Positions 1 through 64,000 of a stretch of DNA of 64,000 nucleotides are shown one piece after another. The stretch is from Warburgia ugandensis (Eukaryota > Streptophyta > Magnoliopsida > Canellales > Canellaceae): the NCBI GenBank assembly GCA_035236585.1, contig CP141139.1:40061217-40125216 (forward strand). The letters are read 5' to 3'. Numbering within the stretch: position 1 is the first letter of the stretch; every line of letters begins with the position of its first letter. The position numbers and the translations under genes were made by a program. The notes beneath the pieces were generated by a model that was given only the letters and a program-made list of their open reading frames with translations, did not search any database and was not told the origin of the DNA.

Positions 1-1276
1 ACCCTTTTATCCTCGGACGCTCCTGATCATGGTTTGGGGAATCAAGGTTAGTTTGGCCTATCTTTTATGGGTTTTAGAGTAATTGGGCCTTGGTATCCTC
101 AGTTTTTCCAAAGTTCTAGTGGCCACGCTCCACCATTCTATTCTAAGGGTTATGCCCACCTTTGAATGGGCCTTGATCAGGGATTTTATAATTTGGATGT
201 GTCCGCGTCGTCGACACGGATATAACGCCTTTTGCGGCGCCTCAATTGGAGCTCTAGATCTCAAATTATAAGCATTTTAGTGTCGCATGTACATAGAGTC
301 TTAAGAATGAAAAACAACGGAATGCTAGGGCGCTACGCGATTGCGTTGTACGCCCTGGCTTCCTTAAGGAACGAAAAACCTGCAGCACTAGCGCATTGTG
401 CGTCTGCGGCGTGCGCCTCAGCGGGCGCATTTGCAGACGCGCCGGGTTTTCCGCCCGACTGTCCCTTTTGCGGGCGCGTCCCTGGACGCGCCCATTTGGT
501 TTTTCAAACCGAGGTCGACGTGTGACGTTCCCATTGGATCGTCTTGTTCGTTGGGGAACCGGGGCGTCCTCAGGACACCCTGGTTCAACCTTGTCAAACC
601 AGTGCGGCCCAGGGGACATCCTTGGGTCCTTGGTGAGTCTCTAGGGCTCCATTTTGCATGGTTTTTCATGCAAAAACCTAGGGAAATTGTTCTTGGGACT
701 ATGGTGGAGATGGGTTTTAAGCGATCTCGGACATACCTGGCTCGTTGCTGGGTTTTTCTCCTTGTTTTCCCCTCTAGGTCACTGCTCCATGACTGGTTTT
801 CTTCAACGTTTTGGGCTGCCATTAGAGGCGCCCAAGAGCTCTATTTATAGAGCTAAGAGAGGATTCTGGAGGGGGCTCTCACCGCCTTTGAATGGCGGTG
901 GAGAAACCTCCAGAATGGTGGTGATTTCTCCTCCAATCACTGCTGTTCTAGAACCCTCTAGAGGTTGAAGATGAAGGGGTGCCCGTATCAGAACGGGTCC
1001 CTGTGTTTTGCAGGTTAAACCGTTTTTGTAAAATTTACAATTTTGCCCCTGAACTTCAAAGGGTCATAACTTGATCATTTTAACTCCGTTTTGGGTGATT
1101 TTTGGTCTTATTGGATTCATTTTTCTAAGACGCATCTAATGGAACTATTTTTAGGACCAAATTCCTGGGTTTAGTCCAGGTGAATAGTGAAATGACTAAA
1201 ATGCCCTTATCTTCAAAAACTGATCTTTTCATTGCTTAACTTGGAATTTCAATATCACAAAATTGGAGTCATTACA
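1..1276 (-). mobile_element. Large LTR, left end outside the window
   Basis: In minus orientation this LTR starts at 1276 with TGTAATGACTCC and runs out of the window. It is related to the LTRs at 53823-56538 and 47816-50982. Shared points are a start of the form TGTAA, a run about 60-80 bp in that reads as GGGCATTTTAGTCATT, a stretch about 'ACCCAAAACGGAG', a GC-rich block, and a TATA box on the minus strand at about 845-855 (GCTCTATAAATAGAGC). No primer-binding site follows 1276 on the plus side, as expected since that side is the outer flank. Superfamily (Gypsy, Tekay/Del-like) is inferred from LTR length and layout only. The open frames in the GC-rich part are not genes. Confidence 0.7.
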
Positions 1277-4200
1277 GGAAATACGTCATCCAAAGTGGAA
1301 GTGAATCAAGTTTGACCTACAATATGGTCCTCTGCACCTAGAACTCACAAACAATACACTCAACTTGTTCTTATCAAATGCCCTTAAGAGACTATTGAAA
1401 AAATTTGTCATCCAATTGCCTCTACCAAAGAATTGAAGCTCAAACTACAAGCCCAATGAGTACTTGAATATCATCAAGACTCATCACATGACATAGAGAA
1501 ATGTTACACTCTCAAGGATATTATTGAAGATCTGATTGAGAAGGGTCTCTTGGACAAACCCAAGACAAACATCACTTGAATTTACCTCTGACCCATATAC
1601 ACCTCCATCCCCCAATCTCTGCACCACACATGTTGAAAGGAAGGACGAACCTTTAAAAGTTAATATGGCAGATCAGTACATCTCTTCCAACCCCGAGTAT
1701 GATTGGGATGGCTAAGAATCACCACCACGAATATCCATGGAAGAGTGATTTCATTGTCTTAAGATTTACATTGTCCAATCAAAAATATAATCGAAAAAAT
1801 GCACTTAGGTAAAAAATGGGTAGTTCTAAAGGATTCTAAGGTCTATGTTCATACCTGTAAAAAGTTGATGAGAGATTCAAAAAACAAGAAATGGAATTGG
1901 GAGTGGTTCGTAGCATTATATTAAGGCAGCCAAGAGACTAGAACTGTTTGGGACTCTTTCTCATAGTGGTTGATTCTTAATAAGAGCTATTAGCATCTCA
2001 TAGCAAATAGTTTAACAAAATAAGCATGTATGGTTGAAAGGTAGGGTTGGGATGTCATCGTGTATTTGGTGTCTTTATTTTCAAGTATCAATTTATCTAT
2101 TATGTATTTATTACTTTTTAAAATGGCATCAATCTAACTTTGGGTAATGTTGGTAAGGCATTAGAAATTGGATAGTTCATAGGGTGGGTGCTCTATGAAA
2201 AATGGATTGTTAAGAATGTAATAATGAGACAATTGAAACTTGCTTATCAATCACCTAAAATGGACTATGTATAACATTTATGTTAGAAGTTCAAAAAGCT
2301 TCAAGGAAAACATGTTGTTACTAATATTTACCTTCTTTATTAATGACACTCTTTGGCTTACACTCCTCTTATTAATTATTTAGAGGTAGCTATAATTCCT
2401 AAAAACTACCAATGTGAGAAGACAATTGTAAAATCATTTTATAATACCTATGGTGATGTTGAAGTGGGAGTTAAGTGTAGACTTACAAATGCTCCTTAGA
2501 GATTCATAGAATCTTTTGTAGAGATGCATTCTCTAGATGCTTAGGGATTACTGAAGTTGTGAGACTCTAAAGCTTCAAAATCATTGGTTAGGCTAGGATT
2601 TGACAAAATTTGATAGGATTTGTTGAAAACTAAAAGAATTTGGTAAGTTTGTTTGAAATTATGTTGTCCTTAAGTATGATTTTGGAAACTAACAAATGTC
2701 TAGCTTAGTCTGTCGTAGACAACTTAGTATCTAGTCTAAATACGCTTGGTCATAGGTTTGAGTAGCTACTTTTCCATTTGGCCAGGGCTTAGATTTAGGA
2801 GGTTGTGTGAGTGAGAGTGTGTGTGGTAAGTTGCTTTGTATTTCCTTGCCTGTACAAAAAATATGATTTTACAAAATAAGTCTAGTAACTAAGGATAATT
2901 TGGAATAAATAGGACAAAACATGTTTATTTATTCATTTATTGAAAGTTAGACACACACCTACCCATGCACATCATCAAATCTTAATCACCTAGGTGAGAG
3001 ACTTCTCTTTGTGCCACTATAGTACAAGGTACTAGTGTGACAAATTAGTGTTATTAGTATGAGTTGGGATATAATTGATGAAAATTTAAGAATTCCTAGA
3101 GGAATTTAGGCTATGATTGGAATTAATTGGGGATTGCCAATGATATTTTGCTATAATTAAGGGTTTCTATGTCGTTGAATCATAACACAAAAATTATAAC
3201 ACACTAGTCTTCATCATCATAAAGTGTGGGCCCTGTGGTACAAAATTAGATGCCAATAGAAACAACTAAGATGTATATGTCATGTTGCATCGATCCAAAT
3301 CAACTACACCATCAGTTCAACAAACAACAATTTAGGACCAACTTGAAAAGAGCTTGAAACTAGAAAGTGGACTTTACATAGAACCCACTAACAATTTTAC
3401 ACCAAGAAACTAAGGAAACCACTTGAGTATCAAGAATAGATAGATAGAGAGAGAAGAAAAGAAAATGAGAAGATGTTATCTCTAGAAATCATCTACGATG
3501 ATAGAGATTTGGATTTTTTTTTCTCTCCTCATGAATCTCCCATCCAAATCATTTTGGCATTATAAAACTTATGGAAAGAAAAGAGGGAAGACATCTCTCA
3601 AAAAAATGGTGAGAATGTGTGGTAATGTTACGAGATTTATTGTTCTTTTGTTTTCTTAGCTTAGGGTTTTGGCAAATTTAAACTCATCCTCTTTAAAACA
3701 TAATGTTTAAGGTATGAGAAATAGTAAGTACACAAATCAAGAGGAGAGGAAGGTGTACAAGGATACTTTTCCATACAATGTAAAACTTTTATTATAGATC
3801 TAGATAAGTGAGAAACTCAAATTTCCATGCCTATTGAATGGTTGTAGCTTACATTTTCTTTGTTAAATTATGAACATCCATTTTTATTAATTTTTCAAAG
3901 ACCAAAAATAAGTGGGAAGGATCCTCCAAAAGCATTGATTTCTCATGGGTTGTCTATTTTTGGCATTTTGAACATGATGAATAACTTAGAGCTACAAAGA
4001 AAGTTCTACATTGCATGGAAAAATAGACATGTAACTTTCCTCTCCTCTTGAGTGTGTCTGCTTATCAGGATTCTTAAATATTCCTATTTAAGATTTTGTT
4101 AGCTTTAAACTTACCCTCTTTGAAAGATAATGTCAACATACTAATTTTGTCCTTTTATAGATATATAGTAAAAATTCAATAAATTAATGACTGATAAATT

Positions 4201-4600
4201 GATAATCTCTCTAAGATAATACAATGTCTAGGTCCGAACTTGGGCTAACATGGTACATTGATAATTTAGTGAATTTATAAAACAATGCATTCTCAAAAAT
4301 TTTGTAAGGGCCTGGTAAATATATAAATTGATATTAGGCTCAAATTTTGTAAAGAGAGTGAGATTTTTTTAGTTTTTGAGAGAAACTTAAAAGGTTAAAA
4401 AGTTACAGACTAAGGGCAAATACACATTAACTTTGGAAAGAAGGAAAGAAATGGTACTTCAGAGAAAAAGGAAAAAGACTTAAGATTTTTATAAAATAAT
4501 GCAAACAACAATGGTTTCATATACATTGGGATTTTCTAATAAAAATAATATCTTGCTAAGTTAATAGAAAATGTTTGGTTCAAGATATTAATTTTATCAA
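1277..4600. other. Degenerate transposon-derived and intergenic DNA
   Basis: AT-rich sequence with many stops in all frames. Apart from the gag-like scrap at about 1414-1580 nothing could be assigned. No gene, RNA gene or structured repeat was seen between about 2700 and 4600. Confidence 0.5.
1414..1580 (+). pseudogene. Gypsy gag-like fragment
   Basis: One frame reads YHQDSSHDIEKCYTLKDIIE and continues for about 15 residues. It resembles the 'YH..HGHDT..C..LK..IE.LI..G' segment found in plant Gypsy gag proteins of the Tat/Ogre/Athila type. A stop lies just upstream and others follow downstream, so it is a relic. Family placement rests on one motif. Confidence 0.4.
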
Positions 4601-5759
4601 ACTTTTACTATAGTTATAAGCTTAGAGACAAAAGAACATGTTTGGGCTTGTGGAGTCTTCGAGTTTTGGCCTCATCACCGGTTTGTATTGTTGCCCCAAC
4701 CCACGATGGCTTGCTTTTTTGGTGCTCCAACCTGCCCCAAGTGAGAATAGGATGGGATGGGGCCCGATAGAACCCGCCAGCCTAATTTTCTCCATTTTCG
4801 TTTTTTTTTCTTGAAAGTTAGACCCACACTTCCATGCATTAACGTGGTTACCCAAATGACATACACTTGTTGTGGTGTTGCGCTGGTGCGCCTTGTCGCA
4901 AATTGACGCACACATCCATAAAGAGAGAGAGAGAGCTCTTCCAAATTTTTGTATTAATGTAAGACAAATAGAGCTGGGACGAGATGTCATTTTAATATTC
5001 TTTAAGCAAAAAGTTATAAAGTAAACGACCTAGAATATATTATCTTAATTGCTAAATATACTTGAAATCATCTTGAAAGAGAAAAGTACCATCTCAAATT
5101 TCAAATCAAGCATAATAAGGCATCATATTGTCTTCGACCAACTGTGCTAAATGACAAATTATATTTAATTATTTTTATTATATTTTATAATGAAAATTCA
5201 ACCGAAACTTAAAGTTTTATGTTATGAAATATTCTACAATATATTAGAAACAATTAGGTGCAGTTTCCTAGACACGCTCACGCTTGGTGGTTTGGGACCT
5301 GAACAGCGAACACGTCGACCAATAATAGGCATTGTTGCCCTCATCCATCTTTCCCTCTGTAATAGTTGAGCTGCGATTACAAGAATAGGAGTTTCTATAC
5401 GTTGGTTAGGACCTAAAGCTCGAGAGGGACCCAGTTTCCTAGTGATCCAAAACAATCATCTCCTAGCGTGGCTCAAAAGTCCCTGGATTGCTAAGATTCA
5501 TGCTGCTTACTCTTCAACTTGAGATGGACGGTAGCCATTAAGATCTAGGGTGATGTGGGTAGATCTATGTGCTGATCTAGATTGCTGTGTTCGTAGATCG
5601 ATGGTTTTAGTCTAATCCAAACAGATGCACCATCCACGTATCATAATTGAACAAACTGGCCCAACTTTTGGTTTTAGCTGGCCATTGGTCTTCTCAACGG
5701 TACAGACGCCAAGATCTGTACGCACAGCTAGAAGTACACAGAGGACTCTAGATCCTTTT
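4600..5759. other. Intergenic, probably includes the TPK promoter
   Basis: No coding frame is supported here. The segment immediately precedes the inferred TPK leader exon, so the promoter is expected in its last few hundred bases. No TATA box could be assigned with confidence. Short GA-rich runs occur at about 4921-4936. Confidence 0.4.
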
Positions 5760-6532
5760 CACAAGCTTCAACATACTGACGATTAATCTCCAAATTCTCT
5801 CTCTGATGGATCGAAACAAGCTTCTATAGGTAAGCAGAAATTCCTCTCCAAGTCTACGCGTTCAGAACTTGGCTTTGCTCATAAATAACTGCAATTAGTA
5901 ACAGCATAGGTTTTTTTCATTATGTCCCTTTGTCTGAATTCATTCATTTGGTTGTTCTTATTTTCCATTGTTGTTTTGGACCCAGATTTTCCTTCTTAGT
6001 GTTAAAACTTAGAATCTGGAGCCCTTTGAGAACGCCCTTTTTTCTGTTTTGCATTTAGTATCAACAGACATTTCATTATGAACAGAAGGATGGTGAATTC
6101 ATTTGGTTCTTTTCTTTTCTTTGTTTTTTTCTGGTCTGGTAGTTAAATGCTCAGCCCCCAAATCAAGAATGTGGACTACAGTTCATCTAGTGTTGTAATC
6201 AGCTAGTCGTTTGTTTTTCTCATTTTATGTGCTTGGTGGTAGAATTGATTTCCCTAAAACTGGGATTTTGCCAGAATTCATCCACAACGTAGATTTGAGA
6301 TCCAATTCATTTATTTTTTATGTTAGGACCCAGTGAGCCAGAAATCGAATTGTTAGCAAGTCATTTTGTTAAAGTCCGACGAGATCCTTTCTTTTACGAT
6401 TCTCTTCTAGTCATACTTTCACCAGAATCTGCCATTCAATTTGCTATTCATACACTGTCTTGTCCATTTTCTTGATGTTCTGGTAATTAGTCTTTCAGAA
6501 ATTGTGAATATTTGTCGCCTTCTGTTTATGTG

Positions 6533-6650
6533 AAGTTTCCTTCTTCACTAGTGCTTTAACTCTCTTTTATTTGTCAGCTCCTGTTTATTTTAAGTTTCCT
6601 TCTTCACTAGTGTTTTAACTCTTTTCTTTTGTTGTTGTTTCCTTTATATG
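6533..6650. repeat. 59-bp tandem duplication
   Basis: The string AAGTTTCCTTCTTCACTAGT occurs at 6533 and again at 6592, with similar sequence around it. This gives about two copies of a 59-bp unit within the TPK leader intron. Confidence 0.8.
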
Positions 6651-6818
6651 GTCTTTATCATATCATAAAATTCAAGCTGCATTTTAAATTGCTAATCTAT
6701 ATATACTTATCTTTGCTTGTGGGCAGCAAAGAAGCAATTAAGTTCTTGTCCATGCTACGTGGATTCTGAATGATATCAGCTTTGGATATAAAAGAGAGTC
6801 TATCATCTGAAACCTTCA

Positions 6819-6982
6819 GAATCCTAAACACCGAGAAATGTTGGGTAGTGAAAAGAAAGTACTCTCCATGTCTCTTCTTGAAAGGCTTCTTGGAAACAAG
6901 AATAATCCTAACACCTAGAAATGTTGGGTAGTGAAGAGAAAAGTACTCTCCATGTCTCTTCTTGAAAGGCTTCTTAGAAGAG
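6819..6982. repeat. 83-bp tandem duplication
   Basis: GAAATGTTGGGTAGTGAA begins at 6835 and again at 6918. Each is followed by a near-identical segment about AAAGTACTCTCCATGTCTC and TTGAAAGGCTTCTT. It is two copies of an 83-bp unit in the TPK leader intron. Confidence 0.85.
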
Positions 6983-7713
6983 GGATGAGATAGCAAGAAT
7001 GACCCCAAGATTAAAAGTCATGAAACAAAATTCTGAGGGTAGAAAGCCAAATATACTTACATAATCATCCAATTCCAAAGATTTGAAAAACTGAAATCCT
7101 AAAAATGACTATTTTCTAAAAATGACACTTATTGGTTTTATCTATTAGTGGGTATGGAAAATAGTCTCCTGTGTGGATCTCTGGAGTGGTTGCTTCTCTA
7201 GTCTCTCTATTTCTTCTCCCTTCATCAGACCAATGCCAAGATAGTAGCTTTGACGTGATTGACCGCTTTCCATTCTTGGAGATTCATCAAGAGATGATAT
7301 TTGCGGTTTTTGTAAGTTTTATGCATGCGCAGGTTGGAAAGTACTGCAGATGTTACCAACGCATTGACTGCTAACATATTGGAGTATTTATGTCCCATAC
7401 ATCTTTTAGAATGTATTAGGTCTGCAGTTGATGTTGGGTATAGTCATCTCCCATTATGAACCACATGAATGTTGGGCGTATTTCTTTTATTTCTGAGTCA
7501 CGTATAATTTGTCTTAATTTTTTGTATGTACTGTAATAATTGCATACAAATCCTTGCTATTCCATTATTTGAACAAAAGCATGCAATTGTTATTCTGTTT
7601 CTGTTGTTCCAGAGCAGTGAGCATCTGGTCCTTTTCCTGTTTCTCACATACTTATATCTCAGCCTCATGATTATGCAGGTGTTGCTGACGTGATTACCTC
7701 CATCATCCCACAA

Positions 7714-9123
7714 ATGGCCCACAACAGTGCAAAACAGCCCCTGCTCTCAGGACTGATTGACCCATCTGCTCAACCAGAACAAATGAACATTGCAAAGCCA
7801 AGAAGATTTCGAAGATGTATAAGTACACCTGTAACTGACAGTCTTTTACCAGAGAGAAAAAACAGTCCCTTGAATCCGGTGACTGAGTCATTTTTGCATA
7901 AATTCAAACCTTCATTTAGGCAAGTTGCAATTTTATTGGTACTGTACTTGGGAGTTGGCACTTTTTGCTTCTTTATCATTGCGAATCATATCAAGGGTAA
8001 GCGAAGCAATGGTGTTGTTGATGCCTTATATTTCTGCATTGTGACAATGACCACTGTGGGCTACGGAGACCTTGTACCTTATAGTACTCTTGCAAAACTT
8101 CTTGCATGTGCTTTTGTATTTACTGGTATGGCTCTTATTGGACTAGCTCTCAGTAGAGCTGCTGATTATATTGTAGAGAAGCAGGAAATATTGCTGGTTA
8201 GAGCCTTAAATATACGCCACCATATTGGGCCAACAGAGATTATCAAAGAAGTGGAAACCAACAAAGTAAAATACAAGCTTGCCACAGTCACATTGCTTCT
8301 TGTGTTGCTGATGACAGTAGGAACAATTTTCCTTTTTGCGGTTGAGAAATTGGACCTTGTTGATGCCTTTTACTGCGTCTGTTCCACGATCACAACTTTA
8401 GGATATGGAGATGAAAGCTTCTCAACTAAAGGTGGGCGTATTTTTGCCATCTTTTGGATATTGACCAGCACCATCTGTTTGGCTCAGTTCTATCTGTATG
8501 TTGCTGAGATAAACACTGAGAACCGGCAAAAGTCTTTAGTGAAATGGGTTCTAACAAGAAAGATGACATCTTTAGATCTTGAGGTAGCAGATATGGATGG
8601 TGATGGAGTCTTGAGGTAAGAAAATCCACGAGCAAAAACATTGCATCCCATTATCTTCATACTAAAAACATTATATCCCATTCATTGCAACTAGTTTCTT
8701 ACGCAACAAATAAGATTTCAGATTATTATGAAACTAGCGAATGGCTCTGCATGTTATCTCTGACAAGAAGGTATGCTGAGACAATCTCCCAGCAGTTCAG
8801 TTGCTTTTGATTGAACTTGAGTAGCATAAACTGAAATCAGCATCTTATTTGGCTCTCCCTTGGCAGGGAATCCATGTTGTTTTCTTGTTGTGTCAATTGG
8901 TAACAAGTTTTCTTTTGCACACTCCTTGGCTTTCTTTTTTGCTTTTATGGCTAACCATTATTTGTTTCATTTCCAAAGTGCTGCAGAGTTTATCATTTAT
9001 AAGCTCAAAGAGATGGGGAAGATTAGCCAGGAAGATATTGCACTTGTTATGAAAGAGTTTAAGGATCTCGATGTCGATCAATCTGGAACAGTGTCTGCAT
9101 CTGACTTGGCACTGGTGCAATGA
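7714..9123 (+). CDS. TPK1: Two-pore potassium channel, TPK1/KCO1 type
   Basis: Two exons, 7714-8615 and 8979-9123, joined through GAG|GTAAGA and TTCCAAAG|TGC (phase 2). They encode 348 residues, close to the roughly 360 of Arabidopsis TPK1. The start is the first ATG after the leader acceptor; the frame is open upstream but has no other ATG. Residues 34-39 read RCISTP, a mode-1-like 14-3-3 site. Membrane segments are about 70-92, 122-148, 188-210 and 241-264. Both pore loops carry the K+ filter GYGD: TTVGYGD at 113-119 and TTLGYGD at 227-233. Two EF-hands follow, with loops 293-304 (DMDGDG, completed across the splice) and 332-343 (DVDQSG). Family members are tonoplast K+ channels opened by Ca2+ and 14-3-3 binding. 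The C-terminus ends in ALVQ, slightly short. No disabling change is seen. Paralogue number is inferred. Confidence 0.95.
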
Positions 9124-9799
9124 TCTTCACAAGAGAAGCATCAAAAGGAATGTTCTTATGGAGGTATATAGCTAGGAATCCCATACACATTGAGTTGTTT
9201 AACTTCTGACAACAGATGAGAATATTCCCAACAAGTCTTTCCCTATCTTTCCTATTTAACATTTGTACATATGTAGATTCAGATGTTCAAGTATGTTTCA
9301 CATATCATTAGCTCCTAAATATCAAAAGTTCCAAGTATCAGAGCATTCCTACTTGCCTAACTTAAAAATAAAGTAAGAATGCAAGAAGGTTAAACTTAGA
9401 AGCTTCTTTGCTTTCAATTAAATAGTCCATCAAATTTACACAGCTCAATAGGAGAGGAAAGAGAACACGCTTTATTTTCTATGCATGGTGCATCTTTTGA
9501 CAATGCATTTGGGCAATTGTAGCTACTTGTTATAGATCTTTGAAATCTTAACATAAATGGATGGTTGTGATTATTGAAGTAAAGAAACATAGGCTGGAAA
9601 CATCTGATGGACATGAAATTGGATATCTAGCTTATCTAAGCCATTCTTAACATGATAAGTGAGTTAAATCTAACAAAAATAATTTCAGCAAGCATAAAAA
9701 AAAGACGGGGTACACGGGACTCTTAAATATAATAAGTTTGAAAATTATAATTAAATATAGAACCATAAACCTTAGTGTTGGACTATATAGATACAACTG
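9124..9799. other. TPK 3' flank
   Basis: This should contain the TPK 3' untranslated region. No poly(A) signal was singled out and no other gene is visible. The RTE LINE becomes recognisable at about 9800. Confidence 0.5.
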
Positions 9800-10689
9800 T
9801 GATATTAGAATACTTGAAGTGAAAGAAGCCTTCAAAAGATGAAATCAAGGCCTTAGGGCACGATAATATACTAATGAAGGCTTAGAAATATATGGAAGAT
9901 ACTGGAGTAGTTTGGTTAACAAAGTTGTTTAACAGGATTTTAAAAGCAAAGAAAATGTCAAATGGATGAAGGAAAAGCTCTATTATACTAATCTATGAAA
10001 ATAAAAGAGACAAATAGAGTTACACTAATTATTGTAAGATCTAACTTATGAGTCATACCATGAAACTTTGAAAAAGAGTGAATGAGAAGAGGCTACGACA
10101 TGAAACAGGTATATTGGAAAACCAATTTTGTTTCATGCCTATGAGGTCTACCATGGAAGCTAATTTTCTCTTTAAATAATTAATGGAGAAATGTAAGGAG
10201 AGAAAGAAGGACCTCCATATGGTCTTTATTGACTTAGAAAAAGCTAATGAAAGGGTTCTTATAGAGTATATGATTGGTGTTGGGTAAAAAAGAGTTTTCA
10301 CAAGGATACATGAATATAATTAAGAATATGTATAAGGGAGCAGTAATAAATGTTAGGACCAATAACGAAGAGACGGATGATTTCTCCATTACCATAGGAT
10401 TGCACTAAGGATCGGCATTGAGCATGTAACTCTTCACATTGGCTATGAAGAGTTAATGAAACATCTACATAAGGAGATTTCATGATGCATATTATTTATA
10501 AATAACATAGTTTTGGTTGATAAGACAATGAAGGGCATAAACACAAAAGCTTAAGTTGTGGAGAGATGCTATAGAGTAAAGGATTCAAAATTAGTTGCAC
10601 TAAGACAGAGTATATGGAATACAATTTTAGCAAGGAGTGTGAGGAAAGCATTAGTAAAAATTGATAACCAAGAAGTCCTTAAAGAGATC
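9800..10689 (+). mobile_element. RTE-type LINE, left part (decayed)
   Basis: Broken plus-strand frames read as reverse-transcriptase segments typical of plant RTE-like non-LTR elements: about 9803 'ILEVKEAF', 9880 'TGVVWLTKLF', 10090-10150 'LRHETGISENQFGFMPMRST' and 10200-10240 'KKDLHMVFIDLEKA'. Stops and frameshifts interrupt it. The element is cut at 10689 by the Gypsy insertion and resumes at 16225. The clade assignment is from motif recall, not a tree. Confidence 0.8.
10685..10689. repeat. Target-site duplication AGATC, left
   Basis: AGATC directly precedes the left LTR; the matching copy is at 16220-16224, directly after the right LTR. Confidence 0.95.
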
Positions 10690-11098
10690 TGATGGAGCTA
10701 CGGTTGGAATCTCAGTGGAGCAGAATTCCAAATGGAAGATGGAACTTTGTTTATTGATGGGAAGAGTAATACAAGGAGTTCAGGACCAGGAACATTACAA
10801 GTATGGTTGGACCAAGGGAGATAGGAACCGCAGTTCCTCCCTGAGTTTACTCCCTTCACTTCCTTCTTTCTTTTCCCTCCCCTTTCTCCCCTGTACTTTC
10901 CCCCCTTTATCCTTCCAAATCTCTAACCAACTGGATATCCATAACAGATTGGATATTAACTGCCTAACTCCCTAACCAACTGATTATCCCACTACTGTAT
11001 ATTTGGTATATCCTAACTACTGATCACATTTCTTCCTAGCCGAATTGTAACCTCCTGATCTGATCTGTACACCTGGAAGAAATATTGGGGGTGTAACA
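10690..11098 (-). repeat. 3' LTR of the Gypsy element
   Basis: 409 bp. It lacks 64 bp present in the other LTR, lost between two direct GAAATATT octamers, and differs by a one-base indel. The polyprotein frame runs into this LTR and stops at 11017, so the C-terminus of pol is LTR-encoded. Confidence 0.95.
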
Positions 11099-12527
11099 TT
11101 ACCCTTCGCCAGTAGTTTCACCTTGTCCTCAAGGTGAAAGGAGGGGAATTGAGTGTGCAAGTCATTATAGAGCTCCGACGTATTGTCACATTTAGGGAGG
11201 TGTTGCCACTTGACTAAAACCTCCTTGTGACCATTGGCCCTTGTTCTGATTTGCTTGATGGATTCAGGTTGCACCACCAACTCTAATGCCTCTGTCAAAC
11301 CAGTGCGTAGGGGTTGAGGTTGGGCCGAATTGGACAAGGCGGCCTTGAGTTGGGAAACATGGAAAACGGGATGGATACACATTGTAGATGGTAAATCCAG
11401 GCGATAAACAATTGCTCCGATGCATTCCAAGATCGGGTAGGGACCATAAAACCTGGGGCTGAGCTTCTCATTAGGTCTTTTAGCCAGCTTTTTGAACTTA
11501 AAGGGCTGTAGCTTCAGAAAGACTAGGTCTCCTAGCTGGAACTGGACTTCCCTACGATCCTTGTTTGCCTGGTATTTCATTCTGGCTTGGGCTATTACCA
11601 AATTACTCTTTAGCTCTTGTAGGATGATATTCCTGTCCCTAATCTGCTGGTTTACTGCCTCAACAACAGACCCTTCATCTGAAAGCCTCAATAGCATGGG
11701 AGGGTCACGTCCATAAAGGGCTCTAAATGGAGACATTCCAGCAACTCCGTGAAAGGTAGTATTGTACCAGAATTCTGCCCAAGGAATCCATTTGGGCCAC
11801 TGCTTAGGGTGGTGTGAAGTGAAGCAGCGCAAGCATGTTTCTAAGCATTGGTTGACTACCTTCGTTTGCCTATCTGTTTGCGGATGGTAAGCAGTGCTCA
11901 TTTTCAGATTAGTCCCAGCCATCTTGAACAATTCAGTCCAAAATTGACTGATAAAGAGGCGGTCCCTGTCAGAAACGATGGAACGTGGGTACCCGTGTAG
12001 GCACACCACTTCATGAAGAAAAAGAGTGGCAACCTCCTGAGCAGAAAACGGGTGGCATAAGGGGATGAAATGGCTGTATTTCGAGAGGCGATCTACTACT
12101 ACCAATAGGGTATCCTTCCCTTGAGATCTAGGTAAGCCTCCAATGAAGTCCATAGAGAGATCATCCCAAACTTGTTCTAGAATGGGCAAGGGCTGGAGAA
12201 GGCCCCCTGGTTTGAGTGCTTGATACTTGTTCCTCTGGCATACATCACAAGAGGCCAATTCTGAACGTCTCTTTTCATTCCTTTCCAGTACACAACGTTG
12301 GATAGCCTTTTGAATGTTCTGAATGAGCTTGAATGTCCCCCTGCTGGAGTGGAGTGAAACTCTTTGAGTAAGGTGGGGATTCTAGGAGAAACCTTAGGAA
12401 GAATCAACCTGCCATGGAAGAGCAAGCAGCCATGTCTTAAGGAATACCCCTTATGACTATTTGCATCGACCAGCAGGTCTTGTAGGATGGAACGCAGAGT
12501 ATCATCTTGATGGATTGCAGCTTCCAA
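11017..12527 (-). pseudogene. Integrase with chromodomain of the Gypsy element
   Basis: The N-terminal zinc-binding part is at 12527-12260 (FHSTPAGGHSS, then a frameshift near 12258) and continues as CDVCQRNK. The catalytic core 12258-11600 has the D-D-E set in MDFIGGLP, VSDRDRLF and NQCLETCLR. The C-terminal region has LSPRFYGPYPI and VFHVSQLK, then a chromodomain-like EVLVKWQHLP, with TSELY where the family has TWE, and FHLEDKV. The last residues before the stop at 11017 are coded by the LTR. The single frameshift is the main lesion. Confidence 0.93.
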
Positions 12528-12639
12528 CCCTTGGAATCCAGGGTGCTGGACTGTTGAGAGGGCTAGTGAGTGGAAAGTGTTCTGCAGTTCTGCGTGAACC
12601 CCCGGTGCAGAGTTGGTGCAGCCATCATAAGGGTCAACG

Positions 12640-13222
12640 TCAACCTTTCTAGAGAGTGCATTAGCTACCCGGTTCTGCCTTCTGGTTTGTATTGGATGCT
12701 GAAATTGAACCCCAATAATTTAATGAGCCATTTTTGCTGCTCACTGCTGTGTACACGTTGGTTCATGAGGAATTGGAGGCTCCTTTGATCTGTAAGAATG
12801 GTGAACCTCCTGCCTAGCAGATAATGGCTCCATTTTTGGACAGCTAGTACCACTGCCATGAGTTCTCTTTCGTATACTGATTTGGACTGGGCGTGTGGGG
12901 CTAGTGCATGACTAAAGAAGGCAATTGGCCTGCCTTCATGTATGAGAACTGCTCCAATACCTTTGCCGGAAGCATCGGTTTCCAGAATGAAAGGCTTACT
13001 GAAGTTAGGGATTGCTAGCACCGGAGCTGAAGTCATGGCTCTTTTCAGCTTGTTAAAGGCTTCCTGGGCCTCTGGGGACCAATGAAAGTTATCCTTCTTG
13101 AGTAGACAGGTGAGAGGAGCAGCAATAGTACCATAATTCTTAAAGAATTTGCGGTAGTATCCGGTGAGACCCAAGAATCCCCTCAAAGCTTTAACATCAT
13201 GTGGAATAGGCCATTTGAGCAT
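12640..13222 (-). pseudogene. RT connection and RNase H of the Gypsy element
   Basis: The 13222-12665 frame has [14 protein letters not shown], the standard RT connection segment, followed by the RNase H signature [23 protein letters not shown] and ILTDQRSL. The stop at 12665 falls where related elements continue into 'ANALSR'. This is the RNase H2-like domain that removes RNA during reverse transcription. Confidence 0.92.
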
Positions 13223-13889
13223 ACATTCTATATTAGAGCTCTCCGCTGCTACCCCCTTGGCAGATATTATATGGCCTAAATACTCGAATTGAGTTTGGGC
13301 AAAACAACATTTTTTTTCTGTTGATTACTAATTTATGAGAGTTCAACAGCTACAAGACCGTTGCCAAATGTTCTATATGTAGATGAATGTCAACACTATA
13401 AACAAGTACGTCATAAAAAAAAACCAACACGAACTTACGAAGATACTGGCGGAAGATGTCATTCATAAGAGCCTGAAATGTGGAGGGTGCATTGGTTAGG
13501 CCGAAGGGCATGACCAAAAACTCATAGTGACCCTCATGTGTCCTAAACGCTGTCTTGGGGACATCCTCTTCCTTGATGCGAATTTGATAGTATCCGGATT
13601 GAAGATCCAGCTTAGAAAAGATAGTAGCTCCGCCCAGTTCCTCCAATAGCTCATCAATTGTGGGGATGGGAAACTTATCCTCAATGGTGATCTTGTTGAG
13701 GGCGCGGTAATCGACGCAAAAGCGCCAACCCCCGTCTTTCTTCTTAACTAATAATACTGGGCTAGAATAGGGACTGGTGCTGGCCCATATGATGCCAGTG
13801 TCCCACAATTCCTTGATGATCCGCTCAATTTCCTTCTTTTGATAGTGCGGATAACGGTATGGCCTGATATTAGGTGGTGCAGTTTGGTC
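13222..13889 (-). pseudogene. Reverse transcriptase of the Gypsy element, catalytic Asp lost
   Basis: The 13808-13350 frame carries the canonical palm motifs [36 protein letters not shown] and [20 protein letters not shown]. The catalytic xxDD box reads FFYDVLVYS instead of FFDD: codon TAT (plus-strand 13413-13415) replaces the first Asp. An in-frame TAG at about 13350 and a frameshift in an A-run near 13310-13318 break the link to the thumb/RNase H part. It is inactive on two counts. Confidence 0.93.
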
Positions 13890-14512
13890 CTAGACCCTGA
13901 TGGCATGGTCATGGGGTTGGTTAACAGGCAGTCGTAGCGGTTGGTCAAAGAGATGGGCGTACTGGTCCAAGAGAATTCGCAGCTGGGGATGGTCTAAGGG
14001 TGGTTGTGGTTCCGTCTCTAACTGCAGGCCTTGGTACTCAACCATATAGGATGCACTAGAAGTGGGTATGGCGCACTGCAGGGCCTTGAAGGACAAGCTC
14101 GACCGCGACAAAGATGGGTCACCCTTCAGGGTTACCCTCTGACCCTGCACGATGAACTCCATGGTGAGTTCATGGTAGTTTGCAGAAACGTCTCCAAGAG
14201 TGCGTAGCCAGGCCATCCCGAGGACCAGGTTTGTGCCGCTTAATTCAAAGGGATGAAAATGGTGTTTGATCATCCAGGGAGGCACAAAACAAGATTCCGG
14301 CAGACCCCATTGCCCCGGACGTAGAAGCTGTCTCCTACCTGTACTCCAAATGGCTTGGTGTTGGTGACCGTAAGCTGCAAGTCGGTGACCAACCTCCTAG
14401 CTATGAAATTGTGGGATGCCCCTGTATCGACAAGGACAACCACGTCACGATGCTCCAGAACCCCGCGTACTTTCATCACATCTGCGACAATCATCCCGAC
14501 TAGGGCTTGCAT
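13890..14512 (-). pseudogene. Aspartic protease region of the Gypsy element
   Basis: The frame at 14512-14270 contains VLVDTGASHNFI, the retropepsin-type catalytic DTG. A frameshift near 14280 moves the rest of the domain into the frame 14285-13890, which has ELSGTNLVLGMAWLRTLG. A stop at 13890 separates it from the reverse transcriptase. The protease would act on the polyprotein, but no continuous frame remains. Confidence 0.88.
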
Positions 14513-14599
14513 GGATAGCTCGAGTCGGGTCGATTCCTATTCGCACGGAACCTCCTCAGCTCGGTTCAGGTTGTTCGAATCTGCACCTTCATCATCTTC

Positions 14600-15714
14600 C
14601 TCGCCCAGAAGCAGCACCTGTAGCTGACGCTTCTTGCATCGATGCCCAGGCGAATATTTCTCATCGCATTTGAAACAAAGCTCCATAGCTCTCTTCTACT
14701 GCAAATCCTTCTCAGAAAGTCACCGGAAGGAGTCATGCCGGTCCGGAGCTATCTCCCTGAGGCGGAGAACCCAATCTCCCCTAAACCCAGCCTCCATCGT
14801 CTCCGACAGCCTGGTTAGGGCTTGCTGAGGGAAGTGACAGTTTTGCCCCTGCAGGCTTGATTCAGACATGGGTATCTTCAAAGGAGGCCCAAGAGTTGTT
14901 GTTGATCTGGGCCCAGGCCCGCTTCCTGGTCCATAGGCTCTCACCCGCTCCAGAGCCTCATTCTTTTCCTCGATTTTCTGGGCCAGGTCCATAAGCCCAG
15001 TTAAAGAAGTGGGTCTAAACATTTTCACTTCCGCCTTTAAATCCTCTCTGAGCCCATTAAGAAAGGAACCTTTTAGGACTTCTTTGGGTAGATCCACCAA
15101 AGGCCCTGATAGCAGCTCGAAGTCCCGCTTGAAGTCGGAGATGGAGGCGACCTGCTGGATCGACAGTAAGGCCTCACAGTCGTGTCAGACTGTGATGGCC
15201 GGAACTGCTAAAGATGGGCCGTCCGGAAAGTGGTCCATGACTAGAACGACAACCTTGCGTCTGACCACAGGAACCAATGGAGGGCTTCTCCCTCCAAGCA
15301 CAAGGATGCAGCTGTCACCTTCTTCGTCTCCATCAAGTGATTCAGCCGGAAGTAGTGTTCCGCCTGGCATAGCCACCCTAGCGGGTCCCGTCCGTCAAAT
15401 ATGGGAAGATCCAGCCATCGAGGTTCCAGCCTAGGGTTTTCTGACTCACGCGGCGAACCATGGAGGTCTCCGCTCGATGCTTCTCCTACTTCGGATACCC
15501 TAGTTCTACCTCGATCTCCAGCTTAATTTGGTAAGGGTTCCCCACTTTTGTGCCTCTGTCTCATCCAAACCTTGATCTCAGCCATAAATTCCCCGATCAC
15601 CGCTACGTTTGTTTGCAGCCTCCCAATATCTTCCTTCATGCTCCCTACTTCTGCTCTCACGTTCTCTATCTCTTTCTCCATGTCTTCTGCTTTCTCTGAC
15701 CTAGTTCTTACCAT
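14600..15714 (-). pseudogene. Gag of the Gypsy element (frameshifted)
   Basis: It starts with ATG at 15714, shortly after the primer site, in a 63-codon frame rich in charged, coiled-coil-like residues (15714-15523). A central gag segment at 15100-14720 contains GSFLNGLREDLKAEV. A zinc knuckle at about 14700-14640 reads CFKCDEKYSPGHRC (C-x2-C-x8-H-x-C pattern), usual for plant chromovirus gag. The parts lie in different frames, with at least one stop between them, so a full gag is not made. Confidence 0.85.
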
Positions 15715-15732
15715 GCCCCAAAATTGGATCGA

Positions 15733-15744
15733 GCTCTGATACCA
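15733..15744 (-). other. Primer-binding site, initiator-Met tRNA
   Basis: The minus strand reads TGGTATCAGAGC one base after the 5' LTR. This is the usual plant complement to the 3' end of initiator-Met tRNA. Confidence 0.93.
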
Positions 15745-15745
15745 T

Positions 15746-16219
15746 TGATGGAGCTACGGTTGGAATCTCAATGGAGCAGAATTCCAAATGGAAGATGGAA
15801 CTTTGTTTATTGATGGGAAGAGTAATTACAAGGAGTTCAAGACCAGGAACATTACAAGTATGGTTGGACCAAGGGAGATAGGAACCGCAGTTCCTCCCTG
15901 AGCTTACTCCCTTCACTTCCTTCTTTCTTTTCCCTCCCCTTTCTCCCCTGTACTTTCCCCCCTTTATCCTTCCAAATCTCTAACCGACTAGATATCCATA
16001 ACAAATTGGATATTGACTGCCTAACTCCCTAACCAACTGATTATCCCACTACTGTATATTTGGTATATCCTAACTACTGATCACATTTCTTCCCATCCGA
16101 ATTGTAACCTCTTGATATGATCTGTACACCTGGAAGAAATATTCTGTAGCAGACCTGTATAACTTCTTTGTAACTATCTCTTCTTTCTAGAGTAGGTCCG
16201 AAATATTGGGGGTTTAACA
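15746..16219 (-). repeat. 5' LTR of the Gypsy element
   Basis: 474 bp, TG..CA. It retains both GAAATATT octamers (near 16140 and 16200) that flank the segment deleted in the other LTR. It is followed on the minus strand, after a one-base spacer, by the primer-binding site. Confidence 0.95.
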
Positions 16220-16224
16220 AGATC
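16220..16224. repeat. Target-site duplication AGATC, right
   Basis: Perfect copy of 10685-10689, directly after LTR end TTTAACA. Confidence 0.95.
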
Positions 16225-16820
16225 ACATTTGGTACCTGAAATCAATAATTCATGAGATAAGAGAGATTGAGAGGGATGTTAAACAAAGAATCCAAGTGGG
16301 TTGGAACAAATGGAAATGTGCCTCCAAAGTTTTGTGTGATTAGTATGTGCCACTCAAACTAAAAGGAAAATTCTATGGAATAGCTGCAAGCTTGGCTATG
16401 CTCTATGGATCAGAGATTAGGCATTTAAGGAACAACATATACATAGGATGAGTGTAGCTAAAATGAGGATGTTAAGATGGATGAGTACTAAGACAAGAAA
16501 TGATAGAATTAGAAATGAAAACATTAGGAGAAACCTAGGAGTAGCACCAATAGGTAACAAGATGAGAAAGGGTAGACTTAGATGGTTTGGATATGTCTAA
16601 TAGAGGCCAGAAACGACATTAGTTAGGAGGAGTGAATCAATCCAAATTGAAGGATCTAAAAGGGCGGGAAGGCCTAAAAGAAGCGATTAGAAGCGGTGAG
16701 AAAAGATTTAAAAACTCTTGGACCTAATGAAACAGTGACACTTGATACAGGTGAATAGAGGAATAAGATTCGTGTTGCCGACCCCTAATCAAGATAAGGC
16801 TTTGATGATAATGATGATTT
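16225..16820 (+). mobile_element. RTE-type LINE, right part and 3' tail
   Basis: Continues the frames of the LINE at 9800-10689: 'LCSMDQRLGI', 'HRMSVAKMRMLRWMSTKTR' (about 16438-16500) and 'NLGVAPIGNKMRKGRLRWFG' (16530-16590), then a basic stretch and the terminal 'RNRIRVADP' (16755-16785). It ends in a GATGATAATGATGATT microsatellite-like tail, usual for plant RTE elements. Together with the left part it brackets the Gypsy insertion. Confidence 0.85.
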
Positions 16821-16824
16821 CAAG

Positions 16825-17529
16825 ATTAAATGACCAAATATAAAAAAATTTAAATTCAGATGCAAATTATCATCTTTGACGCTAACTAAGAGGGACAAAA
16901 TTTGGTTACTTCTTGCTGCCATTGTACAGCAAGGTTGATTCAACTCAATGCATTGTGGGACCTGTATCACTGTAAGGTGTTGTCATTGAATCCACAAGCG
17001 TGAGATTGCTTATTGCAGCAATAGGGGAATGCTTACATTCTTTTGTGACTAAAAAACATGGACGAAAGTTTCATAATAGGCGAGAGACCAATCCGTGGGT
17101 AGAAACTCTTATTTACTACATAGAGAAAGACCAAGCCTCGTAAAAAGAAACTCTTATCTAATAGATAGGAACTCGTCTAATGCATACTAATTCATTCGGC
17201 TAAATACTAGGTTGCACTATGTAATCCTCAAAACAAGTGTATTTCTAGTTGTCCACACGATGAACCGCTCAGATTTGGTTGCAACAGATGTTGGTCCAGA
17301 AGAAACTGTGGGCATGATGTCTAAAGTTGGATAAAGAGGCGTAATTCAATATGAAAGATGTGATGGTCCAAAAGCTCAGTACACTAGCTAAAAGTACAAT
17401 TATTTGATGAGCCAAACTGTTTGTTATGTGGTCGCATTCTACCTATACCACACCCTAGAAACGTTCTCCATTGCATGGTCTGAACCCTCCATATGATTAT
17501 ATTTAACTCATGATAGGTGTTATGATCAC
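16825..17529. other. Unassigned stretch
   Basis: No coding frame, RNA gene or repeat was recognised. The sequence is AT-rich, between the RTE tail and the LTR-like segment starting at about 17530. Confidence 0.4.
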
Positions 17530-20000
17530 TGTAACAACCTAAAACTTTTATTAATTAAGTATATAATTTTGCAAAGTTCAATCAATAAATAAAGTTAGCT
17601 TAACTGGTTTGAATGTGAGTTTGCTAACCTCAAGTAAGAGTTCATGAAGTAGCAGTCCAAGACGCCTCTTTATGGGACGTTTTGGGTTGAGGATGGGAGA
17701 AAAATGCGTGGAGAGAAAGAGAGAAGGCAAATCTATATATGAGAGAAAGAGAGAGAAGGATGCAAGTTCCTGGAGCTCTGGAAAAGAAGGCAGTAGAAGA
17801 ATGGAGGAGAAACGTACATAAGGGGTGCAGGATTCTGCTATGTTATAGCCTATTTTTTTTCATAGACAAAACAGCTATTGACGTGTTAACGTTTAAATCT
17901 TTGGTGAATGCGCATGAACTATTTTGAATATTTCAGTTCGATTTACACCATGGAATATGAGCATGTCATGGACTGTTTTGGTTTTGATTCATTAGTTTGA
18001 TGCACTTCTATTATCGTCTGGTGATTTCATAAATGCGTGTGAGTAATTGGTTGGTCTTTAATTTGATTTTGATGCATGAAAGAGGCGCACAGTTCTTGTC
18101 TGTTCTCCAACGCCTCTATCAGTGGAAAGATGTGCATGACTTTTAGCAGTTTTAATTCTAAGTGATGGATGGATTGGGCGCATGAGTCTGATATATTTGG
18201 TCATTGATGCATCGACAGCATGCTTTTATATCATGATGTTGTGAATATATTTATATGCACAAGGGTATTTAGTCTTGTTATTTTGATTTGATGAACTGAT
18301 CTATGCGCATGAACCATGTTCTTTTGTTTTGATTTTGTAACTTGATGTTTGACATTTTGGCTTGAAGAAATACTCTTCGATTAAAATTATGGGTTTCATG
18401 TGTTCTAATAGCATGTCAGCATGTAGTGTTTCATGTTTTCCTTCCATACCAAAACAAGATAAGGTTGAATGTGTTGTTTACATATGGTCAAGCATGTGAG
18501 TGGCGCATCCACCATGACCATTGTAGTAAAAGTTTTCAAAGTTTTTAGCATATAAATGAACCATGCTAAGTCGTAAAAGAATTGAAGTGTTTTTCGTGCT
18601 TGAGTTACGCCATGATCTCAATGTATTTTTGAATGGCATGAGCATGATTGAGGTGCTCTCATGGTAGGAGCCATGCTCATGATGGTTGGAAAAACGAAAA
18701 ATGTTTGGTACCCCGTGCAGTGCAAATGGAGTACAGTGCAGTGCAGTTGGTGTACAGAGCAGTGCGTGTGGTGCACAAAGCAGTGCTCATGGCGCACGGG
18801 GCAGTGCGCATGGCGTACAGGACAGTGCGCATGATGCGAGGGATGGTGTGCATAATACACGGGAGGGTGATTCTAGAAATTTTTGCATGAAAATTGGGAT
18901 GTTTTAGTACTGCCTTGAGTACTTGTATTTCAGACCTTACTTCTAAGGTATGTTGCATGTATATTCTTCAACGATTGTGAATTTGTTGCCCAACCATAAA
19001 TAGGGAACGTGATTCGAATTTAGTAACCATCCGTTGGTTGGAACGGTTTTAACATGTTATTCATCCAATAATTTGGAGTGTGTGGAAATGTATTGTGCAT
19101 CCAGGATTGGAACGTATTTTGAAAAAAAATTCGTAAGTGTATGATTGCACATTTTATTGTTTAAGATGACTGTTTCATTTTCATAGAATGATATATGTTC
19201 GGAACGGAGTAATCTTATCACTCATCATGGTGCAAGCTGGATTGAAGATGGTAGGGGACTCGTGTTAGTTTAGCCTACAGGGTGATACATGAAAACTCGA
19301 TGGACACTGTGCTAGGGGACATAGATTGGCCCATCCTTCAAAAAAGATACGTGCCTAAAAAGAGAGGCTGATGACGAGAGCATGTATCATGAGAAGACAA
19401 CATCTCATATAGATCCTTGTTCCCCATGCGGAATGGTGCAGATCGTGAGGTATCTGCAATCGAGCGTAGTCGAGATGGTTGGTCTTGCTACGTGCATAGC
19501 AGAGCCATATTATTATTTTTTTATGGAGATGGATAGACACGTTGCTCATCCTCAAGAGTAGAGACCATTTTGCCACTAAGGCTTGTGGCAGGATGTTGCT
19601 ACACCATAATCTGACAATATTGGTTTTGATATTAATGTTTGATACATCATTTGATTATCTGATTTTGTTTTTGAGATTGAGTTCTTTAATGAGGATTTCG
19701 ATTCTGACTTTGGTTAATTGAATGCGTCCTTATATTTTATCGCATTCTTGTGATTTTCGTATGTTTTAGACAAGCTTAGAGATTTCCTAATAAGTAGTCG
19801 TACTCACCCAAACAATAATACATGTGAAATAGCAAAGGAGTCGTTTAGCTTGGGAGTGCAAAGGAAATCAGAGACGATTGCTGCAAAAGTAAGAATGTCT
19901 TAGAATTTTAGTTATCCCCCTTGGTCGTTATTCCTTACTGTTGACAATGATGTAACCTGACAATAAATACTCTTCTATAGTGAATCATGGTTTGAGTTAG
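17530..20000 (+). mobile_element. LTR-like segment (probable large Gypsy LTR, right end unresolved)
   Basis: Starts with TGTAACAACC, like the sense starts of the other large LTRs here. It has a TATA-like CTATATATGAG near 17733 and the phrase 'AGTAGTCGTACTCACCC' at about 19793-19808. That phrase recalls 'ACTACTGAGTATAG..ACTCACCC' on the minus strand near 54220-54250 in the solo LTR. No matching CA end or target duplication was found, so both extent and identity are tentative. No host gene is visible inside. Confidence 0.4.
18715..18870 (+). repeat. 21-bp degenerate tandem repeat (5-7 units)
   Basis: Units of 21 bp with consensus near GGYGYACRGRGCAGTGCGYAT run from about 18730 to 18867. Because 21 is a multiple of three, every frame stays open and gives 7-residue protein repeats on both strands. 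These frames are not taken as genes. Confidence 0.85.
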
Positions 20001-20138
20001 TTCATTTGGGTTGTGACCAATGGGTCCTGATAGTGTTTATGTTTCTATATTTATTTTACTTATATATGGAGTTTTAATGTAACACTTGGCTAGAGTAGTT
20101 TGGAAAACCAGTAAGTAATATACTTTATAAATGTTTTA

Positions 20139-20142
<4 letters not shown>

Positions 20143-20183
<41 letters not shown>
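20143..20183. repeat. (TA)n microsatellite
   Basis: About 40 bp of uninterrupted AT dinucleotide. Confidence 0.98.
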
Positions 20184-20186
<3 letters not shown>

Positions 20187-21386
20187 ATATCAATTACTAT
20201 TTCTAAACGTACTTAAGAAAAACTATTTCTTAAAACCTGGAACATCTTTTTTGGTACCTAGAAAACTTCTAGAACAAAAACAACTACTACACGAATCCTA
20301 CTCAAAATAGGAAACCTTCTAAACCTAAATTAATAAGAAACGTCTAAAACTACCCAATAGTAAACTCTCTAAAAATAAGGGTCCTCAAAATAGAAGTTCC
20401 TAGCTAGTAAAAGAATGAACTTCAACTAAAAATTGGAAACCCGTTTCAACTTTCAAAAAACCCGTATTACTTGTTCACTTGAATAGTGACATATGGACAA
20501 TAATTTATGTTCCTTCTTTTTTGCGTCTCTTGTAATTTCTATACATCCTTTTCATTAAAGATGCTCTTGCAACAGATACCATTCAAAAATTTATCCAATA
20601 AAGAGGTATCTACACTTATTCAAGAGAACACGTGTTTCATATAATCCAAGTGGTTAGTGCATTCTCCTGGTCCAAGGTAGTTTACCAAAGTCTGAGGTTA
20701 AATGGGATATGTGACAGGTTGAGAGGGAGCTTTACTTTGAGGCATGGTTAAAGAGCCTCAGTTTATTATTTCCCTTAGTATAAATCACACTGAAGTACTC
20801 CCTGTTACATGTTTCCTTTATGGTTTCTAGTATCTTACCAAAGTAGGAAGCTTTGAGTTTCTTATTCATGACTTACAGCCAGCGCTTAAAAATCAATGAT
20901 GGAAATTACAGATGCAAGATCTGCAGCTGCATGTTAAAACATGGACACAAGCACAAACCTGAACTTGCCACAAAAAAGCATCCAACATTTTCAGGTTGCG
21001 AGGTATCCAATTGTTTGCTGTGGTTTTAGTTCTTGAATCTGTCGTGAGACTTTCCGTAAAGATGTTATTAGACTGCGCGCATATTTGATGGAAGTACTGC
21101 ACTAAGTTTGGTCTCAACTTTTTTAGTTTCTGCTCTTAAACCTCTTGGATTTCTTTGAGAAAACATAAATGGATATAAGGTGAAAGTTCAGCATAGCACT
21201 AATGCCATCAATCATATTCTGTTAACAAGGTAGTAACAAATCAATTATAGTTATTTCTGATCCACTGGCATCGACCCACTCAATTTACATGAGAGCCTCC
21301 CTATTCTGAAGTGTAGAAAGGAAAAAACAACGTAAGAACAAGAAATCACAGCTCAGAGATTTTCTTAACCTTTATCATCCAGGGAA
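20184..21386. other. SPO11-2 3' flank
   Basis: Downstream of the SPO11-2 stop codon on the minus strand. It must contain the 3' untranslated region near 21386. No other gene or recognisable element was seen. Confidence 0.45.
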
Positions 21387-24300
21387 TCAAAAGTATGCTC
21401 CAGCTTGAATTTTTGATGGGACGTACACCTCAGACAAAAAGGAAAATGAAGATATAGACAATGCTTCAATCTCAAATTTCAGTCCACTTTGCAGCATGAA
21501 CTGTAGCTCTGACCTAGCATCAAAAGGACAATCATCAGCTGTTATTACATAAGAAGCTGAAAATGTGCACAATTAAGAACAATTTTGTAGCAGCGACAGA
21601 ATTTAACCTCCATTGAGGTACTTCTCGTTGCAAGTAACATCTTAACAACATGGCTTCAGCTTTCTGCTTATCTGATAAGCAAGGTAGGATTTCGTTACAT
21701 GGGCATGGATAAGAATCAGCAAAGTGAAAATGCTTGTTAAGAAAATCAACATGATAGAAAGGAAATGACAGTCTCTCACCTTTAGGTGTAAGAGGAAGGA
21801 GACAGTGTTCTGGAAGGTGGTATTTCATGGAATCCGAAGGAAAAACCCCAAGCCAGCGTATGTCAGATACACACAGCAATTTCACATCATACGCCATTTG
21901 CTTCAGAAACAGTAAAAAATCTAGTAAGCACGTAATATAATTAAAATAGTGCAGATAGGAAAGTATTCGGTAGTACCCAAGAACTGCTTATTTGCATTTC
22001 AATATATCAATGCAGCAAATGGGACATACTACTGTAGGCTACAAGCCAATAAAGCAGGTAGGGTGGATTTATCATGTAGTCTAAGTTTCTTCTTTTGAAT
22101 GATAGAAAATTTATTAAGAGAGAGATTTATCAAAAGAGTTTCTGTAAGAAAATTGATGGAAAAGGTTATTACAAAGTCACAATGCTCTGTCTTGCCAGCA
22201 CAGGTACACCACAAGAAAGCCAACAGAATTTCTATTTATATTTTTAATGGCCATATAGGATGATTAATTTATAAGGAGGATAGCTCAAAGCATTATCTGC
22301 ATTGCTTACCATAGACCCAAAACGGTAAGTTGTTAGAATGTCAAAACCATAAGGATCGCAATCCACCAAGCAATAGACAGGAAGATGCAGTTTCTCCACA
22401 AGAAGTCGTAAAAACCTGACATAGATGCATGCACACTTGAATAAAATCATATTATAGATTTCAATTTCCTAAAACAGAACAAGAAAAGTACAACACCTAC
22501 AAAATCGGAAAACACAAAACAAAGTAGAAAACAGGGGAAGCCAATACCTTCTGGTAGAAACATCTGGGTAACCTCTTCCCTGAAATTACTTCAGCAATAA
22601 GCACATCAACAATGCTTACAATCAAGAATCAGTAAAGTGGAAAGACAAGCTTACTGTTATGACTATGCAATGATTTGTTTTGCAAAACCTATCATTTGCT
22701 AACCGCTGGAAAACTGCAATAAAAAATCCAGTTGGCAGTTAAATAAGCATGAATGTGGTAAATCACAGTACAAATAAGAAAGGCAGAAATTTTTTTTTAC
22801 CTGTTTCCTTCTCTACAACCAAAATATAATGCGCCATACTAACGACATCTAACCACAACAGTTGAAAGCAGTTTCCAGATCAAGCTCATTTCATAGTAAG
22901 AAATTAATACATGAGCAAGGATAATACGAACAGAAAGATGACCATTAATATAAAGATGATTTCTGTCATGAATATGACTGCTTTGGTACCTTCTACTTGT
23001 TCAACATGTACAGGAACAGGATAGGCCTGCAAATATAACCATTTCAGAGATCTGAGCAAGATAATGATGCTTTAAATTTTGAATTGTCAGGTATGCATAC
23101 CGCGTTACAATTTCTCATACAATCAACTTTCTTGCCATCTTGTAGAAATCTAAGCCAACCCATCACTAACCTGAGACAAAAAACGCATTTACAAAGTAGT
23201 ACTTATCTAAGAAAAAATGTATAAACAAGAGGACCCCGAAACAGAATTCTCATATAAAGGTTGCAGGATATTATTTATTTTATGTGAAAAAGTGAGAATG
23301 AAGGAGCAATTAAAGCAGGTGGTGGTAAGTTTCAGGCTCAAACCGACCCTTTTCCTGCAGCCACCTGCAAATAGGAGAAAATATGAAGTTAAAATGCACA
23401 GGATATTGGATTTTATTTAGAGTACTATGTTTCAATAACAGGTATTAAATTAGTCATGGTATGAGTGCTAGCTGCTGGAAACTTTGGTACTTATTGTGCA
23501 ATTTTTGCAGAGAACAAGAACATAAATGACTAGTTTGTGCCCTAATATAAACCTACGCTCAAGTCAGTACAGTAGGGGGAAAATGTAAATGACTAGTTTG
23601 CGCTAATATAAACAATGTTTAACGTAAATATGGAAGGCCATTTTTGGTCTCATTGAATTTAATTGTCCAGTCAGATTATAGATGGCTTTTAGGGAGTCAA
23701 CCTGTACCCAACTTAAACTATATCAGAATCCTAAAAATATCCAACGAGTGAGATTGCATATCCATATACATTTAAACTTGGGTCGGATCTTCAAATAATC
23801 CAACCTTATTGACAGCCTTGTGAGGTCATTTCTTTGCCAGTCTAAGCCAACATCAAATGATATGCATCAGTGCATAATGGAGCAGACTCCACAGAAGACA
23901 AATCACATGACCCAATTGTAAGATGTATTGCTTATGAATGCATATTCTTAGTTTCACCATTCCGTAATGTCTTCTCAAAATCAAAATATTAGAGTACAAA
24001 CCTTTATTTTCTTTTTCTGAACGCCAGTAGCACAAACTTTTGCAATATGGAAGCATTTCTAGTGGTTGACAAACAACAGAAATCTGACATGAACTACCTC
24101 AAATGGATCTTCAAAATACTGTTATGATGTTGGTTATGTCATTGTTGACATTGTCTTCATTATTATTAGTGAATCTTCCATAATAATATAACCTGCTTCC
24201 TTTGTTGTCTAATGAACTCAGAAATGCTATAAACACAACTATGCAAGTGCCATTAAGCCACCATTAGTTAAGAATATAATGTCTTAATTTAGTGCGTGGT

Positions 24301-27300
24301 ATTTGGTTATGAATTTAAAACAATTTCCTTTTGATGGAAAAATACAAATGATGCACGTAAAGGTACAATGTACATTTACGGATCTTCCCTTTTGTTTGAT
24401 GACTGAAAAGGAAAGCATAAATTGCCAAATATTTTACTAGATCAGTACGTACCACATTTAGGTTATGACGACTACATCTCAAAAGGATGCATATGTCATT
24501 GATTACCCGATCTACAACTGCTTGATCTGTATCCAATATAAGAAAAGAAACCTACGAAAATTACAGATACGTCTATGTAGGATCTTCCAAATCGCAAAAG
24601 TTGAAATGATATATCCTGGATTCTACAAAATGCAGTATCAATGAATAAAGAACCTCAAGCTGAATTGACGTGGAAGTTCAATAATTGTAACAGCTGTAGT
24701 GACCAGTTTAGAGGTATTTATCGCTATTTGTTATACGGAATTACTATTAGCTTAAGAGGAATGCTAAACCAAAGCGCTTATAAGCGCTCAAACTTATTAC
24801 ATGAATGGACCCAACTTTGTATGATCTGAATCATTGCTCAAATTGTTTCTACTTTAGATATATTGTCAAGAAGAAATGAGATATATTGACAACTTATGAA
24901 ATTGTGTTTTTGGTCATTGTATATAGACGGTTGCTGAGAAAGTTTCCAACCATCTATCAGAACAATAACCTTTTAGATGTCAAAGTGATCAATCAGCGTG
25001 GTTTTTGGACTAGGAGACATCCAAACCCAAAGAAATAAGATGAACTAATAGATAATCTAAAGGTGGACATTTCATTCAAAATCTTAAAGCGCTTTGGTTT
25101 AGAATTCCTCTTAGTTTAATTGTTTGATGAGAAAATAAGAAAGTAGTCTAGGTAAGGGATACAGCTCTCACGATGTAGACAATAGAGTCAAGATCTTTTT
25201 TCTTTTTCTTTTTTTTTCCGATACATGATAATAGTGTCAAGATTAGTGTTTCCATGAATGTAGTTCAGTAATATGTCCATTATAGTTGAGAAGATCAATT
25301 AGCGTGCAACATATTTCCTTAATATGTTCAGTAAAAGATGAGATCAGCAATCATCAAGTTCTCCAAGATGGACAAAATTGAAGCCAAAGTTGATGCCATA
25401 CAGTGTGCCATTAACATGCTTCCTGTAATCATGCACTGCAAATCCCAAGTCTGCTTCTGATCCCACACCTTTGTATACTAAGGAAGATAACTGGCAAATT
25501 CCTAATTTATGACACTACTATATTTCATCAGCTGTTAGATGTCACTGTTATCATTCAAGCAAGAGAGGTGACAAGTAACAAGACATTGACTGCATACAGA
25601 ACAAAAACAGGACTCCATTATTCTCAAAAAGCAATGAAACTACAAGTATGATAACAAACCATCAAATTTGTCTCAGTGCCAATCATTGGCACAACAATTT
25701 GGAGACGGAAGATTAATCAATGATAAGATTACCCGAAAAGACAGAAGGGTGCATGTAATATATGTCTCTCTTTGATAAATGTTTGTTTTCTTGCAACAAC
25801 TGCTGAATAATCAGCAGTACTCTTAATAGGACATCTGAAAGTGCAAAAGAAAACATATATAAAAAAACAAGGTAAGACTTGAAGTTTCCATCAGTATAAC
25901 ACAGTATCAGCTGTGCTTTCAATGCCGATCTTAAAAGAAATTCCATGAATTTGTTAAAAGCAAGCAAATATCCTGTTTCCGACTCTTGCAAAAGCAACCT
26001 AAAATACCATGACAAGAAAGTTGAGAAACTCACCCAATCTATGTGCATGTCCTTCCCTTTCAAGACATACAATATTCTTACCTATGAGCGAATCGGAGTT
26101 GCAGCAGCTGCATCCAGCAATACATTACAGAAATATATCAAATAAGAAACATATTACTTTAAGATCAGAAGAAAGAGGCAAAGATAAGTAACATTTTCTG
26201 TCCATACTCCACAGTAATATCTTCAAAAACATTCACGAGCTAAAATTCACTAAAGCAATAGCCTCCAGAAAACACAACATTCTGGGAGTTTCAATTGATT
26301 GCAATGTTTCTCCTGTATAAGCTCATTCACGTGCCTAAAACCTTGCACCCTCAAGATTCTCGTCCTATCCAGGAAATATTGCACAATAGAACTTGCGTGA
26401 ATTATTTTATTCTCAAAATCTAGATAACTACATTTTTAATCAGCAGATCAAACTTAGACATTGAAAGCCTCAATGTCTTGGCACATGAAGACAAGTTAAC
26501 TGTTCTATATCCTCTCCCTAGAAAAATTTAAAGCACCTATTGGTGGTTTCTTATCTTTATTGGTGCAGTTATTTCAACTATTTCTGGTACGCAATTCACA
26601 CTCCCAAGGGTTTGTGGTGAATGAGTAGAGTAAGAGCAGCAATCTAGAGCTATCAACGGACCATGGCATTGGCAGAATACACCATAAGATACCACCACTC
26701 CAACAAGCCTACGCTTCCTGCCACTTCTCAATAATCTAGGAACACTTAGTGTTATACATTACATATTAGATAGCAGTCCAACAACCACAGAAGTGAGAAT
26801 ACAATGGAGGGTTCCTCCAACAGAAGTTCAGGTGCTAAATTGTCCAGGCAAAGAAATAGTATGGTGCCTACTCCAGAAAGCACTCATGATGTTATGCAAA
26901 AGCTCGTTTCCTTTGCAATCCCATTGAAGAGAACGAGGATGCATTCATATTGTTACATCTATCAAAGAATCTGCATTTTGAATTATAAATTAGCTATCAC
27001 ATAAATCAGAAAATTTTCAACAACTACCCCAAGACTCTGATTTTACTGAACAAGCTTGTCCTTCCAGTCAATCTAATTTCATGGAAACAAAACTTCAAGA
27101 GGAAGGAACATTACTTTATGTTCCAATTTCTGTTGCTTTTTTTGAATGGCAGATACACACACACATGCACACTCTAGGACCCTGGGCACCCAAGTGATAG
27201 ACAAATTCTTGTGTCACTGTGCTAGAAGGCTTTGGTGCCTATTTCTGGTCCTGTTAAGGATGCAAAAGGTTCTAAAGATTTAGAGAGCACCAAAAAGAAA

Positions 27301-30300
27301 ATCGTTGTCTCCCAAGGTATAAAAGGGAATCCAAAGGCCCCACCAAATATGCTAATATATATGGAGAAGCAAAAAATCGGCAACACAAGGAAGCTGAAGC
27401 GACCCTCAAGAAAGCAAGGGAGAAACTTATAGGCTAAATCTCAGGCGAGCCTTCTCTAACAACAGTTTTCTAATGTTAGTGATTACCTGGAACTGTAGAA
27501 GTGTTTGCAGACCCTCATTTTAGTGTGCAGCAAAGGAATTCCAGAGTAAGTTTAAACCAGATGTGTTTTTCTTGTGAAACCAGAATCTCCAACATTTTGA
27601 CAAATTTCTTTGTGAGCAATGGAAGTCATTTATTCTCATAGAACCGTCATTCCTTTAGAGGTAACTTGGAAGTAACGATGATGATGTGGAACAATTTTCT
27701 TACCCCCCTCTATCAGATAAAATCAAACATCTCAAATGATTTATTTTTTTTTTTTTCAAGATTATTAATAACACTTCCAGTGTTGATGATTAGATTCTTT
27801 CTTTAATTTATGGAAGCCTTGACATTTCCAGGATAATAATAATGTAGGAGGATCTTAAATCCCCCAAAGGATCCTCTCCTCTCTCCTGGGTTAATGAGGA
27901 GACTTTAACTCTATGATATATTAGGAAGAGAAGGGGGCCGGTTATCCTATGGACTTGAGTGTTGCTAATGATTTCTTAGATGGAATGGATGAATGTGGGC
28001 TATTGGATTTGGGATTCTCAGGTACCTCCATTATGTAGACTTATTGCAGGAAAGTTAGAGCCTGAATCCACAACGACTTGAGAGGGCTATTGCTGAATAA
28101 ATAAGGGGGAGAAATTTCCAGGGGCAACATTAACACACCATCCTAGAATTGCCTATGATCACTCTCCCGTTCTCCTCAACACTGTTTCTTACCCTAAGGA
28201 AAAGGAATTTGGACTATTCAGGTTTGAGAATATGTGGATCTATTATCATGAGTTTAAGGATATTATTTCCCAAAATTGGTCCTCTAATTCCCTTGGTTCA
28301 AAAACTTTTCAATTATGCAAAAATCTCAAAGAAACTAGCAAAGCCTTGTCCAACTGGAACGAAACCAGTTTTGGAAACATTTATCACAATATCTGAGAAA
28401 ATATGAAAAAGCTCCACTCTCTTTGGAATCTTAGATCCTCTTCTCAATGGAATGAAGAATAAGAGATAATGGAAGAACAAATTTTAAGTTTTTTGCATAA
28501 CCTTAGTTGAACCTATGGACGTAAGGTGAATTCTTGATTTCATTGTTTACAGTCTCTCAATTTAATAGAGGGGAATGAAGCCATGATACTTAATAGAGGG
28601 GAATGGAGGAACAAGATTCATGTGGCCAACCCCCAATTGGGATAAGGTCTTGATGATGATGATTGTTTGCAATCTCTCAATTTATAGAGGAATACAAGGG
28701 TTGACTACAAAGGATAAGATCTACTAAAATCAAATTATACAAGGTAAGTGAGTCAGCTGTTATCTACAGCTGTGATTTGAGGCAGTTAATTACAGATCTA
28801 AGAGGGATTTAAGGAGATAGTTTGGATCTTGGAGGGATTTAATATGATATTATCTCAATAATCCCAAATTAGAAATCCTCTAATATATACCATAAGCTGG
28901 TACTAATATCTAACAATATCTTGGCTTTCCAATTCTCTCCCTCAAGTTGGTGAACAAATATTTATCATTACCAACTTTTGTCTACAATCATCCCATAGTT
29001 CTTGCTGTCTAACCCCTTTGTCAACATATGAGCAAGTTGCTTCTTCATAGGAACATATGGCGTGCAAATCCCCTGACTCTATCTTCTCCTTCATAAAGTG
29101 CCTGTCAATCTCTATGTTTGGTTCAATCATGTTGCGCTGGATTATGCACCATGGATATAGCTGCCTTGTTGTCACAGTATAATTTTATAGGCCCTTCAGT
29201 TGGAATCTTCAAGTCTTTCAATATAATTTATATCCACAGTAACTCACACACCCCCCATGCCATTGCTCTAAATCCCGCTTCTGCCCTAGCGTGAGACACA
29301 ACCTTCTGTTTCTTACTTTTCCATGAGATCAGATTACCTCAAAGGAATGCACAGTAACTATGGTGGACCTGCTATCAATGATGCATCCAACCCAATCTGA
29401 GTCTGTGTAGGCTTCTACTTCCATAGTCTCTTGCTTAGAATATAAAAAACTTTTGTCAGGACATTATTTGAGGTATTTCAATATTCTGTAAACGGCCTCT
29501 ATATGGTCTTTCCCGAGGTTTTGTAAGAATTGGCTCACTAGCCCTACTGCCAAGCCTTGTATATGATAGATATAACATTTTCCCCACTATACTTGGTATC
29601 ATCCTTTAGATACCATCTCCTCGCCTTGATTCAACTCAAGCTTTTTGTTAGTCTCAATTGGAATACTTACTAGTTTTCCCCCTATGAGCCTCGTTTCCTT
29701 CAACAGATCAAGTACATACTTCCTTTGGAAAATGAAGATTCCTTGCTTGGACCGGGCTATCTCAATTCCCAAGAAGTATTTCAAGGCTCCTAGGTCCCTG
29801 ATTTGGAATTTGCGTGCTATCCTTTCCTTTAGAGTGATCATGCCATTTGTATCATCTCCTACAACTACAATATCATCCACATACACAACTAGTATAACAT
29901 ATTTCCTAATTTTGTTGTGTTTGATAAACAAAGTATAATATCCCTAACTTTGGTGATAACCACTATTCAACATGAATCTAGCAAGCCTTCCAAACTATGC
30001 CCTGAGTAACTGATTTAAGCCACAGAGCCTTCTTTAGTTAGCACACTTGTTGTTTTTCTCATTCCTCAAACCATGCAGTACTTCTATATAAACCTCTTTT
30101 TCAAGTTCTCCATGTAGGAAAGCATTCTTCCCATCATATTGATAGAGTTCTCAATCCTTATACAAGGCAAGAGATAGCAAAATTCTAAAGGTGTTAAGTG
30201 TGGCAACTGGTGCAAATTTCTCAAAGTAGTCTATTCCTCGAGTTTGAGTAAATCCCTTTGTGACTAGCCTTGCCTTCTATGTAGTCGTAGGCGCACCTAG

Positions 30301-33300
30301 GTGCAAGGGGTGCGACTTGCCCCTAGAGGGACTAGGTGCGCCTAGTTGTGCGCCTAGAAGTCAAGGAGCAAAATTAAGTAATTTAATTTTTAAAAAAAGA
30401 AAAACATCACAAAAATTACAAAAAAATCCAAAAAAAATACATAGAAATATAAAGATATGAATAAATACTTGTCAAATAGTGAAGTGGAATTCTTAAGTAA
30501 TAAATAAACATATCAAGTGTCAACAACAACAACCTAAAGTTAAACTAAACAATCAGACATAAATAAGTTTAGAAATATACAAATACAGTGAAAGTGATCT
30601 CCTTGCTAGTGCTGCTCCCTCAATCCCTTGTGGCCTCGTCATCATTATCACCACTATCTTCCTGTAAATGTAAATCCAAGCACAATAAACAATAGTTATA
30701 TAAATAAAGTAAAGCAAATGTTAGAGTTAACTACTAACACTTAAGAGTCATCTTCCCGTACCTCTTCCCTATCATGAAGATCAAGATCGTCATCAAAATC
30801 ATCTTCCTGAGAGATGTAGACATCCTCCTTAGTCTCCTCGTCATCCTACTCCTCTTCTCCAACATCCTCATCTGGTTCTTGATGAGCTTGAGACTGAGAA
30901 ATGTGGCTCCCCTTCTGCCCCCTCCCTTGCCTCTGGTATTGCCTACTAGATATCACATTCACTTGATCCTTCAGCGAGCTCAACATCTAACCAAGTGAAG
31001 TCATCACTTGGGTGCACCAGATCTCTAGCATCTTTTTGAACAATCCACTCATCACTTTCGTCGATCACTCATAATAAAATAAGATCTGTACATGTTTGCA
31101 TTTTCAAACGATCGTCATGTCGATGACGAAAGCGTTGATTGTATTGAACATATACTAGATTGTTCAATGTGTTAGCGTGCAGCCCATTCCTATTCTGATT
31201 ATGGATTTGAAAAGAAAAAGTAATTATAAATTTTGAATACAATGAATATATACTAAATTACTAATAACTAATAAGTACTAAATCTTAATATTTAAGTAGC
31301 TTACATTCTCAAAAACACTCTACTTGCGCATGCAAGGATATGCACTGCATATCTGAGAGAGGACCTTAATGACGAACGTTTGAAGATGTAGGGCTTCAGC
31401 CTCAAAGTTAATCCACCACTCACCTACATAAGTTGAAGAAAATTAAAGTTAAAAAAAAATAAAATTATAATATTATAAAATAAAATTTATAAGTTAAAAC
31501 TTAAAATATAGAATAACATAAAACACTTATGATAGGCTAGGGTTTTTCTCTTGCATATTGTCAAGTCATTGCCAAACAAGTCTCTAGCATGTCTGTAAAT
31601 GGATATCTCATCTAAAACCATGTCAGCCTCATCTAGATCATATGGCCTGCTGATGCATGCATTAGACCATTCTTAATATCACTGTTGCACTCAATTTCAA
31701 TATCATGATCATAGTAGAAGGATCGGTAGAGGTAATAACCGGTTGCATGCAAAGGCTGGTGAAGCTGAGAACTCTATTTATTATGTATGATCCCTAGGTA
31801 GTCACAAGTGCGACTAGTCACTATGCGCAAAAAGACGCACCCTTGCGACTCAACTAAGGCCGGGCGCAGTGGATTTAAGGCTATTCCTAGGCGCGCTACT
31901 TGCTGCGCCTTGCGCTTTCTGCACCCCCGACTCCAGGCCGTAACTGATATAAAACCCTTCTTCTTTTTTCCTTTCTTCTTCTTCTTTTTCTTCCTAGACT
32001 TCCTTTCTTCTTCTTGTGACCATCCTCATCTTCCATTGGCGATTGAAGGTTTCTTGAAGTGATGAAAGGTAAGTTATTGATAAGATGGTACATTTTGAGA
32101 AAAGAGTAAGCTAAGGGTTATTTCTAAGAGATGCCTATTTCTCTTTTCAACTAAGCCATTTTGGGAGGGTGTACAAGCACAAGACATTCGATGGACTATA
32201 CCTTTTGCAATAAAAAATCTTTTTATTTCAAATCTGGTATACTCAACCCCTTGATCACTTTGTAAAATTCTAATTTTTGAATTAAAGAGTGTTTCAATCA
32301 TGTTTACAAAGTTACATAGGGGTATTTGAGACCTCGGATTTGTCTTTTAGGAGGTAAAGCCATGTGTGTCTTGTGCACTCGTCAATGAAAGTAACAAAGT
32401 ATTTATGACTTGATCTACTAGATACACGGCATGCCCCCACACAATCAAAATGCACCACAAAGAAAGGAATTGCAGTTTTATTATCACCAGAATGATAGGT
32501 TACATGTTGATGTTTAGCCATTTCACAAGAAACATACGACGTAAGTTTTGAAAAGAAGGATGACCTAATCTCCTATGCCACAACTAGAGCTGCTCCTTTG
32601 GGTCTATAAGAGTACTATGTAGTCCAAGTGGATTTTGAGGCTGCTGTATGTCGGGTTCTAGGAGATAAAGACCACCTAATTCTCTAGCAAAACCACTCCT
32701 CTTTATTGTGATTGGGTCCTGCAAGAAAGAATCATCAATAGAAAAACATACCAGCTTGTTAATTCCCTTAACTAACTTATGAACAGAGATTAGATTAACT
32801 ACTAATTTTGGTATATGAAGTGTGGAAGTGATCTGTAGGCTTAGTTTAATTCCTATAGACCCTTTTCCAACCATTGCTGAGTGACTACCATCAGCCACCT
32901 CTACTTTTTGAAGGCTAGAACACAGTTTATAGGTATGGAATGCCATAGAGTTCCCTGTCATGTGCTGAGAGGCACCTGAGTCTCGTATCTAAGCTTTAGG
33001 ATTGCTAATAGTAGTTAGAGCTGAGAGAGTTTTACCAAAGTTTGATGAATCGGGGTCTAGACTTTCTTCCTTTATGATTTTTCTGATCTCAGCTAGCTAC
33101 TTAGGAGTGAACCTGAAATCACTTCCTTCTGCAGCAACTTGGTAGCCTTTGCTGCCTTTTCTTGTGCTTATAGTTTTGTAAAAACCTAACAAGTGCTAAT
33201 GTCATGGTGAGGCTTCTTGCAGTGTGTGCACCGCAAATCAGCTTTGGATCTTTACCTCTGCCTTTGGCACTTGTCTTTCCATCTGTTTTAGTAGCCATAG

Positions 33301-36300
33301 CAGTTTCAACCTGCGCTTCTCCAGTCATAGCCTTCTTTCTGTTCTCTTCACTTCTAACCATGGAGAAGGCTTCACCAAGAGTAGGAAGGGGCTCTTGCTG
33401 ATAGCCAATAAACACACAGCATCAAATTCTAGTCTAAGTCCCGCAAGAAACTTAAATGTCCTCTCCTTTTTCCATTATCAAAGTAACTTGGGGTGAGATT
33501 TGTGTAGCAACGAGCTCCACACTATGATAGTAGTTCAACTCCAACCATAGTCCTCTGAGAGTGCTATAGTAAGAGTTGACATTTGAGTCACCTTATTTGG
33601 TATCTCTAATGCGGTTCTCGATCTCATACATCTGTCCATCATTGCCTATTTTTTAATAGGCTTCCTTCAATGCCTCACAAATCTCATTTGCATTCTCAAT
33701 GAAAAGATAATTCTTCTTGATGCTAGGTTGCATTATTTGGATCAACCAAGCTATCACCAATGCATTGTCCTCCTCCCATTTGGTGGCGGCAGCACCTTCC
33801 TCTAGTTCTCTTCGACCCATCTAGATATTCAAATTTTCCTCTTCCTCTTGAGTGTGAGTTTCGCTGATTGAGCCCAACTGATGTAGTTGTGAGGGCTGAG
33901 TTTGTCAAAAACCATTGGCAGATTTGTGGATTCACCATTGCTGGCTGCAGTCTGGGTAGGAACTTCTAATGTGGTCTTGTTGTTGGCCACTTGAGGGGTT
34001 GTGTTTGATCTTTGGAAAGTAGTTCTGGTGTGGACAGAAGTAGACATAGGATTGCCAACCTCTAATACCAAGTTGAACTAATGGAAGTAGAGTGAATTCT
34101 TGATTTCATTATTGACACTCTCAATTTATAGAAGAATGCAATGGTTGACTATATAGGATAAGATCTAATAAAATCAAATTATACAATGTGAGTCAGCTGT
34201 TATCTACAGCTATGATTTAAGGCAGTTAATAGTGGATCTTAGAGGAATTTAAGGAGATATGATATTATCTCAATAATTCCAAATTAGAAATCCTCCAAAT
34301 ATGGTAACTGTAGATATCATAAGCTACCTTCCAATTCTTTTTCTCCAACAAGAGACCCATTTTCCGCAAAAGTCAAGAATTCAATCTCATGGTACAGCCA
34401 ATAATTGCAGGTCTAAGAATAATATTCCTTTCTTAAAGATATTAAAGGCTTTAGTTTCTCCCATCAAGAATCTAAGAAATAGATTATTGTGGATCATTTT
34501 AAGAGACTTCTTATGTTTATTAAAAGAAGTCTTAACATGGAGGATAATGCCAAACTTCTCTCTACAATCACTTAGAGGAAGTTTCTAAGCTTCTAAATGT
34601 TGGAAATGTATGCACTGCATAGTCATTATACAACATTTACTGTAATCTCCACCGACTGTTTCAATGATCAACACACTTTATTTAATCATGTTATGCTAAT
34701 AATACATAACAAGATACTAAGAATATAAGTTAGTCATAAGATGACAACATACTCCAAGAGTCGCGTAATTACCTCTGGAACCTTAAACAACAAAGGAGGA
34801 GTTCCATAAAATGGAGATGATCAATTCTTATGTTGTTTAAGGTAGAGACCTTGAACATACATAGGTTGTGCACAAGTTTTACACATAGGACATAACCTCA
34901 CCTATTTAAAACACTAAGTGTTACTAGATATACATAATCACAATTACCCTTAGACTAGAGGAATATATATTCCTAACGAAGTCTAATATTTGACTTTAAT
35001 GCATTTTATGATGAAATCTATTCAAGGTTGTCTCTAAGTGCAATATGACCTTTATACTCATAAAAGATATAGGACGACAAACAAGGGAACCACTCCATTA
35101 TATAAAGTAAGATATTCATTGCAAATCTTGTAAATTCACTTGGTAAAACGCAAGGCCTTGATGATCTTTCATAAAATGCTTACCAAATTGATATTGTATA
35201 TATAGGTATTAAAGATATGATATTTTCAAAAGGTATTTTGAAAGATATTTAAAGTTCATTAAGATGGGGTCAATTGTACTTGATGTACAAGGGTGACATG
35301 CCTAGGATAAGTCAGACCATAGCTTCATATTGGTGTCACAAATGAATATCGTTAAGTGGAAGGTATAATGGTAATTACTTATAAGGGTACCTATGTAATT
35401 AATCTTCTAATGTGGGGCTGTATGTGGTTATTGGTTGATAGATTTGCTTGATGCAACATCATCATCTCTAGCATGGAAAAAATGTCGTTAAGGAATTGAC
35501 AGAGTAAGACTCAAATTAGAAATGTGGTTTCTTGATTGGTAAGCTAGAAGAGATATCATACTTAGAAAGTTCTTAAAAGGTCACACCTAAAAGGTTAATT
35601 GGAGTCAAAATAGGAAAGTAATTTCCTAACTTGAGATTAACTTGGGGAAAACTCTTACTCATAACTTGGGGATGAAATTGGTAACCCATGATATCAACTA
35701 TTGTAGCCCAGGCCAACAGCATGGATATTGTCCGCTTTGAGACAGCTCCACATGGCCCTCCCAGTCCAGGGAGACCGTAGCCCTCTCTCTTCAGGATTTT
35801 GTTCTTCCCAATCCAGCAAAAAGTGTCCTTTCTGTGAAGGGAAATCCATCACTTGTAACCAACCCAGACCACTCCTCCTAGGAAATGCGAGACTAACACA
35901 AGCCACCCGTAGGCTGCCATCTAGTAGCCCATCACCATCTTATCCAAGACAGCCCACTCCAACCACCACAAAGGCACCCTCCCAGTCCAAGGAACAAGGC
36001 CCTCGCATGCAAGTCCAGTCCAGGACCCACCGAGTAGTCATATGTGATCTAGCCAATACCCACCTAGGCCTGGCTCTGATACCAATTGATGTAGCACAGG
36101 CCAACAACAAGGATATTGTTAGCTATGAGGCAGCTCTGCATGGCCCTCCCAATCATGGGAGATCAATATAACCCTCTTTCCTCACGATTTTGTCCTTCCC
36201 AATCTAGGGAAAACGCGTCCTTGCTGTGAAGGGAAATCATCCCTTATAACCAACCCAGACCACTCCTCCCAAGTAATGTGAGACTAAACACAAGCCGCCC

Positions 36301-39300
36301 GCAACTTGCCATCTGGTAACTCATCACCATCCCATCAAGGAACGCTCACTCAGACCGCCCACAAGGCACGCTCCCAATCCAAGGAACATGCGCTCTCGCA
36401 TGCAAGTCCAATCCAGGACCCACTGAGCAATCACATGCGGTCTAGCCCACACCCACTTGGGCCTGGCTCTGTTACCAACTGATATAGCCCAAGCCAATAG
36501 CAAGGCTATTGTCCACTTTGGGGCAGCTCCCCTCCCAATCCAGGGAGACCGGTAGCCCAATTCAAGGAAAATGCGTCTTTGCTATGAAGGGAAATCCATT
36601 CTTATATCCAACCCAAACCATTCCTCCCAAGCAATGTAAGACTATCCCACGTGCCACCTACAGCTTGCCATCTGGTAGCTCGCCACAATCCTATCCAAGA
36701 CCGCCCAAATGGCACCATTGATGGGACCATCCCACTTCTTTTCCCTTATGATTTATGTTATAGTTTAGTTTTTTTTATCTTGGATATTTACCACCGAGGG
36801 TATTGGGTTTATTATTGTGTTGTGACTTAAGTATGAGCAATTTTATCTTTTCTTCTAGATTAGGGTTGGACGTCCCCTACTTAAGATCTTTTTCTATTAT
36901 TTGTAATTTATTTTTTATGAATGATGAATAGAGACTATTTTAGACCTGGTGGATTCCTTGTTTCCTTCTGGTAGGCGTAAAGCTGCGTCTAATACGAGGT
37001 CGAGTAATACGTTTCATCCTTAACTATCATTCAACATTTCTCCACTTTATCTTTTATTAGATAATTTCTGTGCTACATTTGGCAACATGCTTGTATCTTT
37101 AATTATCATCTTGTGCCAAATTTCTAGAAACCCTATATCCGAAGCTTGATCGGGATCATTCATCAATCAGAGGGACAACCCAGATTAAAACTTCGATCTT
37201 ACCTTAATCGATACAAGTTTGGGACGATGTACAAATCCTATGACTCATTGTAGGTTATTTCATGCTTATGATGGCTATTTTGCTGCATGTTAAAAGTGCT
37301 AGTATAAGTTTAATTTATGTTTCCTTATTTAAATTGATTCTAATATTATCTCAACATATATCTTAGGCCATTTTGCATGCTATCCTACATCAAATTTGAT
37401 ATCAAAATGAGGTTGTTTATCGAATTGTCCATTAGAGCCTAAGAGGTTTGCATCAATTGCATCTGGTTCAACAGAATATGATTTGGACCATTGGAGATGG
37501 CATATAAGTGAATGCTAGGGAGCTACCGATGATCGGCATCTTATGATGCAATAAGACTGGCTATGAAATCATGACCGTCATGAACTCCCCAATTCATCAT
37601 GTGCATGGGTGCACAAATGGTGATTTGGAGTGAATTTCTCAAACCAAACAAGACATCATGGTCATGAATCAGAAATCTGACCTAAATTGATCGAGTGGGC
37701 AACTTCACCTACCCGCAATCAAAGCAAATTGATGGTGGGAAGAGATTGCTACTAGTGGTGAAGCCGGAGACATTGCACAGCTAGTTGAAAGGAGTGATGC
37801 TAGAAGCAACAAAGAAGCCAATCATGCAAGTTGTTGATGCTATCAAGGGGAGAAGGTAGCATTAACAATCATAGGTTGTGATTTTACCCTGTATAAGAGG
37901 GCTTCCTCTGTCAATTCCTACGTGGAGAACCAGCGGGTAGTGGAAGGAGAGACAATTGATGATGAAGATGCAAGTGTCGCCTCCCAGGTAGCAAGGGGAT
38001 TACAAAAAGATCACCAGTGGCTAAGCACCAATGGAGCGACGAAGAGGACGAAAATCCAAAATGAGGGGATCCCATTGGACTACAGTGTTCATCACTAAAG
38101 AGAAATTAGATATCCACAACTAGTAGTAAATGATGGGACTCCCGAGAAAGATAAATGAAAGAAGACAAAAAAAGAGGAAAGATGTAAAAAGGTGAGCGAG
38201 AGAGATTGAGATGTAAAGAAGTAAAGGAGAGTTGAGGGAGGCTTTGAGCCTCCTCCTCACTATGTAATCTAATCAAATAGTATATTCCTCCTCTCCCATG
38301 GATGTAGGCACGAATAGGACAATCACACATACTAAAAGAGAAATAAGATAAATGTGGTTCGACCATCATGCCTACATCTAAGGGAGATGAGGAATATACT
38401 AATTGATGAAATTAAATAATGAGGAGAAGGGTCAAAGCCTCACCCAACTCTCCTCTACTTCTCTACATCTGAATCTCTCTCACTCACTTTTTTCCTTCTT
38501 TCCTCTTCTTTATTTTATTTTTCCTTACTTTCCTTTTTGTCTTCTTTCCTTTATCTTTCATGAAAGTCCAACCGTCTACCACAGGCTGTGGATGTTTGGT
38601 TTCTCTACTGCAATGGACACTACAGTCCGGTGCGATTCCCCCCTTGTTCTAGATCTTCATCCTCTTTGTCACTCCATTGATGCTGAGCCACTGCCAATCT
38701 TGTTGTAATCTATGTAGTTAAAGGCGCACCTAGGCGCTAGTTGACGGTTAAGCGCCTGGGAGGGGACCAGGTGAGAGTAAATGAGGTGCGTGCCTGGGTG
38801 CGCTTGGGCGCCCCTTTCAGGCGCGCCTCTGACTCCAGGCGCAGACGACTCAACCAGGTAACTTATAAAACTCGTTTTCTTTTTTCATTTTTCACCTTCC
38901 AACCCTAATTTCAATCTTCCAACCTCCTGAGAAGGTGAAAACGACCATTCCTCTTCGATCTTTCACAGATCTAAGCAGAAAAAGGTATGGATTTATGAAT
39001 TTTACAATGTGTATACAGTTTCTGTAAAAAAACGTAAAACCAAGACTGCTTTTTCAAAATTTTTGTTTTTTGTTAACTATTTTCCATAGATCTTGATGGG
39101 TTTTAGTTCTATATGTATAAGAAAACATTCCATTTGAGTTTTATACTTCTTTGCTCTAGATTTGAGTTTGTTTTTAGGTTTTTTACTGTTTTTCCAAAAA
39201 AATCAGTTACAGAAATTAAAAAAAGTCGTCGCTTTTTTGTATTTCTTCATTGAAACATATTTCTATCCACATATATAGCTTTTCCATGCTTGTGTCTTCG

Positions 39301-42300
39301 TGTGTGATAAATTTTTTCATCCTTTTTTTGTACTTTAGAGTTATTTTTTTATTTTTTTATTTTAAAAAAAAGTTACGAAAATTAGGAAAAAATTGTTCTT
39401 TTTTATATTTATTAGTTAACACCTATTCTTATCCACATATATAGCTTCCTCATGCTTGTATCTTCATGTATGATGTACTTTTCATGCTTTTTTTGTATTG
39501 TAGTGTTATTTTGTTCAATTTTTCCGAAAATAAAACTTACGAAAATTAGAAAAAATTTGTTTTATTTATATTTATTAGTTAATACCTATTCTTATATACA
39601 TATATAGCTTTCCCATGCTTGTGTCTTCATGTATGCTGTATTTTTCATGCTTTTTACGAATTTATTAATGATTTTTAGCTAATTTTTAATTATAAAAAAT
39701 ATAATTTTGCGCCTCAAGCTCCAGGCACGGCTCCAGGTGCACCCCTTTGCACCTCGATGCGCCTCGCGCCTTTAACTACATAGGTTGTAATCCCTCTACT
39801 ACCTAAGCGGCAACACGCGCATTGTCGTAGTCAATCATCTCTCCTTCCACTGCCTGCAGGTTTTCCACGCAAGAACTAACAGAGGAAGCCTTCTTCTACG
39901 GTGTCGAATCATGCCTCTAATCAATTATACTAACTCCTCCCCTTGATGGCATCAACAGCTCGCATGATCGACATCTTTGCTACTTCCAACATCACTCCTT
40001 CCAACTAACAGTGCAATTTGTCCAGCTTCATCACCGACAGTAGTCAAGTCGCATCAGACTTCTCCGCTCCACTAACAGCAATGGATAGCACAATGGACTT
40101 TTTTATTTTCTTCTTCATCACCGCCTATAGTATCAGCCTTTTCACACCTGCTGGCGATCTTTTTCCACCACCTGTTCACTTCAATTGACGGTGGGTGAAG
40201 TAGAAACATCGAACCTCCCGATGTATGTGTGCTCAATTTGGGGTCTTCAAATGAATATGCATACACTAGGATAAACAATAAGAATCCTCCATGTATATAG
40301 CTTCCCAAGATGGGCTCTTCAAATAGTGTCTACATTTTTTCATTTTTAGATAGTTTTTATTTCCTCATTAGTGCGTGCTTGTGAATGGCCGGCCGGTCCC
40401 TTGAAATGGAATCATTCCCCCATTATTCTTTCTGGAGAGGGTCCAATCGGGCATACATGGGTCTTCAATCATCTCTCACGCGTACATCTCCCTATAGTGG
40501 GTTCCACACTGTAGTACACATGTATGTGTACGAGGTCTTCCACTCTTAGAAACCCATCGAAATGGGGGCCCACCTCTGTCAACTTTGATATGTTCTGAAG
40601 TCACGTCCAAGATAGTGATTATCGTCATGGTAGCTTCGTGATGAAGGTGGGGCTCCTGGCAACGTAAAATGTCATTACCAATCCAGAAAGTCTGAATCTA
40701 AGCGTTAAAGCTCATACTGTATGATCCAAGTACAATCAAATGCAGACTTCTCCTTGCACTTGACAAGGAATTTTCGGTAACCACCTTATCTAGTGGACAT
40801 TATCTAATCATCAAGTATCTTCTCTACTTGTTCTTTTGCTGGATGAACCTCTAGGTGCAAAGGTAATGGTTGTGTGAGTGGGGCATGGGGCCAAGGGCTC
40901 TTGATGGACTGGCTAAGATCAATGTTCGAGTTAGGGCCAGGGTCAAGACTAGGATTAGTGGGTGGGCTAGTGGGGTGACAAAAAAGAACTAGATCCTCTA
41001 CATTAAACATGGAACTAATACCACAATCAAGTGGAAGATCCAGGATATAAGCTTTCTCCCCTGCCAGCCTTAAGACTAGAAAGGGACCAACACTGTGAGC
41101 CTGTAACTTTTGAGCGGCCCCCTACGAAAATTGCTCAAGTCTCATACGGACCAAAACATGATCGAGTGACTAAAATTCCTTATATCATCTGTAAAAGTCG
41201 GCAACAAATTTATATCTCCTGTTCCTTGAACTAACCCTTCGGCTGATCTCAGAATGCAAATCATGGATATGCTCAAATGACTACTGATTCAAATGACCTA
41301 TGTGATGTAGGCATGGTATGAGATCTATAGGTATCCTAGGTTGTACTCATGAACACCTCAAAGGGACTAATATCAATTGTTAATTAACAGACTTACTACA
41401 TGCGAACTTAACAACTGATAAAATGGTATCCCTACTCTAATGTGCTCTCCCTCTAAGCATCTCAACAAATTCTCTAGGCTTTGATTCGCGACTTCCATCT
41501 GACCATCCGTCTGTGGTAGTAAGCAGATAAGAATTGAAACCTAGTGACCATCATATGCAAGTGTTTTCCAAAAATAGCTAACAAACTTGACATCTCTGTC
41601 AGACATTATGGACTTTGGTAACCCATGTAACCAGACTACTAACATCCCTGGCTCTGATACTAATTGATATAGCTCAGGCTAACAGCAAGGATATTGTCCG
41701 CTTTAGGGCAACTCCACATGGCCCTCCCAATCCAAGGACAGGTAGCCCTCTCCCCTCACAGTTTTGTCCTTCTCAATCCAGGGAAAATGCATCCTTGCTA
41801 TGGGAAAATTCATCCCTTATAATCAACCCAGACCACTCCTCCCAGACAATGTGAGACTAACACTAGCCACTCGCAACCTGCCATCTGATAGCTCGTCACC
41901 ATCCTATCCAAGACTGTCCACAAGGCACCCTCCCAATCCAGGGAATACACGCCCTCACGTGCAAGTCCAATCCAAGACCCACTGAGCAGTCGCATGCAAT
42001 CTAGCCCACACCCACCCAAGCCTAGCTCTATTACCAAATTTGATTTAGGACAACATGTAAATTGGCCTAATATATGTGCTGAGATCATATTAGAATTAAT
42101 TTAAATAAGGAAACATAAATTAAAGAATCACTAACTCTTTTAACATGTAGAAAAACAGAATAAGCATGAAATGGCTTACAATGATTCACATGATCTGCAA
42201 ATCGTATCAGATCTATATCTATTAAGGTAAGATCGAAGTTTTAATCCAGATCATGCCTTTGATTGATGAACTGTCCCAATTTAGCTTTGGATTTAGGGTT

Positions 42301-45300
42301 TCCAAGAATTTGGCGCATGATAGTAATTAAGGATACAAAAGCCATAAAACCAAATGCAACACAAAACCTATCCAATAGAAGATAAAATAAAGAAATAATA
42401 AAGACAAATAGAGATGAAACACTATTACCTTGACCTCATAACAAATGCGGCTTCATGCCCACATGAAGGAAACAATGACAAGAAATCCACCAAGTCTAAA
42501 GTAGTCTCTATTCATCATTCATCAAAACTAATTACACAAAAGAGAAAAGGATCTTAAGTAGAGGACGTCCAACCCTAATCTAGAATAAAAGACAAAATTG
42601 CCCCTATTTAAATCACAACACGATAATAAACCCAATACACTAAGTGGTAAATATCCAAAGTAATTAAAAAAAAAAAAAAACACTAAACTATAATATAAAT
42701 CCAACTCAAGTAGTTACACCAAACCAAATAAAGGGGTTCTCACTTTCCAATTTTGTTCCACAAAACCCCATAAAGATCTACTCTTTAAGTGAGGACCAAT
42801 CCATATGTCATTGATTTCTTGTGACTATTTTTTCTCAATTACTTATTAAATATTGAATTGAGACATAAGTCAAATGGGAAATCATTGAGTAGTCTACTTC
42901 CCCTCGAATGATGAATCCATTTAAAGGAATATCATGGAGCTCATAATGGATTTACCCATTCTAAACAAGTTAAACAGTTGTTGTCAAAAAGTGATGAGAA
43001 ATTTCTTGTGGAAAAATGGTGAATCTAAAAACTCTCACATGATTAAATGAGATTTTAAAAAAACCTATGGGGCCCTTGGTGTTCGGAAAACTAAACCAAT
43101 AAATGATGTGTGCATGGCCAAGCTTGGGTGGTCCATTTTAACTAACAGAAAATCTCCATGTATTGACCTTGTCAAAGCTTAATATTTGCACACCGTCTCC
43201 CTTTTAGACGCTGAGGAAAAGCCCTACCAATCTGCTGTTTTGAAAGCAATGTTCAGAGCTAGAACTATCTCAAAAAAGACTATATGTGGAACATTGGTAT
43301 TGGTAAATCTGTTAATTGTTGGAAGGATAACTGGATTGACTGTAATCCAATCTCCAATATGATGGATCTACATAGTTCTAGTATTACCTTCCAAGAAGAA
43401 AAAGTTGCTTCTCTCATTGGTCCCATTTCCGATGCTTGGAAAATGGATATCATTTTTAATAGATGGGGAGAAGAGATTCCTCAAAAGGTTGTGAAAATGA
43501 CTATTACAAGATGTCCAATGGAGGATGAAATTGTTTAGAAGCTTGAGAAATATGGAAAATTCAGTGCTAAAACTGCTTATAACCTTGCTAATTGCTCCTA
43601 CCCTCAGTTCTCTGCTCCTTCAAACCCCCCTCGTTTTTGGAAGAAATTTGGTCCTCGAAAAATTAACTTAAGATTCTGTTATTTCTTTTCCAACTAATTC
43701 ATAATGAACTCCCTTCAAATGATGCCTTCCTTCTGCTGGAATGCACATGAAGATCATTTCTGTAAGTTCTGTCCTAATTGCTTCCAAACTAATCACCATT
43801 CAATTTTTTGACAGCAGCAAAGCACCTCAGACTGGAATATAACTTATGCCTTCTCCTCCCAGCAGCTCATGTCGGGGAAATGCCTGTACTGAGATAATTT
43901 CTAAATGGTTTGATCTTGCTTCAAAGACAAACAGACCCAAGATTGTATTCCTTGTTGCTCATATTACATTGACATGGTATATATGGAAGAAAGGAATATA
44001 TTATACCATGGAGAAACATTTCCTTCATTTTTTATTGATTGGAACTTGTTCTTCTATGTTTGTGATTATTGAAACCTTGATCTCCTTAACAACTGTTACA
44101 AACAAGGAACTCAATTACTTACAGGTTTGGAGACAGAATAGCATTATTTTGAGAACATCAAAGGTTATCATGGTCAAATGGATGCCACCAAAAGAAGGAT
44201 ATGTTAATTTAAACTTTGATGGGGCTTCAAAAGGGAATTTGGAAAGAACTGGGGCTGAGGGTACCTTTTGTGGCTAACATGGGAACTTTGTACTAGCTTA
44301 CAGTTCGTTCCTATATAATCAAACAAATACTGTGGTTGAATGGAATGTATTACCGGCAGGATCGAGATTAGCTGATGAATTTCAATTTATAAAACTGTAG
44401 ATAACAGGTGACTCTCTCCAAGTAATTCAAACTATCAGCAATGCCTCAACTTACAAATGGAATGACAGGAACTAGACTCCGAGGACACTGATTTCAGAGA
44501 GCTTGTCCTTACTGTCTAACCGGAACTCATGGATAGCAGCACACACATATGGAAAGGAAATAGAGTAGCAGAGACTAGCTACTCATGCAGCGAAATCTAA
44601 ATCATCTAAAATTTGGAAAAACTTTCGTCCATCATTCCTAGGATACTTGAGGCCTGGTGTTGGTTATGCTATGTACCATAAAATAAAAAATAGAATTGTT
44701 GATCGAACCATCACACAGAGGCATCACAGACCAAGTCCCGTGACGTACAAAGATCCAGTCTACTAAGTCAAGGGTCTGTACACAAAAGCTTCTTTGGAGA
44801 AACCCTAAGTTGAAGTATTTTGCAAGTGGGAGCAACATCAAAATTTTGGTGGACACAGGCTCAAAGGATCTCGTTCATATCCTGAAAGTATTGTGTAATT
44901 AAAAATTCAATCCCATTAACTTTAAAACAACTGAAACCTGACTCTGGTTTCCCATGATCTGTGTATCAGAGAAGTGCATTTCCAAGCATCGCTATATGGC
45001 TGTTTGGGACGGGAAAAACAATCCATGCATTAAGTCATTCCGTACCGAACAGGCCCGATGGACTCCCCCAAAGTTCAGAACTGCGTCGAAACGCTATAAT
45101 TTCCTAACCTAAAACACAATCAAAGGTTGAAATGAAACTTTAAACAACAGAAAGAAGAGAAATGAGATAAAGCAAAAGGAAACAATCATAATTTCGGAGA
45201 AATTCAAGAAAATTGTACCAGTTTCCGGTAGGATCTGTGCAGTAATTTCTGTATCGATCAAAGGCAACTAGAGGAAGGCGCTCCCTGTTGCAGAGATCTT

Positions 45301-45465
45301 CGAGGAGAGATCGAGTAAAACCTGCGAAATTTTTTATACAAATTTCCTAAATCAAGAGATTTTGACTTTCTTATAGAAATTAGTTTCTTTATCTATCTGA
45401 TTATTGTTACCTCTGATTTTCTTGAGCAGACTCGAGGGTTTGGCATTCCAAGCCCTTCCCTCCAT
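21387..45465 (-). CDS. SPO11-2: SPO11-2, meiotic DNA topoisomerase VI A-like protein
   Basis: Fifteen coding exons on the minus strand: 45465-45411, 45321-45219, 26107-26034, 25834-25733, 24526-24453, 23364-23348, 23170-23101, 23026-22990, 22848-22801, 22713-22655, 22579-22548, 22415-22310, 21900-21780, 21671-21608, 21513-21387. All junctions are GT-AG and all phases fit, giving 1089 nt and 362 residues (Arabidopsis SPO11-2 is about 380). Start MEGRAWNAK; end [11 protein letters not shown]. The winged-helix/5Y-CAP part has the catalytic tyrosine in KRDIYYMHP (Tyr104). The Toprim domain has VVEKE (Glu190) and DCDPYG (Asp242, Asp244), the Mg2+ ligands. Family members act with SPO11-1 and MTOPVIB to cut DNA at the start of meiotic recombination. 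Exon 6 is a 17-nt microexon. Intron 2 is 19 kb of transposons. No stop or frameshift is seen, so the gene looks functional. Confidence 0.93.
24747..25118. mobile_element. MITE in SPO11-2 intron 4
   Basis: Terminal inverted repeats of about 30 bp: the left end reads CTTAAGAGGAATGCTAAACC then AAAGCGCTT; the right end is its near-perfect reverse complement (AAGCGCTTTGGTTTAGAATTCC then TCTTAG shape). TTA flanks both ends, which suggests a Tourist/Harbinger-type TTA target duplication. It is about 370 bp, has no coding content, and lies wholly within the 1206-bp intron 4. Confidence 0.75.
27230..28507 (+). mobile_element. L1-type LINE, ORF2 endonuclease part (decayed)
   Basis: Broken plus-strand frames read as a plant L1 ORF2. 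About 27475-27500 gives [12 protein letters not shown] (endonuclease start). 28010-28060 gives GTS-like '.[14 protein letters not shown]' with 'CRKVRA'. About 28140-28180 gives '[12 protein letters not shown]' in place of the usual catalytic 'SDHSP' segment. 28195-28240 gives '[12 protein letters not shown]'. Upstream at about 27232-27432 lies a basic frame that may be the end of ORF1. The element is cut at 28507 by Copia and continues at 34351. Confidence 0.75.
28508..28937 (-). repeat. 3' LTR of Copia, interrupted
   Basis: Matches 34074-34350 through TGAATTCTTGATTTCATT, the CTCAATTTATAGA block, GTGAGTCAGCTGTTATCTAC and TGATATTATCTCAATAAT. It lost about 14 bp at its outer sense start relative to the 5' LTR (TGTTGGAGAAAAAG missing). 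An RTE fragment is inserted at 28565-28661. Confidence 0.85.
28565..28661 (+). mobile_element. 5'-truncated RTE LINE tail inside the Copia LTR
   Basis: A 97-bp insert ending in GGAGGAACAAGATTCATGTGG (protein 'WRNKIHVA'), then TTGATGATGATGATTG. It is the same 3' end as the LINE at 16755-16820. It is flanked by a 23-bp duplication (28542-28564 and 28662-28684) with two mismatches. Confidence 0.85.
28942..30276 (-). pseudogene. Copia reverse transcriptase and RNase H
   Basis: From the right: '[20 protein letters not shown]' at about 30240-30175, '[17 protein letters not shown]' at 30125-30075, then the 29931-29599 frame with [17 protein letters not shown] (catalytic YVDD intact) and '[16 protein letters not shown]'. 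RNase H follows at about 29405-28942, with '[14 protein letters not shown]' and terminal 'MINICSPT'. Many stops lie between the segments. Confidence 0.88.
30277..31790 (-). mobile_element. hAT transposon fragment with transposase C-terminus
   Basis: The left edge reads CTATGTAGTCGTAGGCGC (30277-30294), close to the terminal repeat of the hAT element at 38710. On the minus strand decayed transposase exons read '[20 protein letters not shown]' (about 31650-31590), '[20 protein letters not shown]' (31418-31358) and '[16 protein letters not shown]' (31190-31140). These match the hAT dimerisation domain. An acidic tail follows (30990-30740). The N-terminal half and BED finger were not found. It lies inside Copia. 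Confidence 0.85.
31791..32073 (+). mobile_element. hAT terminal-region-like sequence
   Basis: GC-rich and then T-rich sequence with 'GACTCCAGGC' and 'TATAAAACCCTTCTTC'. It resembles the left end of the hAT element at 38710 ('GACTCCAGGCGCAG..TTATAAAACTCG'). Orientation is opposite to that expected for the right end of the fragment at 30277, so it is either a second copy or a rearrangement. Confidence 0.5.
32074..33120 (-). pseudogene. Copia integrase region
   Basis: The 32961-32584 frame contains the gag-protease end and 'HSTLID'. The 32521-32312 frame carries the integrase start with '[14 protein letters not shown]' and '[18 protein letters not shown]'. The 32301-32074 frame has '[10 protein letters not shown]' and '[19 protein letters not shown]'. 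It gives a D-D-E set across broken frames. It stops at about 32074, where hAT-like sequence begins. Confidence 0.85.
33120..34071 (-). pseudogene. Copia gag region
   Basis: ATG at 34071, immediately after the primer site. The frame 34071-33829 includes '[20 protein letters not shown]', a standard Copia gag segment; a frameshift near 33830 follows. The rest down to 33120 shows gag-like scraps with stops. The gag would form the capsid; it is not intact here. Confidence 0.8.
34074..34350 (-). repeat. 5' LTR of Copia
   Basis: 277 bp; the minus strand starts TGTTGGAGAAAAAG and ends TTAGTTCA. It is followed after three bases by the primer site TGGTATTAGAGG (34070-34059), one substitution from the core of the standard TGGTATCAGAGC. 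Confidence 0.88.
34351..34610 (+). mobile_element. L1 continuation after the Copia insertion
   Basis: The frame reads '[11 protein letters not shown]', then in the next frame '[17 protein letters not shown]'. It resembles the L1 ORF2 segment between endonuclease and RT ('..KSR..L..GD.N..FFH...'), and follows on from the 28440-28507 part ('[11 protein letters not shown]'). The RT core is not present further on. Confidence 0.65.
34611..35701. other. Unassigned intron sequence
   Basis: AT-rich, no frame longer than background, and no terminal or inverted repeat recognised. It separates the L1 fragment from the TRIM-like array. Confidence 0.4.
35702..36720 (-). mobile_element. Tandem TRIM-like array (LTR-int-LTR-int-LTR)
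   Basis: Two and a half units repeat with a period of about 390 bp (388 then 393). Each unit has an LTR of about 200 bp and a non-coding internal part of about 190 bp that starts with a primer site. LTRs are about 35702-35898, 36087-36290 and 36480-36655; in the minus sense they begin TGTTAGTCTC and end CTACATCA or CTATATCA. Primer sites are at 36069-36084 (perfect TGGTATCAGAGCCAGG) and 36462-36477 (one change). There is no coding capacity. Tandem LTR-sharing arrays are a known habit of TRIM elements. Confidence 0.8.
36722..37392 (+). mobile_element. LTR A (plus orientation)
   Basis: Begins TGATGGGACC, ends TCCTACATCA, and is followed after three bases by a worn primer-site-like TTGATATCAAAATGAGG. 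It is the inverted partner of 42041-42735: for example TAGATTAGGGTTGGACGTCC at about 36863 has its reverse complement near 42562. Superfamily unknown; a Copia-like end is possible. Confidence 0.7.
38710..39783. mobile_element. Non-autonomous hAT transposon
   Basis: 1074 bp with terminal inverted repeat CTATGTAGTTAAAGGCGC at the left and its exact reverse complement at the right. It is flanked by a perfect 8-bp target duplication GTTGTAAT (38702-38709 and 39784-39791). An 8-bp duplication is the hAT mark, and the ends resemble those of the hAT fragment with transposase at 30277. It has no coding frame; GC-rich ends enclose an AT-rich core with tandem repeats. Confidence 0.93.
39225..39665. repeat. 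165-bp tandem repeats inside the hAT element
   Basis: CACATATATAGCTT with flanking sequence recurs at about 39264, 39430 and 39593, spacing 166 and 163 bp. It amounts to about two and a half diverged units. Confidence 0.85.
40201..40803. other. Unassigned sequence
   Basis: No supported gene or repeat between the inverted repeat and the Gypsy integrase relic. Confidence 0.35.
40804..41610 (-). pseudogene. Gypsy integrase C-terminal relic
   Basis: Minus-strand fragments: '[20 protein letters not shown]' at about 41520-41460 (integrase core end with its Glu), then 'SVGPFLVLR' and '[19 protein letters not shown]' near 41080-40990. This matches the Gypsy integrase C-terminal region, where 'FNVEDL' is usual. 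It has many stops and is adjacent to the TRIM-like copy at 41647. Confidence 0.75.
41647..42036 (-). mobile_element. Further TRIM-like unit
   Basis: Primer site 41647-41662 (one change from the consensus), LTR 41665-41862 (198 bp) and internal part 41863-42036, which ends in a second worn primer site (42021-42036). The sequence closely follows the array at 35702-36720. It abuts LTR B. Confidence 0.8.
42041..42735 (-). mobile_element. LTR B (minus orientation)
   Basis: Inverted and diverged relative of LTR A. Its minus-sense end GTCCTAAATCA is followed by primer-site-like TTGGTAATAGAGCTAGG (42037-42021). LTR A and LTR B point towards each other. Confidence 0.7.
42736..42899. other. Junction sequence
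   Basis: Short stretch between LTR B and the resumption of L1; nothing recognised. Confidence 0.35.
42900..44640 (+). mobile_element. L1-type LINE, 3' part with RNase H (decayed)
   Basis: Plus-strand scraps in order: '[10 protein letters not shown]' (about 42990), '[17 protein letters not shown]' (43095), then the frame 43284-43538 with '[16 protein letters not shown]' and 'MEDEIV', the zinc-binding RVT region 43560-43830, and '[20 protein letters not shown]' (44170-44230). The last is the start of the RNase H domain of plant L1, with its first catalytic Asp in NFDGA. It is likely the other half of the element at 27230; the RT core between them is missing. Confidence 0.8.
45219..45465 (-). 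CDS. SPO11-2: SPO11-2 exons 1 and 2
   Basis: Exon 1 (45465-45411) encodes [18 protein letters not shown] plus one base and ends AGAG|GTAACA. An 89-bp intron ends TTTCGCAG. Exon 2 (45321-45219) encodes [20 protein letters not shown] and a further DRYRNYC..GN segment, ending AACTG|GTACAA. The 'SLLEDL...V..DR.RNYC' pattern is what is known at the SPO11-2 N-terminus in other plants. Exon 2 leaves TG, and exon 3 at 26107 supplies C to complete Cys53. The phase and family match tie these exons to the rest of the gene 19 kb away. Confidence 0.85.
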
Positions 45466-47815
45466 TTTTCGCTCTCTTTTTTGCTTCCAGACGACGGAGA
45501 AATGAAGCCACTGTTTGATTTTAAACTTTCTTAAAGTGCAAAATGCTAATAGCCTTCGCTCAACCATACTTTCTGACGCGTGTTGGGCCCATCTGAGATG
45601 TCCCAAATCTGTGGTGATGATGCTGTAATCAGATGGGTCCCACATGAAAAATAAGATGATCCAGACTTGCTATACATACTGGAACCCACTCTTCAGTGAT
45701 CTAAGCACTCTGGTAGATAATTTGCATCAAACCATCCAAATGGGCCAAGGTTATTTCCCGTTTCTTGGCAGGAATTGTGGCAAAAGACCGGGGAACCACG
45801 GTTTTCTGATGATATGAACCATTCATCTTTACCGTCTCGCCAAATGTGTGTAAGGTCCAAAAATGACATGGTTTGGATGATCCTGCTACAGATGGTTCAG
45901 AGCCCCTTTAGATATCGTCCATTTGAAAACACCAACTAGCTGAGGAAAACAACTATGGGACCACTCGAAAGACGTAATTTTTCGGAGAGGATTCATCTAG
46001 GCCAAATTTGTTAAGAGGACGATTCATTAGCGCCAAATTTGTTAAGAGGAAATACCATTCCGCTTCTTGACCGACGATATTCATTAGCGCCGTCGGCCAA
46101 TTCGGGTTCGGGAAGGGTTCTCCTTGGGATCCTATCCTCTATATCCAAATCCCACGTATTCCAGTTCGGTTGGATTTAGGATATTTGTCAATAGATTTTT
46201 AATCATAAGACGTGCGAAATAATAAATTCCTTGGCTACAAAATTACAAAATTTCCTGGGAAAAAGCTTCAAGATAGGGTTAGCTTTTTTAGTTTCAAGAG
46301 GGAGAAAGAGGAAAAATGGAATAGTAAAAAGCTGGAGAAGAAAGAAGGAAAATTGAGGTATGGAAAAGAGAATTACAAAGCAAATCACTCACACACACTT
46401 CTAAATCTAATTCCCATCCAAAGAAAAAAGTAATGAGTTGAATCTACAACCAAGTGTGCTCTTGGAGAGAGATTGAATTATCTACAACCAACTGAACTAG
46501 ACATTTGGTGAAGGAAAAATGAGGTTGCTAAACTTAGTACGGTAGGAAAGAAGTTTATAAACAACTCATTTTTCCTAATATAAACCTACCTTTAACATAA
46601 ATATAGAGGGCATTTTGGTTGGGTCAAGTTTTGGAATATGCACCTAAATTCTTACATTTGATTATGTAGATGGGAAGTTTTTCGTCTACATTATTATACT
46701 GAGAGAACTAGGGAGTTCAACTGGTTAGGAGTTAGGATGTTCTGATCTACCTAAATAATCTAACTATATTTGGCTAGTAAAAAGTACTTACTTTGATATG
46801 TTCAAATCTAATCATTGTCTTTATTATCTTATTTTTATTTGTTTATTACATGAACAAGTGGTTAAACAACTAGAGAATCTAATTTTAATTTTAAAAAACT
46901 AAAATATCTCTAATTTATCAAAACCTCAATACAATAATATAAGCAATTTGTAGAAAAGACTAACTACATACTTCCTTTTTCATATAGGTCTCTCTTGCCT
47001 ATAGGATCTTGCTTTATGGTGAAATATTTCAATTTATATGTGCAAAGTTTGGATTAAATTTAGTTGGATATAACAATGTGAACTCTTGTGTAGCTGGACA
47101 ATTAATCATATATCTCTATTAATAGATTTAACTACCTAGGATGGCATTAGATGTTAAAAGGTGAAAAGTTCATACACTTGTTTTTAAGATAGTAAGTATT
47201 TCTATCTTTTCTTGTGTATTATATTTATAAACCATTAGGATCCAATCTAATTCTAAATATGTTAAGACTAAACATCAAGGACAAGATCTAAAGAATTGTT
47301 TGACTAGGATTTGAAAGGATTGAGATCAGAATGGTTAGAATTGTAAAATTAGTGCATTTGATCTAATTCTAATTGAACCCTAAAGAGAACTTCTCCTACT
47401 TTTGAGGAAGAGTGTTGAATCCATTTTAACATAAAGAAGCACAAAAGAAGCATGTTTAGGCACTTTTTTTCTTTTCACTAAAGGAATTTAGTTATAGAAA
47501 CTAAGCTACCACATTTCATCTAATTCCCTTCCTCCCAGCCAATTACAACTTCCACGTCCCATAAAAACTAGTAGCCCATTTCTACTATCATATTACTTCA
47601 AATCATTTCTTCAGTAATGCTTCCTTTACTGTACATTCTCTCTTTCTGGAGTAAACCCAATTTTTGTAATTGATTGAGAAAGTCAATAAAGTTTGAGTTT
47701 CAAAAATTTTGGGCTAAAATATTAGGGTTATTTAGAATATACTTCTTATAAAAATGTAATCAAGGAATAAGACATGTACACTTAAAATTAAACTTAGCAA
47801 ACCCTTCAGAATGAC
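45466..47815. other. SPO11-2 upstream region
   Basis: Holds the presumed SPO11-2 5' UTR and promoter, just above 45465 on the minus strand. A direct repeat GCCAAATTTGTTAAGAGGA occurs at 46001 and 46032 (31-bp period). No other gene was seen. Confidence 0.45.
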
Positions 47816-50800
47816 TGTAAGCACGACAAATTCTGAATTTGGATGAAAAATCCTTAATTTTCTTCATTTTTGGACAAAAGGGTAAAATAGTAATTTTACC
47901 CCAAAAATCAAAATCTGAGACATCAAAATTTAGAATGTACTGAGAAATACGAATCCAACGCTACTAAGTACGCTCAATTCCGAGATCATGGGAATAAACC
48001 CAAAAATTTTTATATATAAAGGGCAAAATGGTCATTTTACACCATGTGGGGGCCACAAGGGACCCAAAAACGAATCCTATGGCTAGCCCACGTGAAATCA
48101 TGAGTCAAACCATACCAGTTGGTCTTGGGGAAGAAAGTGGAGAATGGGAGAATCCAATGCTAAATTAATAATAATAAATTAACCGTCATCATTACATATC
48201 ATCATGAAAGAAGACCCAAAATGCCTATAAATACAACCCCAAAAATCTTCCAAAGATGTTCATAAAATTTTCACAAAATTGTCTTCACTTTTCCTACAAA
48301 TTTAGACCTAGATCCATCCCCGAAAACCCAAAACTCTCAAGAAATCTACCTCTTTTTATTATCTTTTTCTCTCTCTAAATTGGAATAAGAGACCTAAATT
48401 CAATTAGGCACTTTGTTCCAGATCCAATATCACAAATCCCACCATCAAAAACTTCCTACCATACCTTAGCTACAAAACCCCCGAAGAAATTTCTACATCC
48501 AACGGTAATCGCAAGAAAGGTGGATCTATGGCTATATTATCATTAAAACGGGTATTCTTTTAAATTGAATCATATAACCTATATTTTTTTTCCAATCAAG
48601 TAGGTGAAACTACTTCCTGGACATTGTTATTATTGTTTGATGAAATTTATACTTTACTATAATTTTAATTGGGTGAAAAATGATATAAATAAAGTAAATA
48701 ATAGAACCTTCAATTCAAGGCAATTGAGGGCTCAGATGGAAAATCTGACCTTGCCAATCGATCTAGAAGGGTCCAAAACCTCTAGGGTAAAATTTTCACA
48801 ATATTTTATGGAGTTTTGGGCCCTCAATTGAGAAGGGATTGATTGGATGGTCCAAACGGACAGTCTGATCTCCCGATCGAACCCAGTCCCATGGACGGCG
48901 AGCGGGAGCATCTGTCTCTTGTTGACAATGAAAGTGCACATCAAACCGAGCATTCCACCTGGCTCATTTCCGCCCAACTAATCTAGGCCATCCATTCCGA
49001 TAGGCCCAGATCAAATCTAGGCCCTAGGAATGGATTGTGAACTTCCAAATCTAATTCTGGAGTCATATGAACTCCAAATTGAGATCGAAAAGAGGCTATG
49101 GAAAGCTTACAACCTCTATTTTCTTATGAAATGATAAAATAGAGAAAATATATAATAAAACTTTCTGTATTTAGGAAATAAGTTTTCAATTGCCAAGATC
49201 TTCAAGATCTGAGATGATCAGATCTTGTAAATCTATTTTAATAATAATATAATATTAAATTTTAGTTATATAAATGGTTTATGTGGATAGATCTAAGAGA
49301 TATTAAGGGATTTACCCACTATGGTGGAAAAACCCTAAAAATTTCAAAGGAACCCACTTGATCAATAAGATCAAGTGTGATCAGATCCTAGGGATGGATG
49401 GAATGGATGTTGATATGATGAAATCCAATGAGATCGTGGATGGATTATGACAAAAAACAAATCAATATGATCTTTGGACCTTAATAAAGAAAACCCCCTA
49501 AATATAACTAAAACCCTTAATCAAAAGGAAAAGATCTAAGATCTAATGGTTGAATCATAAGTAAAAGTCTCTAATAATCTTAATCTAATTAATGTACATG
49601 TCTTTTATTTGATAAAAGAATTGTAAATGTGATTTATGTTATAAATTAGGAAGCATGATAGTGTAATTCTTGAATTTTTCATGATATGCTCTAAACGTTA
49701 TTAGATTGTTAAAATAGGCTAGAAATTTAATTATCTTAGGGCCAAGTTAGGTTGACTTTGAGATTATAGCATGATTCCATGAGATTACTAGTAAATTTTC
49801 ATATGTTACATAACTTAGGATCATGCTAATTTAAGTATAGTTTTATTCCATTAGGTTGAGTTACATTCATAGGGAGCATGTTAGTATAAATGTTTGTTAA
49901 ATTTATATTGGAGTCATGCTTTAAAGTTTATGATTTAATTGTTGTCAAATTTTATTAGTAGATTCAAATGTTAAGTAGTTGTTGAGATATAATGAGCATA
50001 AGTCACCAAAATGTAATCTAATTGGAAATTAGAGTTTCATGAACACATAAGAGGAAGGAACGACTTTGACTTAACATTAATAAGGGTTATAGTTAGTAGG
50101 ACAATATAAGGGTTATCAAATCCTTAGCCCAAACTAGGAAAATAATAAACCCCATGAATGACATTGTAAGTGTTCATGGGCTTAATTAAAATCTATTAAA
50201 AAGAGTACTTAGGGTCCACATGCTTATAGGAACCTTATGAAAGGTTGAGCTATGGTCACTTTAGTGAATGTTGAATATAGTGGTTAAGGGGGTTATCTAA
50301 TAGAGCCTCGCTCTTTCCCTACATTCCGTTGACGTTTGTGAGGTCTAAATGCCTCCTTACATGAGGATTGAAGCAACCACTTTGTGTTCACCCATTTAGC
50401 TAGTAACCCTTAGCCAATTGGAAATAAGAGGAGCAGTCTAGACTTAGGCTTAAATAAGTTACCTTCAACAAGCAAAACATTAACTAGTTGAATGATAATA
50501 ATAAGAGCATAAAAGGTTAGTAAATTACCTAACCTTAATAAAAACTATAAGTAAGATAAGGATGATCAAACAAGATCCATTAGATATTGAATAATCAAGA
50601 ACAATAAGGATAAGAATATTATATTATACTTAGTATGCATGTTTATTAGTATGTATGTATGTTATAGTTCATTAGATTAGACAATCCAAACCCTTGATCA
50701 AAGATGATTCAAGGAAGAAAAATAAGATCATCCTCCTTAGCTGTACTGTGAACCACTGGATAGATTCTGGAATTTAATAAAAGTATATTCCTTTAATGGA

Positions 50801-50982
50801 ATTTTATCTTGTACAAAATTCTACTTATGTTATGTATGAAGTGATGATTTGGATTTTACAAAACAAGTTCTAAATAAAAGAATTTTCATTGCTTTGTTTT
50901 GCAAAAAAAAAATTTACGCTATTAAGGGCCCTGCCTATCAAAATACATTACAAAACATGTTACAAAAACCCGGGTCGTCACA
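47816..50982 (+). mobile_element. Large LTR (plus orientation)
   Basis: Starts TGTAAGCACGAC and ends GGGTCGTCACA, 3167 bp. It shares the layout of the LTR at 53823-56538: a short U3 with 'GGGTAAAATAGTAATTTTACC' about 60 bp in, a TATA box CCTATAAATA at about 48223 and a long downstream part. Flanks are ATGAC and CTTTC, so no target duplication. No primer site follows 50982. A Tekay/Del-type Gypsy origin is inferred from size only. Confidence 0.7.
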
Positions 50983-52497
50983 CTTTCACATACCTTTTCA
51001 TTTGAATGCTGAACACCCTCTCAACCTTAAGTAGCATAGAACCATCTCTTTCATCTACTTAGATAAAGAAAAAGAAGAAGAAGAGATTATCATCCCTTAA
51101 CTTTTCAATTAAGAAAAAGAAGGATTCTCTTAATGAGTGAACTATGCACATGTGTGCTCTTATGAGCCTGCTTGAGTGAGTGAGTGACTAGTGTATGTGT
51201 GTGTGTGTGAATGCATAATAGTGCACGTGCATGTCATTTTGATGGAAATCATCATTATAGTAAAGTATGTTACTTAAGTAGGTCCGTCTATGATTAAGTT
51301 ATTTGGAATTCTAAAAGGTGTTGTGCTAGTGTTTTTGAAGATGTCACATCTAGCAACCAATCATAGGTTCTTCTTTTGAACCATCATCTTACTCCCAAAA
51401 GCATAAACAGAAAACATGTGGGATCACACTACCCTCGCGAATAGCCTAACCAAATCTTTGCCCACCAATACTTAGGAGGGACTCACCAGCTCATCCTCAT
51501 GACACCTACAACTAATAATGGGAGGGTGTTGTGATCAGCATATCGATATGCCACTCTTTGGACATTGGGTATCTAACACCTCTAGTGTTTGGAGGCCGAA
51601 GGCCAATCATACAACCTCCTTATCATAGCTCCCACTAGGTTTCATTGTCATCTACCAGTCTAATATGTGAAATCTCCCAAACTTTTCCAAAATACAGATC
51701 AAAGAAAAAAAGAAGAAGATATAATCTTATGAAATGTAGATTGAATTGTAAATGCAAATATAATTGTACAAAAAACAAAACAAAGTATCAAATATAGATC
51801 TAATTGTACAAAATTCAAACATAGATCACTAAAAAATTAAGATCATAAATTAGAACTAGATCACATATTAAACATAGATTGCACATAAGAATCCATATGC
51901 AAATCGATACCCCAATTGTGCATCAAAACCTAAATCAAGCATCAAAATCCAAATTTAGATCAAGATCCAAATCTTGTATCAAAACCCATATGTAAATTAA
52001 AACCCAAATTTTGATTCAAAATGCACACGAATCAAAATTGAGAATTGAACTACACCGAAAATCCAATCCAACTGAGAATCAACCATACTAAGAATCAAAC
52101 CCAAATAAAAATCCAACCCATCCAAGAATCAATCTCAATAGAGAATTAAACCTTAAATGAAAATCGAACCCAATCGAGAATCAACCAAACTAAGAATAAA
52201 TCCCAATAGAGAATCATGCCCAAAATAGAAATCAAATCCAAAAGACCATCAACCAAATCGAGAATCAATCCCAACAAAGAATCAAACCCAAAACATCTCA
52301 CAAGGCAACTAGAAATGTACTTTTCAAATCTTTAAAATAATTTCAAAATCCTTTCAAATTTGGTAATCTAGGAACCAGCTACCTTGTGTGGTGATTTTTC
52401 GAAGCTGTCTATTTCTTTCCTTAGCCTTTCCCCTTTCCCCTTTTTCTTTCTTTTTCTTCCTTCCTTCAATGGTAGCTTTAACGGGTCACCATATTAT

Positions 52498-52498
<1 letters not shown>

Positions 52499-52530
<32 letters not shown>
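52499..52530. repeat. (CT)n microsatellite
   Basis: About 32 bp of pure CT. Confidence 0.98.
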
Positions 52531-52531
<1 letters not shown>

Positions 52532-52748
52532 ACGCCACATGTTTTGGCATGTAGATCATGATTTACTTAATTAATGTATTTTGATAGTTAGTCATATCTA
52601 AAAAAAATCCTGATCTTTTAAAGCACATGCTCAAGTGAAATTCATAGGTTCTCCAGATCATACCTTCTATGAAATGAATTCACACTCCTAAAGTAGTTCA
52701 ATTAACAAATTAGATGACTTTGAAAGTTTTTAAAGATATAAATGCTTG

Positions 52749-52873
<125 letters not shown>

Positions 52874-53817
52874 AATTCCAAGCTCTTATCATTTCATGAA
52901 TCATTTAGTCATACAAAATACCCTTTTTCATGAGTAAATACAAGATCATTTAAGTTCATTCATAACATATATTTCTTCAAGGTCATTCATCATACATTCT
53001 CATTCAAAATGTCGCTATCAACAGTCTAAATTGTTTCTCATTCAATGATTGATGAATCAAACATTCTTCTCATCATGAGTATAAGGAGTCATCCCACATT
53101 CATTCCTTCATGAACATGCTACATTTCAAATTAGTTTATGATTCATTATCATGCAGCACCACTCAGAATTCTTGATTAATCAAACAAATTTGTGAACCAA
53201 AACAAGGAAAAACCAGCAATTAAAATAAAATAAAATAAAATCATTTGTAAAAATCATCAATTAAGTGTAAATGTTAAAGTATGGTATCATCAAATGATAA
53301 AGTCAATTGATAAAATTAAGTGGAATATTGTATGCTTAAAATTTTAAACATTAGCAAACCAACATCTGGTAAATCATCGATTCAATAAAACCAAAAGATA
53401 TGTGTGGTTTCAAGAGTGAACTATTTCAAAGAATGCACAGAGAACCTTGATATCAAATCAAGTTGAAAACCTATAACCAGTGAAATACAAGGTGGCATTT
53501 GGTCCTACCATCAGGACGTTGGCATTCTCTCATGCCAACTAGATGGTGACATACAATCCTATCAAAAGGAATAGGTTAAACTCTTGGGAGCGACTGACAT
53601 GCTCAACATGCCCACATAACTAGACTCCCATGCTTGTTGGGTGTTGCCATCACCTATGGGTAACTACCATATTGCCTTGGGTACCATGTTCTCTTCACTA
53701 GTCCTCATGGAATTTATTTGTTATCAGAGAAGTAGTCCCCATGATAGACTCTCCTCAAGCTCCTGTCAAGCTAGTACTAAATGCATTAGAGGGTAGCAGC
53801 CAACTACTTCTCATAGC

Positions 53818-53822
53818 ATATG
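53818..53822. repeat. Target-site duplication ATATG, left
   Basis: Matches 56539-56543 perfectly and flanks the solo LTR. Confidence 0.93.
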
Positions 53823-56538
53823 TGTGATGACTCGGGTTTTCTCATGCATTTTTAAATGCAATATCTAATTTTCTAAGGCGGGATGCGTCCCTATTTGAAA
53901 ACCATTTTATAAAAACCATGCAATGCAGCAGAAAATCTTTAGTTTTAAACTCATTTTTGAAAACCCCGAGTGTCATTTGCCTTCATAACAACCAAAGTAG
54001 TTTTTGAAAAACTTCAGAAATCATAAATGTTTTTCCCCAGGTCTATCTAGTCATAGCATACGGCCCAACTGTAAATAAATACAAATACATGTCCAAAGGG
54101 TTGAGAGTTTACTTACATGTATAATTGTCTCCTTTTGATTTTTCTTGCTCGTAGCACTAACATAGGTGTCCTCTACTTGTGGATGGAACTACCCTAAAAA
54201 ATGTTAAGGATAGGGTGAGTATATACTATACTCAGTAGTAGTTTATCACTACTAGTTTTGTAATGCATCTATGTTTAAAATCATATGCTCTTAAAAACAT
54301 ATGCATGTTAGAACAATCTCGTTCAATATCGATATTAAAAACCACTATCGAATTGAAATATTGACAACTTAAAGAATAGCATAATCCAAGTCGAAAGTAT
54401 CATATATCATAAACACAATGATATGCATAAGATGCTCAACTGAATCCACCTCATGGATATCTGGTATGGTCGACCAACCTTATGTCATGCCATACATAAT
54501 GCAAATAAATCCTCAAACCATAGGGTCCAACTATGCCCACGACCTCGCCACCGTATGGTCCTCGGGTACCTGAGGACACTCGGTCATAGCCTTAACGGGG
54601 CTATGACCTAGTGCCGTGACACCAGTGGTAGCCCCCTGTACCACATGCAGTCGACGTAGGGACGTTGCCCTTTTTGGGCGTGGTACCCATCTACCTAATA
54701 GTGGTAGAGGCTGGAGGCCAACCCAAACCTCTCAACATAGTGCCCACGAGCTTATCAACCGAAATCATGTCGGATCAAACAAGGGAAAACCTCTTTTTTC
54801 AAAACCTGTCCTCTTTTAGGTCCCTCACAATTGCCTAGCCCTCACAACTGCCTACCCAGCGTCTTTTGGGCACTCCAGTGTCTTTTGGTAATCCTCAAGG
54901 ACATGCAATCTTTCAAAAACTCAATGCTCACAAATCATGCAATATATGCATTTGTTTGCAAAACATATCTATGCATAATGTATATGCAATCATTTGCAAA
55001 ACATATCTATGCATAATGTATATGCAATTATTTGCAAAACATATTTATGCATAAAGCATTTATCATATATATGTTGAATTAAGTCATGTTAAACAAGTTA
55101 TATAATTTATACTTAAAACATGCATAAAAATCATGGCTCTTTTAAAAAGTCTAGTAGCGATAGAGCACCTACCTCAAAGTCTCCTGGAGTCGCGTCCTTT
55201 AGCACTCAACCCGTCCTTGGGTCTCATTTATAAACTCCTGGGTATGAATGGATACTAGGAGTCCTTATTAATTTTAATCTATTTAGATATTAGACCGCTA
55301 AATCTGCTGTTTAGGGTCAATGGTCCTTGCCTAATTCATTTCCAGGCTAGATCCTATGATATGGATCTACTTTCCAATAGTTAAACTCTGTAATTTATCT
55401 TTTAATCCTAATTTTTAAAGTCTCATTGGGTTTGTGTGTCCCAGTTCCCAGGACACTCGTGCATCCTGGTTGGACCGCGGCCGCCTCACGTGCATGCGTA
55501 CCTAAAGGCTGTGCCAGGGATTGTGTTTTGCACGCACACATGCATGCTCAAGTGTAGCATGGTGCGTCTTAGCTCCCAGGGCACCCCATGCACCCTAGTC
55601 GAGCCAGGACCTGTGCCCCATGTCGCGCGCACACCTAAAGGCCGCACCTGGGACAGTGTACGCACTGTCGTACACCTGGAACCCGTCCCAAGGACCCAGT
55701 CCCAGGTGCACATGGTGCTTGGCGTCCTTGGGACGCCTGGTTCGTGCAAGGCCGGCCCAAGCTGGCTTGGAGTGTTTCCCGGCCAGGAAACTTGGCTGGG
55801 GAAGGACCAGATCCAGCGTGGATCTGGACTGGGGAAAGCAAAACGGAGAGGGAAAAGGGAAGAATGGCTTACCTGTAGCCTAGGGACGCCCTTTTTCCTA
55901 GTGGGTGTGCCTGCTCACTGGAAAACTCGAACAAAGGGGGGAAATCGTGCAAGGCCGGAACAAGAGAAGAAAGGGGCATGGGGAGACAGGAACGGCATGG
56001 CCCGCCTGACTTTGGCCTGGCCGTTGCCGCAAAATGTAGAGGAGATGGGTTTTCGATTTTTCCAGAAACCCTAGTCTCAAACGGCTGGAAAAACGTTGGA
56101 AAACTTATGTTTTTGGAGAGGGGGAGATGGGGTTTTTATAGCCCTACTTATGGCGGTGCTGCCAATAGCGGTGCCGCCCTTGGCGGTGGTAGAATCCTCT
56201 AGAAAAATTGGGATCGAGGGTTTTTGGAGGGGTCTAGAGGTTGAAGACGACAGGGGGTGCCGTTATCAAAACGGCCCCCTATGTTTTTCTTTTTTCGTTT
56301 TTTTGTTTAAATTTCAAAAATACCCCTATCTTTAAATGGCTGTAACTTCTTAATACGAACTTTGTTTTGGGTGATTTTGGAGGCGTTGGATTCCATTTTT
56401 TGAGTAGAATCTGGTACTAAGTTTCCTTACAAATTCCTTCATTTACTATTTTAAATAAAATCAAACATTCAACACAGTCCATTTCCCATAGAATGTCCAA
56501 TTTTTGTTAAAAATAGCGTAAATTGCTCGGGCATTACA
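53823..56538 (-). mobile_element. Solo LTR of a large Gypsy-type element
   Basis: 2716 bp. The plus-strand left end is TGTGATGACTCGGG and the right end GGGCATTACA, so the minus sense is TGTAATGCCC...CATCACA. It is flanked by perfect 5-bp duplications ATATG. The minus-strand TATA box GCTATAAAAACCCC lies at about 56130-56143, about 400 bp from the sense start. There is no internal region, so it is the product of LTR-LTR recombination. It shares 'AGAGGTTGAAGA' and 'AGGGGGTGCCGTTATCAAAACGG' layouts with 955-1010 of the LTR at the window start. The 212-codon GC-rich frame at 55436-56074 is not a gene. Confidence 0.95.
54955..55069. repeat. 38-bp tandem repeat, three copies
   Basis: TTTGCAAAACATATCTATGC starts at 54955, 54993 and 55031 (the last with one change), inside the solo LTR. 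Confidence 0.95.
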
Positions 56539-56543
56539 ATATG
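56539..56543. repeat. Target-site duplication ATATG, right
   Basis: Perfect copy of 53818-53822, directly after TTACA. Confidence 0.93.
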
Positions 56544-59500
56544 GTCTTAGGACTTATAGCCACATAGCAAGCTTGCATTGAGACTTATGTGTGCTAATAG
56601 AGCACCATCCTAAACACATCAACCAAATCATATCCATAGGTGTTACAACTAGTGGTAGAGTGGTTGCTCAAACATCAATGAAATAGTGTCCTCAGGACTT
56701 ACAGTTGCCCATAAAGAACTAGCCTAAAACATTGACCACCAAAATTATTGTATGATGATAAAATTAATTTTCAAAACCTTATGAAGAACCATTTAAACCC
56801 ATCATTTCTAAGGTATGAGAATCTTTCAAATCCATAATCTCAAACATGGTTTCAATGATCTTTCAAACATGCACTCATCATTCATTTGATAATGCACTTG
56901 GTATTCAAAAGTTTGCATCCCATATCCACTTCAAAAACAACCAACATATAATCATTCATGCTTAGTTCATAGCTCATGACAAGTAGCTCTCTTAAAGAAG
57001 ATAATGCGACATTCTCATTTTTTTAATCATCCAAAAAGTATCCAAAGCCAATGATTACATAACATGGATCTTTAACAAATTATAAAAATGCATATAGTTA
57101 AGTGAACCATAGTAAAATCAATGGTGAAGTCTTTATCAATAATAATGAATAGTTACCACTCTAGGGCATAACATGTCAATATCCATTTCTTTAGTCCATA
57201 GAATTAAGTGATCCTTTCTAAGTATGAATGTGAATTATTTCATATGAACATGTTTGAAATCCTACATATTAGTATCTAAACCATTTCAACGTATGATATT
57301 AAAATCTAGTTAAGGTAATCCTAGTCAATGGCTATTGATAAGGCATTGTTTTTATATATCTTGGTTATGAAAACCGTAATATTCTTCCCCTAATCTTTTA
57401 GTATTGAGTACAAATATGTGTCTTAGCATATTAAGTTTTATTTTACCTTGATCAATCATCAACCATTCTTAAATTATTTGTTTAAAAGTGTAACATCACC
57501 TAAGAAGTTGTTTAGGTCTTTCTATAGTTTAAAACCTTGTGAGTTGCACTACAATATTTATTTCATTACCATTAGCAAGTCATACTATTTTTTACATTTC
57601 AAATGTTGTAACATTAAGTTTGCAAGTTCTTATATGCTAGTTGCAATTGTAAGGGTTAAACAATGTTTAAAGTATTATAATGTCCACTAGATGAACATGT
57701 GTCCCTCCTTCGGCTCAATTTATTGATTGACCTATAATATATATGTATGGTTGTTGATTTGTAAAAGAACATCTTAGATCGAGTGTCTCTACCACCAATC
57801 AGTGTATAGAGAGTTCCAGATTTGTTGATCTATCACTCCATCCATGGAACCAATATAAATTAGGAGAGATGTAGTGTCTGATCTCACATGTTTGGCATCA
57901 GATAGTTAATTAATGACAATATAGTGGAAAAAGGGAGAGATTTGTCACTATTCTAGGGATTTAGTGATATATATATATATATATATGCTCATATCAAGGT
58001 GAATACTCAAATCAAACAAGAATCAAAGTGTCTGAACACTTATATATGATTAGATACATGGGGCTTGATCAATAAAAAATCATGTGATCTAGTATTAAAT
58101 CTACATTCATATCGAATTGAAAGCTCAAATTGACCATAGATCTAGGATATAAGTAGCTGATCAAAGTTAAATCATCTAAAAAGGGGCTAATCAGTTGCAA
58201 ATTTGGCATTTAGTGATCAATCAATGGTTGGATCATGATGAATGATTGGATTAAACACATATCTCGGTGGTGGTGATTGATTAACAGTTGGTTCATGTGG
58301 GGGGTTTGTTGATTCGGTCACAGATATGCCATTTGGAGATAAATCAATGGTCAAATCATGATTGATTATTAGATCATTTATAGATATTCCATTGGAGATA
58401 GATTAATGTTTAGATCATGATGGATGGTTAGATTGGTCATATATTGCGTGGTTTGATATTCGATTAACTGTTTGATCATGATTAATTGTTGGATCTCTGT
58501 GGATTTGCATAGATTAGGAATGGAAAAGTGATCATTGGTATAGGGTGGTTGTCAGGGAGGAGAACCAGGCGCATTGGAGTTGGTTGCTAATCAGGCTCAA
58601 AAGGGAAGGAAGAAGAGGGAAGAAAGGTTTGTGCATGTTCGACAATCGGCTGGATTAGATAGTGTTGCTTAACCATCCACGTAGAAGAAGAAAGTGACAA
58701 GGAGGAGGGAAAGGAAAATTCTAGTGTTAGTTCTTGCAGTTAGCTCAGTTGTCACGCCACTCATCACTATGGAAGGAAGGGGGATGAGAGGGAGAGAGAA
58801 ATGAGGACCCATGGTCTAGCTTGGTTCATACACTAGTTAAGGGCAAGACCAAAAGAGAGAGACAGCGAGGGAAGTGGGTGCATGATGTTTCAGGTAGTTG
58901 TAGGCTGCCAAAAAAAGGATGGGGAGAGGGGAGAAATGAGGGTTTTAGTGTGGTAGGGCAAAGAAGGGAGATGGGTCCCAAACCCTACAGACATGAGGAA
59001 AAACTTGACGGAGAGAGAGGAGAAGAAGAAAGAAGAGAAGGGGAAGAATAAGAGAGAAGAGAAGGAGAGGGAGAAGGAGTGCGAACATGCATGCCGAAAA
59101 ACCCAGACCCCGTTGGAGAAGAACAGTTTTAGGGATTTTTGTGTCGCTGAGGAAAAGGCAACTTGTTAGCAATGAGGGGAACTCAGATTTCTAGTTTGAG
59201 TAGTTCATCCTACTCAAAAGCCCTTTGGTTCTACTATGATCAGAGGAGATTTCATTGGATTTTTTGTTAGAGTTTGCAGGCCGTTGCCGGAGACGATGAT
59301 AGCTCATATAGTTGATCCTAGCCTGTCATCTTCCACAACTTGCTCAGAAGAACCATAGCCCATCTTTTCAACATGGAGGTAAGTTTTTACTTACCAATGT
59401 TCATTTTGTCTTGATTTGTTTTATATATTAAGGACCAAACATGACAGGTCCGAACCCATCTCAATTATCTCCCCCCCTCCTCGGTAGGCCTACCTTTTCC

Positions 59501-61734
59501 AATTCTTTCATCCTCAAGACAAGTTTTGTTTTATCATTCAGTTGAAAATAAGGTATTGTTAGAGTCCGCTCACCACTCAAAAATAGAAACCAAACTATTT
59601 CTAGAGCAAAGACCAGTAGACTAATCCGATAGGACAACATATAGGGTATCTAATCATGCTTTCTTATGAGCACATGTTACTTGGTAGCCCTTTTTTTTAT
59701 TCTTTTCCTATGAAGTAGTGGAGTTTTATTGATTACCTAGATGGTTAGGGCCCCATCTCAAAACAAGGCCATAACCAAATAGTTAGAACAGTATAAACAA
59801 AGGGAAATAATTATAGAATGACAACATAATAGACATTACCCTTTGTCATTCTTGAAGAATATCCACTAAAATACCTTTCTTTACTAAGTCCATGTTTGAA
59901 TTATCCATTTAACAATAACTTCTGAAACCCTTTCCATTGATTAGGGAAGTTGGGAAACTTATCTACCATCATAATAACAGTTTTACTCAATAGCAATTCT
60001 GCTAATGTGGATTCAACTGCACCACTAGTAGGACCTGAAAGGTTTAGAAGCATTTGACCTTTATCATTGGATGTCAACTCACCTATATGGTTGAGCCAGC
60101 TTTGTCCCAACTTGAGGCAATGAAGTTGATTTTGAGGTGGGTTCCATTAGAGCTTCAATAATTAATTTGATTTCTATTACTTATTTGCTTTATTGCAAAA
60201 TCCTAGTTATGCATTATGGTTTTATCTTCATCAAGTCATTGTTTTGGCACTCTTTAAAAATGTTCTACACTTGTAGTGTGTGGAAGTAGCCTTTCAAAAA
60301 ATAAAAATGGGCAGAAGTAAAAGATTGTTCTTGTTCCAACATTGTTGTTGATTATACATTAATATGTTTGGATGTTTCCAAAAATTATTATAATTATGCT
60401 AGACTTGAAGTTATTGCCAAATTTAAGCATTTTTTAGATTATGCATATTTTAATAAAATCATGTAAACAGTCTCTGTCTACACTTATGTCCTTAGACGAT
60501 GATTTTCACCAATGGATTTTGATGCATATATACATATCAATGTATATATCAATTCTTTTAGGTTGATGGTGTTTTCATGGATTGACTTATAAATGAATTG
60601 GATTAAATCAAGCATCATTAATAGTTATGTATGATCATGTACTCAATCATGTATCAATTTGAAATGCATCATGCTCATAAAGAAAGTAGGTGAGATGGAT
60701 ACATATGTACACAAACCCATGAAATGCACATATGACTAATTGTCCAATGTAAATCATGAAATGCATGCCAAAATAACAACCTTTTTCCCATATACAAGTG
60801 CAAGCTTGCTGATACATTGTAATTGTTTACAATGTCTTCGATTTGAAGAATTAGAATAGAAGGACAAATAGGTTGAGCTGAGGACATGAAAGCAACTGTG
60901 GAGCGATAATTGTAGTAGATTGGGATTTTTAGTGTCTAAAGAGTGAGTCTCATATCTTAGGATTTAATTTATGAGTTATTAGAGAAGGTGTATGTATATT
61001 TAGTTTGATGTAGTGGACTCACTTTTATTTAGTGAAATGTATTGTGATGTGGTTCTGACTGGAGGTTCTAGGATGTGATAAGTTGTATGCATTTGTTTTG
61101 AAAACAATAAAAATTTATTTGTAGTGTTTATTAGGTGTTCTGCACGCATGCGTTAAATATGTAGGAATGAAACACTCATTATATTGTATAATCCTTGTGT
61201 TTGTTATAGAAATGACACTCAAGATTTATAATGCTTGATCATTTTGATAAGAATGACTTATAACATATTTTTAGAAATGGACATGAAGAAGACGCAACAA
61301 GACATGCATGTAACCTTACTAGTAAATGCTTTAAGATGTATCTCTTGGTTGTCGAATGGTAGTAATTGTTTACATAAAGCTAAATTGTTTCAGTCATGTT
61401 TATATGAGCTCAAATGAATGCGTATATAAATGTGCTATATGATGGCTAGAATCATGATAGTTGACATTGCTTTACTTATATCCTGATTTACTTAGAATCA
61501 TGCAAGTTAACGTTGCTTTACTTATAATCATGCAAATTAGTTTCTAGGTTTAGTTTTAGGAAAGTTTAATTTTAGAAATATCTAATCTTTAAAAAGTTTC
61601 TATTTTCATGCATGTTCTATCTAATTTGATTTCAGTTTGTTTGCCGCATATGTCATGTCCGTTTGATTTCTTTAAATGAATTACATGGCCTTTTTTTATG
61701 TCATTGTTCTAATATCATTGTTTTCTTCTTTATA
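56544..61734. other. Gene-poor stretch upstream of the CACTA ORF
   Basis: No supported gene. Notable points are (TA)n at about 57968-57987, a degenerate array of 'GATCAATCAATGGTTGGATCATGAT'-like words between 58190 and 58490, and purine-rich sequence at 58570-59060. No CACTA terminal repeat was found. The frames here are short and low-complexity. Confidence 0.4.
58190..58490. repeat. Degenerate tandem array, about 60-bp spacing
   Basis: Words such as GGTTGGATCATGAT, GGTCAAATCATGAT, TTTAGATCATGATG and TTTGATCATGAT recur along with 'GCCATTTGGAGAT'-like words. Period is irregular and the boundary uncertain. Confidence 0.55.
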
Positions 61735-63203
61735 GTAATGATGGAATGAGAAGAACATCAAACTGAAGATTATGGCAACATTGAAGAGCATGCACAAGAG
61801 GCCAACATGAGCACTACTCCAAAAAGAAAGGGTAGAGGGTGAACAATAATGGAAAAGGTTATCAAGAGAAAGTTGAAGGGAATTAAAGAAAGTATCTAGT
61901 ACAATAGTAGAGGGCAAGAGATTGGTGAGATTGCACCTGTTTATAGCAATTTCCTCTGCTCTACAGTAAGAAGCACAGTTCATATCACATTTGAGGATTG
62001 GAGACATGTGCCATCCTCGACAAAAGATTCAATATGGGAAATGGTGAAGTTATGTAGACATTAAGTACATGTATTATTTACATTATAACTTACCTTATTT
62101 TTCAAATATAGTAGTTTGATGTGTACAATTTGCAATATGCTTTCAATGTGCTGGATGATAAGAAGATGCATGCTTTACAAGGGGCTAGTGAGCAATGTAG
62201 AAAATGGAAGAACTACCTTATTCGCAGTTACATAGCTCCAAATGTCCATGATCCGTCAAGGCTATACATGGTACCTTCCATTTTCTCTAACGTCATTGAC
62301 TAGGAGGTTTGGAATGCATTTATACAGAACTGTACCTTCACTAAGTTTGAGGTATGTGTAGAAATGATGCTTCATTTAATTAATTACATGTAACATTAGA
62401 TTATTGCACTTGATCACGCATGTACAAATGTGCAAGCAAAGAGTGCAAGGGGAAGAAAGGTTCGTGAAACAAATATGCGGCACCACATATCTAGGTTGGT
62501 CTATGCTCATTTAGAAGAGCACGAAGTAAGCATCTATGACAATTTATCCCTTTCAATTTCGTGCTATTATAGTTATATCCATGTTGTTTTCTAACTATAG
62601 TGTCTTTGCTTGACAATAAAAAAACCTGGGACTACGGAACCAATTGATTAATCCATCCTCTAGAAGATGGCGCATTTAGTGGGCCATACTAACAACAAGT
62701 TCTCAGATGAAATACTACTTAAATTGCTTCCCGCATAGTAAGTGGTTCCACTTGTCTATAAATTTTATACAATTAATTAGATGATATGATCATGTCTTTC
62801 TAATTAAATTTTACAGGACATTCTTACTCAAGAAAGCACTACTACAAGAACTCTAAGCAGCACTGTTGCCAATGAGGACATCCTGTATACGGCTATGTAC
62901 AATAAGGACCACCCTAGTCGAGTTAGGGGCATGGGTCGTGGTGTTCTTCCTTCCAAATTCTTTGGTAAAGATATTTACCTAAAGTTCAAGATGATGAGGA
63001 GGCCTATATTGAGCTTATTGAGAAAATAAAGACTGATCTATTTGGTCAGTTGCGTGAGGAAGGTTTGATCATTGTTACTCCATCCTCTACTCATAATTCT
63101 CGTAGAGCCCCTGTACCTCCATCAAATGCGAGCTACAATTCTCCAACTGAAGATGATAATGAAGGACTTCTAGCTTCCCTCGAAAAGGAAATTCCTACCC
63201 AGG

Positions 63204-63249
<46 letters not shown>

Positions 63250-63960
63250 AAAACTGGAAATTTTCATTGTACTTCTATAATAATTCTCTATCTCAACCTC
63301 TCTATTGCATATTTGATTTGCAAGTGGGTCAATGCCTATTGGCCTTGGATTCCTATAAAAATATTGTGGAAGTCAATTCATGCCATGAGCATGAATCAAA
63401 TGTTTTACATGGAATTAGTATGCGACCACATAATAAGCGGGTGTCCATTACCATGGCTTTGAATGCTAATTCCTACTTACCATTCCCATTAGAAATGAAA
63501 ATTATTATAGTCATTGGGCAGGTAGTTTCATATTACATCGCTTGGCTGGAGGCACTAGTTATTCTCATAGAGTCCACGGTATGTATCTTATCATACTACC
63601 TTCCTCATCAATATTTTTTAGCTGGAGACCTCATTTAATTGTTTAATAACTATATATAGTTAATTAGCAGCAACAGTGGCACTGAGATCGGCCTCCTTTC
63701 CAGCATCACCTATTACTGCTGCATGAAAGGAACATGTATATATCTTTGGTTTTTTTCACCATAAATTAGGTCCTCTTCATTGGTTAATATTATTTAGCTG
63801 AAATTTTTTACATCTTTTACAGTAGTTGTCCAAGGAGCATGTGGAAGTCCCACTTAACACAACTCAATCCCTAAGGTTAATCTATGGTCTCATCAATGAC
63901 AATATGACAATTAATCATGTTCAAATCAAGTAGGGAGTGCTTGTTGAGGATGTTGTTGAT
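61735..63960 (+). pseudogene. CACTA-associated Transposase_24-type ORF (decayed, partial)
   Basis: Plus-strand pieces in order: 'MSTTPKRKGRG' (61808), then past a stop 'EIGEIAPVYSNFLCSTVRST' and 'DSIWEMVK' (to 62050). The frame 62121-62303 has 'WKNYLIRSYIAPNVHDPSRL'; after a stop come 'WNAFIQNCTFTKFE|GTATG' and 'RETNMRHHISRLVYAHLEEH' (62465-62524). 62870-62960 has 'HPSRVRGMGRGVLPSKFFG'. After a frameshift the frame 63050-63210 follows, then 'MRPHNKRVSITM' (63418) and 'SYYIAWLEALVI' (63530). This is the order of the plant Transposase_24 (Ptta/En/Spm) family that travels with CACTA elements. It has several stops and one frameshift. Confidence 0.8.
63208..63246. repeat. (TA)n microsatellite
   Basis: About 38 bp of TA. 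It follows the frame ending 'IPTQEV' in the Transposase_24-type relic. Confidence 0.98.
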
Positions 63961-64000
63961 GTGTCACTTATGGCAGAGGACCTACTATGAGTTTACCTAT

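Follow-up and report, generated by a model that had tools for sequence, protein, structure and literature searches.

This locus raises the question of how a SPO11 gene could keep an exact reading frame when nested transposons fill 19 kb of one intron, and of which SPO11 gene it is. Positions given here are those within the window, the 64,000-nt stretch of DNA analyzed. The gene model lies on the minus strand and has 15 exons, with GT-AG ends at 14 of 14 introns.

45411..45465, minus strand: SPO11-1 exon 1, with the start codon
45219..45321, minus strand: exon 2
26108..45218, minus strand: intron 2 (19,111 bp, GT-AG, phase 2, no N)
26034..26107, minus strand: exon 3
21387..25834, minus strand: exons 4-15, overall span
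25834-25733, 24526-24453, 23364-23348, 23170-23101, minus strand: exons 4-7
23026-22990, 22848-22801, 22713-22655, 22579-22548, minus strand: exons 8-11
22415-22310, 21900-21780, 21671-21608, 21513-21387, minus strand: exons 12-15

The preliminary description was right about this architecture: 19,111 bp separate exons 1 and 2 from exon 3, the interrupted codon is rebuilt from TG (exon 2) and C (exon 3), the other 13 introns measure 74-1,206 bp, and the 1,089-nt CDS is open throughout. Intron 2 is free of N and bounded by GT and AG, and the CDS encodes 362 aa. The intron 2 splice sites rank among the weakest of the gene's 14, with a donor that matches 5 of 9 consensus positions (the lowest, tied with introns 7 and 14) and an acceptor with 6 pyrimidines in 13 positions (the second lowest, tied with intron 10). 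No recursive-splicing-like sites were found on the gene strand with a single strict pattern, and a scan of the window returned neither structured RNAs (at gathering scores) nor tRNAs.

The gene had been called SPO11-2, a name that we reject. Its membership in the Topo VI A/SPO11 family is indicated by a TP6A_N domain above the Pfam cut-off at the locus and by PDB matches to Topo VI A (1e-36) and to a meiosis-specific SPO11 (8urq; 1.1e-16), and exon 4 encodes YYMHP, which we take to be the catalytic-tyrosine motif. Against the Arabidopsis sequences, the protein is closer to SPO11-1 (66% over 357 aa) than to SPO11-2 (35% over 289 aa), and it shares 36% over 259 aa with the SPO11-2 of its own genome. 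A comparison of the first 111 residues with plasmids gave no match, which is uninformative for a plant gene. Plant SPO11-1 has 15 exons and 14 introns, with an Arabidopsis CDS of 1,089 bp and 362 aa (Sprink and Hartung 2014, PMC4071758); our model has the same numbers of coding exons and introns and the same CDS and protein size, whereas 11 exons and ~380 aa would be expected for plant SPO11-2. The comparison covers exon and intron counts and CDS and protein size; intron 2 here is 19.1 kb. As the 15-exon, 362-aa structure is that of SPO11-1 and the genome's real SPO11-2 is a separate locus 7 Mb away, we identify the gene on sequence grounds as SPO11-1, which is needed for starting meiotic recombination; the corrected name steers later work to the right paralog.

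A search for a second locus, proposed when the gene was still thought to be SPO11-2, recovered no second copy of SPO11-1 and found the true SPO11-2 as a paralog. A whole-protein query of the genome returned 14 matches, of which 11 fall at the SPO11-1 locus and 3 at paralogs. The true SPO11-2 (C14:32.989-33.000 Mb) has 11 exons encoding 381 aa, and its own intron 2 measures 6,788 bp. Two SPO11-2 retrocopies carry exon 3 fused to 23 nt from within SPO11-2 intron 2.

SPO11-1 intron 2 was built up in layers: the antisense L1 is the oldest, and both a Copia in gene-sense orientation and a second cluster of elements later inserted into it.

26926..44907, plus strand: remnant of an L1 (LINE), antisense relative to the gene and interrupted by subsequent insertions
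28505..34325, minus strand: Copia LTR retrotransposon, gene-sense, inside the L1
28505-28898 and 34071-34325: Copia LTRs
34601..42800, unstranded: second L1 interruption, limits approximate and set by eye
35.7-36.7 and 41.65-42.05 kb: repeat units with a primer-site-like motif, in the second L1 interruption
36750..37401, plus strand: inverted repeat arm 1
42032..42701, minus strand: inverted repeat arm 2, ~78% to arm 1
38710..39783, unstranded: hAT-like non-autonomous element with terminal repeats CTATGTAGTTAAAGGCGC
40807-41121, minus strand: Gypsy-type (Tf2 SH3) piece, above cut-off, in the second L1 interruption

The L1 assignment draws on a conceptual translation judged by eye and on a 144-aa ORF that recurs at ≥44 further genomic sites, not on Pfam. 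Its limits are set by a putative target duplication of 10 bp, CAATCCCATT, located at 26916-26925 and 44908-44917; they are tentative because such a duplication alone may be due to chance. The Copia has RVT_2 and Pol_BBD above the Pfam cut-off and rve below it, and it is flanked by a 5-bp target duplication (ACCTT at 28500-28504 and 34326-34330); when it is removed, the L1 reading frame runs unbroken across the empty site. Its LTRs differ by ~10% (24 mismatches over 247 compared positions in two blastn blocks, which have 15 right-LTR positions in common). MAFFT alignments of the LTRs (K2P 0.194 and 0.202) paired non-matching ends and were set aside. The second cluster, which includes the hAT-like element and fold-back repeats, broke the L1 again; the hAT-like element has an 8-bp duplication (GTTGTAAT at 38702-38709 and 39784-39791, with a 9-bp reading also possible), and the repeat units with the primer-site-like motif run in gene-sense orientation. 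The inventory drawn up from the letters alone stands in part: its Copia, L1, hAT, other LTR sequence and long inverted repeat are all represented, and its "TRIM-like" sequence fits the repeat units just mentioned. Its RTE is the exception, having found no match among the 20 of 68 ORF pieces that were scanned. Before the L1 arrived, intron 2 probably measured ~1.1 kb.

The inserted sequence also carries a compositional scar. The ratio of observed to expected CWG is 0.68 in the TE block (353 observed, 515.5 expected) and 1.09 in the gene's non-TE sequence, with a reversed-motif control of 0.93 in both. Depletion peaks at ~28-43.5 kb and is absent at 43.5-46.0 kb on the promoter side; it thus occupies mid-intron 2 and spares the exons, the other introns and the promoter side. 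This depletion suggests that the mid-intron block has long been under CHG methylation. In the L1, the oldest layer, the ratio is 0.85 (CI 0.69-1.02) with a control of 0.85, and this weaker depletion is at odds with a simple age trend. The intron's own edges give 1.03 with a control of 0.58, both from small numbers. Intron 2 appears to record an insertion order together with a methylation scar that has a clear promoter-side edge.

We consider it very probable that this is the sole SPO11-1 found in the genome and that its intron 2, swollen by nested insertions, is read through, spliced and tolerated. Successive insertions, from the antisense L1 to the sense Copia and the second cluster, would have enlarged the intron to 19.1 kb; Pol II would traverse the putatively methylated block, and splicing would join exons 2 and 3 just as it would across a shorter intron. 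By analogy with known systems, the LTRs in sense orientation are probably guarded by a pathway of the IBM2/EDM2 type, which suppresses early polyadenylation. The 19-kb intron would then be tolerated rather than selected. The sequence supports an intact gene across the TE-filled intron, although the open frame does not imply recent use, because the LTRs are ~10% diverged and, by our own estimate, few stops would be expected had the gene been unconstrained since. An essential meiotic gene, single as far as searched, can apparently hold its exact frame over 19 kb of nested transposons.

An alternative that we regard as unlikely is that CHG/H3K9 methylation of the TE block sets the balance between full-length SPO11-1 mRNA and early-ending LTR transcripts, by analogy with Arabidopsis IBM1. 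The scar within intron 2 and the spared promoter side, the gene-sense course of the Copia and of the primer-site-motif units, and the weak splice sites are all consistent with such a switch, as are the retention of SPO11-1 intron 2 at later anther stages in Arabidopsis and the early polyadenylation within TE introns that follows loss of IBM2/EDM2. However, the window flanks have CWG ratios of 0.49-0.72, a depletion comparable to or above that of the intron block, and one myosin gap has a similar ratio of 0.73, which makes the scar a general signature of methylated TEs. The scar and the literature on such introns lend indirect support to the proposal that intron 2 methylation may matter, and intron 2 is a natural setting in which to ask whether heterochromatin within an intron restricts how much SPO11-1 is made. 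In both meiotic SPO11 genes, the longest, TE-bearing block lies at intron 2 (19.1 and 6.8 kb) and is apparently CHG methylated. That methylation of these blocks could tie the amount of DNA-break machinery to the heterochromatin state is a rather slim prospect; if true, loss of TE silencing would lead to less full-length SPO11-1 and SPO11-2 and to fewer meiotic breaks.

It is very unlikely that the locus is split or dying, with exons 1 and 2 unjoined from exon 3 and either another first exon in use or the gene silent. First exons may vary in the SPO11-1/SPO11-2 pair, since the two SPO11-2 retrocopies link exon 3 to a stretch of intron 2 and so suggest another upstream exon, and the intron 2 sites of SPO11-1 are weak; but the CDS is fully open with all junctions canonical, no other SPO11-1 locus was found in the genome search, and exons 1 and 2 align with the N terminus of Arabidopsis SPO11-1. 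Moreover, upstream of exon 3 an in-frame stop lies six codons before the junction codon with no Met after it, and both meiotic SPO11 genes are described in the literature as essential for forming breaks, in Arabidopsis and in other plant species. An assembly chimaera, joining two gene parts around an unrelated repeat block, is highly improbable: misjoins do arise in repeat-rich sequence, but intron 2 holds no N, the gene parts are correct in order, strand and phase, and the nested insertions bear target duplications, as genuine insertions do.

The intron appears to be of a kind already known, that of TE-loaded heterochromatic promoter-proximal introns with IBM2/EDM2-type read-through; being long, TE-filled and promoter-proximal, SPO11-1 intron 2 is a striking case of what plants are known to tolerate. 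The RPP7 intron carries a single Copia, whereas SPO11-1 intron 2 holds several nested elements. Loss of heterochromatin at the RPP7 intronic TE is reported to cause early polyadenylation (PMC10241880), and COPIA-R7 is a TE named for RPP7 (PMC7529245). Heterochromatic TE introns in rice have an average position of 3.02 (Espinas et al. 2020, PMC7145194) and, like the second intron here, are long, TE bearing and near the 5' end; their methylation was measured, whereas here it is read from a sequence scar. IBM1, a regulator gene, has a heterochromatin-sensing intron, with a Theobroma cacao copy whose intron reaches 27.2 kb (PMC11265718); both genes have long repeat-bearing introns, methylated in IBM1 and putatively so in SPO11-1, but methylation control of output is a feature of IBM1 and would be hypothetical for SPO11-1. 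A literature search pairing SPO11-1 with transposons found nothing naming SPO11-1, which does not prove its absence from print. Elsewhere in this genome, 2 of 49 myosin gaps sampled in 13 clusters measure ≥5 kb, including a gap of 14,087 bp in one cluster, in a count that left out 35 of 84 neighboring pairs with a gap of <60 bp or >25 profile positions apart.

The window gene is SPO11-1 and not, as the preliminary description named it, SPO11-2; exon structure, protein identity and a separate true SPO11-2 in the genome (1.12 Gb in 14 contigs searched; window at C14:40061217-40125216) all contradict the earlier name. Its product shares 66% identity with Arabidopsis SPO11-1 and 35% with Arabidopsis SPO11-2. 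Rebuilt exon by exon on the minus strand, the gene has 15 exons yielding 1,089 nt and 362 aa, and every exon is present once within the window. According to Sprink and Hartung (2014; PMC4071758), land-plant SPO11-1 has 15 exons and 14 introns (in Arabidopsis, a coding length of 1,089 bp for 362 aa), and SPO11-2 has 11 exons, with some intron losses (383 aa in Arabidopsis). A separate gene at C14:32989188-33000308 (stretches L014 and L015) joins 11 exons into 1,146 nt that encode 381 aa; its product shares 70% identity with Arabidopsis SPO11-2 and 36% with the window protein, and this gene is the genome's true SPO11-2. A third family gene, a single uninterrupted frame on C7 (ORF of 465 aa), we take to be SPO11-3/TOP6A. 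The whole SPO11-1 protein matched the genome 14 times, with 11 matches at the window locus and the others at the C7 gene (3.7e-70) and, weakly, at C10 and the SPO11-2 locus; a second set of exons 1-2 was not found by this whole-protein search, which very short exons could escape. A PDB search with the protein found five sequences. Four are topoisomerase VI A, the best of them at 1e-36, and the fifth is a meiosis-specific SPO11 (8urq) at 1.1e-16.

All 14 introns are GT-AG, and the 64-kb window contains no N bases. Intron 2 measures 19,111 bp, and the remainder measure 74-1,206 bp. The rebuild bears out the coordinates and reading frame proposed earlier, and the structure with its long intron is real, well resolved and of a kind already known.

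Features of the window:
28505-28898 and 34071-34325: Copia LTRs, flanked by the duplication ACCTT
10690-16143, minus strand: Gypsy element, LTRs 97% identical, chromodomain match weak (0.0023) and below cut-off
7621-8619: 332-aa ORF, ion-channel matches (Ion_trans_2) in two places

For intron 2, a Pfam scan covered 20 of 68 ORF pieces that lack stops and are 60 aa or longer; in one of the scanned batches, 0 of 10 reached the cut-off. Copia domains lie in minus-strand pieces at 29.6-33.0 kb (over the cut-off: RVT_2, 6.2e-17, and Pol_BBD, 4.2e-16; under it: rve, 2.6e-5 and 0.017). By eye, translations either side of the Copia and at 42.9-44.6 kb resemble one plant L1; three L1 pieces tried gave no Pfam match, and a 144-aa piece (43.84-44.27 kb) has at least 44 further places in the genome (E up to 0.001, 24-54% identity, 150 of 464 candidates scored). 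Since a plus-strand frame runs from flank to flank across the empty Copia site, with L1-like translations on both sides, the Copia inserted after the L1. Its two LTRs, compared over 247 positions, show 24 differences (15 transitions and 9 transversions); if substitutions accumulate at 0.7-1.3e-8 per site per year, this corresponds to about 4-7.5 million years. A candidate 10-bp L1 duplication, CAATCCCATT, occurs at 26916 and 44908, directly after an A-rich tail, a match between two compared stretches that could also be chance; if it is right, intron 2 was about 1.1 kb long before the L1 arrived.

A second block, roughly 34.6-42.8 kb, likewise interrupts the L1 and contains repeat units with a primer site (presumably tRNA-Met-type), a Gypsy-type SH3 piece (Pfam, 7.7e-9), a long inverted repeat and a 1,074-bp hAT-like element with an 8-bp duplication. 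The L1 (by eye and genome copies), Copia (Pfam), hAT (8-bp duplication) and LTR-type pieces first noticed in this intron are supported, and the long inverted repeat is present. Near the intron 2 donor, 45000-45070 resembles by eye one terminus of a small DNA transposon.

In a myosin-head sample (13 gene clusters, 97 matches), 84 pairs of neighbouring matches were considered, and the 49 that were adjacent in the profile and separated by 60 bp or more were kept. Their gaps, some of which may hide a missed small exon, had a median of 140 bp, with nine of at least 1 kb and two of at least 5 kb (14,087 and 7,049 bp). Published examples include an intron of 27.2 kb in one T. cacao copy of IBM1 (PMC11265718) and 23 Sapria genes with introns over 100 kb (PMC10246380). 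Given these values and SPO11-2 intron 2, the 19-kb intron lies in the tail of the known range.

Features of SPO11-2 and its copies:
C14:32993266-33000053 (L014/L015): SPO11-2 intron 2, 6,788 bp
L016 (C10:21540001-21549000), 4549-4915: SPO11-2 fragment, exons 3-5 fused without introns, stop codons
L017 (C5:8494001-8502000), 3940-4326: SPO11-2 fragment, exons 3-5 fused without introns, stop codons

The other SPO11-2 introns measure 79-1,359 bp, so in both meiotic SPO11 genes intron 2 is the longest. By eye, ORFs of SPO11-2 intron 2 include Gypsy-gag-like and RTE-like pieces. The two fragments are, from their sequence, processed pseudogenes; they match at 87% over 774 bp, beyond what the exons account for, and the approximately 370 bp 3' of exon 5 have no good match in the SPO11-2 gene. 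The 23 nt directly before exon 3 in both (L016 4893-4915, L017 4304-4326) are identical to L014 8555-8577, a site inside SPO11-2 intron 2 that precedes exon 3 by about 290 bp. Either transcripts that used a different upstream exon within that intron, or a deletion, may account for them; the junction with exon 3 is not a clean splice join.

CWG, a CHG context, was scored as observed over expected counts under a first-order model, and the motif GWC served as control. The transposon block of intron 2 was probably methylated, as judged from its CWG depletion (353 observed versus 515.5 expected, 0.68, bootstrap 0.61-0.76; control 0.93), compared with 1.09 (184 versus 168.5; control 0.93) in the rest of SPO11-1. 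In 2-kb bins the ratio is 0.55-0.77 in all eight bins of 28-44 kb, 0.84 at 26-28 kb and 0.98-1.19 at 20-26 kb. In 500-bp bins it is 0.99-1.38 in the five bins of 43.5-46.0 kb, which contain the promoter side, exons 1-2 and the 3' part of the L1, and about 0.4 upstream of 46.0 kb; 43500-46000 thus forms an undepleted promoter-side island, with CHG depletion in the intron on one side and in the upstream DNA on the other. Elsewhere in the window the ratio is 0.63 (1-7000), 0.72 (16200-21300), 0.49 (46000-64000) and 1.05 in the ORF at 7.6 kb, which we take to be probably a two-pore potassium channel. The Gypsy element at 10.7-16.1 kb, at 0.97 (control 0.86) and with 97% identical LTRs, is young, and new insertions therefore seem to start undepleted. 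However, the L1 pieces (0.85, CI 0.69-1.02; control 0.85), the Copia (0.63; control 0.84) and the intron's own edges (1.03; control 0.58; small numbers) argue against a simple scar reading. In the SPO11-2 gene the ratio is 0.53 for intron 2 (control 0.66) and 0.99 for everything else (control 0.80), and the gene's flanks are at 0.64 and 0.35; the two long myosin gaps scored 0.73 and 0.91 (control 0.90 in each). The scar in the SPO11-1 intron points to probable methylation of the block, not to regulation of SPO11-1 by methylation.

Heterochromatic introns of rice are long and tend to lie towards the 5' end of genes (PMC7145194). Arabidopsis Pol II is able to cross intronic transposons, and when IBM2/EDM2 or heterochromatic marks are lost, early polyadenylation occurs within some of these elements (PMC10241880). 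By analogy with such heterochromatic-intron genes, Pol II would cross the filled intron 2 and early polyadenylation would be avoided. The L1 is antisense; as the Copia, primer-site repeat units and Gypsy piece are gene-sense, we infer that early polyadenylation would be the main risk. AATAAA occurs 24 times on the gene strand versus 20 on the other, counts that alone do not show early polyadenylation. Arabidopsis SPO11-1 is reported to retain intron 2 in later anther stages (PMC8430568), and the window gene has weak intron 2 splice sites; a retained intron 2 would add 26 codons (junction codon included), then a stop. A regulatory role for this intron is possible and open to test. If the arms of its inverted repeat met in the transcript, they would pair at a computed -706.8 kcal/mol, versus a mean of -184.7 for eight shuffles of one arm.
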